Source: an uncultured Bacteroidia bacterium (lineage in GTDB: Bacteria; Bacteroidota; Bacteroidia; NS11-12g; UBA9320). From it: a DNA stretch of 64,000 bases. Shown here in pieces: positions 1 through 64,000 of this stretch (its first letter is position 1; every line of letters starts with the position of its first letter). A model generated the notes under the pieces. That model ran no database searches. It was not told the origin of the DNA and saw nothing but the letters and a program-made list of their open reading frames with translations. The translations under genes and the position numbers were made by a program. The stretch is taken from NCBI GenBank assembly GCA_905478335.1, contig CAJQIC010000017.1:1-64000 (forward strand), in the 5' to 3' direction.

Positions 1-6
1 GCAGTG

Positions 7-115
7 GATCAAGCCCGACAAGCTGTCGCTTGCTTTATCTTTTTTCATGCTTTTGCGCTGAAGCAAGCTTCGCACAACGCATAAAAAAAGCCCGACCATT
101 CGGTCGGGCTTGATC
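7..115. repeat. 13-nt inverted repeat flanking the tRNA terminator
   Basis: A perfect 13-nt inverted repeat has its left arm at 7-19 (GATCAAGCCCGAC) and its right arm at 103-115 (GTCGGGCTTGATC). The right arm overlaps one side of the terminator hairpin at 89-110, so in a read-through minus-strand RNA the distal arm could compete with the terminator stem. No gene is visible in 1-121; a gene may end just left of the window. Confidence 0.55.
82..110 (-). terminator. Rho-independent terminator of tRNA-Asn
   Basis: A 9-bp perfect stem (89-97 with 102-110, arm AGCCCGACC) and a 4-nt loop are followed, reading the minus strand, by a run of seven T residues. It lies 11 nt beyond the 3' end of the tRNA, so it most likely ends that transcript. 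Confidence 0.85.
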
Positions 116-121
116 ATCAAG

Positions 122-195
122 CGCCCCATCCAGGACTCGAACCTGGGACCTGCGGATTAACAGTCCGTCGCTCTAACCAACTGAGCTAATGAGGC
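122..195 (-). tRNA. tRNA-Asn (anticodon GTT)
   Basis: The minus strand folds into a complete cloverleaf of 74 nt. The acceptor stem pairs GCCTCAT with ATGGGGC (one G-T wobble), the D-arm contains AGCTCAGTTGGTTAGAGC, the anticodon loop is CTGTTAA giving anticodon GTT (Asn), and the T-arm reads GGTTCGAGTCC. The discriminator base is G and CCA is not encoded. It is a single tRNA gene with its own promoter-like box upstream and a terminator downstream. Confidence 0.95.
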
Positions 196-212
196 TTTTT
201 CTAAAAGAGGTG

Positions 213-241
213 CAAAAATAATGTAATACATGAAACTCAAA
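213..241 (-). promoter_or_regulatory. Bacteroidota-type promoter for tRNA-Asn
   Basis: Reading the minus strand, TTTG (241-238) is followed after 17 nt by TATTTTTG (220-213), close to the Bacteroidota primary sigma factor consensus (TTTG, about 19-21 nt, TAnnTTTG). The -7 box ends 17 nt before the 5' end of the tRNA. Confidence 0.65.
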
Positions 242-301
242 ATCTTTTTGAGAAAAATATTTTAAGATAATTTTTAGTGCATTTTTGCAAAAAAATTGAA
301 C

Positions 302-1228
302 ATGAGTTTATTGGTAATCGGAAGTGTTGCATTTGACGCGATAGAAACCCCTTTTGGAAAGACAGATAAAATTATTGGTGGTGCAGCCACATACATTTCA
401 ATGGTGTCATCGTATCACACTGATGACGTCAATTTAGTTGGTGTTGTTGGAGAAGATTTTCCAAATGAACACATCGAATTACTCCAAAATATGGGGGTTA
501 ATACCGATGGACTTCAAATAAAAGAAGGCGAGAAGTCATTCTTTTGGAGTGGTCGATATCACAACGACATGAATAGTAGAGATACTTTAGTTACCGAACT
601 GAATGTGCTTGAGAATTTTGATCCTATTATTCCAGAAGCGTATCAAAACTGCGAATACCTTATGTTAGGGAACCTCTCTCCACAGGTTCAGCATACAGTA
701 ATTAGTCGATTGCGCAATAGACCTAAGCTGGTGGCGATGGATACCATGAACTTTTGGATGGACATCGCATTGCCTGAGCTAACAGAAACAATTAAAAAAA
801 TAGATGTGTTGATCATCAACGATGAAGAAGCACGACAATTAAGTGGTGAGTATAGTTTGGTGAAGGCGAGTCAAAAAATTATGGCAATGGGACCACGTTT
901 TCTAGTTATCAAAAAAGGAGAACATGGGGCTTTGTTGTTCCATGAAAATTATGTCTTTTCAGCCCCGGCATTGCCGTTGGAAGAAGTATTCGACCCGACA
1001 GGAGCTGGAGACTCGTTTGCTGGTGGATTTATTTCGTACCTTGCCAAAACAGATGATATTACTTTCGAGAATATGAAACGAGCCGTGATTTACGGATCTG
1101 CAATGGCATCGTTTTGTGTTGAAAAATTTGGAACTGAAAGATTGGTAGGTTTAACGCATACTGAAATAGAAAACCGAGTTAAAGCCTTTATTAGCCTCTC
1201 TTCTGTAGATATCAGTCTGGCAAATTAA
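302..1228 (+). CDS. PfkB-family carbohydrate/nucleoside kinase
   Basis: A ribokinase-fold kinase of 308 residues that would phosphorylate a sugar or nucleoside with ATP in the cytoplasm; the substrate cannot be read from the sequence. The N-terminal glycine pair (IGGAATYIS, near residues 25-33) fits the substrate-binding signature, and FDPTGAGDSFAGGF near 230-243 is the PfkB C-terminal signature with the anion-hole glycines and catalytic Asp. I chose ATG at 302 because the upstream TTG at 296 adds only two residues. A near-consensus -7 box, CATTTTTG at 280-287, lies 14 nt before the ATG. The recJ gene follows after 7 nt, so the two are probably co-transcribed. Family assignment is firm; specificity is open. 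Confidence 0.88.
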   Translation: MSLLVIGSVAFDAIETPFGKTDKIIGGAATYISMVSSYHTDDVNLVGVVGEDFPNEHIELLQNMGVNTDGLQIKEGEKSFFWSGRYHNDMNSRDTLVTELNVLENFDPIIPEAYQNCEYLMLGNLSPQVQHTVISRLRNRPKLVAMDTMNFWMDIALPELTETIKKIDVLIINDEEARQLSGEYSLVKASQKIMAMGPRFLVIKKGEHGALLFHENYVFSAPALPLEEVFDPTGAGDSFAGGFISYLAKTDDITFENMKRAVIYGSAMASFCVEKFGTERLVGLTHTEIENRVKAFISLSSVDISLAN

Positions 1229-1235
1229 TGCCAAG

Positions 1236-2942
1236 ATGAAAAAACGCTGGGAGAAGAAAACAACAATATCCGCTGAACAGTTGAAACAGAAAGCCAAGGT
1301 ACTTGGCACGAATGATTTCTATACACAGCTGTTATTGAATCGTAAGATTGAATCTCCTGACCAAGCGGGTATATTTTTTAATCCAGAACTTAGCGATTTA
1401 CACGATCCATTTAGTATGTGCGATATGGATAAGGCTGTAAGTCGAATTGATCAAGCATGTACAAATTCTGAAACGGTATGGATTTACGGCGATTACGACG
1501 TCGACGGCACAACCAGTGTGGCGTTAATGTTTGGCTTTTTAAGGCAGTTTATTCCTAATATCAATTACTACATACCAGACCGAGAGAAGGAGGGCTACGG
1601 GTTGTCTGATAAGGCTGTAACGCAAGCCATTGCACAGAATGTAGATTTGATCATTACCCTCGATTGTGGAATTCGATCAGTTGATTTGGTCAAGAAAGGA
1701 CAAGAAGGCGGGGTAGATTTTATCATTTGCGATCACCACGAAGTAGGAGAGGAATTGCCTGATGCCGTTGCGGTACTTGACCCAAAAAGACCTGATTGTA
1801 CGTATCCGTATAAATCTCTGTCAGCATGTGGGGTTGGGTTTAAATTAACCCAGGCTTTGTGCTCGTTTTGGGAGCATCCGATGGAGCTTGCGCTCGATTC
1901 CTTAGATCTTGTTGCCGTAAGTATTGCGTCTGACTTGGTTCCCATTACCGGTGAGAACAGGGTGCTGGCATTTCATGGATTGCGAAAGCTAGAAACAAAC
2001 CCAACGCAAGGACTAAAGACAATAATTGAGAAGTTTATGTCGTCTCGATCCATCGATATTACCAACATTGTATTCATGATTGGTCCGCGAATTAATGCAG
2101 CCGGCAGAATTGCAGCCGCCGACACCGCGGTGAAGTTGCTCTTGGCTGAGGATGATGTAGACGCTGAAGCCTTATCGACACAGCTTAATGAATACAATAC
2201 GACAAGAAGGTCGTTAGACCAAGACATTACCGCTCAGGCTTTGCAACTATTAGAAGTTGACAATAACTACGTAAATAAAAAAACGACAGTAGTATTCCAG
2301 CCCGATTGGCATAAAGGAGTTGTGGGCATTGTGGCGAGCAGATTGCTTGAAAAGCACTACAAACCAACAATTGTCTTAACTAAAAAGGACGATAAAATCG
2401 TTGGATCAGCTAGGTCGATAGAAGGTTTTGATATCCATCAAGCCTTGGTTAGCTGCCATGACTATTTGTACCAGTTTGGTGGTCATCAGTTTGCTGCAGG
2501 CCTAACTATGGACTTGGAAAATTTAGAATCGTTTAAAGAGGCTTTCGAAAATCAAGCGAGTCATTTAACGGAAGACCAACTAACTAAAAAGTATAGGTAC
2601 GAATCAGAAATAACGCTGCAATCCATTACCTCAAATTTATATAACAATATCAAAAGGTTTGCACCCTTTGGTCCTGATAACATGAAGCCGGTATTTAGGT
2701 CTAATGCGGTTTTTGATACTGGGTCAGCGCGTACAATGGGTAAAGGAGGCGAACACCTAAAGTTAAATCTGGTTCAAAACTTAGGGCAAAAAGCAATCGG
2801 GGCTACTGCCTTTGGATTCGGGAATCTATATCCTAAGATCAAGGATGGTTCCACAATGGATGTGCTATTTACGATTGAAGAAAATTCTTTTCGAGGTGAT
2901 CTAACCATAGAATTGATGATTCAAGACATACAATTGTTTTAA
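1236..2942 (+). CDS. recJ: Single-stranded-DNA-specific exonuclease RecJ
   Basis: A 5'-3' exonuclease acting on single-stranded DNA in RecF-pathway recombination and mismatch repair. At 568 residues it has normal family length. The DHH phosphoesterase motifs are visible: GDYDVDGTTS near residues 85-94 (motif I), TLDCGIRS near 141-148, and CDHHEVG with D166-H167-H168 (motif III). The DHHA1 signature is the segment containing GSARS and FGGHQFAAG near residues 391-425, and the C-terminal third matches the RecJ OB domain. Metal-binding aspartates and histidines appear intact. It starts 7 nt after the sugar kinase, so it probably shares that transcript. The window also holds recX and ruvC, but not as one operon. 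Confidence 0.96.
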   Translation: MKKRWEKKTTISAEQLKQKAKVLGTNDFYTQLLLNRKIESPDQAGIFFNPELSDLHDPFSMCDMDKAVSRIDQACTNSETVWIYGDYDVDGTTSVALMFGFLRQFIPNINYYIPDREKEGYGLSDKAVTQAIAQNVDLIITLDCGIRSVDLVKKGQEGGVDFIICDHHEVGEELPDAVAVLDPKRPDCTYPYKSLSACGVGFKLTQALCSFWEHPMELALDSLDLVAVSIASDLVPITGENRVLAFHGLRKLETNPTQGLKTIIEKFMSSRSIDITNIVFMIGPRINAAGRIAAADTAVKLLLAEDDVDAEALSTQLNEYNTTRRSLDQDITAQALQLLEVDNNYVNKKTTVVFQPDWHKGVVGIVASRLLEKHYKPTIVLTKKDDKIVGSARSIEGFDIHQALVSCHDYLYQFGGHQFAAGLTMDLENLESFKEAFENQASHLTEDQLTKKYRYESEITLQSITSNLYNNIKRFAPFGPDNMKPVFRSNAVFDTGSARTMGKGGEHLKLNLVQNLGQKAIGATAFGFGNLYPKIKDGSTMDVLFTIEENSFRGDLTIELMIQDIQLF

Positions 2943-2986
2943 CTGGTAGAAACAAATTCAGATTTTAATGGTTAGAACTTGTAGAT

Positions 2987-4303
2987 ATGAAAATAGGAAT
3001 AGATGATATGGCCTTTATGGCTCCGGCCCTAGCATTGCCAATTAAAGACTTAGCAGAAGCGAGAAATATCGAATATGATAAACTGAGATTTGGCTTAGGT
3101 CTTAAGGCAATGGCGGTATGCGATGCCGACGAAGATGTAGTGACCCTTGCATCCACTGCTTTGATACGTTTATTTCAACAAAACGAAAATTTAGATCCAA
3201 GCGACATCGGAAGAATATATGTCGGGACTGAAAGTAGTATTGACGGGTCAAAACCGATAGCGTCTTACGTACATGACATTGCAAATCAATATTTTAATTC
3301 CAACAACCAGGGAGAAAATAGTCTGCGGAATTGTGATGTAATTGATATGACTTTTGCATGTATTGGAGCGGTAGATGCCATGCACAATTCACTAGATTAC
3401 GTCGCTTGTAATCCTACTAAAACAGCCATCGTAATAGCGGCAGATATTGCAAATTACGATTTAGGCTCTCCTGGGGAATATACCCAAGGTGCAGGAGCAA
3501 CAGCGATATTACTAAAAGCGAACCCAAGACTGATTTCATTTAACTCGTCATGGGGCGTTGCTATGAAAAGCGAGCACGACTTTTTTAAACCGGTCAGGTT
3601 AGAAGTGTTAGACGGTGAGGTTAAAGAGATGCACGATGAGAAGCCGATATATGATGGTCATCTTTCTAACGAAACCTATAAACAGCGGATAGAGGAAGCA
3701 TGGGAAAACTATGCTACGGATTCGAGCATATCCGAGTACGATTACCTTGTATTCCACCTACCTTATGCATACCACGGTAGACGGATAATTTCGTCTTTAC
3801 TCGAAAAAAATCTGAAAACTTCTGGTCATTTAGAACAAATTTATCGGGAAAACGGAATTGATATAAACACCCCAGATACGCGTAAGCAGTTTGCCAAGTC
3901 AGACTATTACAAAAAATGGGTCAAAAAACATGTATCGGGAGGGGAAGTCTACTCTTCGGATATAGGCAATTTGTATACGGCCAGTATCTTCCTTAGTTTA
4001 ATGAGCACGCTGAAAAACAACATAGTGTCGCATGGGCAAAGTGTTTTGTTTTTTGCCTATGGCAGTGGTTCTAAAGCCAAAGTGTTTTCAGGAACAATTG
4101 AATCAGGGATGTCCCAGGTTATCACGCGATGGAATTTGGATGAATTTTTCGATGATAGGAGATCTATTTCCTTCTCGACGTATATCGACCTAAGAGGTAA
4201 AAAAGTATCGAAGCCAATTGCTCCTAAAAAGTTAGTCGTCCAGCTTTCCTCTGGAGTTACAGCTACAAACAGATATGAGCGAGGGTATTCAATCCGAGCG
4301 TAA
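2987..4303 (+). CDS. Hydroxymethylglutaryl-CoA synthase family protein
   Basis: This thiolase-fold enzyme is predicted to condense acetyl-CoA with acetoacetyl-CoA to HMG-CoA, the entry step of the mevalonate route to isoprenoids. The catalytic triad of the family can be placed: Glu82 in VGTESSIDGSKP, Cys125 in DMTFACIGAV and His257 in VFHLPYAYHG. The C-terminal GNLYTASIFLSLMS and FFAYGSGSKAKVFSG match the GNLYT and YGSG blocks of HMG-CoA synthases. At 438 residues it is longer than the staphylococcal enzyme (about 390). No other mevalonate gene is nearby. A polyketide beta-branching role is possible for this family, but no polyketide genes are seen. A 44-nt gap separates it from recJ. Confidence 0.87.
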   Translation: MKIGIDDMAFMAPALALPIKDLAEARNIEYDKLRFGLGLKAMAVCDADEDVVTLASTALIRLFQQNENLDPSDIGRIYVGTESSIDGSKPIASYVHDIANQYFNSNNQGENSLRNCDVIDMTFACIGAVDAMHNSLDYVACNPTKTAIVIAADIANYDLGSPGEYTQGAGATAILLKANPRLISFNSSWGVAMKSEHDFFKPVRLEVLDGEVKEMHDEKPIYDGHLSNETYKQRIEEAWENYATDSSISEYDYLVFHLPYAYHGRRIISSLLEKNLKTSGHLEQIYRENGIDINTPDTRKQFAKSDYYKKWVKKHVSGGEVYSSDIGNLYTASIFLSLMSTLKNNIVSHGQSVLFFAYGSGSKAKVFSGTIESGMSQVITRWNLDEFFDDRRSISFSTYIDLRGKKVSKPIAPKKLVVQLSSGVTATNRYERGYSIRA

Positions 4304-4385
4304 TGTTTGCGCCTAATACCATTAAATTGTTAAAAAGTTGGGTGCAAGTACTTCGGCTTTTATATGGTAATTCGTATCACAAGGT

Positions 4386-4393
4386 TAGCTTTG
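4386..4393 (+). promoter_or_regulatory. Putative -7 box for the PLP decarboxylase
   Basis: TAGCTTTG matches TAnnTTTG. It lies in the 152-nt gap after the HMG-CoA synthase gene and 62 nt before the decarboxylase ATG. I do not see a TTTG at the expected upstream spacing. Confidence 0.4.
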
Positions 4394-4404
4394 TGGCGTA
4401 GCAA

Positions 4405-4446
4405 ACAGAAGAGACAGAAGAGACAGAAGAGACAAAAAATTCTGTC
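4405..4446 (+). repeat. 9-bp tandem repeat and hairpin in the decarboxylase leader
   Basis: ACAGAAGAG is repeated three times without change at 4405-4431 and continues for 3 nt. The last unit's GACAGAA (4422-4428) is complementary to TTCTGTC (4440-4446), forming a 7-bp hairpin just 10 nt before the start codon at 4456. It lies between the putative promoter and the gene. Confidence 0.8.
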
Positions 4447-4455
4447 TAAACTATT

Positions 4456-5865
4456 ATGGACGAACTTCCCAGTACGATTCAAGACGATTTAAAACTGTTC
4501 AACACCCTTGTTGATTTTTTACTAAAAGAAGAAAAAGACAATCCAGTAGCCGAGCGGATTCATCGCAAAGATTTACATAAAGCGGTTGACTATTCCTTAT
4601 CTAATGAAGCAAGTCTTGACCAAGATTTGTTGCAAAATTTAAAAGATTTAGTTCGCGCAACACCAAAAACAGCAACCGAGCTCTTCTTCAATCAATTGTT
4701 TGGGGGTAGACAAGGCAAGGCAGTAGTAGGCGACTTATTGGCAGTGCTGTTGAACAATAGCATGTACACCTATAAGGTGGCAGGACCTCTAGTTGCAATA
4801 GAAAAGGAGATAATTCATCAATCGTGTAAGCTTGTTGGATTTGATAGCAACGGTGACGGAACAATTGCTCCTGGAGGGTCAATGAGCAACTACATGGCCC
4901 TGCTTATGGCTCGTGACAAAGCACAGCCTGATGCGCGATTTGAAGGCGTTAACCAACCGTTGGTGATGTATACATCAAATGAGTCTCACTATTCAAATGC
5001 GAAGAATGCAAGTTTTGCAGGCATTGGACGCAATAATGTTAGGTATATTGAGGCGAATGATCACGGACAAATGCGGCCCGATCGTTTAGAGGAGCAAATA
5101 AAAGAAGACATTGCTAATGGCTTTAAACCTTTTTATGTCAATGCTACAGCAGGCACAACGGTGTTAGGCGCTTTTGATCCGGTTAATGACATAGCAGATA
5201 TAACCGAAGCCTATAATCTGTGGCTTCATGTTGATGGAGCCTATTGTGGTGCTGTCATTTTTAGTGAAAAGTATCGTCATGTGGTAGATGGTGCCCACAG
5301 AGCGGATTCATTCAGCTATAACGCACATAAAATGTTGGGTACACCATTAACGTGTTCGCTGATATTGGTTAAAGACAAAAGATATCTCACACATTCGTTT
5401 AGCAATGAGGCGGAGTACCTGTACCAAACAGATGACGATGCCGATAATTTGGGTAAGACGTCTCTGCAGTGTGGTCGAAGAAACGACGCATTGAAATTTT
5501 GGACGTTGTGGAAGTCGATTGGTTTAAAAGGGCTTGAGCAAATGGTCGATAAGCAATTTGCACTTTCAAGCTATGCAAAGGCATATGTTGATGGCCATCC
5601 GGATTATCAAGTATATAGTTATGACGATTCAGTCTCGATATGTTTTAATTACAAAGGAATTGACGCCGCAAGTCTTTGTACGGCACTTTATGAAGAGCAA
5701 GAGACGGTGGTAGGGTTCGGAATATTCAATGAGGATAAATTCATCAGGCTCGTTACGATAAACCCAAACAACTCAGAAAAAGATTTAGATCGCTTTTTTA
5801 ACGTTATTGAAACATTCGTGTCTCGTACACCAAAGCTTCAAGAAATCAAAGTAGCGTCTGAATAA
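4456..5865 (+). CDS. Pyridoxal-phosphate-dependent (group II) amino acid decarboxylase
   Basis: This PLP enzyme of the glutamate/aromatic/sulfinoalanine decarboxylase family has 469 residues, the usual length. The PLP lysine is K292 in SYNAHKMLGTP, the cofactor-binding aspartate is D260 in LHVDGAYCG, and VNATAGTTVLGAFDP near 228-242 is the conserved block before it. The arrangement is closest to eukaryote-like glutamate/cysteine-sulfinate decarboxylases; the amino acid substrate cannot be decided. It is preceded by a 152-nt spacer holding a promoter-like box and a 9-bp tandem repeat, so it is probably regulated separately from the HMG-CoA synthase gene. Confidence 0.9.
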   Translation: MDELPSTIQDDLKLFNTLVDFLLKEEKDNPVAERIHRKDLHKAVDYSLSNEASLDQDLLQNLKDLVRATPKTATELFFNQLFGGRQGKAVVGDLLAVLLNNSMYTYKVAGPLVAIEKEIIHQSCKLVGFDSNGDGTIAPGGSMSNYMALLMARDKAQPDARFEGVNQPLVMYTSNESHYSNAKNASFAGIGRNNVRYIEANDHGQMRPDRLEEQIKEDIANGFKPFYVNATAGTTVLGAFDPVNDIADITEAYNLWLHVDGAYCGAVIFSEKYRHVVDGAHRADSFSYNAHKMLGTPLTCSLILVKDKRYLTHSFSNEAEYLYQTDDDADNLGKTSLQCGRRNDALKFWTLWKSIGLKGLEQMVDKQFALSSYAKAYVDGHPDYQVYSYDDSVSICFNYKGIDAASLCTALYEEQETVVGFGIFNEDKFIRLVTINPNNSEKDLDRFFNVIETFVSRTPKLQEIKVASE

Positions 5866-5892
5866 CAAAAAATTTGTCAGCCTGCTTGTAAG

Positions 5893-5912
5893 ACGGTGAT
5901 TGAATGCACCGT
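5893..5912. terminator. Weak bidirectional hairpin between convergent genes
   Basis: ACGGTG (5893-5898) pairs with CACCGT (5907-5912) around an 8-nt loop, followed by AATTTATTT. It sits between the convergent decarboxylase and CPBP genes and may end one or both transcripts. The T-tract is poor. Confidence 0.35.
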
Positions 5913-5915
5913 AAT

Positions 5916-6554
5916 TTATTTCGGCATAGGAAATGCCAACATTTCACCCATACCAACGGTAAAAAGCCAACAGCCATAAATGGCGTGTTCTATTGACGTT
6001 AACATTATCGATTTTGTCGTTTGGTAGGTTAATGAAAAAACAATTCCTCCTACAAAAGTTAAAGCCAAAACCAATGGGTTGAGGAAGACGATATGTGCGA
6101 ATGAAAACAAAATCGCATTGGTAAAAATCATTACCGACTTATTGTTAAATAGGTGTTTATATCGGGCATAAAAGAATGTGCGATACAAGAATTCTTGAGG
6201 GTAAACAGAAAATACACTATAGAACAAACTGATCCCTACTAACATCCCAATGTTCTTTCTTGCCACAATGAAGAGATTCTCGGGATGAAAGAAATACATG
6301 AATACAACGGTTAAGCCAATGAGCAATGCAGTTCGCATTAAGATAACCTTCCAATACGTATACTCAGGTATGGCGTAAAGCGCTTTTGTTTGGACAATTC
6401 TGTCTTTTCTGGACATGTAGATGGCGTATACTACAGCGACTAAAATAATCGCAGCCCTGATACCTGAATGTATCGGTACAAGTACGACCGCGGGCATCCC
6501 AATAAATAAAATAAGGAGCTCGATGATGTGTTTATTTTTCTTGTTGCCGGCCAT
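5916..6554 (-). CDS. CPBP-family intramembrane glutamic/metalloprotease-like protein
   Basis: A membrane protein of 212 residues with about six hydrophobic segments. The Abi/CPBP motifs are recognisable: motif 1 is YPQEFLYRTFF with E121 and R125, motif 2 is LFSFAHIVF with H154, and motif 3 is SIEHAIYG with H190. Canonical motif 1 is EExxxR; here the first glutamate is Gln120, which also occurs in some members. The family cleaves prenylated or other membrane substrates or acts in bacteriocin immunity; the substrate here is unknown. It is transcribed toward the decarboxylase and divergently from the DUF6629 gene. Confidence 0.82.
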   Translation of the reverse strand: MAGNKKNKHIIELLILFIGMPAVVLVPIHSGIRAAIILVAVVYAIYMSRKDRIVQTKALYAIPEYTYWKVILMRTALLIGLTVVFMYFFHPENLFIVARKNIGMLVGISLFYSVFSVYPQEFLYRTFFYARYKHLFNNKSVMIFTNAILFSFAHIVFLNPLVLALTFVGGIVFSLTYQTTKSIMLTSIEHAIYGCWLFTVGMGEMLAFPMPK

Positions 6555-6624
6555 TTATGTAAGTCTTACACATACGCAATATCTTGAAAAGCCTTAGTTT
6601 TACAACTGAACAAGCTAATATAAT

Positions 6625-7293
6625 ATGTTTTTTTCGCCTGAAGCCAGTTTTACTGCATCTGCAGTTATTAACACAGTTGGTATTATCAGTTTTAAGAAAT
6701 CTCCAAATACCGAGTCCAAAGTAATGGCTTGCATCCCTATCTTTTTTGGAATACAACAATTTGCTGAAGGGGTGGTTTGGTTATCTCTGCTATACGATCA
6801 ATTATCTTTTTTGAGGCACGCGAGCACGTCAGTTTTCATTTTGTTCGCATGGGTCGTTTGGCCCTTCTGGATTCCATATGGCATGGAGGGCATCGAACTC
6901 AATAAAAGTCGCAAAAAAATACTAAAGTGGTTTAAGTACGTAGGACTTGGGTTAAGTTGTACCTTGGGGTATGCGCTGTTGTTCAGAGATGTACAAGCCG
7001 CTATTTTGGACTGCAGTGTCATCTATTCTTTCAATGTGTCTGACGACATTCATAAAACATTCGGGGTGTTTTATCTCATTGGCATTATTGCCCCAACCTT
7101 GATTTCAAAGGCAAACAAGGCATGGCTGTTGGGTGCAATGAACCTGCTGGCTTATTTCGGTACAAAGATTTTTATCAGTGATAGAATACTATCCATATGG
7201 TACTTTTTTGCCGCCATCACGAGCATCATCGTCTACTGGATAATTTTGGATTACAACAAGCGGATTCAAGAAACGACTTATTCTTCAGAGTAA
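6625..7293 (+). CDS. DUF6629-like integral membrane protein
   Basis: A protein of 222 residues with about seven hydrophobic segments and no cleavable signal peptide. Its N-terminus, MFFSPEASFTASAVIN, followed by FGIQQFAEGVVW, resembles the DUF6629 family as I remember it. The function is unknown. It starts 70 nt from the divergent CPBP gene, and its last 16 nt overlap the end of the convergent murF-alr gene. Confidence 0.7.
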   Translation: MFFSPEASFTASAVINTVGIISFKKSPNTESKVMACIPIFFGIQQFAEGVVWLSLLYDQLSFLRHASTSVFILFAWVVWPFWIPYGMEGIELNKSRKKILKWFKYVGLGLSCTLGYALLFRDVQAAILDCSVIYSFNVSDDIHKTFGVFYLIGIIAPTLISKANKAWLLGAMNLLAYFGTKIFISDRILSIWYFFAAITSIIVYWIILDYNKRIQETTYSSE

Positions 7294-9743
7294 ACACGCT
7301 TAACGCGTTGCGATACACTGGTCATAATCTCATACGGAATGGTGTTTGTTATTTTGGCGATATCCACTATGCTCGGTGATTTGCCAAAAACGATGACTTC
7401 GTCGCCTTCATTACAACTAATGTCGGTCACGTCGCACATGGTCATGTCCATGCAAATATTGCCTACAATGCGCGCTTCTTCATTGTTAATATTGAACCAA
7501 CCTTTCCCCCTGCTCAGTAATCGATTTAATCCGTCTGCATAGCCTATAGCTACTACAGCAATCTGACGGTCGTAGTCAACAGAATCCAAATTTCCATACC
7601 CAATGCCTTGACCTGCTTTTACCGTTCTTATTTGTGAAACGAAGGATTTTAGCGTGCTCACAGGTACGATGCGCTTCTGAGCCGATTGAGATGGATGGAA
7701 CCCGTATAAACCCACTCCGAGTCTTATCATGTCCATCTGTCCTTCTTTTAGTCGAATAGCTCCTGCTGAATTAGAAATGTGTTTTAATGGATTATAGCCC
7801 AAGCCGGATTTAAACGCAACGTGAAATGCGTTCAAACTAGCAATCTGGCTAATGCTAAGGATGTCGTGTTGAGGGTCTTCGGAAGCGGCAAAATGGCTAA
7901 AAATAGATTGAATGCGGATGCTTGGTTCGTTCTTGAGTACTCGGATTACCTCTTCGATTTCGTCTAAATCAAATCCAAGACGATTCATGCCAGTATTCAC
8001 TTCGATATGAGCCTTTGCTGTTTCAATGGCCTTACGTTTAACCGCTTTTACATACATTTTTAAACTCCTGAAGTTGTAGAGTTCAGGTTCTAAGGCATAG
8101 TCAAGCATCGCGTCGTATGAATCTTCATCGGAATTCATAACCATTATCGGGAGCTTTATTCCTTTTTTACGCAAAGCGATTCCCTCATCTGCATAGGCCA
8201 CACCGAGATAATCAATGTTGTTGAATTGGAGGAAATGAGCAATTTCGTCTCCGCCGCTCCCGTATGAAAATGCTTTAACCATCACCATAATCTTGGTAGA
8301 TGCGTCCACCAACGACTTAAAATAGTTCAAGTTTTGTTGAAGGGCATTTAAGTCAATTTCAAGAACGGTATTGTGCACTTTTAACTGAAGGAGTCGTTCA
8401 ATTTTTTCGAACTCAAAGGATCTACCCCCTTTAAGCAAAATAGCTTCGTTCGCGAAATCGGTTGTGTCAATATGGTCTAAGAAGTCTTGGGTAGAAGTGT
8501 AAAATGACTGCGATGGCAAATCAAACAGAAACTGGTGTTCAGTTATTCTTGGACCAATGCCTATTAGTTTTGAATACTGGTGTTTCTTTAAAAAGTTGTG
8601 GACGTTGGTGTATAAATCTCTGTCTGAAAGGCTAGACTGTTCTACGTCGGAGAGTATTATCGTTTTACTCAGTTGTGAATGACGTTGTGCAGCCCAATCT
8701 AAGGCGATTTCAATTGATGTAAGGTCTGAATTGTAAAAGTCTGAGATTAACTGGCAATCCTGAATGCCCGCCTTTTGATTTAAGCGCATCTCTATCGGGT
8801 GGAGGTTGGCCAATTCCGATATTACCGTTGATTGATCGGCATCTAAAAACAAGGACAACACCCATGCATGCATCGCATTTTCAAACGAAGCGTCATCTTC
8901 AAAAGGGATTGTTGCAACATGTTTTTTATTCCCAATCAATACTTTGACTTTGGTACTATTTTCTAAAGAGATTCGGTCTATAACCTTTACGTTTGATCTT
9001 ATGGAATCAGACCAGGTAAAAGGCGTGATTTTATTTTCTTCAACAAACCTGTCAATGATGTCCGTAAGTAAATTCTGTTCTCTGCGGTATATCAAAGTTT
9101 TGACATTGCGGAATAAGTGTAGTTTTTCGTAAATTTTTTCCGTTTCGTTAACAAAACCGGCCGAGTGTGCATCCCCAATATTGGTAAATATGCCTATCGT
9201 TGGGTCTATGATTTCTGCCAGTACCGACATTTCTCCTTTTTGAGATATCCCGGATTCAAATATGCCAAGTTGATTTAGTGGATTCAAGGGGAGGACAGAA
9301 AGTGGCACACCTACTTGGCTGTTATAGCTTTTCGGGTTTCTAGAAATGTTGTAGGTTTTGTAAAGCAATTGATAGCACCATTCTTTGACAATGGTTTTTC
9401 CGTTCGAACCGGTTATACCGACAATTGGAAAGTCAATTGTATGCCTGTGAAATTTGGCAATTTGTTGAAGCGCTTTGAGTACATGTGGAACGATAATATA
9501 GTTCCCAGAATCTGCATACAATCTAGGCTGATTATCTACCAAAAAATTTGAAAACCCAGCTTCAATTAGGGCCTCGATATAGTCATGTCCGTCGTGTTGC
9601 TCGCCAGTAATGGCACAAAACAGCGCACCTAGTGGGTTAGACTTCTTTCGACTATCAATGAATATGTCTTCAATGATGACACGCGGGTCGCCTATAACTT
9701 TCCCGTTAACAATTTCTGCTATTTTCGCAAGGCTGTATTGCAC
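7278..9743 (-). CDS. Bifunctional MurF-Alr: UDP-MurNAc-tripeptide:D-Ala-D-Ala ligase / alanine racemase
   Basis: A fusion of two consecutive steps of peptidoglycan precursor synthesis, known in Bacteroidota. With the GTG start the protein has 821 residues. Residues about 1-455 are MurF: ATP loop GITGSNGKT near 109-117, SYNSQVGVPLSVL near 140-152, and FESGIS near 162-167. Residues about 460-821 are a fold-type III alanine racemase: the PLP lysine is in MVMVKAFSYGSG (K490), and GYADGLNR and NICMDMTMCDVTD mark the C-terminal domain. An in-frame ATG at 9815 would add 24 residues unlike MurF N-termini. I prefer GTG at 9743 because the homologous region begins there (VQYSLAKIAEIVNG) and a -7 box lies 4 nt upstream. 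The gene is divergent from recX. Confidence 0.95.
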   Translation of the reverse strand: MQYSLAKIAEIVNGKVIGDPRVIIEDIFIDSRKKSNPLGALFCAITGEQHDGHDYIEALIEAGFSNFLVDNQPRLYADSGNYIIVPHVLKALQQIAKFHRHTIDFPIVGITGSNGKTIVKEWCYQLLYKTYNISRNPKSYNSQVGVPLSVLPLNPLNQLGIFESGISQKGEMSVLAEIIDPTIGIFTNIGDAHSAGFVNETEKIYEKLHLFRNVKTLIYRREQNLLTDIIDRFVEENKITPFTWSDSIRSNVKVIDRISLENSTKVKVLIGNKKHVATIPFEDDASFENAMHAWVLSLFLDADQSTVISELANLHPIEMRLNQKAGIQDCQLISDFYNSDLTSIEIALDWAAQRHSQLSKTIILSDVEQSSLSDRDLYTNVHNFLKKHQYSKLIGIGPRITEHQFLFDLPSQSFYTSTQDFLDHIDTTDFANEAILLKGGRSFEFEKIERLLQLKVHNTVLEIDLNALQQNLNYFKSLVDASTKIMVMVKAFSYGSGGDEIAHFLQFNNIDYLGVAYADEGIALRKKGIKLPIMVMNSDEDSYDAMLDYALEPELYNFRSLKMYVKAVKRKAIETAKAHIEVNTGMNRLGFDLDEIEEVIRVLKNEPSIRIQSIFSHFAASEDPQHDILSISQIASLNAFHVAFKSGLGYNPLKHISNSAGAIRLKEGQMDMIRLGVGLYGFHPSQSAQKRIVPVSTLKSFVSQIRTVKAGQGIGYGNLDSVDYDRQIAVVAIGYADGLNRLLSRGKGWFNINNEEARIVGNICMDMTMCDVTDISCNEGDEVIVFGKSPSIVDIAKITNTIPYEIMTSVSQRVKRVYSEE

Positions 9744-9747
9744 TAGG

Positions 9748-9755
9748 CAAAAATA
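9748..9755 (-). promoter_or_regulatory. -7 box 4 nt before the murF-alr GTG start
   Basis: On the minus strand TATTTTTG (9755-9748) is followed by 4 nt and then GTG at 9743. Transcription would start at or next to the start codon, so the mRNA is probably leaderless. The box would lie inside the coding region if the ATG at 9815 were used. Confidence 0.6.
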
Positions 9756-9817
9756 ACGAAGCTTGGGAGAGAAACAGCAATACCCGTTAATTGTAAATTC
9801 AGGCATATAGGTCAATA

Positions 9818-10312
9818 ATGTTTGACTCAGACCACAACATAAACCGCCCTAAAAAGGACTATAATCAGGCTTGGATAGCAATCCAAAAGTTTTGTGCGTA
9901 CCAAGAACGTTGTCATAAAGAAGTGCGCTCTAGATTATATGAATATGGTTTAGGAACAGAAGATGTCGAAGAGCTTATCTGTAAGCTTATAGAGGACAAC
10001 TACATCAACGAGGAGCGTTTTGCTATAGCCTATGCACGAGGCAAGTTTAGGGTTAAAAAATGGGGTCGACTTAAAATTGTTTCCGAACTCAAGTTTCGAC
10101 AGATCAGTCCGTTTTGTATTAAGAAGGGTTTGAAGGAGATAGATGACCAACTGTATGCAGAAACCTTACGTGATCTTGTTGTGAAAAAGGACCATGAATA
10201 CAGGTCTACCACCAATCGATTTGCACGAAACAAGAAGATTGCGAATTATTGCTTTAACAAAGGGTACGAGTCGGAGCTAATCTGGCAAGAAATACAGAAT
10301 CTAGGGAAATAA
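9818..10312 (+). CDS. recX: RecX-family regulatory protein
   Basis: A protein of 164 residues matching RecX, which binds and modulates RecA filaments. The N-terminal repeat motif is clear (FCAYQERCHKEVRSRLYEYG near residues 27-46), followed by IEDNYINEERFAIAYARGKF near 62-81 and WGRLKIVSELKFRQI near 87-101, the signature helices of RecX. The gene is divergent from murF-alr, with overlapping regulatory space, and is followed by a terminator hairpin shared with the convergent beta-barrel gene. No recA is in the window. Confidence 0.92.
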   Translation: MFDSDHNINRPKKDYNQAWIAIQKFCAYQERCHKEVRSRLYEYGLGTEDVEELICKLIEDNYINEERFAIAYARGKFRVKKWGRLKIVSELKFRQISPFCIKKGLKEIDDQLYAETLRDLVVKKDHEYRSTTNRFARNKKIANYCFNKGYESELIWQEIQNLGK

Positions 10313-10335
10313 AAAAAGGGCTCAAGGCCCTTTCT
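10313..10335. terminator. Bidirectional terminator between recX and the beta-barrel gene
   Basis: AAAGGGC (10315-10321) and GCCCTTT (10327-10333) form a 7-bp stem with a 5-nt loop. An A-run on one side and TTTCT on the other make it usable from both directions, and it lies between two convergent genes. Confidence 0.75.
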
Positions 10336-10358
10336 CTATAAAATTTTTGGTATATAAT

Positions 10359-11081
10359 CTAACGCTTATGGCGTGTTGTGTATTTACGTTTAGTCAGTTT
10401 TTGCGTAAAGAATACAGAAACCTGAATAGCACTATTATTTGCTGAATAACCAGCTCTTTTGTCAAAGTTCGAGAAGCCCATTAAGTAACGTGCATCTAAA
10501 CCAAGTCTTTTCATATCGTCCTCATCCATTTTGAAAGACATACCTAGTCCAGCCATAATGCCAAAATCGATAGCATTGTAATCTGTTGATGGGATGTCAG
10601 CATTAACAGCAGGAGTCACTTCAGTTGGAGTGGTTGTCTTTGTCCCTTGAGTTGCAGATAAAGCGTATCCAAAAAATCCACCACCATATAAATGAAACGA
10701 GGCTGATGATTTTTTCACTCTATAAGGAACGAGGTTGTCAGGCATGATTGGTTTTTCAAAGTTGATGTATACCGGAACCTGAACATACATGGAGTTCGTT
10801 GTTGTTTCCGTAGTTACGTCATTGACAATTAGCTTTTGCTTGTTACCCATTGTAGATACGGTCGCATCCATCTGAACAGACAACTTTTTCATAAACTGAT
10901 ATTTAGAAGTCAAACCACCGTGGAAACCCATTATTGAGATGTTGTCTACTCCAGATGTGTTATGTGACATGTTTGACATGTTTAATCCAGCTCTAGGCCC
11001 AAGATAAAACTGAGCAGAAGCAGTGCCAATGCTAAGCGCTATAACACTTACCAAAGCGATTATTTTATTCATTTTGTTCAT
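10359..11081 (-). CDS. Outer-membrane beta-barrel protein (PorT/OMP_b-brl-like)
   Basis: A secreted protein of 240 residues. A signal peptide occupies about residues 1-23 (KIIALVSVIALSIGTASAQ), followed by FYLGPRAGLNMSNMSH, the typical start of the PorT/opacity-type barrels of Bacteroidota. Alternating hydrophobic strands run to the C-terminus, with VSVFFTQKLTKRKY near the end. It probably sits in the outer membrane; its role is unknown. It has a promoter-like box upstream and a terminator downstream, so it is probably monocistronic. Confidence 0.8.
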   Translation of the reverse strand: MNKMNKIIALVSVIALSIGTASAQFYLGPRAGLNMSNMSHNTSGVDNISIMGFHGGLTSKYQFMKKLSVQMDATVSTMGNKQKLIVNDVTTETTTNSMYVQVPVYINFEKPIMPDNLVPYRVKKSSASFHLYGGGFFGYALSATQGTKTTTPTEVTPAVNADIPSTDYNAIDFGIMAGLGMSFKMDEDDMKRLGLDARYLMGFSNFDKRAGYSANNSAIQVSVFFTQKLTKRKYTTRHKR

Positions 11082-11107
11082 AATTTTTGAGATAGTTCGA
11101 ACTGTTG

Positions 11108-11115
11108 CAAATATA
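11108..11115 (-). promoter_or_regulatory. -7 box of the beta-barrel gene
   Basis: On the minus strand TATATTTG (11115-11108) matches TAnnTTTG exactly and lies 26 nt before the ATG at 11081. Confidence 0.55.
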
Positions 11116-11173
11116 TACTAACAAACGTATCGAACGAAAATTTGGTATGAATTAACATGTAATTGGTCAATGA

Positions 11174-11208
11174 TTTGGTTTAACTAAGCAACCAGTGGGT
11201 TAATTTTG
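11174..11208 (+). promoter_or_regulatory. Putative lptB promoter
   Basis: TTTG (11174-11177) and TAATTTTG (11201-11208) are separated by 23 nt, slightly more than the usual Bacteroidota spacing. The -7 box lies 32 nt before the lptB ATG. Confidence 0.5.
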
Positions 11209-11240
11209 TCATCTTAAGAAGGTCATTCACAGTTCAACTA

Positions 11241-11963
11241 ATGAAATTAAGAGCAGAAAACTTAGTCAAGCAGTATAAACGGAGAAAGGTGGTTAATCAA
11301 GTTAGTCTCGAAGTTAACCAAGGTGAAATTGTCGGATTGCTTGGGCCAAACGGTGCTGGTAAAACAACCACGTTTTATATGGTTGTTGGGCTTATCAAGG
11401 CTGATGAAGGCAAGGTGTTTTTAGACAATCAAGAAATTACCAACCAGGCCATGTATCAACGTGCACGAAAAGGCGTTGGTTATTTGCCTCAAGAAGCTTC
11501 TGTTTTTAGAAATCTTACAGTAGAGGATAATATCAAAGCCGTGCTGGAGTTAACGACAATGTCAAAACAGGAACAAGTAGAACAACTGGAATCTTTAATC
11601 AATGAATTTAGCTTGAACAAGGTTCGGAAGAATATGGGAAATGTGCTGTCTGGTGGAGAACGTCGTAGAACGGAAATTGCTAGAGCCTTAGCCGTAAGCC
11701 CTAATTTTATTTTGTTGGATGAGCCTTTTGCAGGCGTTGATCCAATTGCTGTAGAAGACATACAAGAGATTATCAGAAAATTGACAAAAAAGAACATTGG
11801 GGTTTTGATTACCGACCATAATGTACATGAGACGTTAAATATTACGGATCGGGCTTATTTGCTTTTTGAAGGTGAAATATTGATGGCTGGAACTGCACAA
11901 GAACTGGCTGACGACGAAAGGGTACGGTCCGTATACCTGGGTAAAAACTTCGAACTTAGATGA
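11241..11963 (+). CDS. lptB: LPS export ABC transporter ATP-binding protein LptB
   Basis: The cytoplasmic ATPase that drives LptFG and the Lpt bridge to move lipopolysaccharide to the outer membrane. At 240 residues it has standard length. Walker A is [10 protein letters not shown] near 35-44, the Q-loop is in [14 protein letters not shown] (typical of LptB), the ABC signature is [15 protein letters not shown] near 135-149, Walker B is [13 protein letters not shown], and the H-loop is [10 protein letters not shown]. Its stop overlaps the start of the next gene (ATGA), so the downstream genes are probably translated from the same mRNA. Confidence 0.96.
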
Positions 11964-12490
11964 TACGTAAAACGATATTTACTTTATGTCTCCTAATTAT
12001 TGGAGGTAGTTTTATTTCTGTCGGGAAAAGCAAGAATAATGGGTTTTACGGCTACAAAGGTGCGGGCAAAATCATTTCGAAGTTGCAACGCACAATCCTT
12101 GAAGAGGACGCAGATTTTATTTATGGGTTTCAATCTTATAACCAAAATCAAATAACCGGGTCAGCCTGTTTTTATAACCAACCAAGCAATACACTGCACT
12201 ATGTATTGACGAATGAAAACGGACACACACTTCATTTTCTTATACCTATTTTAAACCTAGATCACGTAAATAGTGTCGCAGACCAGGATGCAGATAAATC
12301 GTTTATAGAGTTGGTATATTCTGATCAGCTGGGCATGAAGGTTAAAGAGCATAATGCTAAGAGTAGGATAATTTTTAGCTTACAATTTACTTCATTTCAA
12401 CTGCCAGTGGGTAAGTCAATAGATCCTAACGATTTGTTAAAGCTATTCAATTCCCTCATTAAGAAAGCCAATAAATATCAAGGCGGCTAA
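11960..12490 (+). CDS. Secreted protein of unknown function after lptB
   Basis: I do not recognise this protein of 176 residues. Its first 22 residues ([20 protein letters not shown]) look like a signal peptide, without a lipobox. The mature part has few motifs; [18 protein letters not shown] follows the signal. It starts on the ATGA overlap with lptB and ends on a TAATG overlap with the redoxin gene, so it is part of a tight operon. No function is assigned. Confidence 0.75.
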
Positions 12491-13029
12491 TGGTCAGATT
12501 CGGCGTCATATTGACCGTTGTACTGCTCACATCGTGTGGAACTAAGATAGATATTCCCGTTACAACTGAAGGCGCTAAACTGGATATTTCAGGTCAAAAA
12601 GTAGCCTTAATGTGGTTAGCACCTGATTGCCCTTTGTGTCAATTATACAGCACTAGTTTCTGTGAACTTGCTGCTTCTTCAACAAAGGATATATCCTTTT
12701 ATGGCGTTCTTCCTGGCAATCATTATGGTGAAGAGGAGATACGTCATTTTAAAGATTCTTTTGCTTTTAACTTAGATATTATTGCAGACAAAGATTACGG
12801 GCTGTCTAAAAAGCTTTCCGCGACAATAACACCCGAATTTTTTCTATTGGATTCTGGTTATCAAGTGCTTTATTCTGGGAAATTTGACGATTGGGCAACA
12901 GACCTAAGTCAAAAGAAATTGAAGCCCTCTGCACATTATTTTAAGGACGCGATCCAGGCGTTTTCCAATGGTACTAAGATTGAAATCGACCATGTCGACC
13001 CAGTTGGGTGCACAATTGAATATGATTAA
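12490..13029 (+). CDS. Redoxin/thioredoxin-fold lipoprotein with CxxC
   Basis: A lipoprotein of 179 residues. The signal peptide ends in a lipobox (LLTSC, Cys16). The mature domain has a thioredoxin-type active site, WLAPDCPLC, with C47 and C50, then FYGVLPGNHYGEEEI and a cis-proline-like TPEFFLLD segment, fitting the AhpC/TSA or redoxin branch. It would be a periplasmic thiol-disulfide protein anchored to a membrane. The next gene, 32 nt on, encodes a cytochrome c/copper monooxygenase-like protein, so a role in handling its cysteines or metal is possible but inferred. Confidence 0.8.
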   Translation: MVRFGVILTVVLLTSCGTKIDIPVTTEGAKLDISGQKVALMWLAPDCPLCQLYSTSFCELAASSTKDISFYGVLPGNHYGEEEIRHFKDSFAFNLDIIADKDYGLSKKLSATITPEFFLLDSGYQVLYSGKFDDWATDLSQKKLKPSAHYFKDAIQAFSNGTKIEIDHVDPVGCTIEYD

Positions 13030-13061
13030 GTCTTATCCAGTGTAATTTTTAAGTTTGTACC

Positions 13062-14492
13062 ATGGCGAACAAAGTCAGCAAAAAAAAACTTCTTGTCTTA
13101 ATCATCTTATCGTTTGGCTTAACGATGTTGGTGTATAACCCGATAAAGAAAGCTTTAGTAGCACCCAAGAAGTCAAAAACAACCGCAGTGCCAACTCAGG
13201 TATTTTACGCGAATCACATCGCTACAATTTTGAATGATCACTGCATCACCTGTCATAGGTCAAATGGGAGCGCTCCATTTACATTAGACGCATACAACAA
13301 AGTATTTCGAAAAAAGACCACCATGAGAAAGGTGATTGAAAAAGGAATAATGCCGCCGTGGCCAGCCGACCCGACTTACAGTCACTTTATTGGTGAAAAT
13401 ATTCTTACAGACGTTGAAAAGAAAACGATTTACCGGTGGATTGAACAAGGAGCCCGCTTTGGTGATAGTTCAAAACTACCTGAGGTGCCCAATTATAGCG
13501 CGGTATCAAATTTGGGTACACCTGATGTAACAGTATCAATGGATTCCATCTTGGTTCCAGGGAACAACTTGGATAAGTTTTTTGTGGTTAAATCCCCATT
13601 CGAAATACCTCAAGATACATTTATACGCGCAATTGAGTTTGTTCCAGGACCAAATCAAATGGTACATCATTTAAATGCAGACTTGATTTTATTTGACGAC
13701 AATAAAAAGGCAAATGTTTTTGACGGCATTCGTGTGGTTGATGAAGAAATTCATCCTGAAGAATATGAACTGGCCTATAAAGCTTTGAAAACACATCACG
13801 ATGATGGGTCTGTGCCTTTCTTTTATCACAGCGCAGTAAACTATCTACCTGGAGTTGTAGGCACTATTTATCCGGAAGGTATCGGTGGATATCGCGTCAA
13901 TAAAAAAGGCGCATTCTTTGCAAGAGACATTCATTACGCGCCCATTCAAAAAGACCAATGGGATCACAGTCATTATAACATATTCTATAGTAAAACCGCG
14001 CCAACTAGGTTGACTCAAGAAATGATGCTTGGAACCAATGGGTTAAGTCCCATTCGTCCTCAGTTGGTTATCCCCGCAGATTCGATTAAAACTTTCTCTA
14101 CCCGGTATAGAATTCACGCAGACATGTCGGTTCTGACAATCAACCCGCACATGCACTTGTTGGGTAAGTCTCTAAAAGCGTTTGCTGTTACTAAAACAAA
14201 CGACACCATTCCGCTAATCAGAATCAATAGCTGGGATTTTAGGTGGCAGTATTTTTATACCTTTCCAAACATATTGAAACTACCTGAAGGTTCTGTGATT
14301 GTGGTTGAGGCTACGTTCGACAATACCGTTAACAACAAAAACAACCCCAATAATCCTCCAATTACTGTGTCTGAGCGTTACGACGGAGATGGCGCATTGA
14401 TGCGCACAACAGATGAGATGTTTCAGTTTATCATTACGTATTTAGACTACAAAGAGGCTGACGAGCAAATATCGTTAGATCCAGGGCTGTGA
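13062..14492 (+). CDS. Cytochrome c / copper type II monooxygenase-like protein
   Basis: A protein of 476 residues with an N-terminal membrane anchor or signal (about 9-25). A c-type heme site, CITCH (C61-H65), is followed by IMPPWPADP, whose Met97 is a likely axial ligand, ending near residue 135. The rest resembles the copper type II ascorbate-dependent monooxygenase fold (PHM/DBH-like): MVHHLNADL (H202-H203) and INPHMHLLGKS (H363, H365) match the two copper-binding motif types, with H291 in DIHYAP as another candidate. It would act in the periplasm or on the surface. The substrate is unknown. Its last 18 nt overlap the convergent barrel gene. Confidence 0.8.
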   Translation: MANKVSKKKLLVLIILSFGLTMLVYNPIKKALVAPKKSKTTAVPTQVFYANHIATILNDHCITCHRSNGSAPFTLDAYNKVFRKKTTMRKVIEKGIMPPWPADPTYSHFIGENILTDVEKKTIYRWIEQGARFGDSSKLPEVPNYSAVSNLGTPDVTVSMDSILVPGNNLDKFFVVKSPFEIPQDTFIRAIEFVPGPNQMVHHLNADLILFDDNKKANVFDGIRVVDEEIHPEEYELAYKALKTHHDDGSVPFFYHSAVNYLPGVVGTIYPEGIGGYRVNKKGAFFARDIHYAPIQKDQWDHSHYNIFYSKTAPTRLTQEMMLGTNGLSPIRPQLVIPADSIKTFSTRYRIHADMSVLTINPHMHLLGKSLKAFAVTKTNDTIPLIRINSWDFRWQYFYTFPNILKLPEGSVIVVEATFDNTVNNKNNPNNPPITVSERYDGDGALMRTTDEMFQFIITYLDYKEADEQISLDPGL

Positions 14493-15284
14493 TAGAAATC
14501 GATTTATGGAAAACCTATACGTTAGGTCAATACCAACAAATGATTTTTGATATTTAAATTCAGCTACATCGCCAAACATAAAGTTGTAGGGTTCTATAAT
14601 CTGTTGACCAGAATGACAAACTCTTAAGTCAATAAGGAACATGCGATGCGCATCTATTTTCGTACTAAACCCAATACTATATACGGCATTAAATTGAAGG
14701 TCTTGTTTTTGACGTGGGGCTGGGCCAAATGAAAAAGGGTCAAATGCAGTCCCAACCACCTGCCTAGGTTGTGTAATGCCATCTTGCGTTACGACAGCAC
14801 TATGCCCCAGTTTGTTGGCGTTAATGTACATGTCTTGAATGTTTGCCCCTAGTCCAAACCTAATATCCCACTTCTTATTTAACTCAGTCTGGCGAACCAG
14901 GCCAACACCGGCTTCGAACCCTGCGGCATACCGTTCGAAATCCCACGAAACATCGTGGTCAAACCCATGAATATCTTTTGGCATTCTAGCACTGTATCTG
15001 AGCGGTACGCTAAACAAATTGCCGCTCGCTTGTAAAATCCATTGAACTTTGGAGCTGTCGATTCGATTCAAGCCAAAATCAAGTCCAAAACCCAGTCCAA
15101 TGGAATGAGACTGTTGTCCATTAAATTTTAACTCCTGAATATTAGCTGAGCATTCCGGTTTTTCAAATATTTTTTGTGTAATCGATGCCCTGGCGTGAAC
15201 GGGCAATCGATTTTGCCCAAAGCTGTTTTGCGCAAATAATGACAATAGGCTTAAAACGGTGAGACAAATTAGTTTGGTTTGCAT
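14475..15284 (-). CDS. Secreted outer-membrane beta-barrel-like protein
   Basis: A protein of 269 residues with a signal peptide (KLICLTVLSLLSLFAQNSFGQ, about 1-23) and many alternating strands ending in VGIDLTYRF, as in outer-membrane barrels. I do not recognise a named family. Its ATG overlaps the stop of the upstream LuxE-like gene by one base, so the two form an operon. Its 3' end overlaps the cytochrome gene by 18 nt. Confidence 0.65.
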   Translation of the reverse strand: MQTKLICLTVLSLLSLFAQNSFGQNRLPVHARASITQKIFEKPECSANIQELKFNGQQSHSIGLGFGLDFGLNRIDSSKVQWILQASGNLFSVPLRYSARMPKDIHGFDHDVSWDFERYAAGFEAGVGLVRQTELNKKWDIRFGLGANIQDMYINANKLGHSAVVTQDGITQPRQVVGTAFDPFSFGPAPRQKQDLQFNAVYSIGFSTKIDAHRMFLIDLRVCHSGQQIIEPYNFMFGDVAEFKYQKSFVGIDLTYRFSINRFLSQPWI

Positions 15285-16276
15285 TAGGCGATCAATAAAT
15301 TACAACCACGTTGTTCACTGTAGTCGTAACGTCCAAGTACTTCAAAGCTATCATCTTTGTGCATTTTCCCAACATCTGAAGTTGCAATAAAACTGCAAGT
15401 TTCAATGTTGGCCAAATCGATGACACGAATCAAACCTGTTTTGCTAAGCTTGGCTTGTGTGAATGGATCATCCAATTGGCTTAAGGATACATGCATCCAA
15501 GGTGGTGCGACAAAACTGTTCTTATTGGTTAAGTATGCTTGAGAGAACAACTCGGTCATACCGTATTCTGAATGAATCTTGGCACCAGGGAATGCGCTTC
15601 CAATTTTATAATGCAGTTCCGCACGTGTAACTTCTTTTTGCCTTCCTTTCATGCCGCCAGTTTCGAGGATGGTCAAGTGATTGAAAGACTCTTTAAAGGA
15701 GAGGGTGAGATCTATTAAGGCAAAGCTCACGCCAATAAGCAGTGTTTTCTTGCCTTGCGACTCGTTGTATTTTAAGCGGCTGTCTAAAGAGTCATCTTCA
15801 TCTAAATAGTAGCCACTGTTTTCATTTTCCGAAAGCTTAATCAATTGGTCGACCATGGCAATCAGAGAGGAATGCTCGTTTTCTAGATAATTTGGCAACA
15901 ATGCCATTATGCACCAATCGTTTATACTACCATAAACCCGTTCAAAACCAGAAGTGAAAGAGTGGTAGTACCAGGCAGGGTCATTGATGTAGTGTTTGCT
16001 AGTGTTGAGCCCAGTTGTGGAGCTACTTTCGAAATATTCAGTGCTTTCAGTAACCCAGTTGCCAGAGATAACTTGATGTTTTTTGAAAAGCTCTATAGGT
16101 AAAAATGGAATGTTACTGTAATGCGTTATTTCCTCAGGGTTGCCTGTAAGATGGTCAAGAAACTTTCGATAAACAGCATTTTCTTGCGCTTGATAACGAA
16201 ATATTTCAAGCGCAATTTCGTTAAAATTGTGTTTATTTACATTAAATACATCGCTATACGACACTGGCAGATTCAT
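15284..16276 (-). CDS. LuxE/PaaK-like acyl-adenylating enzyme
   Basis: A cytoplasmic enzyme of 330 residues resembling LuxE acyl-protein synthetases and the PaaK branch of adenylate-forming enzymes, common and uncharacterised in Bacteroidota. The phosphate-binding loop is SSSTTGLNTSKH (residues 84-95), and HSEYGMTELFSQAY (YGMTE at 238-242) is the adenylation motif. It probably activates a fatty or aryl acid and passes it to a carrier or a protein thiol; the acid is unknown. I chose ATG 16276 (MNLPVSYSDV) over the upstream TTG because a TAATTTTG box lies 6 nt before it. The start codon overlaps that of the divergent lipoprotein gene. Confidence 0.78.
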   Translation of the reverse strand: MNLPVSYSDVFNVNKHNFNEIALEIFRYQAQENAVYRKFLDHLTGNPEEITHYSNIPFLPIELFKKHQVISGNWVTESTEYFESSSTTGLNTSKHYINDPAWYYHSFTSGFERVYGSINDWCIMALLPNYLENEHSSLIAMVDQLIKLSENENSGYYLDEDDSLDSRLKYNESQGKKTLLIGVSFALIDLTLSFKESFNHLTILETGGMKGRQKEVTRAELHYKIGSAFPGAKIHSEYGMTELFSQAYLTNKNSFVAPPWMHVSLSQLDDPFTQAKLSKTGLIRVIDLANIETCSFIATSDVGKMHKDDSFEVLGRYDYSEQRGCNLLIA

Positions 16277-16796
16277 GCATCGCAAAATTAGCAAATCAGT
16301 TTACAAGCTTTCGGCATTTTTTATAATAACCATGTTATTTGCATGCGGAAACCGGGATGATACAAATTATGCTCCTGTAATAGGTCTAGAAGGCATCGAG
16401 ATAATCGAAAGAAATGATGGTTTTGACTCCTTATTACTCATTCATTTTTGGTATGAGGATAAAGACGGTGACTTGGGTTTGTCTGACGCAGACACTACAG
16501 ACAAATTCAGAGGCTTCAATAACCTGCACATAAACTTTCGTGAAAAGGTAAATGGGGTTTACAAGGAGTTAATGATTAAAAACACCACAATACCCACCGA
16601 TTTTGATCAAAGAATACCAAACCTAACGCCTACCGGCAAAAACAAAGAAATTAGTGGGTCTATATCCGTGTCATTTGCGGTTGATCCTAACGAAATTCAT
16701 GCAGATACGGTTGAGTTTGATTTGAAAATAATCGACAGATCTTTTAATGAAAGTAACATTATCGGACTATCTGACGTTTCATTAGAACAACAATAA
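16275..16796 (+). CDS. Small lipoprotein of unknown function
   Basis: A lipoprotein of 173 residues. Starting at ATG 16275, the signal is MHRKISKSVYKLSAFFIITM followed by the lipobox LFAC. The mature part contains YEDKDGDLGLSDADTTD, an acidic and possibly calcium-binding stretch seen in many Bacteroidota lipoproteins. An earlier in-frame ATG at 16227 would put 16 unlikely residues before the signal. The start lies on the same CATG as the divergent LuxE-like gene. The function is unknown. Confidence 0.75.
   Translation: MHRKISKSVYKLSAFFIITMLFACGNRDDTNYAPVIGLEGIEIIERNDGFDSLLLIHFWYEDKDGDLGLSDADTTDKFRGFNNLHINFREKVNGVYKELMIKNTTIPTDFDQRIPNLTPTGKNKEISGSISVSFAVDPNEIHADTVEFDLKIIDRSFNESNIIGLSDVSLEQQ
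16283..16290 (-). promoter_or_regulatory. -7 box of the LuxE-like gene
   Basis: On the minus strand TAATTTTG (16290-16283) is 6 nt before ATG 16276. It lies inside the first codons of the divergent lipoprotein gene. Confidence 0.55.
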
Positions 16797-16858
16797 TGAT
16801 CATAAATCTATACAGTTCCACTGGTCAAATTCCACTGAATCAGCATGCAAAAATTGGT

Positions 16859-16866
16859 TATGTTTG
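16859..16866 (+). promoter_or_regulatory. -7 box upstream of the skp genes
   Basis: TATGTTTG matches TAnnTTTG and is 75 nt before the first OmpH gene, in a 145-nt spacer. A separate promoter for skp-skp-murI is inferred. Confidence 0.4.
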
Positions 16867-16941
16867 CGGGTCTTTTAAGGAATTCAGCAGTTTCCACCGG
16901 TTTTGGAACAGCATTTGAATTAATTGGATTAAAGGAAAAAC

Positions 16942-17547
16942 ATGAGAACAATTAGTAAACTTAAAAACCCCGTTCGTATTCTCGCATTTTTGGGACTTTG
17001 TTTATTTGCATATACAAATACTCAGGCGCAGCGATTTGCTTATGTGGACACGGAATATATACTATCTCAATTGCCGGATTATAAGTCGGCACAGAAGAAA
17101 CTTGACGAAGCATCTGAAATATGGCAAAAGGAAATTGATGCTAAATATTCAGAGATAGACAAGTTGTATAAAAACTACAAAGCTGAAGAGGTTTTGTTAA
17201 ACGGAGAACAGAAAAAGCAACGACAAGAAGAAATAATCGCAAAAGAAAAAGAGGCGAAAAAGTTTCAGCAGGAAAAATTTGGTTATGAAGGCGAATTGTT
17301 CAAGAAAAGAGAGCAGCTGATAAAACCGATTCAGGATCGCGTGTTTGATGCGATACAAACCATTGCAAAGCGAGAAGATTTGGATTTTATTTTTGACAAA
17401 AGTGGAGATATGATTATGCTCTTTTCAAACGCCCGTTTCGATAAAAGTGGCGAAGTGTTAGAAGAGCTTGGTATTACGCCTTTAGATGAAAAGGATAAAA
17501 AGGACGACGGTAATCCTCCAGATGAGAACTTACCTCCTCAAGATTAA
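16942..17547 (+). CDS. OmpH/Skp-family periplasmic chaperone (copy 1)
   Basis: A secreted, mostly helical protein of 201 residues. The signal peptide ends near NTQAQ (residue 29), followed by RFAYVDTEYILSQLPDYKSA, the hallmark Skp/OmpH start. A long charged coiled coil (about residues 45-125) forms the tentacle, and IAKREDLDFIFDKSGD is the conserved C-terminal strand. The tail is acidic and proline-rich. Skp holds unfolded outer-membrane proteins in the periplasm. In Bacteroidota two skp copies often follow bamA; here bamA is absent and a lipoprotein gene precedes them. Confidence 0.9.
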   Translation: MRTISKLKNPVRILAFLGLCLFAYTNTQAQRFAYVDTEYILSQLPDYKSAQKKLDEASEIWQKEIDAKYSEIDKLYKNYKAEEVLLNGEQKKQRQEEIIAKEKEAKKFQQEKFGYEGELFKKREQLIKPIQDRVFDAIQTIAKREDLDFIFDKSGDMIMLFSNARFDKSGEVLEELGITPLDEKDKKDDGNPPDENLPPQD

Positions 17548-17584
17548 TTTCAATAAACACAGATATAACAGTTAACAATTTATA

Positions 17585-18109
17585 ATGAACATCAGAAAAC
17601 TATTTTTGGCTGGATTGGCCATAGTCAGTCTTACGCTTTCTGCTAATGCACAAGGCAAACAAATGAAAATCGCACATATCAACTCAGCAGAGTTGATGAG
17701 TGGTTTACCAGAGGTCGATACCATAAACTTGAAGTTGGAAAACTTGCAAAAGGAATATCAACGCATGCTGGACGCAATTAAAACGGAGTTGGCTCAGAAG
17801 GAAACCTTTTGGGAGGCAAACCCTACTGAAGATCCAGATATTCTTTTGTTAAGACAAAAGGAATACGAAGAGTTGGTTAAACGATACCAGACAACTGAAC
17901 AAGAAGCACGTCAAGGAATTTCCAAAAAACAAGCATCGCTTTATGAACCTTTATTCGAGAGTCTGAAGAAGGTTATACAAGAAGTCGCAATTGAGTTAGG
18001 CTATACCTATGTTCTTGATAGCGGTGAAGGTGGAGGAATGATTTATAGCGACCCTTCGCATGACCTAATGGCTGCGGTCAAAGAAAGACTAAAAACGACT
18101 AAGCTGTAA
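17585..18109 (+). CDS. OmpH/Skp-family periplasmic chaperone (copy 2)
   Basis: A second Skp-like protein of 174 residues, 37 nt after the first. It has a signal peptide (LFLAGLAIVSLTLSANAQ), then KIAHINSAELMSGLPEVDTI, a coiled coil over about residues 45-125, and VAIELGYTYVLDSGEGGG as the closing conserved segment. It is divergent in sequence from copy 1, so the two may have different clients. murI begins after a single base (18111), which indicates one operon. Confidence 0.9.
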   Translation: MNIRKLFLAGLAIVSLTLSANAQGKQMKIAHINSAELMSGLPEVDTINLKLENLQKEYQRMLDAIKTELAQKETFWEANPTEDPDILLLRQKEYEELVKRYQTTEQEARQGISKKQASLYEPLFESLKKVIQEVAIELGYTYVLDSGEGGGMIYSDPSHDLMAAVKERLKTTKL

Positions 18110-18110
18110 C

Positions 18111-18890
18111 ATGTCTGGCGCAGTGGGTGTTTTTGATTCAGGTATAGGTGGCTTAACCGTTGCCTCTGCCATCAAAAAACACTTGCCAAACCATAAGCTT
18201 ATTTATTTTGGCGATACTTTACATCTTCCTTATGGAGATAAGTCGTCGGAAAACATACAGAATTACATAAAGGCCATTTCGGCCTTTTTGTTTGAACACG
18301 AGTGCCAGCATCTTGTCGTTGCATGTAACAGCGCGTCTTCTGTGTTACCGTTAGTTGCAAGTTTGCCTTCATTTGGTTCGGTTACAAATGTGATTGACCC
18401 TGTAGTAGAATGCGTTATTCAAGACAAATCACTCAAACGTATTGGTGTAATTGGCACCAAACGTACCATCCAAAGTCAGGTGTATCAGCGACAACTCATT
18501 CAAGGAAATCCGTCACTGGAGGTTTTTGAGTTAGCGACACCACTGCTAGCACCGATGATTGAGGAAGGGTTTATTCACGATTCTATCGCAGAAAAGGTAA
18601 TTCACGAGTATTTATCTGAACTGCCAGACATCGATGCACTTATTTTGGGGTGTACACACTATCCACTAATTCGACGAGAAATTGACACTTATTTCGGTGG
18701 AAAGGTCAAGTTGTTTGATGCCCCAAACGTTGTTGCTAATACCCTTAAAAAGTTGGTAGAAACCAAACAAGAAGGCGGTTCTCAAGATCATTTTTATGTA
18801 TCTGATTATACAAGTTCTTTTGAAAAAACGGCGCAGCTGTTTTTTGGAGAATCCATTAAATTAGAAAAACGCATTCTTTTCAATTTCTAG
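18111..18890 (+). CDS. murI: Glutamate racemase
   Basis: Converts L-glutamate to D-glutamate for peptidoglycan. At 259 residues it has normal length. The cofactor-independent active site is intact: GVFDSGIGGLTV (D9, S10), ACNSAS with Cys72, and ILGCTHYPLI with Cys181 and His183. The gene follows skp copy 2 almost directly. With murF-alr, the window encodes racemases for both D-Glu and D-Ala. Confidence 0.97.
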   Translation: MSGAVGVFDSGIGGLTVASAIKKHLPNHKLIYFGDTLHLPYGDKSSENIQNYIKAISAFLFEHECQHLVVACNSASSVLPLVASLPSFGSVTNVIDPVVECVIQDKSLKRIGVIGTKRTIQSQVYQRQLIQGNPSLEVFELATPLLAPMIEEGFIHDSIAEKVIHEYLSELPDIDALILGCTHYPLIRREIDTYFGGKVKLFDAPNVVANTLKKLVETKQEGGSQDHFYVSDYTSSFEKTAQLFFGESIKLEKRILFNF

Positions 18891-18919
18891 CTCTTTGTAT
18901 AGCATCACTTTAAGCAAAA

Positions 18920-19054
18920 AGTCAGTTCGCTGACTAATGTGAATCAATATTGTCTTGCACAATTCCAATAGTTCGGGATTCCTACCGTTCATGAATCAAT
19001 AGACCACTGTGGTACACTTCTGCTGTGCGCACAGGTTTCTCTGAGGTAGTTTTG
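18920..19054 (+). promoter_or_regulatory. Palindrome-rich control region before the first TonB receptor
   Basis: Within the 183-nt spacer after murI there is an AGTCAG-TTCG-CTGACT hairpin (18920-18935), a dyad ACCAC-T-GTGGT (19003-19013), a perfect 12-bp palindrome CTGTGCGCACAG (19023-19034), and a -7 box TAGTTTTG (19047-19054). The 12-bp palindrome covers the expected -33 position, as an operator would. Confidence 0.5.
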
Positions 19055-19073
19055 GTAAAACGATTATTTGATT

Positions 19074-22000
19074 ATGCGGATATCTATTACCATTACTCTT
19101 CTTGTCACTTTATGTTTATCAGCTCTGGGTCAACGTGCCGAAATCCGAGGATCGGTCTTGTCAAAAGATTCTTTAAAGCCAATTAAGAACCTCGACGTCG
19201 TCCTTTTCGAAGACAGTAAAATCAAATATGGACATACCACTGATTCCAATGGTGTGTTTGAAATATCCAACGTCTATCCTGGGAAATACGAGTTGTTCAT
19301 CTTTTTGTTCGATGATGTCGTTTACAAGACTAAAATCGACGTCAGCGCTGGAGAGACATTAACGCTATACGAATTAAAAATTGGAACAAAAGCCATGTCT
19401 AATGTCATTGAAGAAACCGTTGTTCGCAAACCGCGTGGGTCAGAGGACATTACCAAAATTGTACTGGGCGAAGGTGATCCTTTTGGGCCTGAACGCGGCG
19501 CGATTGGGAAAACGCAAATAAATGTAAAGACCAGAAATGGAACATTAGAAGTTGGTTTAGGCAGGCCAGGAGGAACGGTGAGTTTTATTAATTCAAATAT
19601 TGGAATGATTGGACCAGCACCACGCACGTTCGCTGGACTTTCAGGAGTAGAGGTGATTGACAAAGGAGTGCCAGCCAGATATGGGAATTTTACGGGAGGA
19701 GGGGTGAGATATCAAGTTAAAGAGATTGGTATAACGCCTGAAAACTATTATCAAGTTCAATCCACTTCTCCGTTTGATGGATATCATCACAACCTAGGTG
19801 TGATGTATTTTTCTAGAGCCTTGTTGACAAGATCACACTTTGTAAATGATCAAGAACTTAAGGCAATGAAATTGGGCATTTCGCTTCAAGCCAATTACAA
19901 GTTTCAAGCAGATCCTAACCCCAACAATGTTAGACCATATGTTTTGACAGATGCGTCTTCGGCAGTTATTGAAGCAGAGCCATTGGTATCTAGCGAGTTA
20001 ATTGGTGGGTATGTGCCATCTGCTACTTTTCTGGAAAACTCAGATTTAACTCAGGTTTCTGCGCGACCCAATGCAAGACGTCATGATTTTGGGGGGCGTA
20101 TGAAAATCAGTTATGCACCAAACGACCGATTCAAAATGGATTTGGTTAATAGTTTCGATTATACAAACCGTCGATTAAGCCAATCGAACTATGTGCCGAT
20201 GAATAGCAGCGAAAACCCCCTTCAAGAATACCGTTTTATTAATTCTCAACTCAAGTTAAGTCATAAGGTAATTGAGCCATACAACGGGAAAGGTGAATCG
20301 CAAAGGGATAGTCAACTGTTATCAAAGCTATCGTACGAGATTGATTTAAATTATCAGCAATCAAACTCAGAAGTTTCTAGTTACCGACATAAAGATAACT
20401 TTTTTAACTATGGTCATGTAGGAGCGTTTCACACAGTGAGAGTGCCGACCTACGATTATGTTGAGGAAGGCCAAACCAAATTTGTTGACGAAAATGGGGA
20501 TGAACGCCTATTGAAAAATTACATGGAATTAACCGGTTATAGAGATTCTCTTGTTGGTTTTCAACCCGGCGCATCAAATCCATCATTAGGCGAGTATACT
20601 TCGTTTTTTTATGATAAACTTGGTTCTAATGGCTCGTTCCAAGACCTTATTTCAATCGGAGGATTAAGCAATGGACAGAATATTCCATTATTATATTCAT
20701 TATACGCTAACCCGGGCACGGTGTACGGGAATTATTCAAAGTCATTTCAAAAAAGGTTTAGTGCCTCAGCAACTACCTATTTGAGTTTGCATCCGCACAA
20801 GAATCATAGAATTCGTCACGATATTGAATTTGGGATGAATTTCCAACAAGATATTAGCGGGAGTTACAACTTAAATGCAAGTCAACTATGGCAACTCATG
20901 CCATTGCTGGCGAATAGTCATCTTCAAAATGTTGACCGGGCTAATCCTATTTTTAAAACAGATTATAAAGGTAGGTTCACAGACACTATAACCTATCCGA
21001 CATTTGTAGACGCAGAGAGTCAAAAGACGTTTGATAAGAATTTACGTGACCATTTGGTTTCTTCAAACTATGTTGATGCCAATGGCAACGCGGTTACTGA
21101 AAATTCTTTTATCGACATAAATGCGATTGAACCACATGTGTTTCAAATTTCAATGTTTTCAGCTGATGAATTGCTCAATAACGGAAACCCTTATGTTTCT
21201 TATGCTGGCTACGACCATACCGGCAAACGAACCAACAAACGATATGGTTTGCAGCGGTTCTTAACAGACAAAGAAAATAGACCAATCGATGCGTTTGCGC
21301 CTATAAATGCGGCAGCCTGGCTGCAAGACAAACTGGTACTAAAATCATTAATTATCAGAGCAGGTATTCGTTTCGAACGTTACGATGGGAATCAATATGT
21401 ACTTAAAGACCCGTATTCGGTTTACCCAATCAAACAGGTAAGTGAGGTTGAAGCGATTAATGGGATTGTAATCGACCACCCAGAAAGCGTTAAAGACGAT
21501 TATGTGGTTTACGTAGATGACGCTAAAAACCCAAACAAAATTATTGGGTACAGAGATGGGAGTAATTGGTACGATCAATCTGGGAATCCAATCAGTGATC
21601 CGAATTTTCTTGCCAACCAATCTTCGTCAGGTCGAATTCAGCCAATGCTTGTAGATCCAGAAAACCAAGAACTTACGATTAACTCTTTTAAAAAGTTTGA
21701 GGCTCAGAATATTTTCTTACCAAGACTGTCCGTTTCTTTTCCGTTAAACACGTCTAGCTTGTTTTTTATGAGTTATGATAAGCTTGCTCAAAATCCATCA
21801 GCTGGCCAAACGTATCTTCCTTATACCTCGTATTATTATTTACAAAGTAATTTGAACGGTGTCTTACCTAATCCTGAATTAAAAGCCAGAGTGAAAACAG
21901 AATACAACATTGGATTTAGTCAGGCAATAGGGTTAAAGGCTGGAATTAAGGTATCTGCAGCGTATGCCAATATTGCGAACGATGTCAATCAAATAAGAAT

Positions 22001-22772
22001 CGAACAAGCCTACCCGTATTCATATACTTCTTACGGCAATGTCGATTTTTCAACGATTAAACGGTACATGGCAGAATACGATTATGTTGGTCGCCATTTG
22101 TCTATACAAGCAAGTTACGCGTTGCAATTTGCCGACGGTACAGGTTCAAATGCGAATTCGGCTGCAACACTGATACAAAGCGGGCAACCAAATTTGAGAA
22201 GCTTGTTTCCATTGGTGTACGATAACAGACATACGTTTAAATCTGGCGTTAGTTTTAGATTTGGTGGAGATTCAACAGTCCGTAATCGACTTAAATACAA
22301 GGGGCCTCAAATCGGGAAATACAAGCTATGTAAAGATGTTGTATTAAGTGCTTCAATGCAATCGATATCTGGAACACCATATACCGCTGTACAACGCGCA
22401 ATTTCGGAAGCTCAAGCCGCTAACGGTGTGGTGCAGCGAAGTCAAACAAAGGGCAATCCATTTGGAAGTAGAATGCCTTGGACGCATAATGTGGATCTCA
22501 ATATTCAGCGCGACTTCAATTGGGCTGGCAAAACAGTTTCTATCTATATGCTCGTAAACAACATTTTAAACACGAAGTTGATTGCAAATGTTTACAGTTA
22601 CACAGGTCAACCTGATGACGATGGATACCTTAATTCACCACATGGAATACAGGCAACTCAAAATCAAATTGATGCGGAAACCTTTGCAATGCTGTACAAA
22701 CTAAGAATGGATAACCCTGGAAATTTTGGAACACCACGTATGGTTAACATTGGGGCTAAGTTGAATTTTTGA
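19074..22772 (+). CDS. TonB-dependent receptor with carboxypeptidase-regulatory domain (1)
   Basis: A large outer-membrane receptor of about 1232 residues. From ATG 19074 there is a signal peptide (MRISITITLLVTLCLSALGQ), a CarboxypepD_reg-like beta-sandwich over about residues 22-105 (EIRGSVLSKDSLKPIKNLDV), a plug region, and a long barrel ending in PRMVNIGAKLNF with a terminal aromatic. It probably imports or secretes through a TonB-energised channel; the ligand is unknown, and no SusD partner is beside it. It is a paralogue of the receptor at 23931: both end with a GYTG-PDDDGYLNSP-like motif and share strings such as LLANSH and FADGTGSN. A TTG at 19068 is an alternative start. Confidence 0.88.
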   Translation: MRISITITLLVTLCLSALGQRAEIRGSVLSKDSLKPIKNLDVVLFEDSKIKYGHTTDSNGVFEISNVYPGKYELFIFLFDDVVYKTKIDVSAGETLTLYELKIGTKAMSNVIEETVVRKPRGSEDITKIVLGEGDPFGPERGAIGKTQINVKTRNGTLEVGLGRPGGTVSFINSNIGMIGPAPRTFAGLSGVEVIDKGVPARYGNFTGGGVRYQVKEIGITPENYYQVQSTSPFDGYHHNLGVMYFSRALLTRSHFVNDQELKAMKLGISLQANYKFQADPNPNNVRPYVLTDASSAVIEAEPLVSSELIGGYVPSATFLENSDLTQVSARPNARRHDFGGRMKISYAPNDRFKMDLVNSFDYTNRRLSQSNYVPMNSSENPLQEYRFINSQLKLSHKVIEPYNGKGESQRDSQLLSKLSYEIDLNYQQSNSEVSSYRHKDNFFNYGHVGAFHTVRVPTYDYVEEGQTKFVDENGDERLLKNYMELTGYRDSLVGFQPGASNPSLGEYTSFFYDKLGSNGSFQDLISIGGLSNGQNIPLLYSLYANPGTVYGNYSKSFQKRFSASATTYLSLHPHKNHRIRHDIEFGMNFQQDISGSYNLNASQLWQLMPLLANSHLQNVDRANPIFKTDYKGRFTDTITYPTFVDAESQKTFDKNLRDHLVSSNYVDANGNAVTENSFIDINAIEPHVFQISMFSADELLNNGNPYVSYAGYDHTGKRTNKRYGLQRFLTDKENRPIDAFAPINAAAWLQDKLVLKSLIIRAGIRFERYDGNQYVLKDPYSVYPIKQVSEVEAINGIVIDHPESVKDDYVVYVDDAKNPNKIIGYRDGSNWYDQSGNPISDPNFLANQSSSGRIQPMLVDPENQELTINSFKKFEAQNIFLPRLSVSFPLNTSSLFFMSYDKLAQNPSAGQTYLPYTSYYYLQSNLNGVLPNPELKARVKTEYNIGFSQAIGLKAGIKVSAAYANIANDVNQIRIEQAYPYSYTSYGNVDFSTIKRYMAEYDYVGRHLSIQASYALQFADGTGSNANSAATLIQSGQPNLRSLFPLVYDNRHTFKSGVSFRFGGDSTVRNRLKYKGPQIGKYKLCKDVVLSASMQSISGTPYTAVQRAISEAQAANGVVQRSQTKGNPFGSRMPWTHNVDLNIQRDFNWAGKTVSIYMLVNNILNTKLIANVYSYTGQPDDDGYLNSPHGIQATQNQIDAETFAMLYKLRMDNPGNFGTPRMVNIGAKLNF

Positions 22773-22855
22773 CAAATTCCGTTTCTCAATTTGTATTGGA
22801 CGGTGGTAAAAACGCCATTTTTGCAACCATTATTAAAGTTTAGATTTGAATCAAC

Positions 22856-23848
22856 GTGAAGTTTAAGTTAAATATCTTAATTGTAGATGACGTTCATAAC
22901 GAACTCATGAGACGCTTAGAACAAATGGGCATCGATTATACATATAAGCCTGAAATTACAGCAGAGGAAATTTCTGAAACGTTAGTAGCGTATAATGGAA
23001 TCGTTGTTAGAAGTAAGCTAAACGTAACAGCTGACTTTTTGAAGAAGCAACCTCAATTAAAATTTATTGCAAGAGCCGGTTCTGGTATGGACAATATTGA
23101 CCTTGACGAAGCAGAAAAACGCCATATTGTTTGCGTTAATGCGGGCGAAGCAAATGCCGACGCGGTTGGCGAACATGGGCTGGGTTTGTTGCTGTCGCTA
23201 AAGCACAACATAGTGAAAAGTAATCGTGAACTAGTCCAAAATACGTGGGATCGAGAAGGAAATAGAGGCCAAGAAATTGGAAATAAAACCATTGGAATAA
23301 TTGGGTTCGGAAATACCGGAAGTGCATTTGCACGCAAACTGCAAGGATTTGGGTGCCGTGTCATTGCCTACGATAAATATAAAAACGGCTTTTCAAATCA
23401 ATACATAGAGGAAGTGTCTTTGTCGTATTTGGAATCAGAAGCCGATATTATTTCTTTTCATATTCCATTGACTTCAGAAACATCACAATGGATCAGATCA
23501 GCTTGGATATCTCGTTTAAGAAATCAAGTGACATTGATGAATCTTTCTCGAGGTGGAATTATGAAAATGACTGATGTCATTCAAGGATTGAAAAGTGGAA
23601 GAATATCGGGTTTTGCAACTGATGTTTTGGAGAATGAAAGATTGAAGTCATTTAATGACGAAGAACGTCAGGCTTTTGAGTGGTTAAATGACCAAGACAA
23701 TGTGATTCTGACTCCACATGTGGCTGGCTGGTCTGAGGAGTCCTATGTAAAGATATCGGTGGTTTTAGCGGATAAAATTGAGTCTCACTTAAAAGGTGAG
23801 AAAATCAAGACTGAAACCAGTAATTATAATAGGCAAATTGTCGGATAA
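22856..23848 (+). CDS. D-2-hydroxyacid dehydrogenase (phosphoglycerate dehydrogenase-like)
   Basis: An NAD-dependent dehydrogenase of 330 residues. The Rossmann loop is IGIIGFGNTGSAFARKL (about 146-162). Catalytic residues are Arg232 in NLSRGGI, Glu259 in FATDVLENE and His288 in LTPHVAGWS. It lacks the ACT/ASB domains of long phosphoglycerate dehydrogenases, so 3-phosphoglycerate is a guess and other 2-hydroxyacids are possible. It starts with GTG; no ATG lies before the conserved N-terminal strand. It lies between two paralogous TonB receptors on the same strand but has spacers on both sides. Confidence 0.87.
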   Translation: MKFKLNILIVDDVHNELMRRLEQMGIDYTYKPEITAEEISETLVAYNGIVVRSKLNVTADFLKKQPQLKFIARAGSGMDNIDLDEAEKRHIVCVNAGEANADAVGEHGLGLLLSLKHNIVKSNRELVQNTWDREGNRGQEIGNKTIGIIGFGNTGSAFARKLQGFGCRVIAYDKYKNGFSNQYIEEVSLSYLESEADIISFHIPLTSETSQWIRSAWISRLRNQVTLMNLSRGGIMKMTDVIQGLKSGRISGFATDVLENERLKSFNDEERQAFEWLNDQDNVILTPHVAGWSEESYVKISVVLADKIESHLKGEKIKTETSNYNRQIVG

Positions 23849-23857
23849 ATTGTTTTT

Positions 23858-23889
23858 TTTGCAGTTTAATAGAAAGTTAAGTAGCTTTC
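23858..23889 (+). promoter_or_regulatory. Promoter of the second TonB receptor
   Basis: TTTG (23858-23861) and TAGCTTTC (23882-23889, one mismatch from TAnnTTTG) are separated by 20 nt, the preferred Bacteroidota spacing. The box is 41 nt before the ATG at 23931. Confidence 0.55.
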
Positions 23890-23930
23890 GCCGATTATAG
23901 TAAAAGTATAAAAGAATAAACAAATTCAAT

Positions 23931-26900
23931 ATGAGTAAATATCTCTACCTAACAGTTATCCTAGTTGTCTCCAGTGTGTATGCTTTTGGACAAGCAAACT
24001 TTGGGGAAATTAGAGGTAAAATCATAGACGGCAAGACTAAAAAAGCACTTGATTATGCTGAGATTGTTGTGAAGAAAGACGGTATCGCTAAAGGTGGTGG
24101 TCTTTCGGATGATCTTGGTAATTATACTGTCAAGCCTCTTGAGCCAGGAGAATATGTAGTTGAAGTGACTTATGTCGGTTACAACACACGTCAATACTCG
24201 GGAGTTGTTGTTACCGGTAACAACATCTCTTACGTAAACGTTGAACTGTCTCCATCTAAAGGAGGTGAGAAGTTAAAAACGGTTACCGTAACGAGATATA
24301 AAACAAACCTTATTGAGCCAGATAAAAACCAAAAGTCGTTTAGTGACAAAGACCTAGTGAAGATGGCTGTTCGAAGTGCAGGGGCATTAGCCGCAACTTC
24401 TTCAGCAGCAAATACTACCGCTAGTGGTGGAGTAAGTTTCCTTGGTCAACGTACGGATGCTACAAGAGTTTTTATTGACGGTGTTCCAGTAATTGGAGAC
24501 GCGGGTATCCCACAGGGTGCTCAAAGTCAGGTAGATATTATTCAGTCAGGAGTGCCTGCACAATATGGAGATTTTACGGGTGGAGCGATTAACTATACGA
24601 CCAAAGGTCCTTCTCGTTATGTACGAAAGTCTTTTGAGGTGATTAGTTCTTCTCTATTTGACCCATATCACTATAACTATGCACAAGGATTCATGTCTGG
24701 TCCGCTTTGGATTAAAAACAAAGGTGGCGGAGACAAAGAATATGTTGCATTAGGATTTCAACTTTCAGGTGACCTAAACTATACACAAGATCCATCTCCA
24801 TTATACGGAGGCGTATATGTTGTTAAGGATGATGTTCTTGATGAATTAGAGCAGAATCCATTAGCTCCTAACCCACAGGGTAGTGGTTTTGTGCCAGCCT
24901 CATCGTTTTTAACTAACGACGATATTGTTTTAGAGAAAGCACGACGAAATGTGGACTACTTAAGAGGGTCTTTACAGGCTAAATTGGAATACCAGCCGAA
25001 CAAACACTCGACAGTAACTTTATTTGGATCAGGTAGTTACAGAAACTCAAATTCATACAGTAGAGCTCATTATCTATTAAACTATAAAAACAATGCAGAG
25101 TCTGTAAATCAAACCTACAGAACGTACTTGAAATTTACGCAACGTTTGAGAAATGCGAATGCAGACGATAAAGACAAAGACGCTTCTAAGTCTTTAATTA
25201 CAGACGCTTTTTATACCGTTAGATTAGATTACCAGACATCAATCGGGTCTTCAAAAAGCGCCCTACACGGTGACAATATTTTTGATTATGGATATGTTGG
25301 AAAGTTTGACCATTACAGAGCTCCGGTATATCGCTATAATCAAAACGAAAAGAAGTTCATTGATCAAAACGGTGACACAGTTGCACGAAGAGGATATTTT
25401 GAACTAGCAGGTTACCAAGATACATTGTTGACTTTCGAAGCTTCAGACAAAAATGTTGAAAGAGCTAGATACACAACAAACTTCTTTAATAATGCTGAAG
25501 ACTTAGACAGAACGATTTTTGCAGACGGTCAAGTTTTTGAAGGTCTTGGAGTCTTAAATGGCCGGTCACTTCAAAACACATATTCTTTGTTCCTGAACCC
25601 AGGGACAAATGCAGCGGGATATTCAAAAAGCCAAGCGGAAAGAATCAGTGCTTACGCTATGGGTGAGGCAAGTTTAAATCTTAAGAATAAGCATGACTTG
25701 CAATTCGGTATGACGTATGAGCAAAACTTGTACAGTGGCTACTCTTTAAGTGCAAACAGTCTATGGTTATTAATGCCATTGTTGGCTAACTCACATATTT
25801 TGGAATTAGACAACTTTGAAACTGGTGATTACACAGTTGGCGGAATTCATAGTTATGACGAAACGGGTCGTTTCTTAGATACTATTACCTATAACACGTT
25901 TGTTGATTCTGACGCACAAAAATCTTTTGACAAAAACCTTCGTGCCAAACTAATGGCTGAGGGTCGAACTGATGTGCATGGTAATCTAATTACTGAAACT
26001 TCGTTTATTGATATCAATTCATTATCACCTGAGGATTTTTCAATTGATATGTTCAGTGCTGATGACTTATGGAACAATGGTAATAGCTATGTGTCTTATT
26101 ACGGTTATGACCACTTGGGTAACCGCGATAGAAACCGACCTAGTTTGGCGGAGTTTTTATATGATGAAGACAATAGAAGAGTTGGATCATTTGCACCTAT
26201 ATACAGTGCAGCGTGGTTACAAGATAAGTTCGCGTTTAAAGATCTAATTTTCAGATTAGGTGTTCGTATTGAGAGATATGACGCAAACCAGTTTGTGCTT
26301 GCTGATCCATATTCACTTTACCCTGTTAAAACGGCAGGCGAAGTGTCAAGTATTCAAGGCCGTGACATTGCTCATCCAAGTAGTATTGGTGATGATTATG
26401 CGGTATATGTAAACAACTCAGAATCTCCATCAGAAATATTAGGTTACCGGAAAGACAATACATGGTTTGACGCAGACGGTGTTGAAATTTCTACTCCTGA
26501 TGTTATTGCAAACGAAACTGGTGGACAGGTTCAGCCTTTCTTAGTTGATGGTCAAAACCAAGACATCGTTAAAGAGTCGTTTAAAGATTACGAACCACAA
26601 GTTAACGTGTTACCACGTGTTTGGTTCTCTTTCCCAATTAACTCTGAAGCGCAATTTTTTGCTAACTATGATGTGATGGCACAGCGTCCTACTAACGGGG
26701 CTACTTTTACGCCAATTAATCAGTATTATTTCTTGGAAGCATCACAGTCAAGAACGATTGCGAATTCAAATATGAAGCCAAGAATTCGTACGAATTACGA
26801 ATTAGGGTTTAAGCAAAAATTGTCTGAAAATTCAGCGTTAAGCTTAATCGCTCAATATGCGGAAACTAGAAACGATTTTGGGTTGGTAAGATTGTACCAA

Positions 26901-27680
26901 GCATACCCTGTAACATACAATACGTATTCAAACATCGATTTCAGTACAACAAAGTCGTTTAGAGCTGAGTACGAATTAAGAGGCGAAGGGCGCGTTTCAT
27001 TATCTGCTAACTACGCTTTATTGTTTGCTGATGGAACGGGAAGTAATATCAATTCTCAAAGTGCACTTATTGCAGCGAATCAACCTAACCTAAGATCGCT
27101 TTATCCTTTAGATGTTGATGTAAGACATAAAATTGTTGGAATTTTTGATTACCGTTTTAAAGGTAAAAATGATTACACCGGACCAGTTTGGTTTGGTAAA
27201 AAAGTTTTCACAAATGCTGGTGCAAACTTTATCATCTCTGGTAAGTCTGGTGCTCCATACTCGAAGCAAGGGATTGCTATTTCATCTGCACAATCTGATC
27301 TTGGTCGGGTACAAAGATCCTTTTTGGATGGCAACCCATTTGGTAGTCGATTACCATGGCAATTCAAGGTTGACATGAATGCTTCCAAAACATTTGCGAT
27401 CAAGAAAAAGAACCAAAAGAAATTTAGACCAGATTCTAAACAATACACGGTATTCCTTTGGGTGCAAAACTTGTTGAACAACAGAATTATTGACCGTGTA
27501 TATGGTTACACAGGTTTGCCTAATGATGATGGATACTTGAACTCACCACAAGGACAACAATACATCCAAGAACAAATCAACCAACAGTCGTTCATGGATC
27601 TATACAATATAAAAATGAATAACCCATCGAACTTTGCTATTCCTAGATTGGCAAGACTTGGATTTAGAATGACATTCTAG
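23931..27680 (+). CDS. TonB-dependent receptor with carboxypeptidase-regulatory domain (2)
   Basis: A receptor of 1249 residues. It has a signal peptide (KYLYLTVILVVSSVYAFGQ), a CarboxypepD_reg domain (about residues 25-105, EIRGKIIDGKTKKALDYAEI), and a plug region with VFIDGVPVIGDAGIPQ and AQYGDFTGGAINYTTKG. The barrel ends in PRLARLGFRMTF with a terminal Phe. It is clearly paralogous to the receptor at 19074, with the same order of motifs throughout. Only 24 nt separate it from the T9SS-type surface protein gene, and the PorV-family gene follows, so these three probably form one transcript. The ligand is unknown. Confidence 0.9.
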   Translation: MSKYLYLTVILVVSSVYAFGQANFGEIRGKIIDGKTKKALDYAEIVVKKDGIAKGGGLSDDLGNYTVKPLEPGEYVVEVTYVGYNTRQYSGVVVTGNNISYVNVELSPSKGGEKLKTVTVTRYKTNLIEPDKNQKSFSDKDLVKMAVRSAGALAATSSAANTTASGGVSFLGQRTDATRVFIDGVPVIGDAGIPQGAQSQVDIIQSGVPAQYGDFTGGAINYTTKGPSRYVRKSFEVISSSLFDPYHYNYAQGFMSGPLWIKNKGGGDKEYVALGFQLSGDLNYTQDPSPLYGGVYVVKDDVLDELEQNPLAPNPQGSGFVPASSFLTNDDIVLEKARRNVDYLRGSLQAKLEYQPNKHSTVTLFGSGSYRNSNSYSRAHYLLNYKNNAESVNQTYRTYLKFTQRLRNANADDKDKDASKSLITDAFYTVRLDYQTSIGSSKSALHGDNIFDYGYVGKFDHYRAPVYRYNQNEKKFIDQNGDTVARRGYFELAGYQDTLLTFEASDKNVERARYTTNFFNNAEDLDRTIFADGQVFEGLGVLNGRSLQNTYSLFLNPGTNAAGYSKSQAERISAYAMGEASLNLKNKHDLQFGMTYEQNLYSGYSLSANSLWLLMPLLANSHILELDNFETGDYTVGGIHSYDETGRFLDTITYNTFVDSDAQKSFDKNLRAKLMAEGRTDVHGNLITETSFIDINSLSPEDFSIDMFSADDLWNNGNSYVSYYGYDHLGNRDRNRPSLAEFLYDEDNRRVGSFAPIYSAAWLQDKFAFKDLIFRLGVRIERYDANQFVLADPYSLYPVKTAGEVSSIQGRDIAHPSSIGDDYAVYVNNSESPSEILGYRKDNTWFDADGVEISTPDVIANETGGQVQPFLVDGQNQDIVKESFKDYEPQVNVLPRVWFSFPINSEAQFFANYDVMAQRPTNGATFTPINQYYFLEASQSRTIANSNMKPRIRTNYELGFKQKLSENSALSLIAQYAETRNDFGLVRLYQAYPVTYNTYSNIDFSTTKSFRAEYELRGEGRVSLSANYALLFADGTGSNINSQSALIAANQPNLRSLYPLDVDVRHKIVGIFDYRFKGKNDYTGPVWFGKKVFTNAGANFIISGKSGAPYSKQGIAISSAQSDLGRVQRSFLDGNPFGSRLPWQFKVDMNASKTFAIKKKNQKKFRPDSKQYTVFLWVQNLLNNRIIDRVYGYTGLPNDDGYLNSPQGQQYIQEQINQQSFMDLYNIKMNNPSNFAIPRLARLGFRMTF

Positions 27681-27704
27681 TAGAAATAGATAAGAGAAAA
27701 AGAT

Positions 27705-30700
27705 ATGAGAAATATAAGAAAGATAGGATTTGTTGCTGTTGTGTGTGCGACTGCTCTTTTCGCATCAGCGAAGGAAAATGTAAACGTACAAACACCAAAA
27801 TCCGATGCTAGTAAAGCAGGATCGCAACAAATAAAAAATAAGTTAATGAAGTTTGCCTCTGACTGTGAACCAGCATCGGCGCAAGCAGATTTAGATATTA
27901 ATAATGTACGTACCCGTATTCTTAACGGCGGTGATATGTGGTGGGATTTGAGCAATGCGCGATACGAAATTCCTAAACTTACCGACCTTAATGCGGTTAG
28001 AAAGAATTCCCTTTTTGCCGGAGCCATTTGGATAGGCGGTGAGGATGAAGGTGTACTTAAATTAGCAGCAATGACTTACCGTCAAGGTGGATCTGATTTT
28101 TGGCCTGGGCCACTTGATAAAGTGACGGGAACGACAAACAGTACGCGTTGTGAGGCCTATGACGAAATTTATAAGGTGTCTCGTGAAGAAATTGAGGACC
28201 ACAGAGAAGCATGGGAAAATGGAACGTTAACTTCCTTAAGTGATGGTGTAAAGAATTGGCCTGGTAACGGTAGAGGAGCAAATGAACCAGACATGCTCGC
28301 ACCATTTTTCGATCAAGATAGTAATGGTGTTTATGAACCGTTTAACGGAGACTACCCTGTACTTCAGACTGAATGTCGCGGCGTTCCTGTAGCACGCGAA
28401 AAAAACACACCAGCTGACCAACCAGACCAAATGCTTTGGTTCGTTTATAACGATAGAGGGAATATTCACTCTGAAACACAAGGTCAAGCGCAGGGATTGG
28501 AATTACAAACCACTGCTTTTGCTTATGCAACGAATGACGAAATTAATAACATGACCTTCTATACGACTCGAATTATCAATAGAGGTTCAAACTTGAGTAA
28601 TACATATTTTGGTCAATGGGTGGATCCTGATTTAGGTAACTACTCTGATGATTATGTAGGTTGTGATGTAGGACTAAGCTTAGGGTTTTGTTATAACGGA
28701 GACGACAACGATGAAGGTATTCTAGGATATGGTTTGAATCCGCCATCAATTGGAGTTGATTTCTTTGAAGGACCTAAAAAGGATACAACAATCGACGGGG
28801 TTGATACCTTGTTCGAATTAGGAATGTCGAAGTTCGTTTACTACGATAATGATTTTACGAATTTTGGAAATCCACAAACACCAATACATTATTACAATTA
28901 CTTAAGAGGTCTTTGGAAAAACGGTGACTGTTTAACAAGAGACGAAGCTAACGGAAGGACTGGAAGTGCTTGTACAGATTATATATTCCCAGGTAAATCT
29001 GATCCGAATGATGCAACTGATTGGTCTGAAACCACCTCTGGAAATACACCAGCAGATAGAAGATTTCTTCAAACCTCTGGACCTTTCACGCTTAAACAAG
29101 GTGCCGTTAACAAGATTACGGTTGGCGTTGTTTGGGCTAAAGCAAGTTCTGGTGGTGCAACCGGTTCACTTGACTTACTAAAAGCAAGTAGTAGAAAAGC
29201 ACAAGAATTATTTGATAACTGTTTTGATATTCTTGACGGTCCTGATGCACCAATCGTTGAAGCACAAGAGTTGAGTAATGAGGTAGTCCTATTGTTTAAC
29301 GATACCAAAAGAATTGAAGCCTACAAAGAAGTAACGATTAGTGACGGAAAACCTGTTACCTACGTTTTCCAAGGATACAGAGTTTATCAACTTAAAAATG
29401 CATCTGTTGGAACAGGTGATTTGGAAGATATTGACAAGGCAAGAGAAGTTTTTGCTTGTGATTTGGACGACAGTATCACAAGATTGGTTAACCAACCTTT
29501 TGATGAAGCGTTAGGTCAACCTTTACCTAAGTTAATGATCGATGGCAAAAACACGGGCTTAGTTCACTCTGTATCTATTACAGAAGATGTTTTTGCTACG
29601 GGTAGTAATAAAACACTTGTTAACCATAAGCCGTATTACTTTATGGTTGTGTCCTATGCGGCATTGCCTGGTCATAGAGAGTTAGAGTATCTAGCTGGTA
29701 GAAAGATTCAGGAGTTTAGTGTAATTCCACATAATCCAGAGCCTGAAGAAGGTGGTTTAAGGGTAAATGGTAATTATGGTGATGGGCCAAAACTTGTTCG
29801 ACTTGAAGGACGTGGTAATGGTGGAATCGAACTAGAGTTGACCGAAGCGTCGATAGCGGAAATATTAGCTAACGGAAGAACACAATTCCCAGAATACAAG
29901 ATTGGACAAGGACCGGTTAACATTAAGGTTGTAGATCCATTAAAAGTGCCTAAAGGAAACTTTGAGTTAATACTTAGAGAAGATGCAAGTGCGACGTCTC
30001 CAATTGGTAGATTGAGCGGTTTGGTTGCTGATGCTACGAATTGGATGTTAATCAATACGGAATCAAATGATACCATTTTCTCTGATTATACCATTGACTA
30101 TGAAAATGAGCAGCTAATTACAGCAATAAGCACAGAAAACGAATTGAATGATTGGGGACTTTCTGTAACCATCACACAAGTTGTTGGTCCTGGTAATAGT
30201 GATGTTGATCAAAGCAATGGATTGATTGGCTGGAGTGTTGCTTGGGAAGACAATAGTAAGCAGTGGTTGACGGCAATACCTGATATCGATAATGGAGCAT
30301 GGTTTAACTGGATACGTGCAGGTAGAGAAGGTTCTACAGTTGCTACTCCAGATTACTCTGAGCACGACTTTAGAGATGAAAATGGTGCTGCGATTGACAG
30401 ATTTGAAGTGTACGAAAGAATATGGGACGGACGAATTGCGCCTTACCGATTGGCTTCGAAGAATATCCCATCTAACGCAAGTCCACAGCCAGCAAGAAAT
30501 TATACGTTGGTGCAGGGTGTTGCATATCAAGGAACACAGCCTCCATCACACTGGTATAACCTTGACAACTTAAGCAGTATTGATTTGGTATTCACCAAAG
30601 ACGAATCAAAATGGTCTCAGTGTCTTGTACTAGAACTTGGAGAAGAAGAAAACCTTAACCAAGGTGGTGCATTGAAATTTGAAGTGAGAAAACACAATTC

Positions 30701-31601
30701 TGTTAATAAAGATGGAAGCGAAAATGCTGCTGAACAAGGTAGAACTTGGTTCCCAGGTTATGCAATCAACGTGGAAACTGGAGAGCGTCTTAACATTGTT
30801 TTAGGTGAGGATTCTTACCAAGGACTTAATAATGGACGAGACTTAAAATGGAATCCAACAGATCAAGGTGGAAGCTATAGTTCTGGATATGCAGGATTTG
30901 GTGGAAGACATTACATCTATATTATGGATACGGATAGTAGCTACCTACAGTCGTTATATCCTTCAGGTCCAGCATACGATGGATGTAAAACATACATGGA
31001 CAGAGTTGCAGGATTGACAGGAGATAATTATTTCCGTGAGTTAAACCAACAGGTATTGTATCATGCGATGTGGGTTATGCCATCTTACCTAGCCAATGGA
31101 TATGAGATGGAAGTGAATGATAACGGTATGCCAGTTCCACCTACGGAAGTGACTTTCAAGTTGCGCGTTAAAAAGCCATACCAGTATTATGTAACTGCTG
31201 AAAATCAAAACAGAAACAACCCAAGATATTCATTCGACACTGAAGCGGTATTCGCGGAGAGAAGCGCTGAATTTGGTAAAGAGGCGATGGAAACAATCAG
31301 ACTTGTTCCTAACCCATATTTCGCTTACTCCGAGTATGAGAATAACCCCGTAGAGAACAAGGTGAAAATTACAAACCTTCCTGAAACGTGTAAGATTTCA
31401 ATTTATACGGTAGACGGCAGTCTAGTTCGTCGAATTGTTAAGGATGACAAGTCAACAGAAGTGACTTGGGACTTAAAGAATAATGCTAAAGTACCTATCG
31501 CCAGTGGTACTTACTTAATCCATGTAGATGGTGGTGAGTTGGGCGAAAAAGTCATCAAATGGATGGGTATAATGAGAGAGTTAGACTTAGACTCGTTCTA
31601 A
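27705..31601 (+). CDS. Large secreted T9SS-type surface protein
   Basis: A secreted protein of 1298 residues with a signal peptide (about 1-22, KIGFVAVVCATALFASA). I recognise no enzymatic domain. The N-terminal region includes ARYEIPKLTDLN, SLFAGAIWIGG and an acidic stretch with FFDQDSNGVYEP, a likely calcium loop. The C-terminal 90 residues begin IRLVPNPYFAYSEYENNP and contain VKITNLPETCKISIYTVDG and GTYLIHVDG, the fold of a T9SS sorting domain, but the end (MRELDLDSF) differs from the usual type A terminus. Its placement between a TonB receptor and a PorV-family gene supports T9SS export or outer-surface assembly. Confidence 0.75.
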   Translation: MRNIRKIGFVAVVCATALFASAKENVNVQTPKSDASKAGSQQIKNKLMKFASDCEPASAQADLDINNVRTRILNGGDMWWDLSNARYEIPKLTDLNAVRKNSLFAGAIWIGGEDEGVLKLAAMTYRQGGSDFWPGPLDKVTGTTNSTRCEAYDEIYKVSREEIEDHREAWENGTLTSLSDGVKNWPGNGRGANEPDMLAPFFDQDSNGVYEPFNGDYPVLQTECRGVPVAREKNTPADQPDQMLWFVYNDRGNIHSETQGQAQGLELQTTAFAYATNDEINNMTFYTTRIINRGSNLSNTYFGQWVDPDLGNYSDDYVGCDVGLSLGFCYNGDDNDEGILGYGLNPPSIGVDFFEGPKKDTTIDGVDTLFELGMSKFVYYDNDFTNFGNPQTPIHYYNYLRGLWKNGDCLTRDEANGRTGSACTDYIFPGKSDPNDATDWSETTSGNTPADRRFLQTSGPFTLKQGAVNKITVGVVWAKASSGGATGSLDLLKASSRKAQELFDNCFDILDGPDAPIVEAQELSNEVVLLFNDTKRIEAYKEVTISDGKPVTYVFQGYRVYQLKNASVGTGDLEDIDKAREVFACDLDDSITRLVNQPFDEALGQPLPKLMIDGKNTGLVHSVSITEDVFATGSNKTLVNHKPYYFMVVSYAALPGHRELEYLAGRKIQEFSVIPHNPEPEEGGLRVNGNYGDGPKLVRLEGRGNGGIELELTEASIAEILANGRTQFPEYKIGQGPVNIKVVDPLKVPKGNFELILREDASATSPIGRLSGLVADATNWMLINTESNDTIFSDYTIDYENEQLITAISTENELNDWGLSVTITQVVGPGNSDVDQSNGLIGWSVAWEDNSKQWLTAIPDIDNGAWFNWIRAGREGSTVATPDYSEHDFRDENGAAIDRFEVYERIWDGRIAPYRLASKNIPSNASPQPARNYTLVQGVAYQGTQPPSHWYNLDNLSSIDLVFTKDESKWSQCLVLELGEEENLNQGGALKFEVRKHNSVNKDGSENAAEQGRTWFPGYAINVETGERLNIVLGEDSYQGLNNGRDLKWNPTDQGGSYSSGYAGFGGRHYIYIMDTDSSYLQSLYPSGPAYDGCKTYMDRVAGLTGDNYFRELNQQVLYHAMWVMPSYLANGYEMEVNDNGMPVPPTEVTFKLRVKKPYQYYVTAENQNRNNPRYSFDTEAVFAERSAEFGKEAMETIRLVPNPYFAYSEYENNPVENKVKITNLPETCKISIYTVDGSLVRRIVKDDKSTEVTWDLKNNAKVPIASGTYLIHVDGGELGEKVIKWMGIMRELDLDSF

Positions 31602-31637
31602 GGATTGTAAACCAATATTGAAATAGATTAAAAGAAA

Positions 31638-32717
31638 ATGATTAAGAAAATATATAGTGTAATCCTGATATCGAGTTTGTCTCTGGCTGCAATGGCTGGA
31701 AATCCAGATCGAATAGGACAATCTGGAGCAAGTCAATTGATGATTAACCCTTGGGCTATGTCAAGTGGTATGGGTTGGGCAGGTCAATCGAATGTTCGAG
31801 GCTTAGAAGCATCTTTCTTTAACATGGGCGGCTTAGCACATGCTAAACGTACTGAGTTAGGATTTTCTAACACAAATTGGTTAGTGGGTTCTGGAGTCCA
31901 AATAAACGCGTTTGGGTTTGCTCAGTCGTTAGGGGGAGAAGGTGTTTTAGCTTTAACCGTTATGACAATGGACCTCGGAGAAATTGAAGTTACTACGGTA
32001 GAGCAACCTGATGGTGGTTTGGGTACAATTAATCCTCAAAACACAAACATTGGTTTAGGTTATGCTAAGAAGTTCACAAAAACAATATCTGGTGGCGTAC
32101 TTGTAAGAGTGCATTCTGAAGCTATACCGAATGCTAGTGTTCAAGGAATAGCGATAGACGCTGGTATTCAATACACGGAGTCAAGCGATAAGTCAGACAA
32201 GCTTAAAAAGGATGACATCAAGTTTGGAATTAGTATGAAAAATGTTGGGCCAGATGCTAGTTATAGTGGAGACGGTGTAACGTTTAAAGCGACGAATCCG
32301 AACAACGACGTACAGCAGTCATTCTTATTTAGAACGGCTGGTTTTGGTTTGCCTACATTAATCAACATTGGTGCATCTTATGATTTTAGACTTGATGCGA
32401 CCAAAGAAACATACGACAAGCGGTTAACAGCGGCGCTGAACTTTACTTCTAATTCATACACACGGAATCAAGTGACAGCTGGGTTAGAGTTCGGGTATAA
32501 AGAAATATTTAAACTGAGAGGCGGTTTTGCCTACGAAGACGGTATTTTTAACGCTGATGAAAGAACGTCTGCCCTTACGGGATTAACAGGAGGTTTTTCA
32601 ATTGATTTGCCTATGAGCAAAAACAACGACAACAAGTTTGCAGTTGATTATTCTTACCGAGCAAGTAACCCTTTTGGCGGTTCACATGGTATTGGTGTAA
32701 GAATATTGGTTGATTAA
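31638..32717 (+). CDS. PorV/PorQ-family outer-membrane protein
   Basis: A protein of 359 residues with a signal peptide (about 1-20, VILISSLSLAAMA). After it comes SGASQLMINPWAMSSGMGWA and SFFNMGGLAHAKRTELGFS, the start typical of the PorV/PorQ family of 14-strand FadL-like barrels. In the T9SS, PorV shuttles cargo from the translocon to the attachment complex. This copy, directly after a cargo-like gene, may be a dedicated paralogue and not the housekeeping PorV; that is inference. A strong terminator follows. Confidence 0.83.
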   Translation: MIKKIYSVILISSLSLAAMAGNPDRIGQSGASQLMINPWAMSSGMGWAGQSNVRGLEASFFNMGGLAHAKRTELGFSNTNWLVGSGVQINAFGFAQSLGGEGVLALTVMTMDLGEIEVTTVEQPDGGLGTINPQNTNIGLGYAKKFTKTISGGVLVRVHSEAIPNASVQGIAIDAGIQYTESSDKSDKLKKDDIKFGISMKNVGPDASYSGDGVTFKATNPNNDVQQSFLFRTAGFGLPTLINIGASYDFRLDATKETYDKRLTAALNFTSNSYTRNQVTAGLEFGYKEIFKLRGGFAYEDGIFNADERTSALTGLTGGFSIDLPMSKNNDNKFAVDYSYRASNPFGGSHGIGVRILVD

Positions 32718-32762
32718 TAACCAATGAAACAAGTGCAATACCAGCACTAAAAAAGAAATATA

Positions 32763-32770
32763 TAACTTTG
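32763..32770 (+). promoter_or_regulatory. -7 box upstream of greA
   Basis: TAACTTTG matches TAnnTTTG and lies 64 nt before the greA ATG, just upstream of the hairpin at 32775. No clear TTTG is seen at -33. Confidence 0.45.
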
Positions 32771-32774
32771 CGGA

Positions 32775-32815
32775 ACATTGCATTGGCCTTTGCCATTGCA
32801 ATGTTTCTTTTTTTA
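32775..32815 (+). terminator. Strong hairpin terminator in the greA leader
   Basis: ACATTGCATTGGC (32775-32787) and GCCATTGCAATGT (32792-32804) form a 13-bp stem with one mismatch and a 4-nt loop, followed by TTCTTTTTTT. It may end the PorV transcript, 58 nt after its stop. It also lies after a promoter-like box and before greA, so it could be an attenuator. Confidence 0.8.
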
Positions 32816-32834
32816 AACAGTACTAGAAACGAAT

Positions 32835-33308
32835 ATGTCACAGATAAATTATATGTCGCAAGAAGGGTTCGATAACCTAAAGAATCAAATCGAACGACTA
32901 AAGACCGTTGACCGTCCGAACATATCTAAACAGATTGGAGAGGCTAGAGATAAAGGTGATTTATCGGAGAACGCGGAATACGATGCGGCTAAGGAAGCGC
33001 AAGGGTTATTGGAACTTAAGATTTCCAAGCTCGAAGAAGCCTTAGGCAATTCGCGCGTTATTGATCCAAGCACACTTGATTTGTCTAAGGTGGGTATTTT
33101 AAGTAAGGTTAGGGTTCTGAATAAAAAGGTGAATAAGGAAGTAACCTATACCATAGTTGCGGAAAAAGAAGCAGATCTGAAAAAAGGTAAAATTTCCATT
33201 AAGTCTCCAATAGGTAAAGGTTTGATGGGATGTAAAGTTGGCGAAGTGGCCGAAGTTACAGTTCCTGCAGGGGTTATCCCATTTGAGATTTTAGAAATCA
33301 CCGTATAA
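32835..33308 (+). CDS. greA: Transcription elongation factor GreA
   Basis: A protein of 157 residues that rescues backtracked RNA polymerase by stimulating transcript cleavage. The N-terminal coiled coil includes GEARDKGDLSENAEYDAAKE near residues 36-55, holding the catalytic tip acidic residues (D41, E45 region). The C-terminal FKBP-like domain has VTYTIVAEKEAD and SPIGKGLMGCKVGEVAEV. At 157 residues it has normal length. The HIT gene starts on its last base (TAATG), so they are co-translated. A terminator-like hairpin sits in its leader. Confidence 0.97.
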   Translation: MSQINYMSQEGFDNLKNQIERLKTVDRPNISKQIGEARDKGDLSENAEYDAAKEAQGLLELKISKLEEALGNSRVIDPSTLDLSKVGILSKVRVLNKKVNKEVTYTIVAEKEADLKKGKISIKSPIGKGLMGCKVGEVAEVTVPAGVIPFEILEITV

Positions 33309-33703
33309 TGTCAAGTATATTTAGTAAAATAGTTGCTGGGGAAATTCCGTGTTACAAAGTAGCTGAAACTGAAGACTACCTCGCTTTTCTGGATGTTTTC
33401 CCATTGCGTAAAGGACACACCTTAGTCATTCCTAAAAAGGATGTCGATTATATATTTGACCTGGACGATGCAACCTACGCTGGTTTACATATGTTCTCAA
33501 AGATTGTCGCTAAAGCGGTTAAGCAAGCGATTCCGTGTAAACGTATTGGAACTGCAGTCATTGGATTAGAAGTACCACATACCCATATCCACTTGGTGCC
33601 TATTAATCATGTTGCAGATATTGACTTTTCTCAAGAGAAACTAAAAATTGAACATGATGAAATGGTCGAGATAGCCTCGTCTATTAGAGCATGTTTGAAA
33701 TAA
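33308..33703 (+). CDS. HIT-family nucleotide-binding protein
   Basis: A protein of 131 residues of the histidine-triad family, which hydrolyses nucleoside phosphoramidates or AMP derivatives. The triad is PHTHIHLVPI with H91, H93 and H95, and the N-terminal FSKIVAGEIPCYKVAET is the usual HinT start. It starts on the final base of the greA stop codon (TAATG), making a tight pair with greA. It ends one base before the convergent ruvC stop. Confidence 0.94.
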   Translation: MSSIFSKIVAGEIPCYKVAETEDYLAFLDVFPLRKGHTLVIPKKDVDYIFDLDDATYAGLHMFSKIVAKAVKQAIPCKRIGTAVIGLEVPHTHIHLVPINHVADIDFSQEKLKIEHDEMVEIASSIRACLK

Positions 33704-34285
33704 TTATTTAATCCGATCTGGATTGTCTGATAGAAACGAACCCCAACTACCGTAATTCTTTTTGCTTGGTTGATTGGTGGTTATGCCACCTTGGAAATAA
33801 TGACATACCGCAGCAGCCATGCCATCTGTAGCATCCAAGTTTTTTGGAATTTCGTCAAATTTCAACAGTGACTTTAAAATTCCAGCGACCTGTTCTTTAC
33901 TGGCATTTCCACTGCCTGTGATGCTTTGTTTGATTCGTTTTGGTGCGTATTCGAAAATAGGGATATCTCGATACAGCCCTGCAGCCATGGCTACGCCCTG
34001 AGCACGTCCAAGCTTTAACATACTCTGGACGTTCTTGCCGTAAAATGGAGCCTCTAAAGCCATTTCGTCTGGATGGTAACCGTCGATCAAGCTCAACGTG
34101 CGCTCAAAAATCTTTTTCAGTTTTAAGGCATGAGAGTCTACCCGCCCCAATGTGATGATGCCCATACTAATCAAATGAATGGATTTCTTCTTACAGCCTA
34201 AGACACCGTATCCCATTATATTTGTTCCAGGATCAATTCCAAGGATTATGCGGTCGAATTCCGTATCAAGTAAGCGAGAGGACAT
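33704..34285 (-). CDS. ruvC: Holliday junction resolvase RuvC
   Basis: A crossover-junction endonuclease of 193 residues that cuts Holliday junctions with RuvAB. The four catalytic acids can be placed: D18 in [10 protein letters not shown]78 in LALEAPFYG, and D151 and D154 in [12 protein letters not shown] conserved QGVAMAAG and [18 protein letters not shown] support it. The ATG at 34285 is 4 nt after a TACTTTTG box, so the mRNA is probably leaderless. It is divergent from the flippase-like gene and abuts the HIT gene at the 3' end with no spacer. Confidence 0.97.
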
Positions 34286-34289
34286 TAGT

Positions 34290-34297
34290 CAAAAGTA
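34290..34297 (-). promoter_or_regulatory. -7 box 4 nt before ruvC
   Basis: On the minus strand TACTTTTG (34297-34290) is followed by ACTA and then the ATG at 34285. The start of transcription would coincide with the start codon. Confidence 0.6.
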
Positions 34298-34298
34298 G

Positions 34299-35273
34299 TT
34301 GCAATTATTGAATAACCATAAGAATCAGAAGACACGAATTCGCATTGTTAAATGGTTCGTTGCACTACTTGCCTTAAGCTTTCTGTATTACGAAATCTTT
34401 GTAAAGCATCAGGCTTTGTTATTGTTTAAGGACTACAGACAGACCGTAATTGAGATTTGGCCTTCATTGCTACTAGTTGGCCTACTAATGCCCTTAAATT
34501 GGTTAATAGAGTCTTTAAAATGGCGTCGCTTACTCAAGTCCACCACAAAAATCTCTGTATACCACTCTATAAAGGGTGTATTGATGGGGGTCTCGCTTGG
34601 TTTATTTACGCCAAATGGTGTTGGGGAGTTTGCGGGTCGTATGTGGGTTGTTAATAAGGTATATCGAGAACAAGCCGTTTCTAGCAGCATTGTTGGCAGT
34701 TTATCTCAACTGTGTATCACGATTACCATAGGAGGCGCGCTAATAGTATTTTTTGCCAGTCAGTGGATTGCAGAAACGTGGTTGTTAACGGCACAAATTT
34801 TAGCGACTTTAACCGTGTTGATTGGGTTCTATGCCTATTACAAAATGCCGGAGATTGCTGGAGGTGTGTTGTCCCGGATTAAGGTGTTTAGCCGATTTGA
34901 TAAATTTCGTCAATCAATGATGTCATTTACAAAGGGAGCGCTAACAAGCGCTTATCTGTCGTCACTGCTTCGTTATGCGGTCTTTTGCAGTCAATTGGGA
35001 ATTCTTATTGTAGCCGTAGGTGATTTGACCACCGGCGAAACGTTAATGGTTCTTGGGCTAATTCCTGTGTATTACTATATCCAGACCCTTGTGCCAACGA
35101 TTGCGCTAAGTGAAATAGGTGTTCGGGGCTTGATTATGCTCTTTTTGTTCTCTAGTGTTTTGGTTGAATCGGAAGTTATTTTAATTTCATTTCTTATCTG
35201 GATGATTAATCTAATTGTGCCAGGCGTCATTGGATTAATATTCTTGGCCAATAACAAGTTCAGAAATAAATGA
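34299..35273 (+). CDS. Flippase-like / lysylphosphatidylglycerol-synthase TM-domain protein (UPF0104)
   Basis: A polytopic membrane protein of 324 residues with about eight hydrophobic helices and the UPF0104/LPG_synthase_TM features (GVSLGLFTPNGVGEFAGR near residues 95-112, LSEIGVRGLIML near 269-280). No catalytic synthase domain is attached, so it is more likely a lipid flippase-like protein. It starts at TTG (34299), 13 nt from the divergent ruvC start; there is no earlier ATG. Its stop overlaps the start of the glycosyltransferase (ATGA), which suggests joint work on a glycolipid or polysaccharide. Confidence 0.8.
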   Translation: MQLLNNHKNQKTRIRIVKWFVALLALSFLYYEIFVKHQALLLFKDYRQTVIEIWPSLLLVGLLMPLNWLIESLKWRRLLKSTTKISVYHSIKGVLMGVSLGLFTPNGVGEFAGRMWVVNKVYREQAVSSSIVGSLSQLCITITIGGALIVFFASQWIAETWLLTAQILATLTVLIGFYAYYKMPEIAGGVLSRIKVFSRFDKFRQSMMSFTKGALTSAYLSSLLRYAVFCSQLGILIVAVGDLTTGETLMVLGLIPVYYYIQTLVPTIALSEIGVRGLIMLFLFSSVLVESEVILISFLIWMINLIVPGVIGLIFLANNKFRNK

Positions 35274-36388
35274 TAATTGGATCTATACTCGGTTTCTCCT
35301 TTGTAATCTACGTTTGGGTTATGGTGCGTGTAATCCGTTATTGGAAGAGCGTTGAAAATGAAAGGATTGAGCCGGCCATAAGACCTATATCACTGCTTGT
35401 TGTTTACAGAAATGAGGAAGGAGAGTTGCGAGAATTATTGTCGGCTATCGAAGGGCAGAAAGTGGATAAGACACAGTTCGAATTAATCCTGGTTAACGAT
35501 CATTCTAACGACAACTCTTCAAATGTAGTAGATGCTTGGAGGTTGCATTCAGAAATGCAAGTGAAGCATATTGCCTTGAGTGATGAAAAAAAAGGCAAGA
35601 AACGTGGTATTGAAGAAGGTGTAAAAGCAGCTGAATTTGATACAATCTTAATGTGTGATGCAGATTGTGTCATGGGGCCTGATTGGGTCATTACTATGCT
35701 AACAACAACTCCTGCAAAATTTACAGGAGGTCCAGTTATGTTTAAACAGCGACGAGGCCTATGGCATTCTTTTCTACAATTGGATTTTATTAGCCTTATC
35801 GTGCTGGGTGGAGCGTTGATTAAGAAAAACAAACCGGTGTTAGCCAATGGCGCCAATATGTTGTTCAGCAAGGCTGCCTTTGAGGCGGTTGGAGGTTATG
35901 CTGAAAACCACTCGATTGCGAGTGGAGATGATGTATTTCTTCTGGAGCGATTTGTTCAAGAAGGGTACGATGTGTCGTTTGCCTGGAGAAAAGAAGCTGT
36001 TGTTCGTACCACACCACCCGAAAGCCTTTCTTCGTTTATTAATCAGCGGATTAGGTGGGCCAAAAAAACAAAATTTGCGAAGGGTGCACGTAGCAACTTT
36101 TACATTGTTGGTTTAACCTCTTTTTACGCCATTTATATATTGTCTTTGGTCAGTGCGTTCATTACTAACGATTTGGTATTATGGCAAATGTTTATCCTGG
36201 TGTTTTTGGGTAAGACCGCAATTGATTGTTTGTTTTTTAGTTCAATTTTGCCATTTTTTGAGCAACAAAAGTTGCTTAAATATGTTGTCTTGATACAGTT
36301 CATTCATCCAATCTATATCTCTACTATTGCAGTGCTAAGTTTGTTTAATTCATATACATGGAAACACAGAAAATATAGTCATGGATGA
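35270..36388 (+). CDS. Membrane glycosyltransferase, family 2
   Basis: An inner-membrane enzyme of 372 residues with one N-terminal helix (about 1-22), a cytoplasmic GT-A domain and about three C-terminal helices. The nucleotide-sugar motifs are LLVVYRNEEGELREL, ILVNDHSNDN and ILMCDADCVMG (DxD). GDDVFLLERF and QRIRWAKKTK (the QxxRW motif) point to a processive or lipid-linked transferase. Sugar and acceptor are unknown. It overlaps the upstream flippase-like gene by 4 nt and the next small gene by 8 nt. Confidence 0.9.
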   Translation: MIIGSILGFSFVIYVWVMVRVIRYWKSVENERIEPAIRPISLLVVYRNEEGELRELLSAIEGQKVDKTQFELILVNDHSNDNSSNVVDAWRLHSEMQVKHIALSDEKKGKKRGIEEGVKAAEFDTILMCDADCVMGPDWVITMLTTTPAKFTGGPVMFKQRRGLWHSFLQLDFISLIVLGGALIKKNKPVLANGANMLFSKAAFEAVGGYAENHSIASGDDVFLLERFVQEGYDVSFAWRKEAVVRTTPPESLSSFINQRIRWAKKTKFAKGARSNFYIVGLTSFYAIYILSLVSAFITNDLVLWQMFILVFLGKTAIDCLFFSSILPFFEQQKLLKYVVLIQFIHPIYISTIAVLSLFNSYTWKHRKYSHG

Positions 36389-36656
36389 GTTCTCTATTTC
36401 GGTATTGGAACTTTTGTTGTTTCCAGAACACTTTAACAACATTGTAGACGAGTGTAGGATGAATACCACACGCCACATTGTAGGAGACGTTTTGAAAACG
36501 TTGCTACACGACGGTTTGGTTTCTCCACTGATTCGTGAAGAAGATGGAAACTTTCAGCGTAGCATCGGTTATGATTCAGACGACATGGAGGCGTTTTATT
36601 ACCAAATTACGGCTAAAGGGATAGACATATTAAGCGCCCATAATCAGGTAAACTAA
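36381..36656 (+). CDS. Small winged-helix-like protein
   Basis: An unassigned protein of 91 residues with no signal or membrane segment. Its pattern (LELLLFPEHFNNIVDEC, then VGDVLKTLLHDGLVSPL, ending FYYQITAKGIDIL) looks like a PadR/MarR-type winged helix: helix, recognition-like helix and a wing ending in the common ITxKG string. It overlaps the glycosyltransferase gene by 8 nt and the convergent lipoprotein gene by 27 nt. A regulatory role is only a guess. Confidence 0.7.
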   Translation: MDEFSISVLELLLFPEHFNNIVDECRMNTTRHIVGDVLKTLLHDGLVSPLIREEDGNFQRSIGYDSDDMEAFYYQITAKGIDILSAHNQVN

Positions 36657-37385
36657 ACCGACAATCAAGCCTGCCCAAAGCGTGATTAAACCAATCGCTG
36701 AAAAGAAAATTGGAAGGCCAAAAGACCCAGTCGCAGCAGTCATTAGCGCCAATGAAAATCCTGAGCCAGAAATGATCATGAGAATGTTAAACGCTTTTTT
36801 GACCTGGTTCCGTTTGGCGAAAGTTTTTGATCGTAATTTGATCGGATTTATTCTATTCTGCTTGGTGTTTTCAACGAATTTGAAAACAAAGTAGCCGATA
36901 ATAAGTAAAGCCAACCCCAGCAACAGCCCAATATTAAAAAAATTGTATAAAGGTGTAATCAGGAGAGCCACATTCATACCTGAAGCAATGGCAAACATGG
37001 TTCCTGATCCTTTGATTAAGCTTTTGTCTACTTCGTAAGGAGACACAGTATCTGCTTTAATAACTGAATCAATATGTATGGCTGGCGTCGGGTCAGATTT
37101 TATTACTTTTTCAACTTCAAAAGGGGTAAGTGCATGTTCCCTTTTGATGTCGATGTTATTCCCCATCGAAGGGCCGTTTAAAGTTTTTGGAACTACGATT
37201 ATGGCAGAAGCGTCCATAGCTCTTGCCTTTCTTGGTTGTACATAATGTCCAGAACTTACAAATTTATTTGACTGATGGCTGAACTTATGTACCCTTGGGA
37301 TATGACTGTGTCTTTGCGCACAGCCGAAAAGCAGTGTTACAATAAGGACAATAAGGAGTGAAATTTTTCTCCTATTTCGTTTCAT
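36630..37385 (-). CDS. Lipoprotein with C-terminal membrane helices
   Basis: An unrecognised protein of 251 residues. The N-terminal signal ends in VTLLFGC (lipobox Cys22). A charged, His-rich spacer (about 23-60) and an unstructured middle follow, with four hydrophobic segments in the C-terminal half (about 130-165 and 198-250), so the lipid anchor and membrane helices occur together. It follows the 230-residue gene with a 14-nt overlap, suggesting an operon. No function assigned. Confidence 0.7.
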   Translation of the reverse strand: MKRNRRKISLLIVLIVTLLFGCAQRHSHIPRVHKFSHQSNKFVSSGHYVQPRKARAMDASAIIVVPKTLNGPSMGNNIDIKREHALTPFEVEKVIKSDPTPAIHIDSVIKADTVSPYEVDKSLIKGSGTMFAIASGMNVALLITPLYNFFNIGLLLGLALLIIGYFVFKFVENTKQNRINPIKLRSKTFAKRNQVKKAFNILMIISGSGFSLALMTAATGSFGLPIFFSAIGLITLWAGLIVGLVYLIMGA

Positions 37386-38064
37386 TTTTCAAGGTATTGA
37401 CAACCTCAAAACCGAGCCTCTTCCCAGTAGCAATTCCGGTAGGGTTGTTAAAGTAGTTTTTCTGTTGCACTGTAATTTGGTTTAATGCGTCTGTTGGTGG
37501 TACAAATAAATCAAAATCTAAGCAGTATAACATACATTGTTCAATGATGTTGTGCCGATGTTGTTTTTCCAATTTATGTCGACCTAGTTCTTTGTATAAG
37601 AAACCCAATTGTCGTTTACCTTCCACGTAAAAATCATTTTCACTGTTAACGAATACACGCGCAAGCAGATAACCTTCATCACCAAGGCGATTGTACTTGA
37701 TTGAATCACTTAAAAAGTTGTAAATCTGAATCATGCCAAAATAACCACGATTTGGATTTTCTTTAACATAGGTACTTTTATTAATGGCATGTTTAGGCGG
37801 AAACGCAAAAACATTGGTGTGCAATAAAAAAACAATGGTGTCGCCAGAAAATTTTAAATGGAATTCGAAATCTCCAAAGCTGTTTAAATTAATCTCAACA
37901 CCTTCCGCATTGCTTAAAATTTTGGGAGCCAATGTGTCAACAACGTTAAGCGCACAGGTCTTGAACTCGTTAAACACCTTAAGCGAATGACCATAAACAT
38001 CTTGCTTGAGATTTGCTTTATTGTTAAGTCCAGTGAGTATTTGTTCGATTTTATCAGACATCAA
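37372..38064 (-). CDS. Hypothetical cytoplasmic protein
   Basis: A protein of 230 residues without a signal peptide or membrane helix. I do not recognise a family. Notable segments are FHLKFSGDTIVFLLHTNVFA and NPNRGYFGMIQIYNFLSDSI. It is the first gene of the operon with the lipoprotein gene downstream. A TAACTTTG box lies 38 nt upstream. Confidence 0.68.
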   Translation of the reverse strand: MMSDKIEQILTGLNNKANLKQDVYGHSLKVFNEFKTCALNVVDTLAPKILSNAEGVEINLNSFGDFEFHLKFSGDTIVFLLHTNVFAFPPKHAINKSTYVKENPNRGYFGMIQIYNFLSDSIKYNRLGDEGYLLARVFVNSENDFYVEGKRQLGFLYKELGRHKLEKQHRHNIIEQCMLYCLDFDLFVPPTDALNQITVQQKNYFNNPTGIATGKRLGFEVVNTLKNETK

Positions 38065-38102
38065 AGATTTTATTTAAACTAAAAAGTGCATTGTCGTGCA
38101 AA

Positions 38103-38142
38103 CAAAGTTATCTAAAAATTGTAATCATAGTAAATACTTTTG
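38103..38142. promoter_or_regulatory. Pair of divergent -7 boxes before gltA
   Basis: TAACTTTG on the minus strand (38110-38103) faces the hypothetical gene, 38 nt from its start. TACTTTTG on the plus strand (38135-38142) faces gltA but is 186 nt away. A second plus-strand candidate closer to gltA, TAATTTCG (38296-38303), has one mismatch and is 25 nt from the ATG. Confidence 0.4.
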
Positions 38143-38328
38143 TAATGATGCGTGATGCTATTTGATGTGTATGTTGACTTCCGTGATTAGCTGCTGTATC
38201 TATTTGTAAATCAAAGTTTTCCGATAGACCAAAGCGGGTGATTCTAAGTCAAAAATAATTATTGAGTACGCTTAAAATTAATGCACAAAAAAGAGTAATT
38301 TCGCACTACCTAAAACCAGCATATTTCA

Positions 38329-39615
38329 ATGTCAAAAACAGCCCATTTATCGTTCGAAGGAAAAGAAGTTGATATCCCTTTAATTGAAGGTTCAGAAAAG
38401 GAAATTGGTTTAGATATTTCTAAACTAAGGGGAGCTACCGGTGCTGTTACTGTTGACGTTGGATTTAAAAACACGGGTAGCACAACAAGTGGTATTACGT
38501 ACCTGGACGGGGAAAAAGGTATTCTACGTCACAGAGGGTACTCTATCGAGCACCTTGCTAAGAACGCAACATTTTTGGAAGTTGCTTACCTGTTGATTAA
38601 TGGTGAGTTGCCAAACGAAACAGAATATGCTGATTGGGATCACCAGATAAGACATCATACATTGGTTAATGAGGATATGGAGAATATCTTCAAGGCTTGG
38701 CCTACGGGATCTCACCCAATGGGACAGTTGACTGCTATGATTTCTTCACTGTCGTCTTTTTATCCTGATTCATTGGATCCAAATAGATCTGATGCTGAAA
38801 CGCACAGAACTATTCGACGCTTAATTGCAAAAATGCCAACCATTGTTGCCATGTTGCATAAGAAGGCTGTAGGTCATCCAATCATCTATCCACAAAACAA
38901 GCTGGACTATACGTCAAACTTTTTGAACATGACGTTCAAAAACATAACGGAAGAATACGAAATTGACCCGGTATTTGTTGAAGCGATGAACAAATTGCTG
39001 ATTCTGCATGCTGATCACGAACAAAATTGTTCTGCGTCGACGGTAAGAATAGTTGGATCATCTCATGCGAACTTATACGCTTGTATTTCTGCTGGAATTG
39101 CAGCGTTATGGGGGCCATTGCATGGTGGCGCAAATCAGAAAGTAATCGAGATGTTGGAAGCGATCAAAAATGATGGTGGAGACGCTCAGCGTTACATTGA
39201 GAAAGCAAAAGACAAAAACGACCCATTCAGATTAATGGGTTTTGGACACAGAGTATATAAGAACTATGATCCTCGTGCGTTGATTATTAAGAAATCAGCG
39301 GATGATATCATGGAGAAAATGGGCATCAGTGACCCTGTTCTTGATATTGCAAAACAATTGGAGGAAACAGCGTTAGCGGATCCTTACTTTGCTGAAAGAA
39401 AGTTGTTCCCTAACGTTGACTTCTACTCCGGAATTATCTATCGAGCAATGGGCTTCCCTGTTGAAATGTTTACCGTTTTATTTGCCATGGGGCGTCTTCC
39501 AGGTTGGATCGCGCAATGGAAGGAAATGAGAGACCAGAATCAACCTATCGGTAGACCACGTCAGATTTACACAGGACCAGTAGCACGTGACTGGGTCCCA
39601 ATGGAAAAACGCTAG
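38329..39615 (+). CDS. gltA: Citrate synthase
   Basis: Condenses oxaloacetate and acetyl-CoA to citrate, the first step of the TCA cycle. At 428 residues it matches the long type of Gram-negative bacteria. The catalytic residues are in place: His265 in WGPLHGGANQ, His307 in MGFGHRVYKNYDPRA and Asp364 in NVDFYSGIIYRAMG. It stands alone with a 264-nt upstream spacer. Its stop shares the palindrome CTAG with the stop of the convergent MazG-like gene. Confidence 0.97.
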   Translation: MSKTAHLSFEGKEVDIPLIEGSEKEIGLDISKLRGATGAVTVDVGFKNTGSTTSGITYLDGEKGILRHRGYSIEHLAKNATFLEVAYLLINGELPNETEYADWDHQIRHHTLVNEDMENIFKAWPTGSHPMGQLTAMISSLSSFYPDSLDPNRSDAETHRTIRRLIAKMPTIVAMLHKKAVGHPIIYPQNKLDYTSNFLNMTFKNITEEYEIDPVFVEAMNKLLILHADHEQNCSASTVRIVGSSHANLYACISAGIAALWGPLHGGANQKVIEMLEAIKNDGGDAQRYIEKAKDKNDPFRLMGFGHRVYKNYDPRALIIKKSADDIMEKMGISDPVLDIAKQLEETALADPYFAERKLFPNVDFYSGIIYRAMGFPVEMFTVLFAMGRLPGWIAQWKEMRDQNQPIGRPRQIYTGPVARDWVPMEKR

Positions 39616-39941
39616 TCGTTTAATTTTGGATTGTTGACATGGCGTGTGCCATCACGCGTCGATTTTTTTTCAAGATTCTTTTCAAGTGCAGAGGTTAAAT
39701 CAACACCCGTTTGATTGGCTATACAAATTAGAACAAATAGGACATCAGCCAATTCATCTGGAAGTGACTTTTTAAGGTCAGTCTGTTTAGCACTTTGCTC
39801 ACCATAAATTCGTGCCATAAGTCGGGCAACTTCACCAACTTCTTCCATTAACAAGGCCGTATTGGTTAACTCGTTAAAGTACCTTACACCGATGGTGTTA
39901 ATCCAAGTATCAATATTTTTTTGTGCGTCCTTTATTGTCAT
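39612..39941 (-). CDS. MazG-like nucleotide pyrophosphohydrolase
   Basis: A small all-helical protein of 109 residues from ATG 39941 (MTIKDAQKNIDTWINTIG). The MazG metal site is EEVGEVARLMARIYGEQ with its EExxE pattern, followed by LPDELADVLFVLICIANQ with the ExxD pattern. The family hydrolyses NTPs or dNTPs to NMP and pyrophosphate to clean the pool. The upstream ATG at 39992 adds 17 residues with no similarity and would cross the promoter; the -7 box 4 nt before 39941 supports the shorter start. The gene converges with gltA and diverges from the PTPS gene. Confidence 0.85.
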   Translation of the reverse strand: MTIKDAQKNIDTWINTIGVRYFNELTNTALLMEEVGEVARLMARIYGEQSAKQTDLKKSLPDELADVLFVLICIANQTGVDLTSALEKNLEKKSTRDGTRHVNNPKLND

Positions 39942-39945
39942 AATG

Positions 39946-39968
39946 CAAAGGTAGTCGTTGTATATTTG
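39946..39968. promoter_or_regulatory. Back-to-back -7 boxes for the MazG-like gene and the PTPS gene
   Basis: In the 40-nt divergent spacer, TACCTTTG on the minus strand (39953-39946) lies 4 nt before the MazG ATG, and TATATTTG on the plus strand (39961-39968) lies 13 nt before the PTPS ATG at 39982. Confidence 0.6.
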
Positions 39969-39981
39969 CATCGCATTTGCG

Positions 39982-40407
39982 ATGGCAAACAAATTGGTCT
40001 ATATCACCCGAAAGGAACACTTCAATGCAGCACACAAGCTGTATAATCCCAAATGGTCTGAAGAAGAAAATGAAGCAATTTTTGGTAAATGTGCTAACAA
40101 AAATTGGCATGGGCATAACTTCGATTTGTATGTCACCGTTAAGGGTTCGCCAAATGACGATACCGGATTTATTATGGATCTAAAGAAACTTCGTGATATT
40201 ATTAATGATTACGTCGTGGATGTGTTGGACCATAAGAATTTGAATTTAGACGTCCCATTTATGGAGAATAAAATGGCGTCAATAGAAAATTTAGCCATTG
40301 GTATCTGGGAACAAATTGAACCACATATTGATAATTGTAAACTACATAGAATTAAGTTGTGGGAAACCCATAATAACTATGTAGAATATTTCGGAGAAGA
40401 AAATTAA
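39982..40407 (+). CDS. 6-pyruvoyl-tetrahydropterin synthase / QueD family protein
   Basis: A protein of 141 residues from ATG 39982 (MANKLVYITRKEHF). The zinc ligands are His18, His43 and His45, and the catalytic Cys37 lies in FGKCANKNWHGHNF, whose spacing resembles the eukaryotic-type PTPS more than the short QueD motif. Either the queuosine precursor 6-carboxytetrahydropterin or a pterin cofactor could be made; no other queuosine gene is near. A nominal earlier ATG at 39958 lies in the -7 box. The biotin carrier gene follows after 10 nt. Confidence 0.88.
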   Translation: MANKLVYITRKEHFNAAHKLYNPKWSEEENEAIFGKCANKNWHGHNFDLYVTVKGSPNDDTGFIMDLKKLRDIINDYVVDVLDHKNLNLDVPFMENKMASIENLAIGIWEQIEPHIDNCKLHRIKLWETHNNYVEYFGEEN

Positions 40408-40417
40408 AACAGCACCT

Positions 40418-40906
40418 ATGTTCAAGGCTTCAGTAAACCAACGTCATACATTTGATATCGACAGTAAGAATGTCAATAAGGAACCTGTTTCATTCGATTG
40501 TCAATTATTGCCCAATGGAACGTATCACATTATTCTAAATAATCAATCGATTTCGGCTGAAGTGATTGACATCGATTACAATAATAAATCAGTGAATCTT
40601 TTGCTCGACAAACAAAAGTTTAGTGTTCAAATAGAAGATGATTTTGATATGTTATTGTCTAAAATGGGCATGGACAAACAAGCCGCTGATAAAGTTTATG
40701 AAATAAAGTCACCGATGCCAGGACTTGTTCTTGAGATTAAGGTAAAAGAAGGAAATCATGTGGAAGAAGGTCAGCCCTTGATGGTTCTAGAAGCCATGAA
40801 GATGGAGAACGTTATCGCGTCTCCAAACGAAGGTGTGGTGTCTAAAGTTGAGGTTGAAGTACAACAAAAGGTTGATAAAAATCACGTCCTTATTAGATTT
40901 GTATAA
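40418..40906 (+). CDS. Biotin/lipoyl carrier domain protein (carboxylase BCCP subunit)
   Basis: A protein of 162 residues whose C-terminal half is a biotinyl domain: SPMPGLVLEIKVKEGNHVEE followed by LEAMKMENVIASPNEG, with biotinylated Lys128 in AMKM. The N-terminal half (about 1-90) is like the linker and BT-type regions found in acyl-CoA carboxylase subunits of Bacteroidota (propionyl- or methylmalonyl-CoA). The carboxylase partners are not in the window. It starts 10 nt after the PTPS gene, probably by chance of operon building. Confidence 0.87.
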   Translation: MFKASVNQRHTFDIDSKNVNKEPVSFDCQLLPNGTYHIILNNQSISAEVIDIDYNNKSVNLLLDKQKFSVQIEDDFDMLLSKMGMDKQAADKVYEIKSPMPGLVLEIKVKEGNHVEEGQPLMVLEAMKMENVIASPNEGVVSKVEVEVQQKVDKNHVLIRFV

Positions 40907-40980
40907 GGGTAGCATGTTGCAGCTTATTTACTCCTATAGTTAGAACTAACTATTTTCTTCCTAATGACTACAGTATATGT

Positions 40981-41042
40981 AGACACTGTGTAAACAAACA
41001 CGCATTCAACGTGTCTGTGGTCGCAACTAGTTTTTATTTTTG
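40981..41042 (+). promoter_or_regulatory. Nested inverted repeats and -7 box before the DUF3078 gene
   Basis: AGACAC (40981-40986) with GTGTCT (41011-41016), and ACACG (40998-41002) with CGTGT (41010-41014), lie upstream of TATTTTTG (41035-41042). The ATG at 41057 is 14 nt beyond the box. Confidence 0.4.
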
Positions 41043-41056
41043 CTAAAAGTATTTTC

Positions 41057-42076
41057 ATGATACATTTAATATTGTCCGCAGCGTTGATGCTGGGTCTGTC
41101 AATTGGCGCTAGCGCACAAATTGACTCGTTAGCGATCGCTCAAAAGAATCAAGAACTGGCAGATGCAAAAGTTGCCTTAGCTCAAGCTCAAGCAGCAGTT
41201 GATGCCATTAACAGCCAATTAAAAGCTTTGCAACCTGAGCAAAAGTGGAAATCGGGTAGGGTCGTGAGTTTGAATTTTAACCAAGGTTCGTTTAATAATT
41301 GGTCTTTAGGGGGTGTCAACGCAGTATCGTTAACAACACTGGCCAATGGCTTTGCCAATTACAAATTCGCCAATTGGACTTGGGACAATAACTTGGATTT
41401 GGCATATGGTGTTGTAAAAAATAAGGGAGAAGACGTAAGAAAGAATGAAGACAAGATTGACTTCCAATCTAAACTAGGAAGGAAAGCTTCGGATAAAATA
41501 AGCTGGGCTGTTTTGACACGTTTTGAGAGTCAATTTGACCAAGGCTTTGACTTTAATGATGAGAATGATATCAGGCCTGTTATTTCGAGGTTTATGTCGC
41601 CAGCCTATTTAAAGCTCTCTCTGGGAATTGATATAAAACCTACCGATAAGTTATCGGTTTACGTTTCACCTGCTGCTGGGAAATGGACGTTTGTTACAGA
41701 TGACAGTATCGCTGCTCAAAATATATATATACCGAGTACCCACGATAACCCAAATAGAAGAGGGGAGTTTGGAGCATTAACGTCGTTCATATACCAAGAT
41801 AAAGCGATTCTGAAAAACGTAGGATTGAGAACTAGCTTAGAACTGTTCAACAACTATACTGATGTTGTGAAAGAGAATCAAGGCAACATTGACGTTGATT
41901 GGCAAGTGCGGTTTGATTTTAAACTTGGTAAATATATTGGCGCGAACGTGTTTACGCATTTAAAATATGATCACGATACCAAAATTGAATACGACCCGGT
42001 AAATAAGCCAGGTGTAAAAGGACCTCGCACGCAGTTCAAAGAATTGTTTGGCTTAGGTTTTCAGTACAAGTTTTAG
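41057..42076 (+). CDS. DUF3078-like outer-membrane protein
   Basis: A secreted protein of 339 residues with a signal peptide (about 1-21, ILSAALMLGLSIGASAQ). A short coiled coil (ELADAKVALAQAQAAVDAIN) is followed by a barrel-like region with NFNQGSFNNWSLGGVNAVSL and WTWDNNLDLAYGVVKNKGED, typical of DUF3078 proteins of Bacteroidota. The C-terminus is GLGFQYKF with a terminal Phe. It is probably an outer-membrane protein; the function is unknown. A strong terminator follows. Confidence 0.82.
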   Translation: MIHLILSAALMLGLSIGASAQIDSLAIAQKNQELADAKVALAQAQAAVDAINSQLKALQPEQKWKSGRVVSLNFNQGSFNNWSLGGVNAVSLTTLANGFANYKFANWTWDNNLDLAYGVVKNKGEDVRKNEDKIDFQSKLGRKASDKISWAVLTRFESQFDQGFDFNDENDIRPVISRFMSPAYLKLSLGIDIKPTDKLSVYVSPAAGKWTFVTDDSIAAQNIYIPSTHDNPNRRGEFGALTSFIYQDKAILKNVGLRTSLELFNNYTDVVKENQGNIDVDWQVRFDFKLGKYIGANVFTHLKYDHDTKIEYDPVNKPGVKGPRTQFKELFGLGFQYKF

Positions 42077-42098
42077 GCGCTGTTAATAAGCGTTATGA

Positions 42099-42126
42099 AG
42101 CCCTACAGAAATGTGGGGCTTTTTTG
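42099..42126 (+). terminator. Rho-independent terminator of the DUF3078 gene
   Basis: AGCCCTACA (42099-42107) pairs with TGTGGGGCT (42112-42120) over 9 bp (one T-G) with a GAAA loop, followed by six T residues. Confidence 0.85.
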
Positions 42127-42200
42127 TTTCAAAAACATTAGTGTTTGTCCAAACTATCAGCGTTTATCATGTGTTATATTTAACATCAAATTATTTTATA

Positions 42201-43046
42201 ATGAAACTTAGAAATTTACTTATTCTTTTAGCGTTGGCGGGTACAGCAAACGCACAAATCAGTGTTCCTGCACCTAGTCCTTTGTCGACAGTTGAACAAA
42301 AGGTGGGTTTGACCGATGTTAGTATTACGTATTCGCGTCCAAGTATGAAGGGAAGAACAATATTTGGAGATCTTGTACCTTATGGAGAAATGTGGCGGTT
42401 AGGCGCTAATGCGAGCACTAAAATTGAAACATCTGATGACATTTCAATCAACGGACATGACGTGCCTGCTGGAACGTATGCGTTATATGCTATTCCAAAC
42501 CAAGATAAGTGGACAATAGTGATTCATTCAAATACGAGTTACTGGGGTACAGGAGGCAGCAAATACAAAACGGAAGAAGACCTAGTACGTTTTGATGTAG
42601 AAGTTAATTCAAAGTATCCTGTAGCTACAGAGACGATGACGTTTCAGTTTTCTAATTTAACAACTGAGGGTTGCAACATTGAGTTACTTTGGGCCAATAC
42701 ACAAGTTTTGCTTGATGTAAAAACCAATACGGATGAGCAGGTATCAAAAGAAATTGACATCAAAATGAAAGGTGTTAGTTCTGCGACCTATTATCAATCG
42801 GCCCGTTACTACTATAACAACGACAAGGATATGGACAAGGCATATGAGTGGATTAAGCTAGCCCTTGTAGATAACGAAAAGTTTTGGATGGTACGTCAAA
42901 AGGCGCTGATTGAAGCAAAATTAGGGAAGTATAAAGACGCTATTGAAACAGCAAATAAGTCTAAAGAACTGGCTGAAAAAGCAGGGAACGAGAATTACAT
43001 GCGTATGAATGAAAAGTCCATTGAAGAATGGTCCAAAAAGAAATAA
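42201..43046 (+). CDS. DUF2911 domain secreted protein
   Basis: A protein of 281 residues from ATG 42201 (MKLRNLLILLALAGTANAQ, a clean signal peptide); an earlier in-frame ATG at 42111 lies in the terminator and is not used. The DUF2911 region is marked by SRPSMKGRTIFGDLVPYGEM, WRLGANASTKIE and VPAGTYALYAIP. The C-terminal third has helices resembling TPR (KAYEWIKLALVDNEKFWMV). The function is unknown; the family is widespread in Bacteroidota. It is followed by a perfect palindromic terminator. Confidence 0.88.
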   Translation: MKLRNLLILLALAGTANAQISVPAPSPLSTVEQKVGLTDVSITYSRPSMKGRTIFGDLVPYGEMWRLGANASTKIETSDDISINGHDVPAGTYALYAIPNQDKWTIVIHSNTSYWGTGGSKYKTEEDLVRFDVEVNSKYPVATETMTFQFSNLTTEGCNIELLWANTQVLLDVKTNTDEQVSKEIDIKMKGVSSATYYQSARYYYNNDKDMDKAYEWIKLALVDNEKFWMVRQKALIEAKLGKYKDAIETANKSKELAEKAGNENYMRMNEKSIEEWSKKK

Positions 43047-43063
43047 CGGATTGTGTTATAAAT

Positions 43064-43093
43064 AAAAAGCCCTTCAATTGAAGGGCTTTTTTT
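43064..43093. terminator. Perfect bidirectional terminator
   Basis: A perfect palindrome spans 43064-43091 (arms AAAAAGCCCTTCAA and its complement), with A-runs and T-runs at the ends, between the DUF2911 gene and the convergent small secreted gene. Confidence 0.88.
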
Positions 43094-43098
43094 ATGTG

Positions 43099-43527
43099 CT
43101 ATTTTTTCTTTTTATGCCTATCTACGGTTGGCCGGTACATGACTTCAAGCGATTCGCCTGTCCGAGGGTATCTATACAGGTAATGACCTTTATCGTAGTG
43201 TCTTCCTTGAAATTTCAATCTAGGAGAAACAGTCATCAACAACCAATCTTCCCCATCAAGCGTGAAGTATTTGTGTTGGAATACGTTGAATTTGTCGAGC
43301 ATAACACCTTCTACGGTAAGCCACATTTCTAGGTGTAAACTTCTTCCATCGTTTAGGGTAGCTATAGGTATACGCTTGGTGTGTTTTTTAAGGATACCTG
43401 ATCGTATAACATCTCCTCCCGTTTCTAGCATATCTCCATTGTATATAATGGTGTAGATGCGTAGTTCATATTTGTATTTTTTGGCAAAACTATTAAAGCT
43501 AAACAGGCACAAACATGCCACAGCCAA
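43099..43527 (-). CDS. Small secreted protein with a disrupted start region
   Basis: An unrecognised protein of 142 residues counted from TTG 43527 (LAVACLCLFSFNSFAKKYKY). That start gives a signal peptide with no basic residue. In the same frame upstream the codons read K-H-I-S-L-K-S-L before a TGA at 43554-43552, an ideal basic start but without ATG. Two ATGs (43558, 43555) just after a TAAATTTG box are in another frame; removing one base from the four A residues at 43549-43552 would join them to give MMKHISLKSLLAVACLC. So the gene is either frameshifted, started from ATA or TTG, or affected by a sequence error. The remainder (LRIYTIIYNGDMLETGGDVI) is intact. Confidence 0.55.
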   Translation of the reverse strand: MAVACLCLFSFNSFAKKYKYELRIYTIIYNGDMLETGGDVIRSGILKKHTKRIPIATLNDGRSLHLEMWLTVEGVMLDKFNVFQHKYFTLDGEDWLLMTVSPRLKFQGRHYDKGHYLYRYPRTGESLEVMYRPTVDRHKKKK

Positions 43528-43561
43528 TAAGGATTTTAGTGATATGTGTTTTCATCATACC

Positions 43562-43569
43562 CAAATTTA
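43562..43569 (-). promoter_or_regulatory. -7 box of the small secreted protein gene
   Basis: TAAATTTG on the minus strand (43569-43562) lies 3 nt before ATG 43558 and 6 nt before ATG 43555. This supports a start there and not at TTG 43527. Confidence 0.55.
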
Positions 43570-43615
43570 ATATGCTTGGATGGTGAAAACGACGCAGGAA
43601 TTGGTGGATAAGTAC

Positions 43616-45343
43616 CTACGAGTTCATTGATATCAAGAACTCGTCATTGTTTTTTGTGCCTTGCATTTGCTTGAGCATCATGTTCATAGCTTCTTCGCTA
43701 TTCATGTCGGCCAAGTAATTACGCAACACCCACATGCGTTGGTTGGTTACTTTGTCAAGCAATAAGTCTTCTCGACGTGTGCTACTCGAAATAATATCAA
43801 TGGCTGGGAATATGCGTCGGTTAGAAAGCTTTCTATCCAATTGTAATTCCATGTTACCCGTACCTTTAAATTCTTCAAAGATTACTTCGTCCATTTTAGA
43901 GCCTGTATCAATTAAAGCCGTAGCGATGATGGTCAAAGAACCTCCATTTTCGATGTTTCTAGCTGCACCAAAAAATCTTTTTGGCTTGTGAAGTGCATTG
44001 GCATCCACACCACCTGATAATATTTTTCCTGAAGCGGGTTGTACCGTATTGTACGCTCTTGCCAATCGGGTGATAGAATCCAGTAAAATGACCACATCGT
44101 GCCCACATTCAGTAAGGCGTTTTGCCTTTGATAATACAATATTTGCCAGTTTAACATGCTTTTCAGCTGGCTCGTCAAATGTTGAAGCAACTACTTCTGC
44201 CTTAACACTTCTTGCCATATCGGTGACCTCTTCAGGACGTTCGTCTATCAGAAGAATAATCATGTAGGTTTCTGGATGGTTGGCAGAAATTGCATTGGCA
44301 ACGTCTTTTAACAAGTTGGTTTTACCTGTTTTAGGTTGTGCGACAATTAATCCTCTTTGACCTTTACCTATCGGCGTGATAAGGTCTATGATTCTTGTAG
44401 AGTAATTACTTGCGTTGTACTCTAAGTTGAATTTTTCTTCTGGGAATAAAGGCGTCAAATGTTCGAAAGAAACACGGTCTCTAACCAAGGCTGGAGACTT
44501 GCCATTGATCATCTCTATTTTAATAAGAGCGAAGTACTTTTCACCCTCCTTAGGCGGGCGAATAGTGCCTTGTACAACATCACCGGTTTTTAAGCCAAAT
44601 GACTTAACCAAATGTGGTGGTACATAAACGTCATCAGGAGATGGCTGGTAATTGTAATCGGCAGATCGTAAAAAGCCATATCCATCCTGTATCGTTTCTA
44701 AAACACCTTGGGTGCTAACAACACCTTCCAATTCAAGATAATTCAACAGGTTGTCACGCATTTCTTTGCGTTTCTCCTTTTCAGGATCGCGCTCTCTTTG
44801 TGGCCGATTATTTGATTTGTTGCTGTGGTGGCTGTCCTTATTATTGTCTTTTAGATTGTCTTTTTGACTGTTGTCACGCTGATTTTTGTTAGGAGCCTCG
44901 TTGTTGTCCATGGCTTCAATGATGCGTGCATCGTCGTCAGACTTTTTATTGTCGTTTTGATTCGACTGGCGATTGTCTTTTTTTCTTTCAGATTTATCGC
45001 CTGAATGCTGTTTTTTATCTCCGTGTTGGTTCGAAGGTTTATCCTGTTTTTGATTACGCGGTCTTCTTTCGCGAGGTTTAGGTTTGTCTTCAGAATCTTG
45101 AGTTGATTTCTCTGATCTTTCATTCTTTGCCTTAGGTTTTTCACCTTGTTGTTTGGCAGGTTTTGCCGGCTTAGCTGGCTTTGTAGGTTTGTCGGGTGCT
45201 GCCGGTGTTTTTATGGCTTGCTCTTCTAATATTTTGTAAATGAGGTCCTGTTTTTTTAGGCCTTTACTGTTAATGTCTAGTTTGGTTGCAATTTCTTTAA
45301 GCTCAGAAACGAGCATGTCGTTAAGCGTTATAATATCAAACAT
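43616..45343 (-). CDS. rho: Transcription termination factor Rho with disordered insertion
   Basis: Hexameric RNA helicase that ends transcription. At 575 residues it is longer than the E. coli protein (419). Residues 1-42 form the N-terminal helix bundle ([19 protein letters not shown]). Residues about 45-195 are a low-complexity, charged, Asn/Lys/Pro-rich disordered stretch ([11 protein letters not shown], then many NNK/DNN runs). The RNA-binding CSD follows ([12 protein letters not shown]), then Walker [11 protein letters not shown] (336-345), [13 protein letters not shown] and [13 protein letters not shown], and a full ATPase domain. Such insertions are known in Bacteroidota Rho, where one has been linked to phase separation. 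It has no tight neighbour; a 404-nt spacer lies upstream. Confidence 0.97.
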
Positions 45344-45747
45344 ATGAAGTGATACGTGTTGTTATGATTTTTAATAATTGTGATTCTAAAAATAATCGCG
45401 AAAGGGTTCGGAAATGTTGTAGAAAAAAAGAATACCTGATCGGGACTCTCTGATGCAATGATAGGTGAATTAATTGAAAACTAAAAGGAGAGTTTTGTTT
45501 TTAGAACCATCGGTAATCGAATGTTTTGGGTCAGCGCTGAAGTGTCAAAAAAAGTGTACTTATGGCAGAAATGTTGATAAAAACTTGCATTTGGCTGACA
45601 TTATCGTAACATTTGGACTTGTAGAAGTAGTGTGTAATTGGGTTTTTGTCCTAAAAGCCCTTTTAATTTTAGTTTTATTCTCTCCCCATTCTGGGCAGAG
45701 GTGACTCTGTTTCTACGATTTTTTTAGAACAAATAGAATTTAGATTT
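45344..45747. other. 404-nt spacer between divergent rho and the giant gene
   Basis: No convincing gene is seen. A 76-codon plus-strand frame at 45474-45704 starts with TTG and has no recognisable features. Near the giant gene there is a hairpin at 45680-45700 (CTCTCCCC with GGGCAGAG, one mismatch, 5-nt loop) about 47 nt before its ATG, which may be part of its leader. I do not find an exact TAnnTTTG box on either strand near the starts; TAATTTTA occurs at 45664-45671. Confidence 0.5.
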
Positions 45748-48700
45748 ATGAAAAAATTTTACTCATTTTTATTGGCTATTGGCGTAATTATTTTGTTAAT
45801 TCCATCGGAGGTTTCTGCTCAGACGTATACGTATGATCAGTCCAAATCGTCCCTAAATGTAGGAAACCCTGGTACTCTTCGCGGTACTGCTTATGATTAC
45901 ACTACGACTGGGGGTACAATTATCCATCGAGGTAATTCAGGTCCTAATGGATCTACGGGTAGCTACAACTCAACCAATTACTGGTCTGTAGCACGCGCAA
46001 TCCCATTTCCTTTCAAGTTTTATGGCGCGACGGTTGATTCGTTTTGTGTCTCCAAAAACGGTTTGTTGACGTTTTCAACAAACGTTGCGGGAACGGCAGT
46101 GAACACAGCATTGAATTCAAATTCGGCTTTACCAAATACGAATTTGCCCGATTCAACTATTGCGTATTTCTGGGAATCCATGGGTACAAACATTTCTTCG
46201 AGGGATTACATTTATTCGATTCCTTATGGATCAACAGGGAATAGGCAATTATGGATTTTGAATTATTCATGGAAACTTGGTAATTCAAGCTATGCATACT
46301 TTGCAGTTGTATTAGATGAAAAGACAAACGATATCTACGTTGTAGATATGAACTATTTTTACAGCTCAAGCGCACTTACCATGACGGTCGGAACTCAATT
46401 GTCCTCTACGTCAGCAGTGCAAGTTAATTCTGGACTTAACTCTTCTGCAGGTTCGCCAAATATAATTTTCGGTAGTGGAGGCTCTGTGCATAGCAATAAT
46501 GAGTATTACATATTTGAAGAAAAACTACTAGTTACAGATGATATGTCGGTCGTGGAAATGGATAACCCTAGTGGAGCCATATGTAGCACATCCGATTCTA
46601 TTAAAGTAAAAGTGAAAAATGAGGGAACCAATGCGGTGACCGATTTCGATGTTGAATGGTCTGTTAATGGGACTAGTCAATCCACATATTCATATAGTGG
46701 CTCTCTTGCTTCGGGTGCATCAACAACAGTAAATCTCGGCAGTTATACCTATGGAACATCAACATCAACGTTCAATTTTCAATTTAGAACGGATGATCCT
46801 AATGGAAATACAGATAAAAATCTAGCCAATGATACCGTGAAAAAAACGCTCAAGAAAGGGCTCTCCGGTAGTTATACTGTTGGAACGTCTTCCAGTAATT
46901 ATGCAACCATGGCGGCAGCAATGGCTGATTTAAAAGCTTCTGGTGTATGCGGTCCCGTAACAATGAATATTGCAAAAGGCACATATACAGGTCAGGTTGC
47001 ATTAGAAGGTGATATCTCAGGAGCGTCGTCAGCAAATACCATAACTTTTAAATCAGCTACGGGTAAACAAGCAGATGTAATTTTTGCTTACTCATCTACT
47101 GGAACATCTAAATTAACAACATTCCTATTAAAGAATACGTCCTATATAATTATGCGTGACGTGACATTTGAGGCGAAAGGTACATCTTACGGCTGGCCTA
47201 CCCAGGTTTGGTCTGCGAGTAACATTTCGTTCATTAATTGTCACTTTAAGTGTAAATACATAGGAACGTCATCATATAATAACAACTTAGTAATCAATGG
47301 TAGCGCGACAAGTTATTCAACTGGCTCGTTAAACCATGACATTACAGTAGATAGCTGTACGTTTACAAACGGAGGTTATGCTGCTTGTTCTAGCTACGGA
47401 TCAGGAACAGCAAGTTTTTCTAATGGTTTAACCTTTACGAACAATACACTTATAAACTCTGGATATTACGGATTAAGAATATACTATCAAGGTGCACCTC
47501 AAATTTCTAATAATCATATCACAATGAGATCAGGTGCTTGGTGTGGAATTTACATGTACTACGTAAAATCAACCTCGACAGTACCAGTAAGAATTAATCG
47601 AAACCAGGTGTATAAATCTAGTTACTATGGCATTTATATGTCTTCATGTGATAACTCATCGTCACAACAAGGTGAATTATATAACAACATTATCGGTAAC
47701 TTTTCGGGCGCTCCAACTTATTATGGTATTTATAACTTTAGCAGTGATTACTGGAGAGTATATCACAATACAGTGGACGTGCGCGCTTCTAGTTCTTCAA
47801 CTATTAGAGCTTGTTACTACACTTCCGTAAGTTATTCGGATATTAGAAACAATATCTTTAGTATTCAAAGTTCAGCTTCGTCATCAAGCCACTATGCACT
47901 TTATAATACGAGTTCGCCAAGTACAAATAGAAAGTGTGACCACAATGTATATTACAATCCAAATGGTACATATTTAATTTATTCTGGAGGATCCAGAACA
48001 GCGTCTGTTCTAAATAGCTATAGTACTGCTGGGGATGGAAATTCTATTAACAAAATGCCTCCATTTAAAAGTGCTTCAGATGCACATTTAAGTGATGGTT
48101 GTTTTGATAAGGTCGATGCCTTAATGGGGGTGTCTGAAGACATTGATGGAGATAGCAGGGATCCAGTTTTCCCTCATCCAGGTGCGGATGAAGTAGTATT
48201 GTCGTCTAACGATGTTGGAGTTGTGTCTATTGAATCACCTTCAGGGACTGTATCTTCAGGAACACAAACGGTTAGAGTAATTGTTAGAAACTACGGAAGC
48301 AATTCAGTTTCTGGATACAATGTAAGCTACAAAGTAGCCGGTGGTTCAAGTGTAACACAAGCGGTGTCCGGTACACTGGCAAGCTGTTCGAATGATACCA
48401 TTACGTTTACAACGACTTTTAGTCATACAGTTGGGTGTACCAATCTCAATGCTTGGACGTCAGCACCGAATACAACAACAGATGGGAATGTGTCTAATGA
48501 TACTGCTACTTCAAGTTTTGGTGTAGCCATGTCTGGTACGTTCACGGTTGGTGGAACTAGCGGAGATTTTAGCACATTTGGAGAAGCGGTTGACGCCCTT
48601 AACTGTGCTGGAATATCAGGAGCAGTGGTATTTAATGTAGTTTCTGGTACGTATACGGAACAAGTTAACCTTGGCAGTTATACAGGTAGTTCATCAACGA

Positions 48701-51700
48701 ATACAATTACCTTCCAATCAGCTAGTTCAAATACTACAAAACCAGTTTTACGATTTGCAACCACATCAGCTACAAACAATGGTGTCCTGAATTTTAGTGG
48801 TTCGTCAAACATAATTTTCAAAGGGATTCATGTTAAACAAACAGCGACAACTTCAACTTCAATGAATTATTGTGCAGTGGTAACCATGGCTGGAAGCAAC
48901 AGTTCATTAACTATAGAAGATTGTAAGTTAGAAGGAATAACACCAACTTATACGTATTATAATTATTCATCAATCATTTATGATGGAACGGGTACAGGTA
49001 ATATGAGTAACGATATCATTATTAAGAATAATGAGTTGATCAAGGGATCATATTCTATTTATACTTTTGGTGGTAATACTGGTACACTTCAAAGAGGATG
49101 GGTGATTACAGGGAATACGATTTCAGGATTTGTAAATTACTCTTTGTATTGCTACTATTTAACTGGTTTAGAAATTTCGAACAATACGATCACAAGCTCA
49201 CTATCCACTGGTATCTATGCCAGATATTGTGATGGAGCCATGAAGATTACCAATAACAGAATCACTGGAGTAACTTCAGGATATGGTATCTATATGTATT
49301 ATTGTGATGCCACCAGCGGCTCACCTGCACTGGTTGCCAACAATACAATTCAAGTTGGAAACGGCTACTCGTATGTGAGGGGCATGTATGTGCAATACTG
49401 CAAGTATCAAAAGATTTTGCACAACACGGTTGTTAACAATACGACTTACGCTTCAACTACTTATGGTGCGGGTTATTTCTATTTTACTTCGTCCTATCCA
49501 GGTAATGAATTAAAGAACAACATTTTTGTTGCGAATAACGGAGGCTACTCAGTATACTTATACTATAGTGGTACAAATCATTATTTTGCTGCACTTGACT
49601 ATAACATTTACTACAGTACAGCAACTGGAAGTCATATTTACGCTGGAGGAAATTACTCGTCTGTAGCTGCATATAAATCAGCAAAGTCTGGAAAAGATCC
49701 TAACAGTTTTGAAGAGAAACCACCTTTTAAATCAAGTTCTGACTTGCATTTAGCCGATGGTTGTTTTACCAAAGTTCCTTCTGTTTCAGATGTAACCACA
49801 GACATGGATGGTGCAACACGTAACACCACATCTACGCACCCAGGTGCCGATGAGGTAGAAACTGGGGCATTAGACGCTGGGGTTACCGAAATCCTTTCGC
49901 CAAAAGGAATTGTTAGTTCAGGTAGTCAGACAGTAGAAGTAGTTGTGAAAAACTTTGGAACTACAACAATTTCAACATTGACGGTGTCATACACAGTTGG
50001 CACGACAACAAATTCTCAAACTTTTGGTGTGAGTTTAGCTGGATGTACAGCTGATACATTGACATTTACAACAGGATACAATCATACTGGGGGATGTGCG
50101 AGCATATCTGCTAAAACAAGCGATCCGAATGCTTTAACCGATGCAGTGCCTTCAAATGACGAAGGACCATCACAATCGTTTGGCGTATCTGTATCAGGTA
50201 CCTTTACTGTAGGTGGAACAAGTGGCGATTTCTCAAGCTTAAGTGACGCCATTGAAAATTTACTTTGTGCAGGCATTAGCGGTCCAGTAACCTTAAATGT
50301 GGTTAGTGGTACTTACAACGAACGTGTTTCGTTACTGCCAATTTCTGGAATGTCTAGTACCAATACGGTTACTATTCAATCACACCCTTCAAACACGTCG
50401 ATGCCAATTGTACAAAGTGACAATGGAGGTTTAACAAACAACGTGATTTTGTTCAATGGATCATCCTACTTTACAATTGATGGTATTCATTTTAAGGCAA
50501 ACAATGCCACTTATAATCGTGTGGTTGAAATGCAAGGTTCAAACTCAAACATTACCATTAAAAACTGTAAGCTGGAGTCTCAAACTGTCTTCACAACAAG
50601 TAGCAATAGTTATATAATTTACGATCGGACTGGATCAGCAAACATGTCCAACAATATCAAAATTATGAACAATACGCTAACGGGCGGTTCATATGCTATA
50701 TATAACTTTGGTGGAGGTACTTCTTCTACTGACCTACAAGACGGTTGGGTGATATCAGGGAACACAGTCACTGGTTTCGCTTATATGGGTGTTTATAATT
50801 TGTACAACAAAAATTTAATCTTAACTAATAACACCATAACTACAAAGTCTACCTATTCCACAAACTTATACGGAACCTATTTTAGGTATTGTGATGGAGC
50901 CATGGTAATTTCAGGAAACCACGTAGATATTGATCGTGGAGGTTATGGAATGTATATGTATTACTGTGATGCAACGTCGACTTCGCCTGCAGTCATTAGT
51001 AATAATTACCTCAGAATTGGTAATGGTACTTCATGGAGTAGAGGAGTATTTGCTTATTACGGTTCTTACCAGAATTGGTATAATAATACCTTCCGCTCAT
51101 TTAGCTCTAGTTCGTATTCTTCATCGAACTCATATGCTACCATGCGCCTCTATTATACAAGCAATACATCAATATTCAGAAACAACATCGTTTCAAATTA
51201 TGGTGGTGGTTATGCGCTATACTTTTACAACCCGACTTATGTGAAATCGGATTATAACAACATACATAGTACAAGCACAGGGTCACATATATACGCAGCT
51301 GGAACATACTCTAGCTTAAGTGCATACCAAACAGCTAAAGGGACTGACTTAAATTCTTTTGACAAGGATCCTAAGTTTAGCAGTTCTCCTGTTTACCAGC
51401 CAAATCAAGAAGAATTCTTTAACGCGGGTGATTCAACTGGTTTAACTGTTGATATTGACAGCAACTCAAGACCTGCTGCGATGTCTACAATTGGTGCGTT
51501 GGAAATCAACCCAGACTTAAACATAATAAGTGTTGCAGGTGATTCTGCTTGTGGAACTATGAATTCCGCTTCGACGGTGACCGTAACATTCAAAAACGAA
51601 GGAGACATCATACAACAAATGGCTAGTTTCAACGTATCACTTGATACTTTTGCCGCTGTTCCAGTAACAATTACTGGGCCGTTTGCAAAAGGTATGACGT

Positions 51701-54700
51701 ACACCAGAACATTGCCTGTCACGTTAGACCTTAGCGGGACATCTGCCAATGTGATAACGGTAAGTCATACTGGTGGTGATGTAGATGCAAGTGATAATTC
51801 AGCAAGTACTTCGGTACCTTACTGGGCGTATCCAGTATCTTCATTTACTCAAGCAGACTCTTGTTTAGGAGATGCCATGAGCTTTACAAATACAAGTACA
51901 GTGGCAACAGGTTCAATTGCGTCAACAGACTGGATGTTTGGTGATGGCGGAACAGCGGCTACAACAAATCCAACACACACATACGCAAGTAATGGTACTT
52001 ATACGGTTACTATTATGAGTGAGTCTAATGTTGGATGTAGAGATACAGTTACGCAATCTATAAACGTACTTACTGCTTTGGCGGCTGGTACTATATCAAG
52101 TGCGTCAACAATCTGTTACAATGCAGCCCCATCGATGCTTACATCTACTGCTGCTGCTTCAGGCAGTGCTGGTGCTTACCAGTATCAATGGCAGTCGTCA
52201 ACAGACAATGTTACCTTTAGTGACATATCTGGTGCTACTGGTGCAGATTATACAAGTGGGTCGTTAACAACAACTACGTATTTCCGCAGAGCGGTAACAA
52301 CCGACGTAGGTTGTGGACCATCTTATACAGGAAGTTTAAAAATTACGGTGTACAACAAATTGGCAGGAGCTGTTATAGGTTCAGACCAAAATATTTGTTT
52401 CAATACGATACCTGGCACCATTAGCCAAGGTGCTTCTGCTACAGGTGGAGATGGAACATGGACGTACCAATGGGAATCTTCAAGTAACGGAACTTCTTGG
52501 AGCTCTGTTGCCGGTGCAACAGCAACGAGTTACTCACCTGGTGTATTAACATCAACAACCTACTATAGATTAATGTCTATTGGAGGATCAGGATGTGGTT
52601 CAGTGGCTAGTAATGCAGTGAAAATATTGGTTTATAATGATTTGTATGCTGGATTAGTAGGAAACGACCAAAGTGTTTGCCCTCAAAGCCCAGCCAGCAC
52701 AATGAACGGCACAACAAACCCTTCAGGTGGAGACAACTCATATACATACCAATGGCAGTCTTCTCCAGATAACACGACTTGGTCAGATATCTCAGGAGCT
52801 ACTTCTGCATCGTTTACCTCTACTACAGGTTTGACGTCAACTACATTCTATAGAAGAAATGTAACTTCAGGAAGTGGTTGTGGTACTAAGCCTACAAACA
52901 CTGTAAAGATTACGATAGCACCATTGCCTAAGTCATCATTTATTGTTGCAAACCATTGTTTCAATGATGTGATGCCAGTTACCAATAACTCGACTGTGGC
53001 TACAGGGTCATTAACCCGGTTTGCTTGGGATTTCGGTAACGGAAACACAAGTACAGTACGTGTACCGGCATACGTTTATGCAACAAGTGGTATTAAAACG
53101 GTTAAGTTAAAGGTAACGTCGAATATTGGTTGTGTTGATTCATCATCAAGCACAGTGAATGTGTCTAATGTACCAACACCAGCCTTTACTAAAGTATTTG
53201 ATTGTGTTAAGGAAGAAGTGTTGTTTAAGAATGCAACTTCTGTGAACTGTGGTAAGATATCTGCATTTGCATGGGATTTCGGTGACGGTTCAACGTCAAC
53301 TACGCAAAACCCTACGCATAAATATGCAGCTACAGGAACATATTCAGTGAAATTTAAAATCTTCCTTCCTGGTGGATTTATCGATTCTGTAACAAGAAGC
53401 GTAACGATTGCTAAGAAAGGTGTTTCTGGATTTACAGCAAATGACGAGTGTTTCGGAGATAGTGTTCGATTTATCAATGCTTCAACAAATGCAGCATCAT
53501 ATACTTGGGATTTTGATGATAAAACATCATCAACAGTTGAGAACCCTGTTCATTTTTATCGTGTAGCTCAATCGTATGATGTAACATTAATTGCCAAGGA
53601 TGGTAACGAATGTGACGATACAACAACGAAGAAAGTAACTGTGAAGGTGAAGCCTTCTGTTTACTTCTCTAAAGATGATCGTTGTGTGAATACAGGAAAA
53701 CCATTTAATAACGGAACCTTATACGCACATTCATATGCTTGGACGTTTGGCGATGGTGGAACATCAAATTCAGCAGCGAAAGCGTTAACACATATATACA
53801 CTTCTGCAGGAACATTTGATGTTAAACTTGTGGCGTACAACAACAACGGTTGTCGCGACTCGTTCGAAACAAAAGTTGTTTCATTCCCTAATCCAGTAGC
53901 TGCATTCAGCTTGTCAAACTTATGTACTGGGCAAGCAGTAAGTGCAACGAATAGTTCTACTTCTAATCACGGTAACCACTGGGATATGGGAGATGGTGCA
54001 ACGTTCACAACTAAAACGCCAACATACAAATACAACAAGGCTGGAACGTATTTAGTAACCTTAACTGTTGAGTCAGATAAGGGATGTAAGGATACAACCA
54101 GATCAAATGTTACGGTATACGACACACCAAAAGCAGACTTTACTGCAACGAGTGTATGTGCTGGTGGAACGACAACGTTTACAAACACGAGTACAGGTGG
54201 TTCAGGAACCAAAACGTATGCATGGAACTTCGGTGATGGTAATACGTCAAGTGCTAAAAATCCAACACATAGCTACAGTGCTGCCGGTTCATATTCGGTA
54301 ACATTGACCACAACTGGTCAAGGTAATTGTTCAGGTATGGTTACGAAATCAATTCAGGTATACAAAGCACCTACTGTTAGTGTATCTGTAAGTGATGTAT
54401 GTGTAGGAACAGCGTCTTACTTTACTTCCACAACTACTGGAGCGTCAACGTATGATTGGGACTTCGGTGATGGAAATTCAAGTACAGCACAATCTCCACG
54501 ACATACTTATGCTAAGGCAGGAACGTATAACGTTAAGCTAACGGCTAAGAGTAGCTACGGTTGTTCAACTGTAGAGACCACAACAGCTACAGTGAATGAT
54601 TTACCAACGGCTGGATTTAATAACTCAACTGTGTGCTTGGGTAACGCAACTACATTTGCCAACACAACGAGTATATCTAGTGGAACCTTAAGTTACGCTT

Positions 54701-57216
54701 GGAATTTCGGTGACGGATCAACGTCAACTGCAACAAATCCAAGCCATACCTACAGTTCTTCAGGAAACTACACGGTAACTGTAACGGCTACGGCTAATGG
54801 ATGCTCAAATTCATATACCACCACTGTGGTTGTGAATGATATTCCAACAGCAGACTTTACAACGGCTAATGTTTGTGTAGGAACGGCAATGAGCTTCTCT
54901 AATTATTCAGGTGGTGCAACTAAGTACTCTTGGAATTTTGGAGACGGAAGTACTGCTTCAACAGCAACTAACCCATCACACACCTATACAAGTTCTGGTA
55001 CTTTCACGGTAACACTTACTGCTGAAAATGCTGCTGGTTGTACAGATACTAAATCGGTTAGTGTAACTGTGTTTGGAACTCCAACAGCTGATTTCTCTGC
55101 GAGCAATGCTTGTGCGGGTACAGCAGTTTCGTTTACAAACAATAGTAGTACTGGATCTTACCTATGGAACTTTGGTGATGGTGGTGCAAGTACAGCAACA
55201 ACACCAAGTCATACATACAAGGCTGCAGGTACATACACGGTTATGTTAACTGTGAAAAACAGCAATGGATGTGAGTCATCGACGTCAAGTCAAATCACAA
55301 TTCATGCGCTACCTAAAACGGCGTTTGCAACTGCTTCAGGTTGTGAGAAAGCTGGTATCCAGTTTACGAACAATACGGCAGGAACAAATACTTATGCTTG
55401 GACATTCGGCGACGGAGGAACAAGTGCTGCGAAGAATCCAAACCATACGTACAACTCGTCAGGAACCTTTAACGTAACGTTAATAGCAACTAACGGTAAC
55501 GGATGTTCAATGGAGGCTAAGCAAGCGGTTGTTGTATCACCGCAACCTACGGTAGCCTTTACGGCTAACTCTCCTTGTGAGGGCAGTGCAGCTGCATTCA
55601 GCAACACATCAACTAGAGGTGCGAATAGCTGGACATTAGGAGATGGCGCAACAAGTCGTTTGTTAAACCCAAGTCATACCTATGCAAGTGCAGGTAAGTA
55701 TTCTGTTCAATTGACAGTTACAACTGCTGCAGGGTGTACTAACTCAATGACTAGTAGTGTGACAGTTAATCCTAACCCAGTAGCTTCGTTTAGTTCGAAA
55801 GCACTGTGTACTGGACCTAACGTAGACTTTACCAACACAAGTTCAATTGGTGGTGGATCTATTGCTAATAGTAATTGGAATTATGGTGATGCCTCTACAG
55901 GCACGTCAAATTCTCATACGTATGCGAAATCAGGTGTGTATAACGTAACATTAACGGTTACGTCTGACAGAGGTTGTATGACTTCTACTACATCTCCAGT
56001 TGCGGTTTACGAAGCACCATTGGCTAAGTTTAGCACGAATGATGTTTGTTTAGGAGTGTCTGCTAGCTTTACGAATGAAAGTTCAAATGCAAGTAGCTCA
56101 GCTTGGAAATTTGGTGACGGAAATACAAGCAACGTAACAAATCCAACACATACATATGGTTCGGCTTCAACCTATACTGTTGAGTTAACCGCGATGAATC
56201 CATTAGGATGTTCAAACGTGGTTACAGGAAGTATTAAAGTAAGTACAAACCCAACTGCAGACTTTAACGCGCCTGCAGGCTGTGAAGGAGCAGCAACCAT
56301 GTTTACAAATGCATCTACTGGTGCTAATGCATATAGCTGGAACTTTGGAGATGGTAGCTTAAGCAACCAAGAAAGTCCATCACATACATTTGCTTCTAGT
56401 GGAAATAAAAATGTAACGTTAATGGTTCGTACCAATGATGGTTGTTCTGATGAGGTAACTAAAATGGTTGTTATCAATACAAGTCCAACGGCAGCATTTA
56501 CTGCAGTAGGAAATTGTTTAGGTGACGAAACAATGTTCTCAAATACTTCACAAAACGGTACTTCATTTGCTTGGAGCTTCGGCGACGGTAATACAAGTAA
56601 TAATGCAAACCCATCAAACACGTATAGCGCAACTGGCGATTACAGAGTATTGTTAATTGCAAGCAATGCGAATTGTGTTGATTCAACAGAACAATTGGTT
56701 CCTGTTAATCCAATTCCAAATAGTGACTTTACACATACTACTAGTGGAAGAGAAGTAACATTCTCTCCAATTGAGTTGGGTGGAACAAGTTACAGCTGGA
56801 ATTTTGCTGATGGCAATACCTCTACTTCAATCGCACCAGTTCATCGTTATTCAAGTGCTGTGGTTCAAACATTCAATGTTTGTTTAACCTTAACAGACAA
56901 AGCAGGTTGTACCTCAGAGAAGTGTAACGATGTTAATGTTGATCTGGTTGGTGTTAATGACGTGACATCTGAAAATGGTGTTAATGTTTATCCTAACCCG
57001 AACAAAGGTGCATTTGTGGTAACAATGGCAGAAATAAATGGTGATATAAACATCGCACTTTATGATACAAAAGGCGTTCTTGTAACAGTAGTTGATACTA
57101 CTAAACCGTCAACTCAATTTAATATTGATGTTACAGGAGTTGCTGAAGGCGTATACTTCGTTCAAATTAAGAATGGAGATTACACTTCTACACAACGGGT
57201 GGTTATTACTAAATGA
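45748..57216 (+). CDS. Giant T9SS-exported PKD-repeat surface protein
   Basis: A protein of 3822 residues. A signal peptide (about 1-24, LLAIGVIILLIPSEVSAQ) leads to an N-terminal sandwich region (to about 260). Three blocks of parallel beta-helix repeats follow (near 375-790, 930-1350, 1480-1910), each opening with a TVG-TSGDF-like strand and separated by CARDB-like modules. One PKD module (about 2030-2110), three Ig-like modules containing YQWQSS or YQWESS (about 2110-2390), and seventeen more PKD modules (about 2390-3730) follow; 16 of the 18 PKD modules have a conserved cysteine pair. The end is a T9SS type A sorting domain: VNVYPNPNKGAFVV, then GVYFVQIKNGDYTSTQRVVI. It is probably an adhesin or gliding/matrix protein anchored outside the cell. 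No catalytic domain is visible. Confidence 0.93.
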   Translation: MKKFYSFLLAIGVIILLIPSEVSAQTYTYDQSKSSLNVGNPGTLRGTAYDYTTTGGTIIHRGNSGPNGSTGSYNSTNYWSVARAIPFPFKFYGATVDSFCVSKNGLLTFSTNVAGTAVNTALNSNSALPNTNLPDSTIAYFWESMGTNISSRDYIYSIPYGSTGNRQLWILNYSWKLGNSSYAYFAVVLDEKTNDIYVVDMNYFYSSSALTMTVGTQLSSTSAVQVNSGLNSSAGSPNIIFGSGGSVHSNNEYYIFEEKLLVTDDMSVVEMDNPSGAICSTSDSIKVKVKNEGTNAVTDFDVEWSVNGTSQSTYSYSGSLASGASTTVNLGSYTYGTSTSTFNFQFRTDDPNGNTDKNLANDTVKKTLKKGLSGSYTVGTSSSNYATMAAAMADLKASGVCGPVTMNIAKGTYTGQVALEGDISGASSANTITFKSATGKQADVIFAYSSTGTSKLTTFLLKNTSYIIMRDVTFEAKGTSYGWPTQVWSASNISFINCHFKCKYIGTSSYNNNLVINGSATSYSTGSLNHDITVDSCTFTNGGYAACSSYGSGTASFSNGLTFTNNTLINSGYYGLRIYYQGAPQISNNHITMRSGAWCGIYMYYVKSTSTVPVRINRNQVYKSSYYGIYMSSCDNSSSQQGELYNNIIGNFSGAPTYYGIYNFSSDYWRVYHNTVDVRASSSSTIRACYYTSVSYSDIRNNIFSIQSSASSSSHYALYNTSSPSTNRKCDHNVYYNPNGTYLIYSGGSRTASVLNSYSTAGDGNSINKMPPFKSASDAHLSDGCFDKVDALMGVSEDIDGDSRDPVFPHPGADEVVLSSNDVGVVSIESPSGTVSSGTQTVRVIVRNYGSNSVSGYNVSYKVAGGSSVTQAVSGTLASCSNDTITFTTTFSHTVGCTNLNAWTSAPNTTTDGNVSNDTATSSFGVAMSGTFTVGGTSGDFSTFGEAVDALNCAGISGAVVFNVVSGTYTEQVNLGSYTGSSSTNTITFQSASSNTTKPVLRFATTSATNNGVLNFSGSSNIIFKGIHVKQTATTSTSMNYCAVVTMAGSNSSLTIEDCKLEGITPTYTYYNYSSIIYDGTGTGNMSNDIIIKNNELIKGSYSIYTFGGNTGTLQRGWVITGNTISGFVNYSLYCYYLTGLEISNNTITSSLSTGIYARYCDGAMKITNNRITGVTSGYGIYMYYCDATSGSPALVANNTIQVGNGYSYVRGMYVQYCKYQKILHNTVVNNTTYASTTYGAGYFYFTSSYPGNELKNNIFVANNGGYSVYLYYSGTNHYFAALDYNIYYSTATGSHIYAGGNYSSVAAYKSAKSGKDPNSFEEKPPFKSSSDLHLADGCFTKVPSVSDVTTDMDGATRNTTSTHPGADEVETGALDAGVTEILSPKGIVSSGSQTVEVVVKNFGTTTISTLTVSYTVGTTTNSQTFGVSLAGCTADTLTFTTGYNHTGGCASISAKTSDPNALTDAVPSNDEGPSQSFGVSVSGTFTVGGTSGDFSSLSDAIENLLCAGISGPVTLNVVSGTYNERVSLLPISGMSSTNTVTIQSHPSNTSMPIVQSDNGGLTNNVILFNGSSYFTIDGIHFKANNATYNRVVEMQGSNSNITIKNCKLESQTVFTTSSNSYIIYDRTGSANMSNNIKIMNNTLTGGSYAIYNFGGGTSSTDLQDGWVISGNTVTGFAYMGVYNLYNKNLILTNNTITTKSTYSTNLYGTYFRYCDGAMVISGNHVDIDRGGYGMYMYYCDATSTSPAVISNNYLRIGNGTSWSRGVFAYYGSYQNWYNNTFRSFSSSSYSSSNSYATMRLYYTSNTSIFRNNIVSNYGGGYALYFYNPTYVKSDYNNIHSTSTGSHIYAAGTYSSLSAYQTAKGTDLNSFDKDPKFSSSPVYQPNQEEFFNAGDSTGLTVDIDSNSRPAAMSTIGALEINPDLNIISVAGDSACGTMNSASTVTVTFKNEGDIIQQMASFNVSLDTFAAVPVTITGPFAKGMTYTRTLPVTLDLSGTSANVITVSHTGGDVDASDNSASTSVPYWAYPVSSFTQADSCLGDAMSFTNTSTVATGSIASTDWMFGDGGTAATTNPTHTYASNGTYTVTIMSESNVGCRDTVTQSINVLTALAAGTISSASTICYNAAPSMLTSTAAASGSAGAYQYQWQSSTDNVTFSDISGATGADYTSGSLTTTTYFRRAVTTDVGCGPSYTGSLKITVYNKLAGAVIGSDQNICFNTIPGTISQGASATGGDGTWTYQWESSSNGTSWSSVAGATATSYSPGVLTSTTYYRLMSIGGSGCGSVASNAVKILVYNDLYAGLVGNDQSVCPQSPASTMNGTTNPSGGDNSYTYQWQSSPDNTTWSDISGATSASFTSTTGLTSTTFYRRNVTSGSGCGTKPTNTVKITIAPLPKSSFIVANHCFNDVMPVTNNSTVATGSLTRFAWDFGNGNTSTVRVPAYVYATSGIKTVKLKVTSNIGCVDSSSSTVNVSNVPTPAFTKVFDCVKEEVLFKNATSVNCGKISAFAWDFGDGSTSTTQNPTHKYAATGTYSVKFKIFLPGGFIDSVTRSVTIAKKGVSGFTANDECFGDSVRFINASTNAASYTWDFDDKTSSTVENPVHFYRVAQSYDVTLIAKDGNECDDTTTKKVTVKVKPSVYFSKDDRCVNTGKPFNNGTLYAHSYAWTFGDGGTSNSAAKALTHIYTSAGTFDVKLVAYNNNGCRDSFETKVVSFPNPVAAFSLSNLCTGQAVSATNSSTSNHGNHWDMGDGATFTTKTPTYKYNKAGTYLVTLTVESDKGCKDTTRSNVTVYDTPKADFTATSVCAGGTTTFTNTSTGGSGTKTYAWNFGDGNTSSAKNPTHSYSAAGSYSVTLTTTGQGNCSGMVTKSIQVYKAPTVSVSVSDVCVGTASYFTSTTTGASTYDWDFGDGNSSTAQSPRHTYAKAGTYNVKLTAKSSYGCSTVETTTATVNDLPTAGFNNSTVCLGNATTFANTTSISSGTLSYAWNFGDGSTSTATNPSHTYSSSGNYTVTVTATANGCSNSYTTTVVVNDIPTADFTTANVCVGTAMSFSNYSGGATKYSWNFGDGSTASTATNPSHTYTSSGTFTVTLTAENAAGCTDTKSVSVTVFGTPTADFSASNACAGTAVSFTNNSSTGSYLWNFGDGGASTATTPSHTYKAAGTYTVMLTVKNSNGCESSTSSQITIHALPKTAFATASGCEKAGIQFTNNTAGTNTYAWTFGDGGTSAAKNPNHTYNSSGTFNVTLIATNGNGCSMEAKQAVVVSPQPTVAFTANSPCEGSAAAFSNTSTRGANSWTLGDGATSRLLNPSHTYASAGKYSVQLTVTTAAGCTNSMTSSVTVNPNPVASFSSKALCTGPNVDFTNTSSIGGGSIANSNWNYGDASTGTSNSHTYAKSGVYNVTLTVTSDRGCMTSTTSPVAVYEAPLAKFSTNDVCLGVSASFTNESSNASSSAWKFGDGNTSNVTNPTHTYGSASTYTVELTAMNPLGCSNVVTGSIKVSTNPTADFNAPAGCEGAATMFTNASTGANAYSWNFGDGSLSNQESPSHTFASSGNKNVTLMVRTNDGCSDEVTKMVVINTSPTAAFTAVGNCLGDETMFSNTSQNGTSFAWSFGDGNTSNNANPSNTYSATGDYRVLLIASNANCVDSTEQLVPVNPIPNSDFTHTTSGREVTFSPIELGGTSYSWNFADGNTSTSIAPVHRYSSAVVQTFNVCLTLTDKAGCTSEKCNDVNVDLVGVNDVTSENGVNVYPNPNKGAFVVTMAEINGDINIALYDTKGVLVTVVDTTKPSTQFNIDVTGVAEGVYFVQIKNGDYTSTQRVVITK
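46870..51490 (+). repeat. Three in-frame beta-helix blocks within the giant gene
   Basis: Coding segments at about 46870-48120, 48535-49800 and 50190-51490 encode similar blocks. Blocks 2 and 3 begin almost identically (GTFTVGGTSGDFS), have CAGISG-VFNVVSGTYNE-like second strands, and share repeated NNTI turns. Each is followed by a segment with an HPGADE-like or GALE closing strand. They look like old internal duplications. Confidence 0.75.
51835..56940 (+). repeat. PKD and Ig-like repeat array within the giant gene
   Basis: Eighteen PKD modules of about 75-80 residues (W-FGDG-T-NPTHTY core) are interrupted after the first by three Ig-like modules (52080-52920). The modules are similar but not identical in DNA, which argues for long-standing duplication and not very recent amplification. 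Confidence 0.85.
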
Positions 57217-57264
57217 TAAGACGATAACTCGTTAAATCACATAATAACTAAATCTTGTTCTAAC

Positions 57265-57290
57265 AAGGGGTCGGCAACGACCCCTTTTTT
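57265..57290 (+). terminator. Terminator of the giant gene
   Basis: AAGGGGTCG (57265-57273) pairs with CGACCCCTT (57278-57286) over 9 bp with a GCAA loop, then a T-run. It is 48 nt after the stop codon. Confidence 0.88.
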
Positions 57291-57304
57291 TATTTACTTC
57301 TGGA

Positions 57305-57312
57305 TACATTTG
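57305..57312 (+). promoter_or_regulatory. -7 box of the small membrane protein gene
   Basis: TACATTTG matches TAnnTTTG and is 8 nt before ATG 57321. Since the giant gene's terminator lies just upstream, this gene needs its own promoter. Confidence 0.55.
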
Positions 57313-57320
57313 CGACTCGA

Positions 57321-57668
57321 ATGGAGTTTGTGAAAAACAAGTGGCGGTTTATTGTTGAATTTGTCATGATGTCAGTGGCCGTTGGGCTATCTTGCTATTA
57401 TGTATCGGAGTTTGGTTGGCCCAGTAATGGTATTATTTCCGTGTACGTAGCTTGGCTGATTTACTTTTTTGTCCAACTAAAGGTCAAATTAGGGTTAACC
57501 TTACCCTTCGCGTTTATAGTAGTTTGGATGATTTTGGCCATACAAGACTGGAACGACAACCAAGCTATAAAGTCCTTTAATGTTGAAGATTATTACTTGG
57601 CCATTGCCTATGTGATGCATGCGTTAAACGGGGCAATAATTTATTTTGAAAATAAAATGAGATGGTAG
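57321..57668 (+). CDS. Small integral membrane protein, unknown
   Basis: A protein of 115 residues with about four hydrophobic segments (about 10-28, 36-54, 58-72, 88-107) and no signal peptide. I do not recognise a family. It starts 8 nt after a TACATTTG box and lies between the terminator of the giant gene and the serine hydrolase gene, 40 nt ahead of the latter. Confidence 0.65.
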   Translation: MEFVKNKWRFIVEFVMMSVAVGLSCYYVSEFGWPSNGIISVYVAWLIYFFVQLKVKLGLTLPFAFIVVWMILAIQDWNDNQAIKSFNVEDYYLAIAYVMHALNGAIIYFENKMRW

Positions 57669-57708
57669 GCATCACAACTTTAGGTGCCTTGCCGTTGTTA
57701 ATACGTAT

Positions 57709-58869
57709 ATGAAGAAACTATTAAAGCGTTTGGCGATTGGTGTTATAGGACTTGTTGCTGCAGTTGTATTGTTTATTGTCATTTCTGGCAATCACTACAT
57801 GTTTTTTATGATTCGACACACCATTTTAGAAGGTAGGATGGGCCCAACGATTGACGAACACGTGTATTATGACAATAGAGTGGTTGAGGCCTCAGAATCA
57901 CCTATTGAGTGGCCGTTAGGGCAAAGTTATGCTGCAAACCAATTGGCTGAAGATGAGGAAGCCTATCATACCAAATATGAGACAAAGGCTTATGTAGTGA
58001 TCCACAAAGGAAAATTAATCTATGAAAAGTATTGGGATGGATATTCCGATACCTCTAAAACCAACTCTTGGTCGATGGCAAAAAGTATGTGTAGCCATTT
58101 AATCGGTTGTGCTATTAAAGATGGAGACATAGACAATATCGATCAGAAAATATCAGAATTTTTACCTGAATTTAAAGATGACACCATAACAACTTTACGG
58201 CATGTTTTGACCATGAGTACTGGGTATGATTGGTATGAAAGTTACCAGAATCCATTTGGTTTTACAGCACGGTCTTTATACGGTAATGATTCGCGTAAGC
58301 TGCTAAAACGATATGAAATTGCTGATGAGACCGGAAAGATATTTAATTACAAGTCTGCCAATTCTCAATTGTTAGGTCTAATTATAAATTCCGCTACAGG
58401 TAAAACGCTTAGCGCATATGCCAGTGAAAAATTATGGCAACCGATTGGTGCTAAGGAAAACGCGTTGTGGAGCTTGGATCACGAAGGGGGAGACGAGTTG
58501 GCTTATTGCTGCTTTAATACCAATGCCCGAGATTATGCCAAGTTTGGCTACCTATACCTTAATGAAGGTGTGGTAGGAGAAGATACATTAATTCCGAATT
58601 GGTATTTCAAAGAAGCGACAACACCTGCTCCATTAATAGATAAAATAGGTGGCCCTAATAAACGTTACGGCTATCAGTGGTGGTGCACAAGCTACGAAGG
58701 CGAATCGTTCTTCTATGCACATGGGATTGATGGTCAATATATCTTGATACTTCCTGATAGTGATCTTGTGGTGGTTAGATTGGGTCAAACACGGCCACAT
58801 ATTCGCCAGAAAGGCCACCCCATAGATATTTACGAATATCTAAGGATGGCCAAAAACATGATTGGTTAG
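57709..58869 (+). CDS. Serine hydrolase of the beta-lactamase class C / D-aminopeptidase family
   Basis: A protein of 386 residues with an N-terminal membrane segment (about 8-27) placing the enzyme outside the inner membrane. The SxxK nucleophile motif is SWSMAKSM (S122, K125), the second motif is FNYKSANSQLLG with Tyr214, and the third is YAHGIDGQYI near 327-336 (HxG-like). The family includes esterases, peptidases and penicillin-binding-like proteins; specificity is unknown, and resistance to beta-lactams should not be assumed. It converges with the next gene at a distance of 8 nt. Confidence 0.88.
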   Translation: MKKLLKRLAIGVIGLVAAVVLFIVISGNHYMFFMIRHTILEGRMGPTIDEHVYYDNRVVEASESPIEWPLGQSYAANQLAEDEEAYHTKYETKAYVVIHKGKLIYEKYWDGYSDTSKTNSWSMAKSMCSHLIGCAIKDGDIDNIDQKISEFLPEFKDDTITTLRHVLTMSTGYDWYESYQNPFGFTARSLYGNDSRKLLKRYEIADETGKIFNYKSANSQLLGLIINSATGKTLSAYASEKLWQPIGAKENALWSLDHEGGDELAYCCFNTNARDYAKFGYLYLNEGVVGEDTLIPNWYFKEATTPAPLIDKIGGPNKRYGYQWWCTSYEGESFFYAHGIDGQYILILPDSDLVVVRLGQTRPHIRQKGHPIDIYEYLRMAKNMIG

Positions 58870-58877
58870 TTTGATTT

Positions 58878-59972
58878 TTATCTTCTGAAGTTATAACCAA
58901 TCGACACACCATACCGGTAGTCATCTTTGTTCGGTACGAAAAAGAAGTTTACCGGAATGTTCATGGTGCCAGCCTGAAACGATTTGCCAATTGCGAAAGC
59001 TAGATTGGCTTGTATGGTGGCGCTCCCTCTGCTGTCAAGCTGACCTTCTAATGGTAGGTTGTTAATGTTCTCTTTGTCCTGAGAACGGTACCAACTTCCA
59101 TCTTCAAAATATTTGTTCTCTTTTTTGGTGATGTTGAACGTGGGGCCAAAAGCGAATTCAAGTCCAGTACGCGCGTTACGCAAGCCGTTTAAGACGCTTA
59201 GTGATGGCAAGAATAGGCCTTGATCTAATCCGCTGATTTGTGGTATTATTTCTATAATCCCTTGACATGATCCTCCGTGCAGATACTGCTGCTCAAATTG
59301 ATACCCAACATTTATAAAACCAGGACGCATGTTATATCCGCCATTCATCTTAGACGCTTTAAGAATATCTGCTGAAGGCCCGGTAAACACCGTATAACCT
59401 AAACGTGGGCCCGATAAGTTTAGTGATTGCTGGTAGTTTGGCAGTCTGCCTGAAGACGACAGTGTTTCGTCAGTTAAACTTAACAACTCGTTTTTGTCGT
59501 GTGGGATGTTTAGTAGTTTCTGAAGCGTAAGCTTTAACATAAACTCTGCTTCATCAGGCAGGTTTAGAAAATCCATCTTGGCTGTTTTGTTTGCCACTCG
59601 AGGATCTTTATTAATCATTTTTGAAATGACATAAATGCGGCCAGCAATTTGTTTTATTTCCGTGGTAATAGCCCATTCGATTCCGGTGCGCTGGCACATC
59701 TTACGTAAACAAATGTCATCACAAATTAGGTTCTGAGATTTGATGGTGTCCAAAATGAGTGCAGCACGTTTGTCGTTAACTACATTATAATCGTTTGCAT
59801 AAAATTGCATGTAATTATATGTGAAGCTTTCAAGTTTGACATTAGACTGATTGGTTAAGTTGGTTTGTACACTAGTCACAATTAATCCTGGATTCTGTGC
59901 GTAGGTGCAAATGCTTGTGATAATAAGCAAGGCGATTGTTGTTAATTTTTGTTTCATGTTTTTTTTCTTCAA
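58878..59972 (-). CDS. Secreted protein of unknown function with C-terminal barrel-like region
   Basis: A protein of 364 residues with a signal peptide (to about residue 25, ALLIITSICTYAQ). Residues about 35-165 have CDDICLRKMCQRTGIEWAIT and a KQIAGRIYVISKMI strand, which recalls the TolB N-terminal-like domains that sense or pool lipoprotein properties. The C-terminal half has alternating strands ending GVSIGYNFRR. An internal ATG (59957, MKQKLT) is an alternative start. It is divergent from the HTH regulator over a 148-nt spacer with dyads. Confidence 0.6.
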   Translation of the reverse strand: MKKKNMKQKLTTIALLIITSICTYAQNPGLIVTSVQTNLTNQSNVKLESFTYNYMQFYANDYNVVNDKRAALILDTIKSQNLICDDICLRKMCQRTGIEWAITTEIKQIAGRIYVISKMINKDPRVANKTAKMDFLNLPDEAEFMLKLTLQKLLNIPHDKNELLSLTDETLSSSGRLPNYQQSLNLSGPRLGYTVFTGPSADILKASKMNGGYNMRPGFINVGYQFEQQYLHGGSCQGIIEIIPQISGLDQGLFLPSLSVLNGLRNARTGLEFAFGPTFNITKKENKYFEDGSWYRSQDKENINNLPLEGQLDSRGSATIQANLAFAIGKSFQAGTMNIPVNFFFVPNKDDYRYGVSIGYNFRR

Positions 59973-60001
59973 AGGTGGGGGTGGGTACGCTCAGTCTTTT
60001 T

Positions 60002-60095
60002 GCAAATTTGCGTTTGATGCAGTTTTATTTTAGTATTTTGCATATCGTATTGCGAATTGGCGCCCTTTTGATTCAATTAGTTGCGTAAAACGCAA
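60002..60095. promoter_or_regulatory. TTGCG half-site cluster and dyad operator
   Basis: In the divergent spacer, a 15-nt dyad TTGCGT-AAA-ACGCAA (60081-60095) lies 25 nt before the regulator's ATG. Further TTGCG half-sites lie at 60008-60013 and 60050-60055, and the palindrome GCAAATTTGC at 60002-60011. These look like sites for a dimeric HTH protein, possibly the regulator itself. Confidence 0.55.
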
Positions 60096-60120
60096 TTTGT
60101 GATACTTTAAAATGTGAAAT

Positions 60121-61113
60121 ATGCAAAGTAATGCACGGAAGTCTCACCAAACTCGGTTTGTTGAATATCTCAAATCCAGCATAGCAAATCATAAATTGTT
60201 AGCAATAGAGTTGGCTGAAATGTTATCTATTTCAAAGGATAGTGCTTACAGAAGGTTACGTAATGAAACACCTCTAACCATTGACGAGGCAATGATTATT
60301 TGTGATAGATTTAAAATAGATCTTACACTTTTTTTCGAATACAAGTACCAGACGATTCCTTTTAAGTTCAATAAGCTATATAGCGGAAATAAAGACTTAA
60401 GTTCCTATTTGGATGGCATTAATGAGATGATGGACGCTGGTTTGGCTAGTAACGCTAAGGTTACTTTCGCTGCTGAAGATATCCCAGTGTTTCACCATTT
60501 TGCCTATCCCAATTTGGCGGGGTTTAAAATGTTTTACTGGCAAAAAGCAGTTCTAAACGATGACAGTTTAATTGGGCACCAATACAGCTTGGATGAGATG
60601 CATCCTGACTTATTGGAGAAGGCGTCTAGGATTGTAACAAAGTACAATCAACTGATTAGTGAAGAGATTTGGACCGTTGATTCAATCCACTCTACCTTAA
60701 GTCAGATATTATATTTCGCAGAGTCTGGTCAGTTTACGTCAACCGAGTATGCGTTAGAAGTTTTGAGCGATGTCAAAATCATGGTGGAAGACTTGATGAA
60801 GAAGGCTGAAAGGAGCTCGAAAACCCTTGATGAGGCAAAAAACTTTGTCTTATACAATAGCGAGGTGCGTATTGGGAATAATTCCATTCTACTTCAAACG
60901 GATACTGCGTCTCGTGTTTTTATTAGTCACAACACGTTTAATTCCATTAGTACAGACAATGAGAGTTTTTGTGATGAGACGGCATTGTGGATGCAGAACT
61001 TAATTCGTAAGTCAACACCTATTAATGACGTCAGCGAAAAGCATCGATTCCAGTTTTTTAGATCCTTATTTGAGAAAATTGATGAGGCCAAACAAAAAGT
61101 GTTGCTTGCGTAA
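60121..61113 (+). CDS. HTH-domain transcriptional regulator (BetR-like)
   Basis: A protein of 330 residues. The N-terminal HTH (about residues 10-65, LLAIELAEMLSISKDSAYRR then LTIDEAMIICDRFKIDLTLF) is of the Cro/C1-BetR type common in Bacteroidota. The remaining 260 residues form a large, probably ligand-binding or dimerising, helical region without a known signature. A dyad is found just before the start, consistent with autoregulation and control of the divergent secreted-protein gene. The antiporter gene follows 48 nt downstream. Confidence 0.78.
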   Translation: MQSNARKSHQTRFVEYLKSSIANHKLLAIELAEMLSISKDSAYRRLRNETPLTIDEAMIICDRFKIDLTLFFEYKYQTIPFKFNKLYSGNKDLSSYLDGINEMMDAGLASNAKVTFAAEDIPVFHHFAYPNLAGFKMFYWQKAVLNDDSLIGHQYSLDEMHPDLLEKASRIVTKYNQLISEEIWTVDSIHSTLSQILYFAESGQFTSTEYALEVLSDVKIMVEDLMKKAERSSKTLDEAKNFVLYNSEVRIGNNSILLQTDTASRVFISHNTFNSISTDNESFCDETALWMQNLIRKSTPINDVSEKHRFQFFRSLFEKIDEAKQKVLLA

Positions 61114-61161
61114 TGCACAAAATGAGTTTGATTATGTTATGATTTATAGCAAATTTGTTTT

Positions 61162-62376
61162 ATGACTGCCTATCAATTAATTATTGCGGGTTCACTCGCC
61201 ATCATAGCATCGTATCTGTTCAGTGAGTTCAGCAAACGAACCAGTATACCTTCTGTGTTAATGTTGATTGGAGCCGGAGCGATCTTAGGCCAATTTTACA
61301 CCATTGACACAACGAGTTTGGCCCAGCCGTTAGAGGTTTTGGGTATCGTTGGTTTAATTATGATTGTACTGGAAGGAGCTCTAGACTTGGAATTGAGTAA
61401 AGAGCGGATACCATTAATAAAGAAGTCCTTTGGTATGGCGGCTTTAGGATTGGTAGGTTCTGTTCTTGTAATTGCCTTTTTGCTTTATTTCGTTTTTGAC
61501 ATGGAAATTGGGTCAGCATTTTTATATGCAACACCGCTGTCGGTGATTAGTAGTGCTATTGTGATACCAAGTGTTGAACAACTAAGGCCAGACAAAAAAG
61601 AGTTTTTGATTTATGAAAGTTGTATTTCGGATATCCTCGGTATCATGTTGTTTTACTTTATCATTGGGATGCTACAAAACCCAGATCCCGTGCAAGAAGT
61701 AACCAATTTTTCCTTGAAGTTGCTGGTAACGATTGTTATATCTATACTGACTAGTTTTGGCTTAATATTTTTATTTAAGTTCATAAAAACAAAGGTTAAA
61801 ATCTTTCTATTTCTAGCCATTTTAATGGGCCTTTACGCGATAGAGAAAAGCCTTCACCTGAGTCCATTGATTTTAATATTGATCTTTGGTTTGATGCTTA
61901 AAAATAACCAACTCGTTTTTAGAGGTGCTTTGGCAAACCGAATAAGTAAAATGGAACTTAAGCTTATGGAGCATAATTTTCATATCATCACGAGAGAAAC
62001 GGCCTTTGTGTTGCGTACTTTTTTCTTTCTTGTATTCGGGATGTCAATGGTATTGTCAAGTCTTCTTGACGTGAAAGCATTGATTTTGAGTATCGTTATT
62101 ACGAGTATGATGTTCTTGGTGCGTTGGCTGCTATTAAAGGTGTTTGGTAAAGGGGTCGGGAAGCCACTTCTTGCAGTTGCGCCACGTGGATTAATAACCG
62201 TATTGTTGTTCTACTCGATTCCATCGGATTTGATATCCACAGCATTCCCTGAAAGTGTCATATTGTATGTAGTCATTTTTACCAGTTTAATCATGACTTT
62301 TGGTTTGATTAAGAATCAGAAGGTTACAAGTCAATCTCAACGAGATAAAGACGAGATAATCGAGGCGGTTGGGTAG
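61162..62376 (+). CDS. Cation/proton antiporter (CPA family)
   Basis: A polytopic inner-membrane protein of 404 residues with about twelve hydrophobic helices and the CPA/Na+-H+ exchanger pattern: SEFSKRTSIPSVLMLIGAGA, MIVLEGALDLELS and SAIVIPSVEQLRPDKKEFLI, the last corresponding to the region before the ion-binding acid. It would exchange protons for Na+ or K+. It has no RCK/TrkA domain, so it is shorter than KefB/C types. It follows the HTH regulator, perhaps under the same control. Confidence 0.88.
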   Translation: MTAYQLIIAGSLAIIASYLFSEFSKRTSIPSVLMLIGAGAILGQFYTIDTTSLAQPLEVLGIVGLIMIVLEGALDLELSKERIPLIKKSFGMAALGLVGSVLVIAFLLYFVFDMEIGSAFLYATPLSVISSAIVIPSVEQLRPDKKEFLIYESCISDILGIMLFYFIIGMLQNPDPVQEVTNFSLKLLVTIVISILTSFGLIFLFKFIKTKVKIFLFLAILMGLYAIEKSLHLSPLILILIFGLMLKNNQLVFRGALANRISKMELKLMEHNFHIITRETAFVLRTFFFLVFGMSMVLSSLLDVKALILSIVITSMMFLVRWLLLKVFGKGVGKPLLAVAPRGLITVLLFYSIPSDLISTAFPESVILYVVIFTSLIMTFGLIKNQKVTSQSQRDKDEIIEAVG

Positions 62377-62460
62377 AATATTCTAACATTTCTGAAAGTT
62401 TTGTAGCATCTGATGCAACTTTTCAAGAGGGTTTCAGACTAATAATTGAAAAGATTTTCG

Positions 62461-62468
62461 TATATTTG
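62461..62468 (+). promoter_or_regulatory. -7 box upstream of the lipoprotein pair
   Basis: TATATTTG matches TAnnTTTG and is 24 nt before ATG 62493. An 11-nt dyad, GCATC-T-GATGC (62406-62416), lies further upstream in the same spacer. Confidence 0.5.
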
Positions 62469-62492
62469 GTTTAATACTATTGCTACTTCAAC

Positions 62493-63425
62493 ATGTCGTG
62501 TACCTCTAATTCTTTTATAAAATGGGTTTTTTGCGTAGTCATTTTGGCTACGGTTTTTGTTTCATGCAAAAAAACGGAAGACAAAAATTTTGATAATAAC
62601 ACGGCTATTTCTCCGCACCGCATCTCGACCATCAAAATTGAAGGCTATGTAACGCGTGTATTTATTGATTTAATAGGTAGAACGCCACTCGAAACCGAAT
62701 TGGCCTTCGAAACGGACCTGCTCAAAGAAAAAAATTTGAGTAAAGAAAGTCGTGAGGCGCTTGTTGCAAAATTGCAAACGGATTCTACTGAAGTTGTCGG
62801 AGACTCAAGCTACGAAATTGCATATGGCGAGCGTTTGTATATCATCATCAAATCAAGGATGGTTGAGGGAGCAGAAACACCTTCATTTACAAGGCATATT
62901 GGCAATGCAAACAACTCTTTAAGGCAAGGAAGACTTTTGGGGGATTCTATTCGCGTTTTTGCGGCACTTGATAAAATAAAGCGCAACCAAGAGGTCATTG
63001 ACGCTAAGTATGAATTTAGAAATCAAGAAATTACACTGAATGAAGTGTTTGCACGGATGCTGAACAATAATGTCTATGACGAAATAAATATGAATACGTT
63101 CAATTTTGTTAATGCGTCATTTGACGATTTGTTTTATCGGTTTCCAACACAAACTGAATTTGACATTGCGTTTAACATAATAGAGAAAAATGAAGTCGGG
63201 CCACTTTTTGGTGGTTTTGCTGCCACAAAAGGGGAATACTGCAAGTTGTTGACCGAATCGGATGAGTTTTATGAAGGGCTTATACGCTGGACCTACTTAA
63301 CCTTGCTTGATCGAGACCCTACTACATCAGAAGTGTCTAGTCATTTTCAAACGCTCCAGAGCACACAAGACTTTAGAAACCTTCAAAAAGAAATCATAAT
63401 AACAGATGAGTATGCAGATTTTTAA
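62493..63425 (+). CDS. Lipoprotein with PSD1 (DUF1549/DUF1553)-like segments
   Basis: A lipoprotein of 310 residues. The signal ends in FVSCKK (lipobox Cys near residue 27). Residues about 49-65 (VTRVFIDLIGRTPLETE) resemble the DUF1549 start of planctomycete-type PSD1 proteins (a VDLTGLPPT-like string), and residues about 268-285 (TYLTLLDRDPTTSEVSSH) resemble the DUF1553 end, although the whole is much shorter. I have no search result to support this. It overlaps the next gene by 20 nt. An operon with the next two genes is likely. Confidence 0.7.
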   Translation: MSCTSNSFIKWVFCVVILATVFVSCKKTEDKNFDNNTAISPHRISTIKIEGYVTRVFIDLIGRTPLETELAFETDLLKEKNLSKESREALVAKLQTDSTEVVGDSSYEIAYGERLYIIIKSRMVEGAETPSFTRHIGNANNSLRQGRLLGDSIRVFAALDKIKRNQEVIDAKYEFRNQEITLNEVFARMLNNNVYDEINMNTFNFVNASFDDLFYRFPTQTEFDIAFNIIEKNEVGPLFGGFAATKGEYCKLLTESDEFYEGLIRWTYLTLLDRDPTTSEVSSHFQTLQSTQDFRNLQKEIIITDEYADF

Positions 63426-63909
63426 GAACAAGTATATTTTAGGTTTGGCAGTCGCTTTCATCAGCCTAGCATCTTGTAAAAAAGATGTTATTGCTACTTA
63501 CGATGTAAACGACGTCGATATTGAAGATAAAAGCCTGATTAAAGACAGGTCTAAATCGAATAAGCAGTTTATTTCCATTCTGTATACAACGCTGCATCAA
63601 AAAGCAATATCCAGTAATCAATTGATCCGCACAGAGCGTGTTATTGAATCATTCGGTGACAAAGCATTGATTAACGAGGTTATTGTGAGCAACTACATGA
63701 ATAGTGGGAATGTTGTGATGCCAACAAACGATGAAATGAGGGCGGATTTAGATACGTTTATTACAGATACGTATAAGTTGTTTTTCGTTCGAATACCCAC
63801 AGAAATTGAAAAGGCATTTTTCGTTAATTATATAGAAGCGAACCCGAATATTACACCCGAGTTGGTGTATACGGCATTTGCTTCTGCAGATGAGTACCAG
63901 TTTTATTAA
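63406..63909 (+). CDS. Second PSD1-like lipoprotein
   Basis: A lipoprotein of 167 residues with a signal ending in ISLASCKKD (lipobox Cys24). Its C-terminus, YKLFFVRIPTEIEKAFF and TAFASADEYQFY, resembles the closing part of the upstream lipoprotein and DUF1553 ends (RxPT-E and a final NSxEFxF-like string). Its start lies 20 nt inside the upstream gene, which suggests translational coupling. No function is known. Confidence 0.68.
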   Translation: MSMQIFKNKYILGLAVAFISLASCKKDVIATYDVNDVDIEDKSLIKDRSKSNKQFISILYTTLHQKAISSNQLIRTERVIESFGDKALINEVIVSNYMNSGNVVMPTNDEMRADLDTFITDTYKLFFVRIPTEIEKAFFVNYIEANPNITPELVYTAFASADEYQFY

Positions 63910-63917
63910 GTCGCATT

Positions 63918-64000
63918 ATGGAAAGAAGAGAATTTGTTAAAAAAGTAGGACTGACAGCGGCAGGAAGCGCTGCATTCCCCTATATACTGCCATCAGGTAG
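63918..64000 (+). CDS. Start of a twin-arginine-signal protein, perhaps DUF1501 (cut by the window)
   Basis: Only 27 codons are present. They begin MERREFVKKVGLTAAGSAAF, a twin-arginine-like RREFVKK motif followed by a hydrophobic, alanine-rich core. DUF1501 proteins of Bacteroidota start this way and accompany PSD1-type genes, so that is the best guess, but other Tat substrates fit. It starts 8 nt after the second lipoprotein. Confidence 0.55.
   Translation, partial: MERREFVKKVGLTAAGSAAFPYILPSG

Follow-up and report, generated by a model that had tools for sequence, protein, structure and literature searches.

Whether adjacent genes for a TonB-dependent receptor (TBDT), a T9SS cargo and a PorV-family barrel encode one dedicated surface complex is the question raised by this locus, which lies in a window of 64,000 nucleotides (the whole stretch of DNA that was analysed) from an uncultured Bacteroidia bacterium. 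The initial annotation had proposed such a complex, consisting of an export shuttle, its cargo and an energised channel. In the reading that we consider somewhat probable, the PorV-family protein (PORV) is a cognate shuttle-anchor that would hold the uncleaved cargo beside its own TBDT, in a SusCD-like arrangement assembled by the T9SS. The features on which the argument draws are as follows.

19068–22772, + strand: TBDT1, a paralogue of TBDT2, 5' of the dehydrogenase gene; present in members of the window's genus and in part of its family
22856–23848, + strand: D-isomer 2-hydroxyacid dehydrogenase (PGDH-like), immediately 5' of the triad in members of the order and of several further families
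23931–27680, + strand: TBDT2, TonB-dependent receptor (CarboxypepD_reg, plug, barrel), 1249 aa
27705–31601, + strand: T9SS cargo, 1298 aa
27852–29774, + strand: N-domain of the cargo, predicted beta-rich, about residues 50–690 (AF2 model and alignment)
31278–31568, + strand: C-terminal sorting domain (CTD) of the cargo, Ig-like, PorZ/type-A-like subtype, about residues 1192–1288
31572–31598, + strand: conserved C-terminal tail of the cargo, MRELDLDSF, past the Ig fold (low-confidence prediction)
31638–32717, + strand: PORV, PorV/PorQ-family outer-membrane barrel, 359 aa
32772–32814, + strand: intrinsic terminator 3' of PORV, a hairpin followed by a T tract

The three genes of the triad share one strand and are separated by gaps of 24 and 36 nt according to their ORF coordinates, as had been claimed, and the strong terminator proposed after PORV is borne out by a hairpin at 32772–32807 followed by a T tract (dG −21.8 kcal/mol, z −6.3). 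The promoter placed in front of the triad did not hold up, with neither a sigma-70-like site nor a Bacteroidota-type TAnnTTTG motif found in 23849–23930. A TAnnTTTG-type motif occurs at 22841, ahead of the dehydrogenase gene, and the cluster reaches further 5' on the same strand, through the dehydrogenase gene and then TBDT1. TBDT1 shares 38% identity with TBDT2 and, outside the genus of the window, occurs in only a few relatives. The dehydrogenase gene was also flagged in 27 of 62 triads from named genome records, a few of them through weak matches.

Only the CarboxypepD_reg domains of the window's TBDT2 passed Pfam cut-offs, Plug reaching 11.5 bits, and the TBDT of L102, a near-copy of TBDT2, fell below both the Plug and the barrel cut-offs. 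Its identification as a TonB-dependent receptor is upheld by homologues in the same position, which carry plug and barrel above the Pfam cut-offs: among six TBDTs of other genomes that were scanned, five passed the Plug cut-off and four of these five also that of the TonB_dep_Rec barrel. Consistent with the earlier remark that no SusD is present, the window's cluster contained no SusD or SusC family match. The TBDTs of relatives scored 60–72 bits on the SusC model TIGR04056, so far under its cut-off of 368 that a SusC identity was ruled out.

PORV is a PorV/PorQ homologue, as first assigned, scoring 125.6 bits on the PorV_fam model NF033709 (cut-off 90). Membership in this common family would also suit a spare copy of the general PorV, an explanation that we regard as highly improbable and that is already contradicted by its score of only 67.5 on the PorV equivalog NF033710 (cut-off 250) and by its separate position in the tree, where PORV branches apart from both PorV and PorQ (one reference row, L171_PorVtop, has a very long branch, is probably a wrong ORF and was disregarded). 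On the PorQ equivalog NF033711 it reached 45.6 against a cut-off of 220. The true PorV (461 bits) adjoins PorU elsewhere in the same genome (C27), PorQ lies at C45, and SprA, PorU and a PorV2 equivalog are encoded as well. PORV is thus not the general shuttle, because the genome has its own PorV, PorQ, PorV2, PorU and SprA; the alternative first envisaged, a general PorV with no second copy, gives way to a genome with distinct PorV, PorQ and PorV2 equivalogs. The fifth PorV-family gene of this genome (L010:7309–8319, C7) matched the family model, with no named equivalog above cut-off.

The cargo was originally described as having an atypical T9SS-type C-terminus, a description that we can now refine to a distinct CTD subtype, nearest to the retained CTD of PorZ, plus a conserved tail ending in F or Y. 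Residues 1214–1284 match the type A model TIGR04183 at 22.3 bits (cut-off 23), and in a genome-wide listing of type A CTDs the domain stands at 27.9 bits, close to the bottom of about 100 matches over cut-off. The PorZ equivalog NF052228 gave 28.7 against a cut-off of 260, aligned over the CTD only. A type B cargo was rejected, as neither the type B CTD model TIGR04131 nor the barrel model TIGR03519 matched any window protein. The window also encodes an ordinary T9SS cargo, a 3822-aa PKD-domain protein at 45748–57216 with a type A CTD (PF18962, 47 bits). In the AF2 model of the triad CTD (pLDDT 85.7, pTM 0.80), the domain folds well, in contrast to the tail (pLDDT 57). The fold is Ig-like (Foldseek PorZ E 1.3e-6; RemZ CTD TMt 0.73), and the closest solved CTDs in sequence-profile and fold searches are those of PorZ, PorU and RemZ. 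The CTDs of PorZ and PorU remain uncleaved (PMC10202324).

No triad scored below 31.6 bits on a profile of the triad CTD (median 144), whereas 30 ordinary type A CTDs from the window's genome stayed at or below 21; this gap is partly built in, the triad scores including the sequences from which the profile was made. A fairer test is provided by 16 divergent paralogues that had no part in profile building, from two genomes of another class, G359 and G324; these paralogues scored 53.8–98.3. The terminal F or Y occurs in 124 of 140 triad cargos versus 1 of 30 ordinary type A CTDs, and triad cargos run about 10 residues longer past the CTD, the ordinary ones of this genome having a median of 18 residues after the GxY motif. 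The divergent paralogues possess the triad CTD subtype and show the F/Y tail in only 1 of 16 cases, so the tail is non-essential to the class as a whole. A C-terminal F acting as an ordinary outer-membrane barrel signal was dismissed, since a soluble Ig domain followed by the tail forms the end of the cargo.

We show that the triad is an old, conserved unit across most of the phylum. The cargo was found in 58 of 58 searched genomes of the order, the window's own included, and PORV lies directly beside it in nearly all of them, the exceptions being seen, on reading by eye, at contig ends. The full triad was present in 54 of 60 genomic contexts retrieved from within the order, the class and other classes, and three more were cut by contig ends. 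Across named genome records, TBDT, cargo and PORV occurred together in 62 of 80 loci, or 62 of 72 where both flanks were available; the record titles include Bacteroidales, Flavobacteriales, Crocinitomicaceae, Cryomorphaceae, Saprospiraceae and Sphingobacteriaceae, mostly metagenome-assembled. In 295 genomes drawn evenly from the class (E 1e-50), 229 had cargo and PORV, 13 cargo only, 2 PORV only and 51 neither (cargo in 242 overall), counts that are not independent events because the genomes are related to one another. Families f3–f6, f10, f11, f13 and f14 include genomes without the triad. Orphan cargos made up 8 of the 80 named loci, and 7 of these 8 genomes hold a cargo-PORV pair elsewhere. 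For 51 cargo-PORV pairs, picked as sharing a contig, the median gap was 43 nt including the stop codon. This conservation is far beyond chance, and the worry that the three families might rarely be adjacent in other genomes has been allayed, as they are neighbours in most cargo-holding genomes. In our judgement it is almost certain that they form a conserved cognate unit.

Paralogous operons allow the linkage to be followed within genomes. PorV-family copies outside the class number up to 29 per genome, and in G359 and G324, 17 of 20 sampled copies adjoin a triad-type cargo, and 16 of these 17 belong to a full triad; the remaining three comprise PorV, one PorQ-like copy and one divergent pair. 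Mantel comparisons over 45 triads gave 0.77 for PORV and CTD, 0.88 for PORV and TBDT, and 0.88 for TBDT and the cargo N-domain, and in 5 of 7 G324 triads all four components point to one and the same nearest triad of G359. Between-triad distances therefore agree across components, indicating that triads are inherited as units, although the co-inheritance of operon genes alone is no proof of contact. Accordingly, one could suppose that co-transcription serves regulation or joint inheritance, with a functional pair of cargo and PORV only and a receptor that does not contact the cargo. Cargo-PORV pairs detected with no TBDT alongside (L284, L204) fit that account, as does the PGDH gene, which is likewise conserved in the cluster in one order. 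We nonetheless think it unlikely, given the adjoining TBDT in most named loci with both flanks and its co-inheritance with each paralogous triad, whereas PGDH is limited to some lineages.

The same paralogues show that PORV linkage follows the CTD subtype and not the N-domain. None of the six N-domain paralogues whose CTD is ordinary had a PORV within the fetched 12–14 kb, and only L333 had a TBDT-like ORF there, a distant one about 1.2 kb off on the opposite strand. L329:5751–7295 is a short N-domain paralogue with an ordinary CTD, relatives across the order and no adjoining PORV or TBDT. Where strongly divergent N-domains carry the triad CTD, PORV is present. At L204:2238–14698 of G359, a tandem cargo array (one copy seemingly split into two ORFs) stands beside one PORV; its C-terminal parts are 97–99.6% identical, while whole genes or N-parts go down to 58–84%, an identity for which gene conversion could be an alternative cause. 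Judging from these sequence patterns, PORV probably reads the C-terminus of the cargo.

In a competing view, the cargo behaves like any other type A substrate, with export by the general PorV and cleavage by PorU, and PORV is a FadL-type channel or scaffold for the TBDT. PorV is itself a FadL homologue (PMC12578637), and the CTD, with its weak type A match (22–28 bits), could be handled by the general PorV instead. Still, we consider this view improbable: it does not account for a PORV linkage that goes with the CTD subtype and not with the N-domain, and the PORV profile is far nearer to PorV (PDB 6h3i, E 1.6e-17) than to the FadL-type TbuX and TodX (E 0.018 or worse). Furthermore, about 100 type A CTD matches above cut-off face only five PorV-family barrels above cut-off in this genome, so ordinary type A cargos are not each partnered in this way.

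As for the cargo body, Pfam and NCBIfam scans returned no domain upstream of the CTD, and a profile of the N-terminal half found no relative among solved structures. The Asp-rich motif DPDLGNYSDDYVGCD (residues 307–321; 28623–28667) has Asp residues invariant in 28 aligned cargos, a possible metal site. The AF2 model of the N-domain is beta-rich (pLDDT 86, pTM 0.84), and its Foldseek match to the GH94/GH116 beta-supersandwich is weak (TM about 0.2–0.27), which may be taken as a lead towards glycans and no more.

In the cognate shuttle-anchor reading, Sec would bring the cargo into the periplasm and the common SprA translocon would carry it over the outer membrane. The PORV of the operon, and not the general PorV, would then collect the CTD, a distinct type-A-like subtype with an additional tail, and would hold on to it in uncleaved form, in the way that PorQ retains the CTD of PorZ. 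That a cognate PorV-like barrel shields a CTD from cleavage is a hypothesis already made for PorZ/PorQ (PMC10202324). We judge retention of the CTD to be slightly more plausible than its loss; the cargo would thereby stay on the cell surface next to the TBDT of the same operon. Its beta-rich domain might capture or process a ligand that the TBDT would import, a function suggested by the presence of the TBDT and by the weak fold match. On whether receptor and cargo form an uptake complex, our own judgement is evenly balanced.

Several known systems resemble this arrangement in part. In Flavobacterium johnsoniae, type B CTD cargos have a cognate PorP/SprF shuttle and orphan type B cargos share one shuttle (PMC12618676), and the type B CTD is probably uncleaved (PMC10202324). 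A barrel shuttle gene after the cargo and the occurrence of orphan cargos are common to both, whereas the triad has a type-A-like Ig domain as CTD, a PorV-family shuttle and a TBDT. The nearest CTD in both sequence and fold is that of PorZ, which is retained and bound to a PorV/PorQ-family barrel, PorQ (PMC10202324); however, the cargo body bears no relation to PorZ, and PORV is distinct from PorQ, which the genome encodes separately. SusC/SusD (RagA/RagB) similarly combines a CarboxypepD_reg TBDT with a surface protein in an operon that is multi-copy in some genomes, but the partner here is a T9SS cargo instead of a SusD lipoprotein, and a PorV-type barrel is added. With the general PorV/type A pathway, the triad shares the barrel family and the Ig-like CTD fold (RemZ CTD TM 0.73); it differs in having a dedicated barrel in the cargo operon, as opposed to one for about 100 cargos, and an extra CTD tail. 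A literature search found no description of the triad, a weak negative with preprints and most subscription papers outside its scope.

Taken further, the triad may tentatively be seen as representing a further class of T9SS sorting signal, with a dedicated family of cognate PorV-type shuttles, that assembles TonB-energised uptake complexes parallel to SusCD. All type A CTDs are held to be recognised by a single PorV shuttle (PMC12618676); if our reading is true, cognate shuttling extends beyond type B, to a type-A-like CTD paired with a PorV paralogue and a receptor of its own, and the T9SS gains a role in building uptake machinery. A large cargo family with no Pfam or NCBIfam domain would receive a first testable function, as would a large portion of the PorV family that has no name, and the reason why PorZ-type CTDs escape cleavage would become testable on many natural pairs. 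Cargo and shuttle occur in about four fifths of the sampled class genomes, and the PorV family numbers at least 20 copies in certain genomes from other parts of the phylum. Here, our results suggest a widespread, unstudied route to building surface machines.
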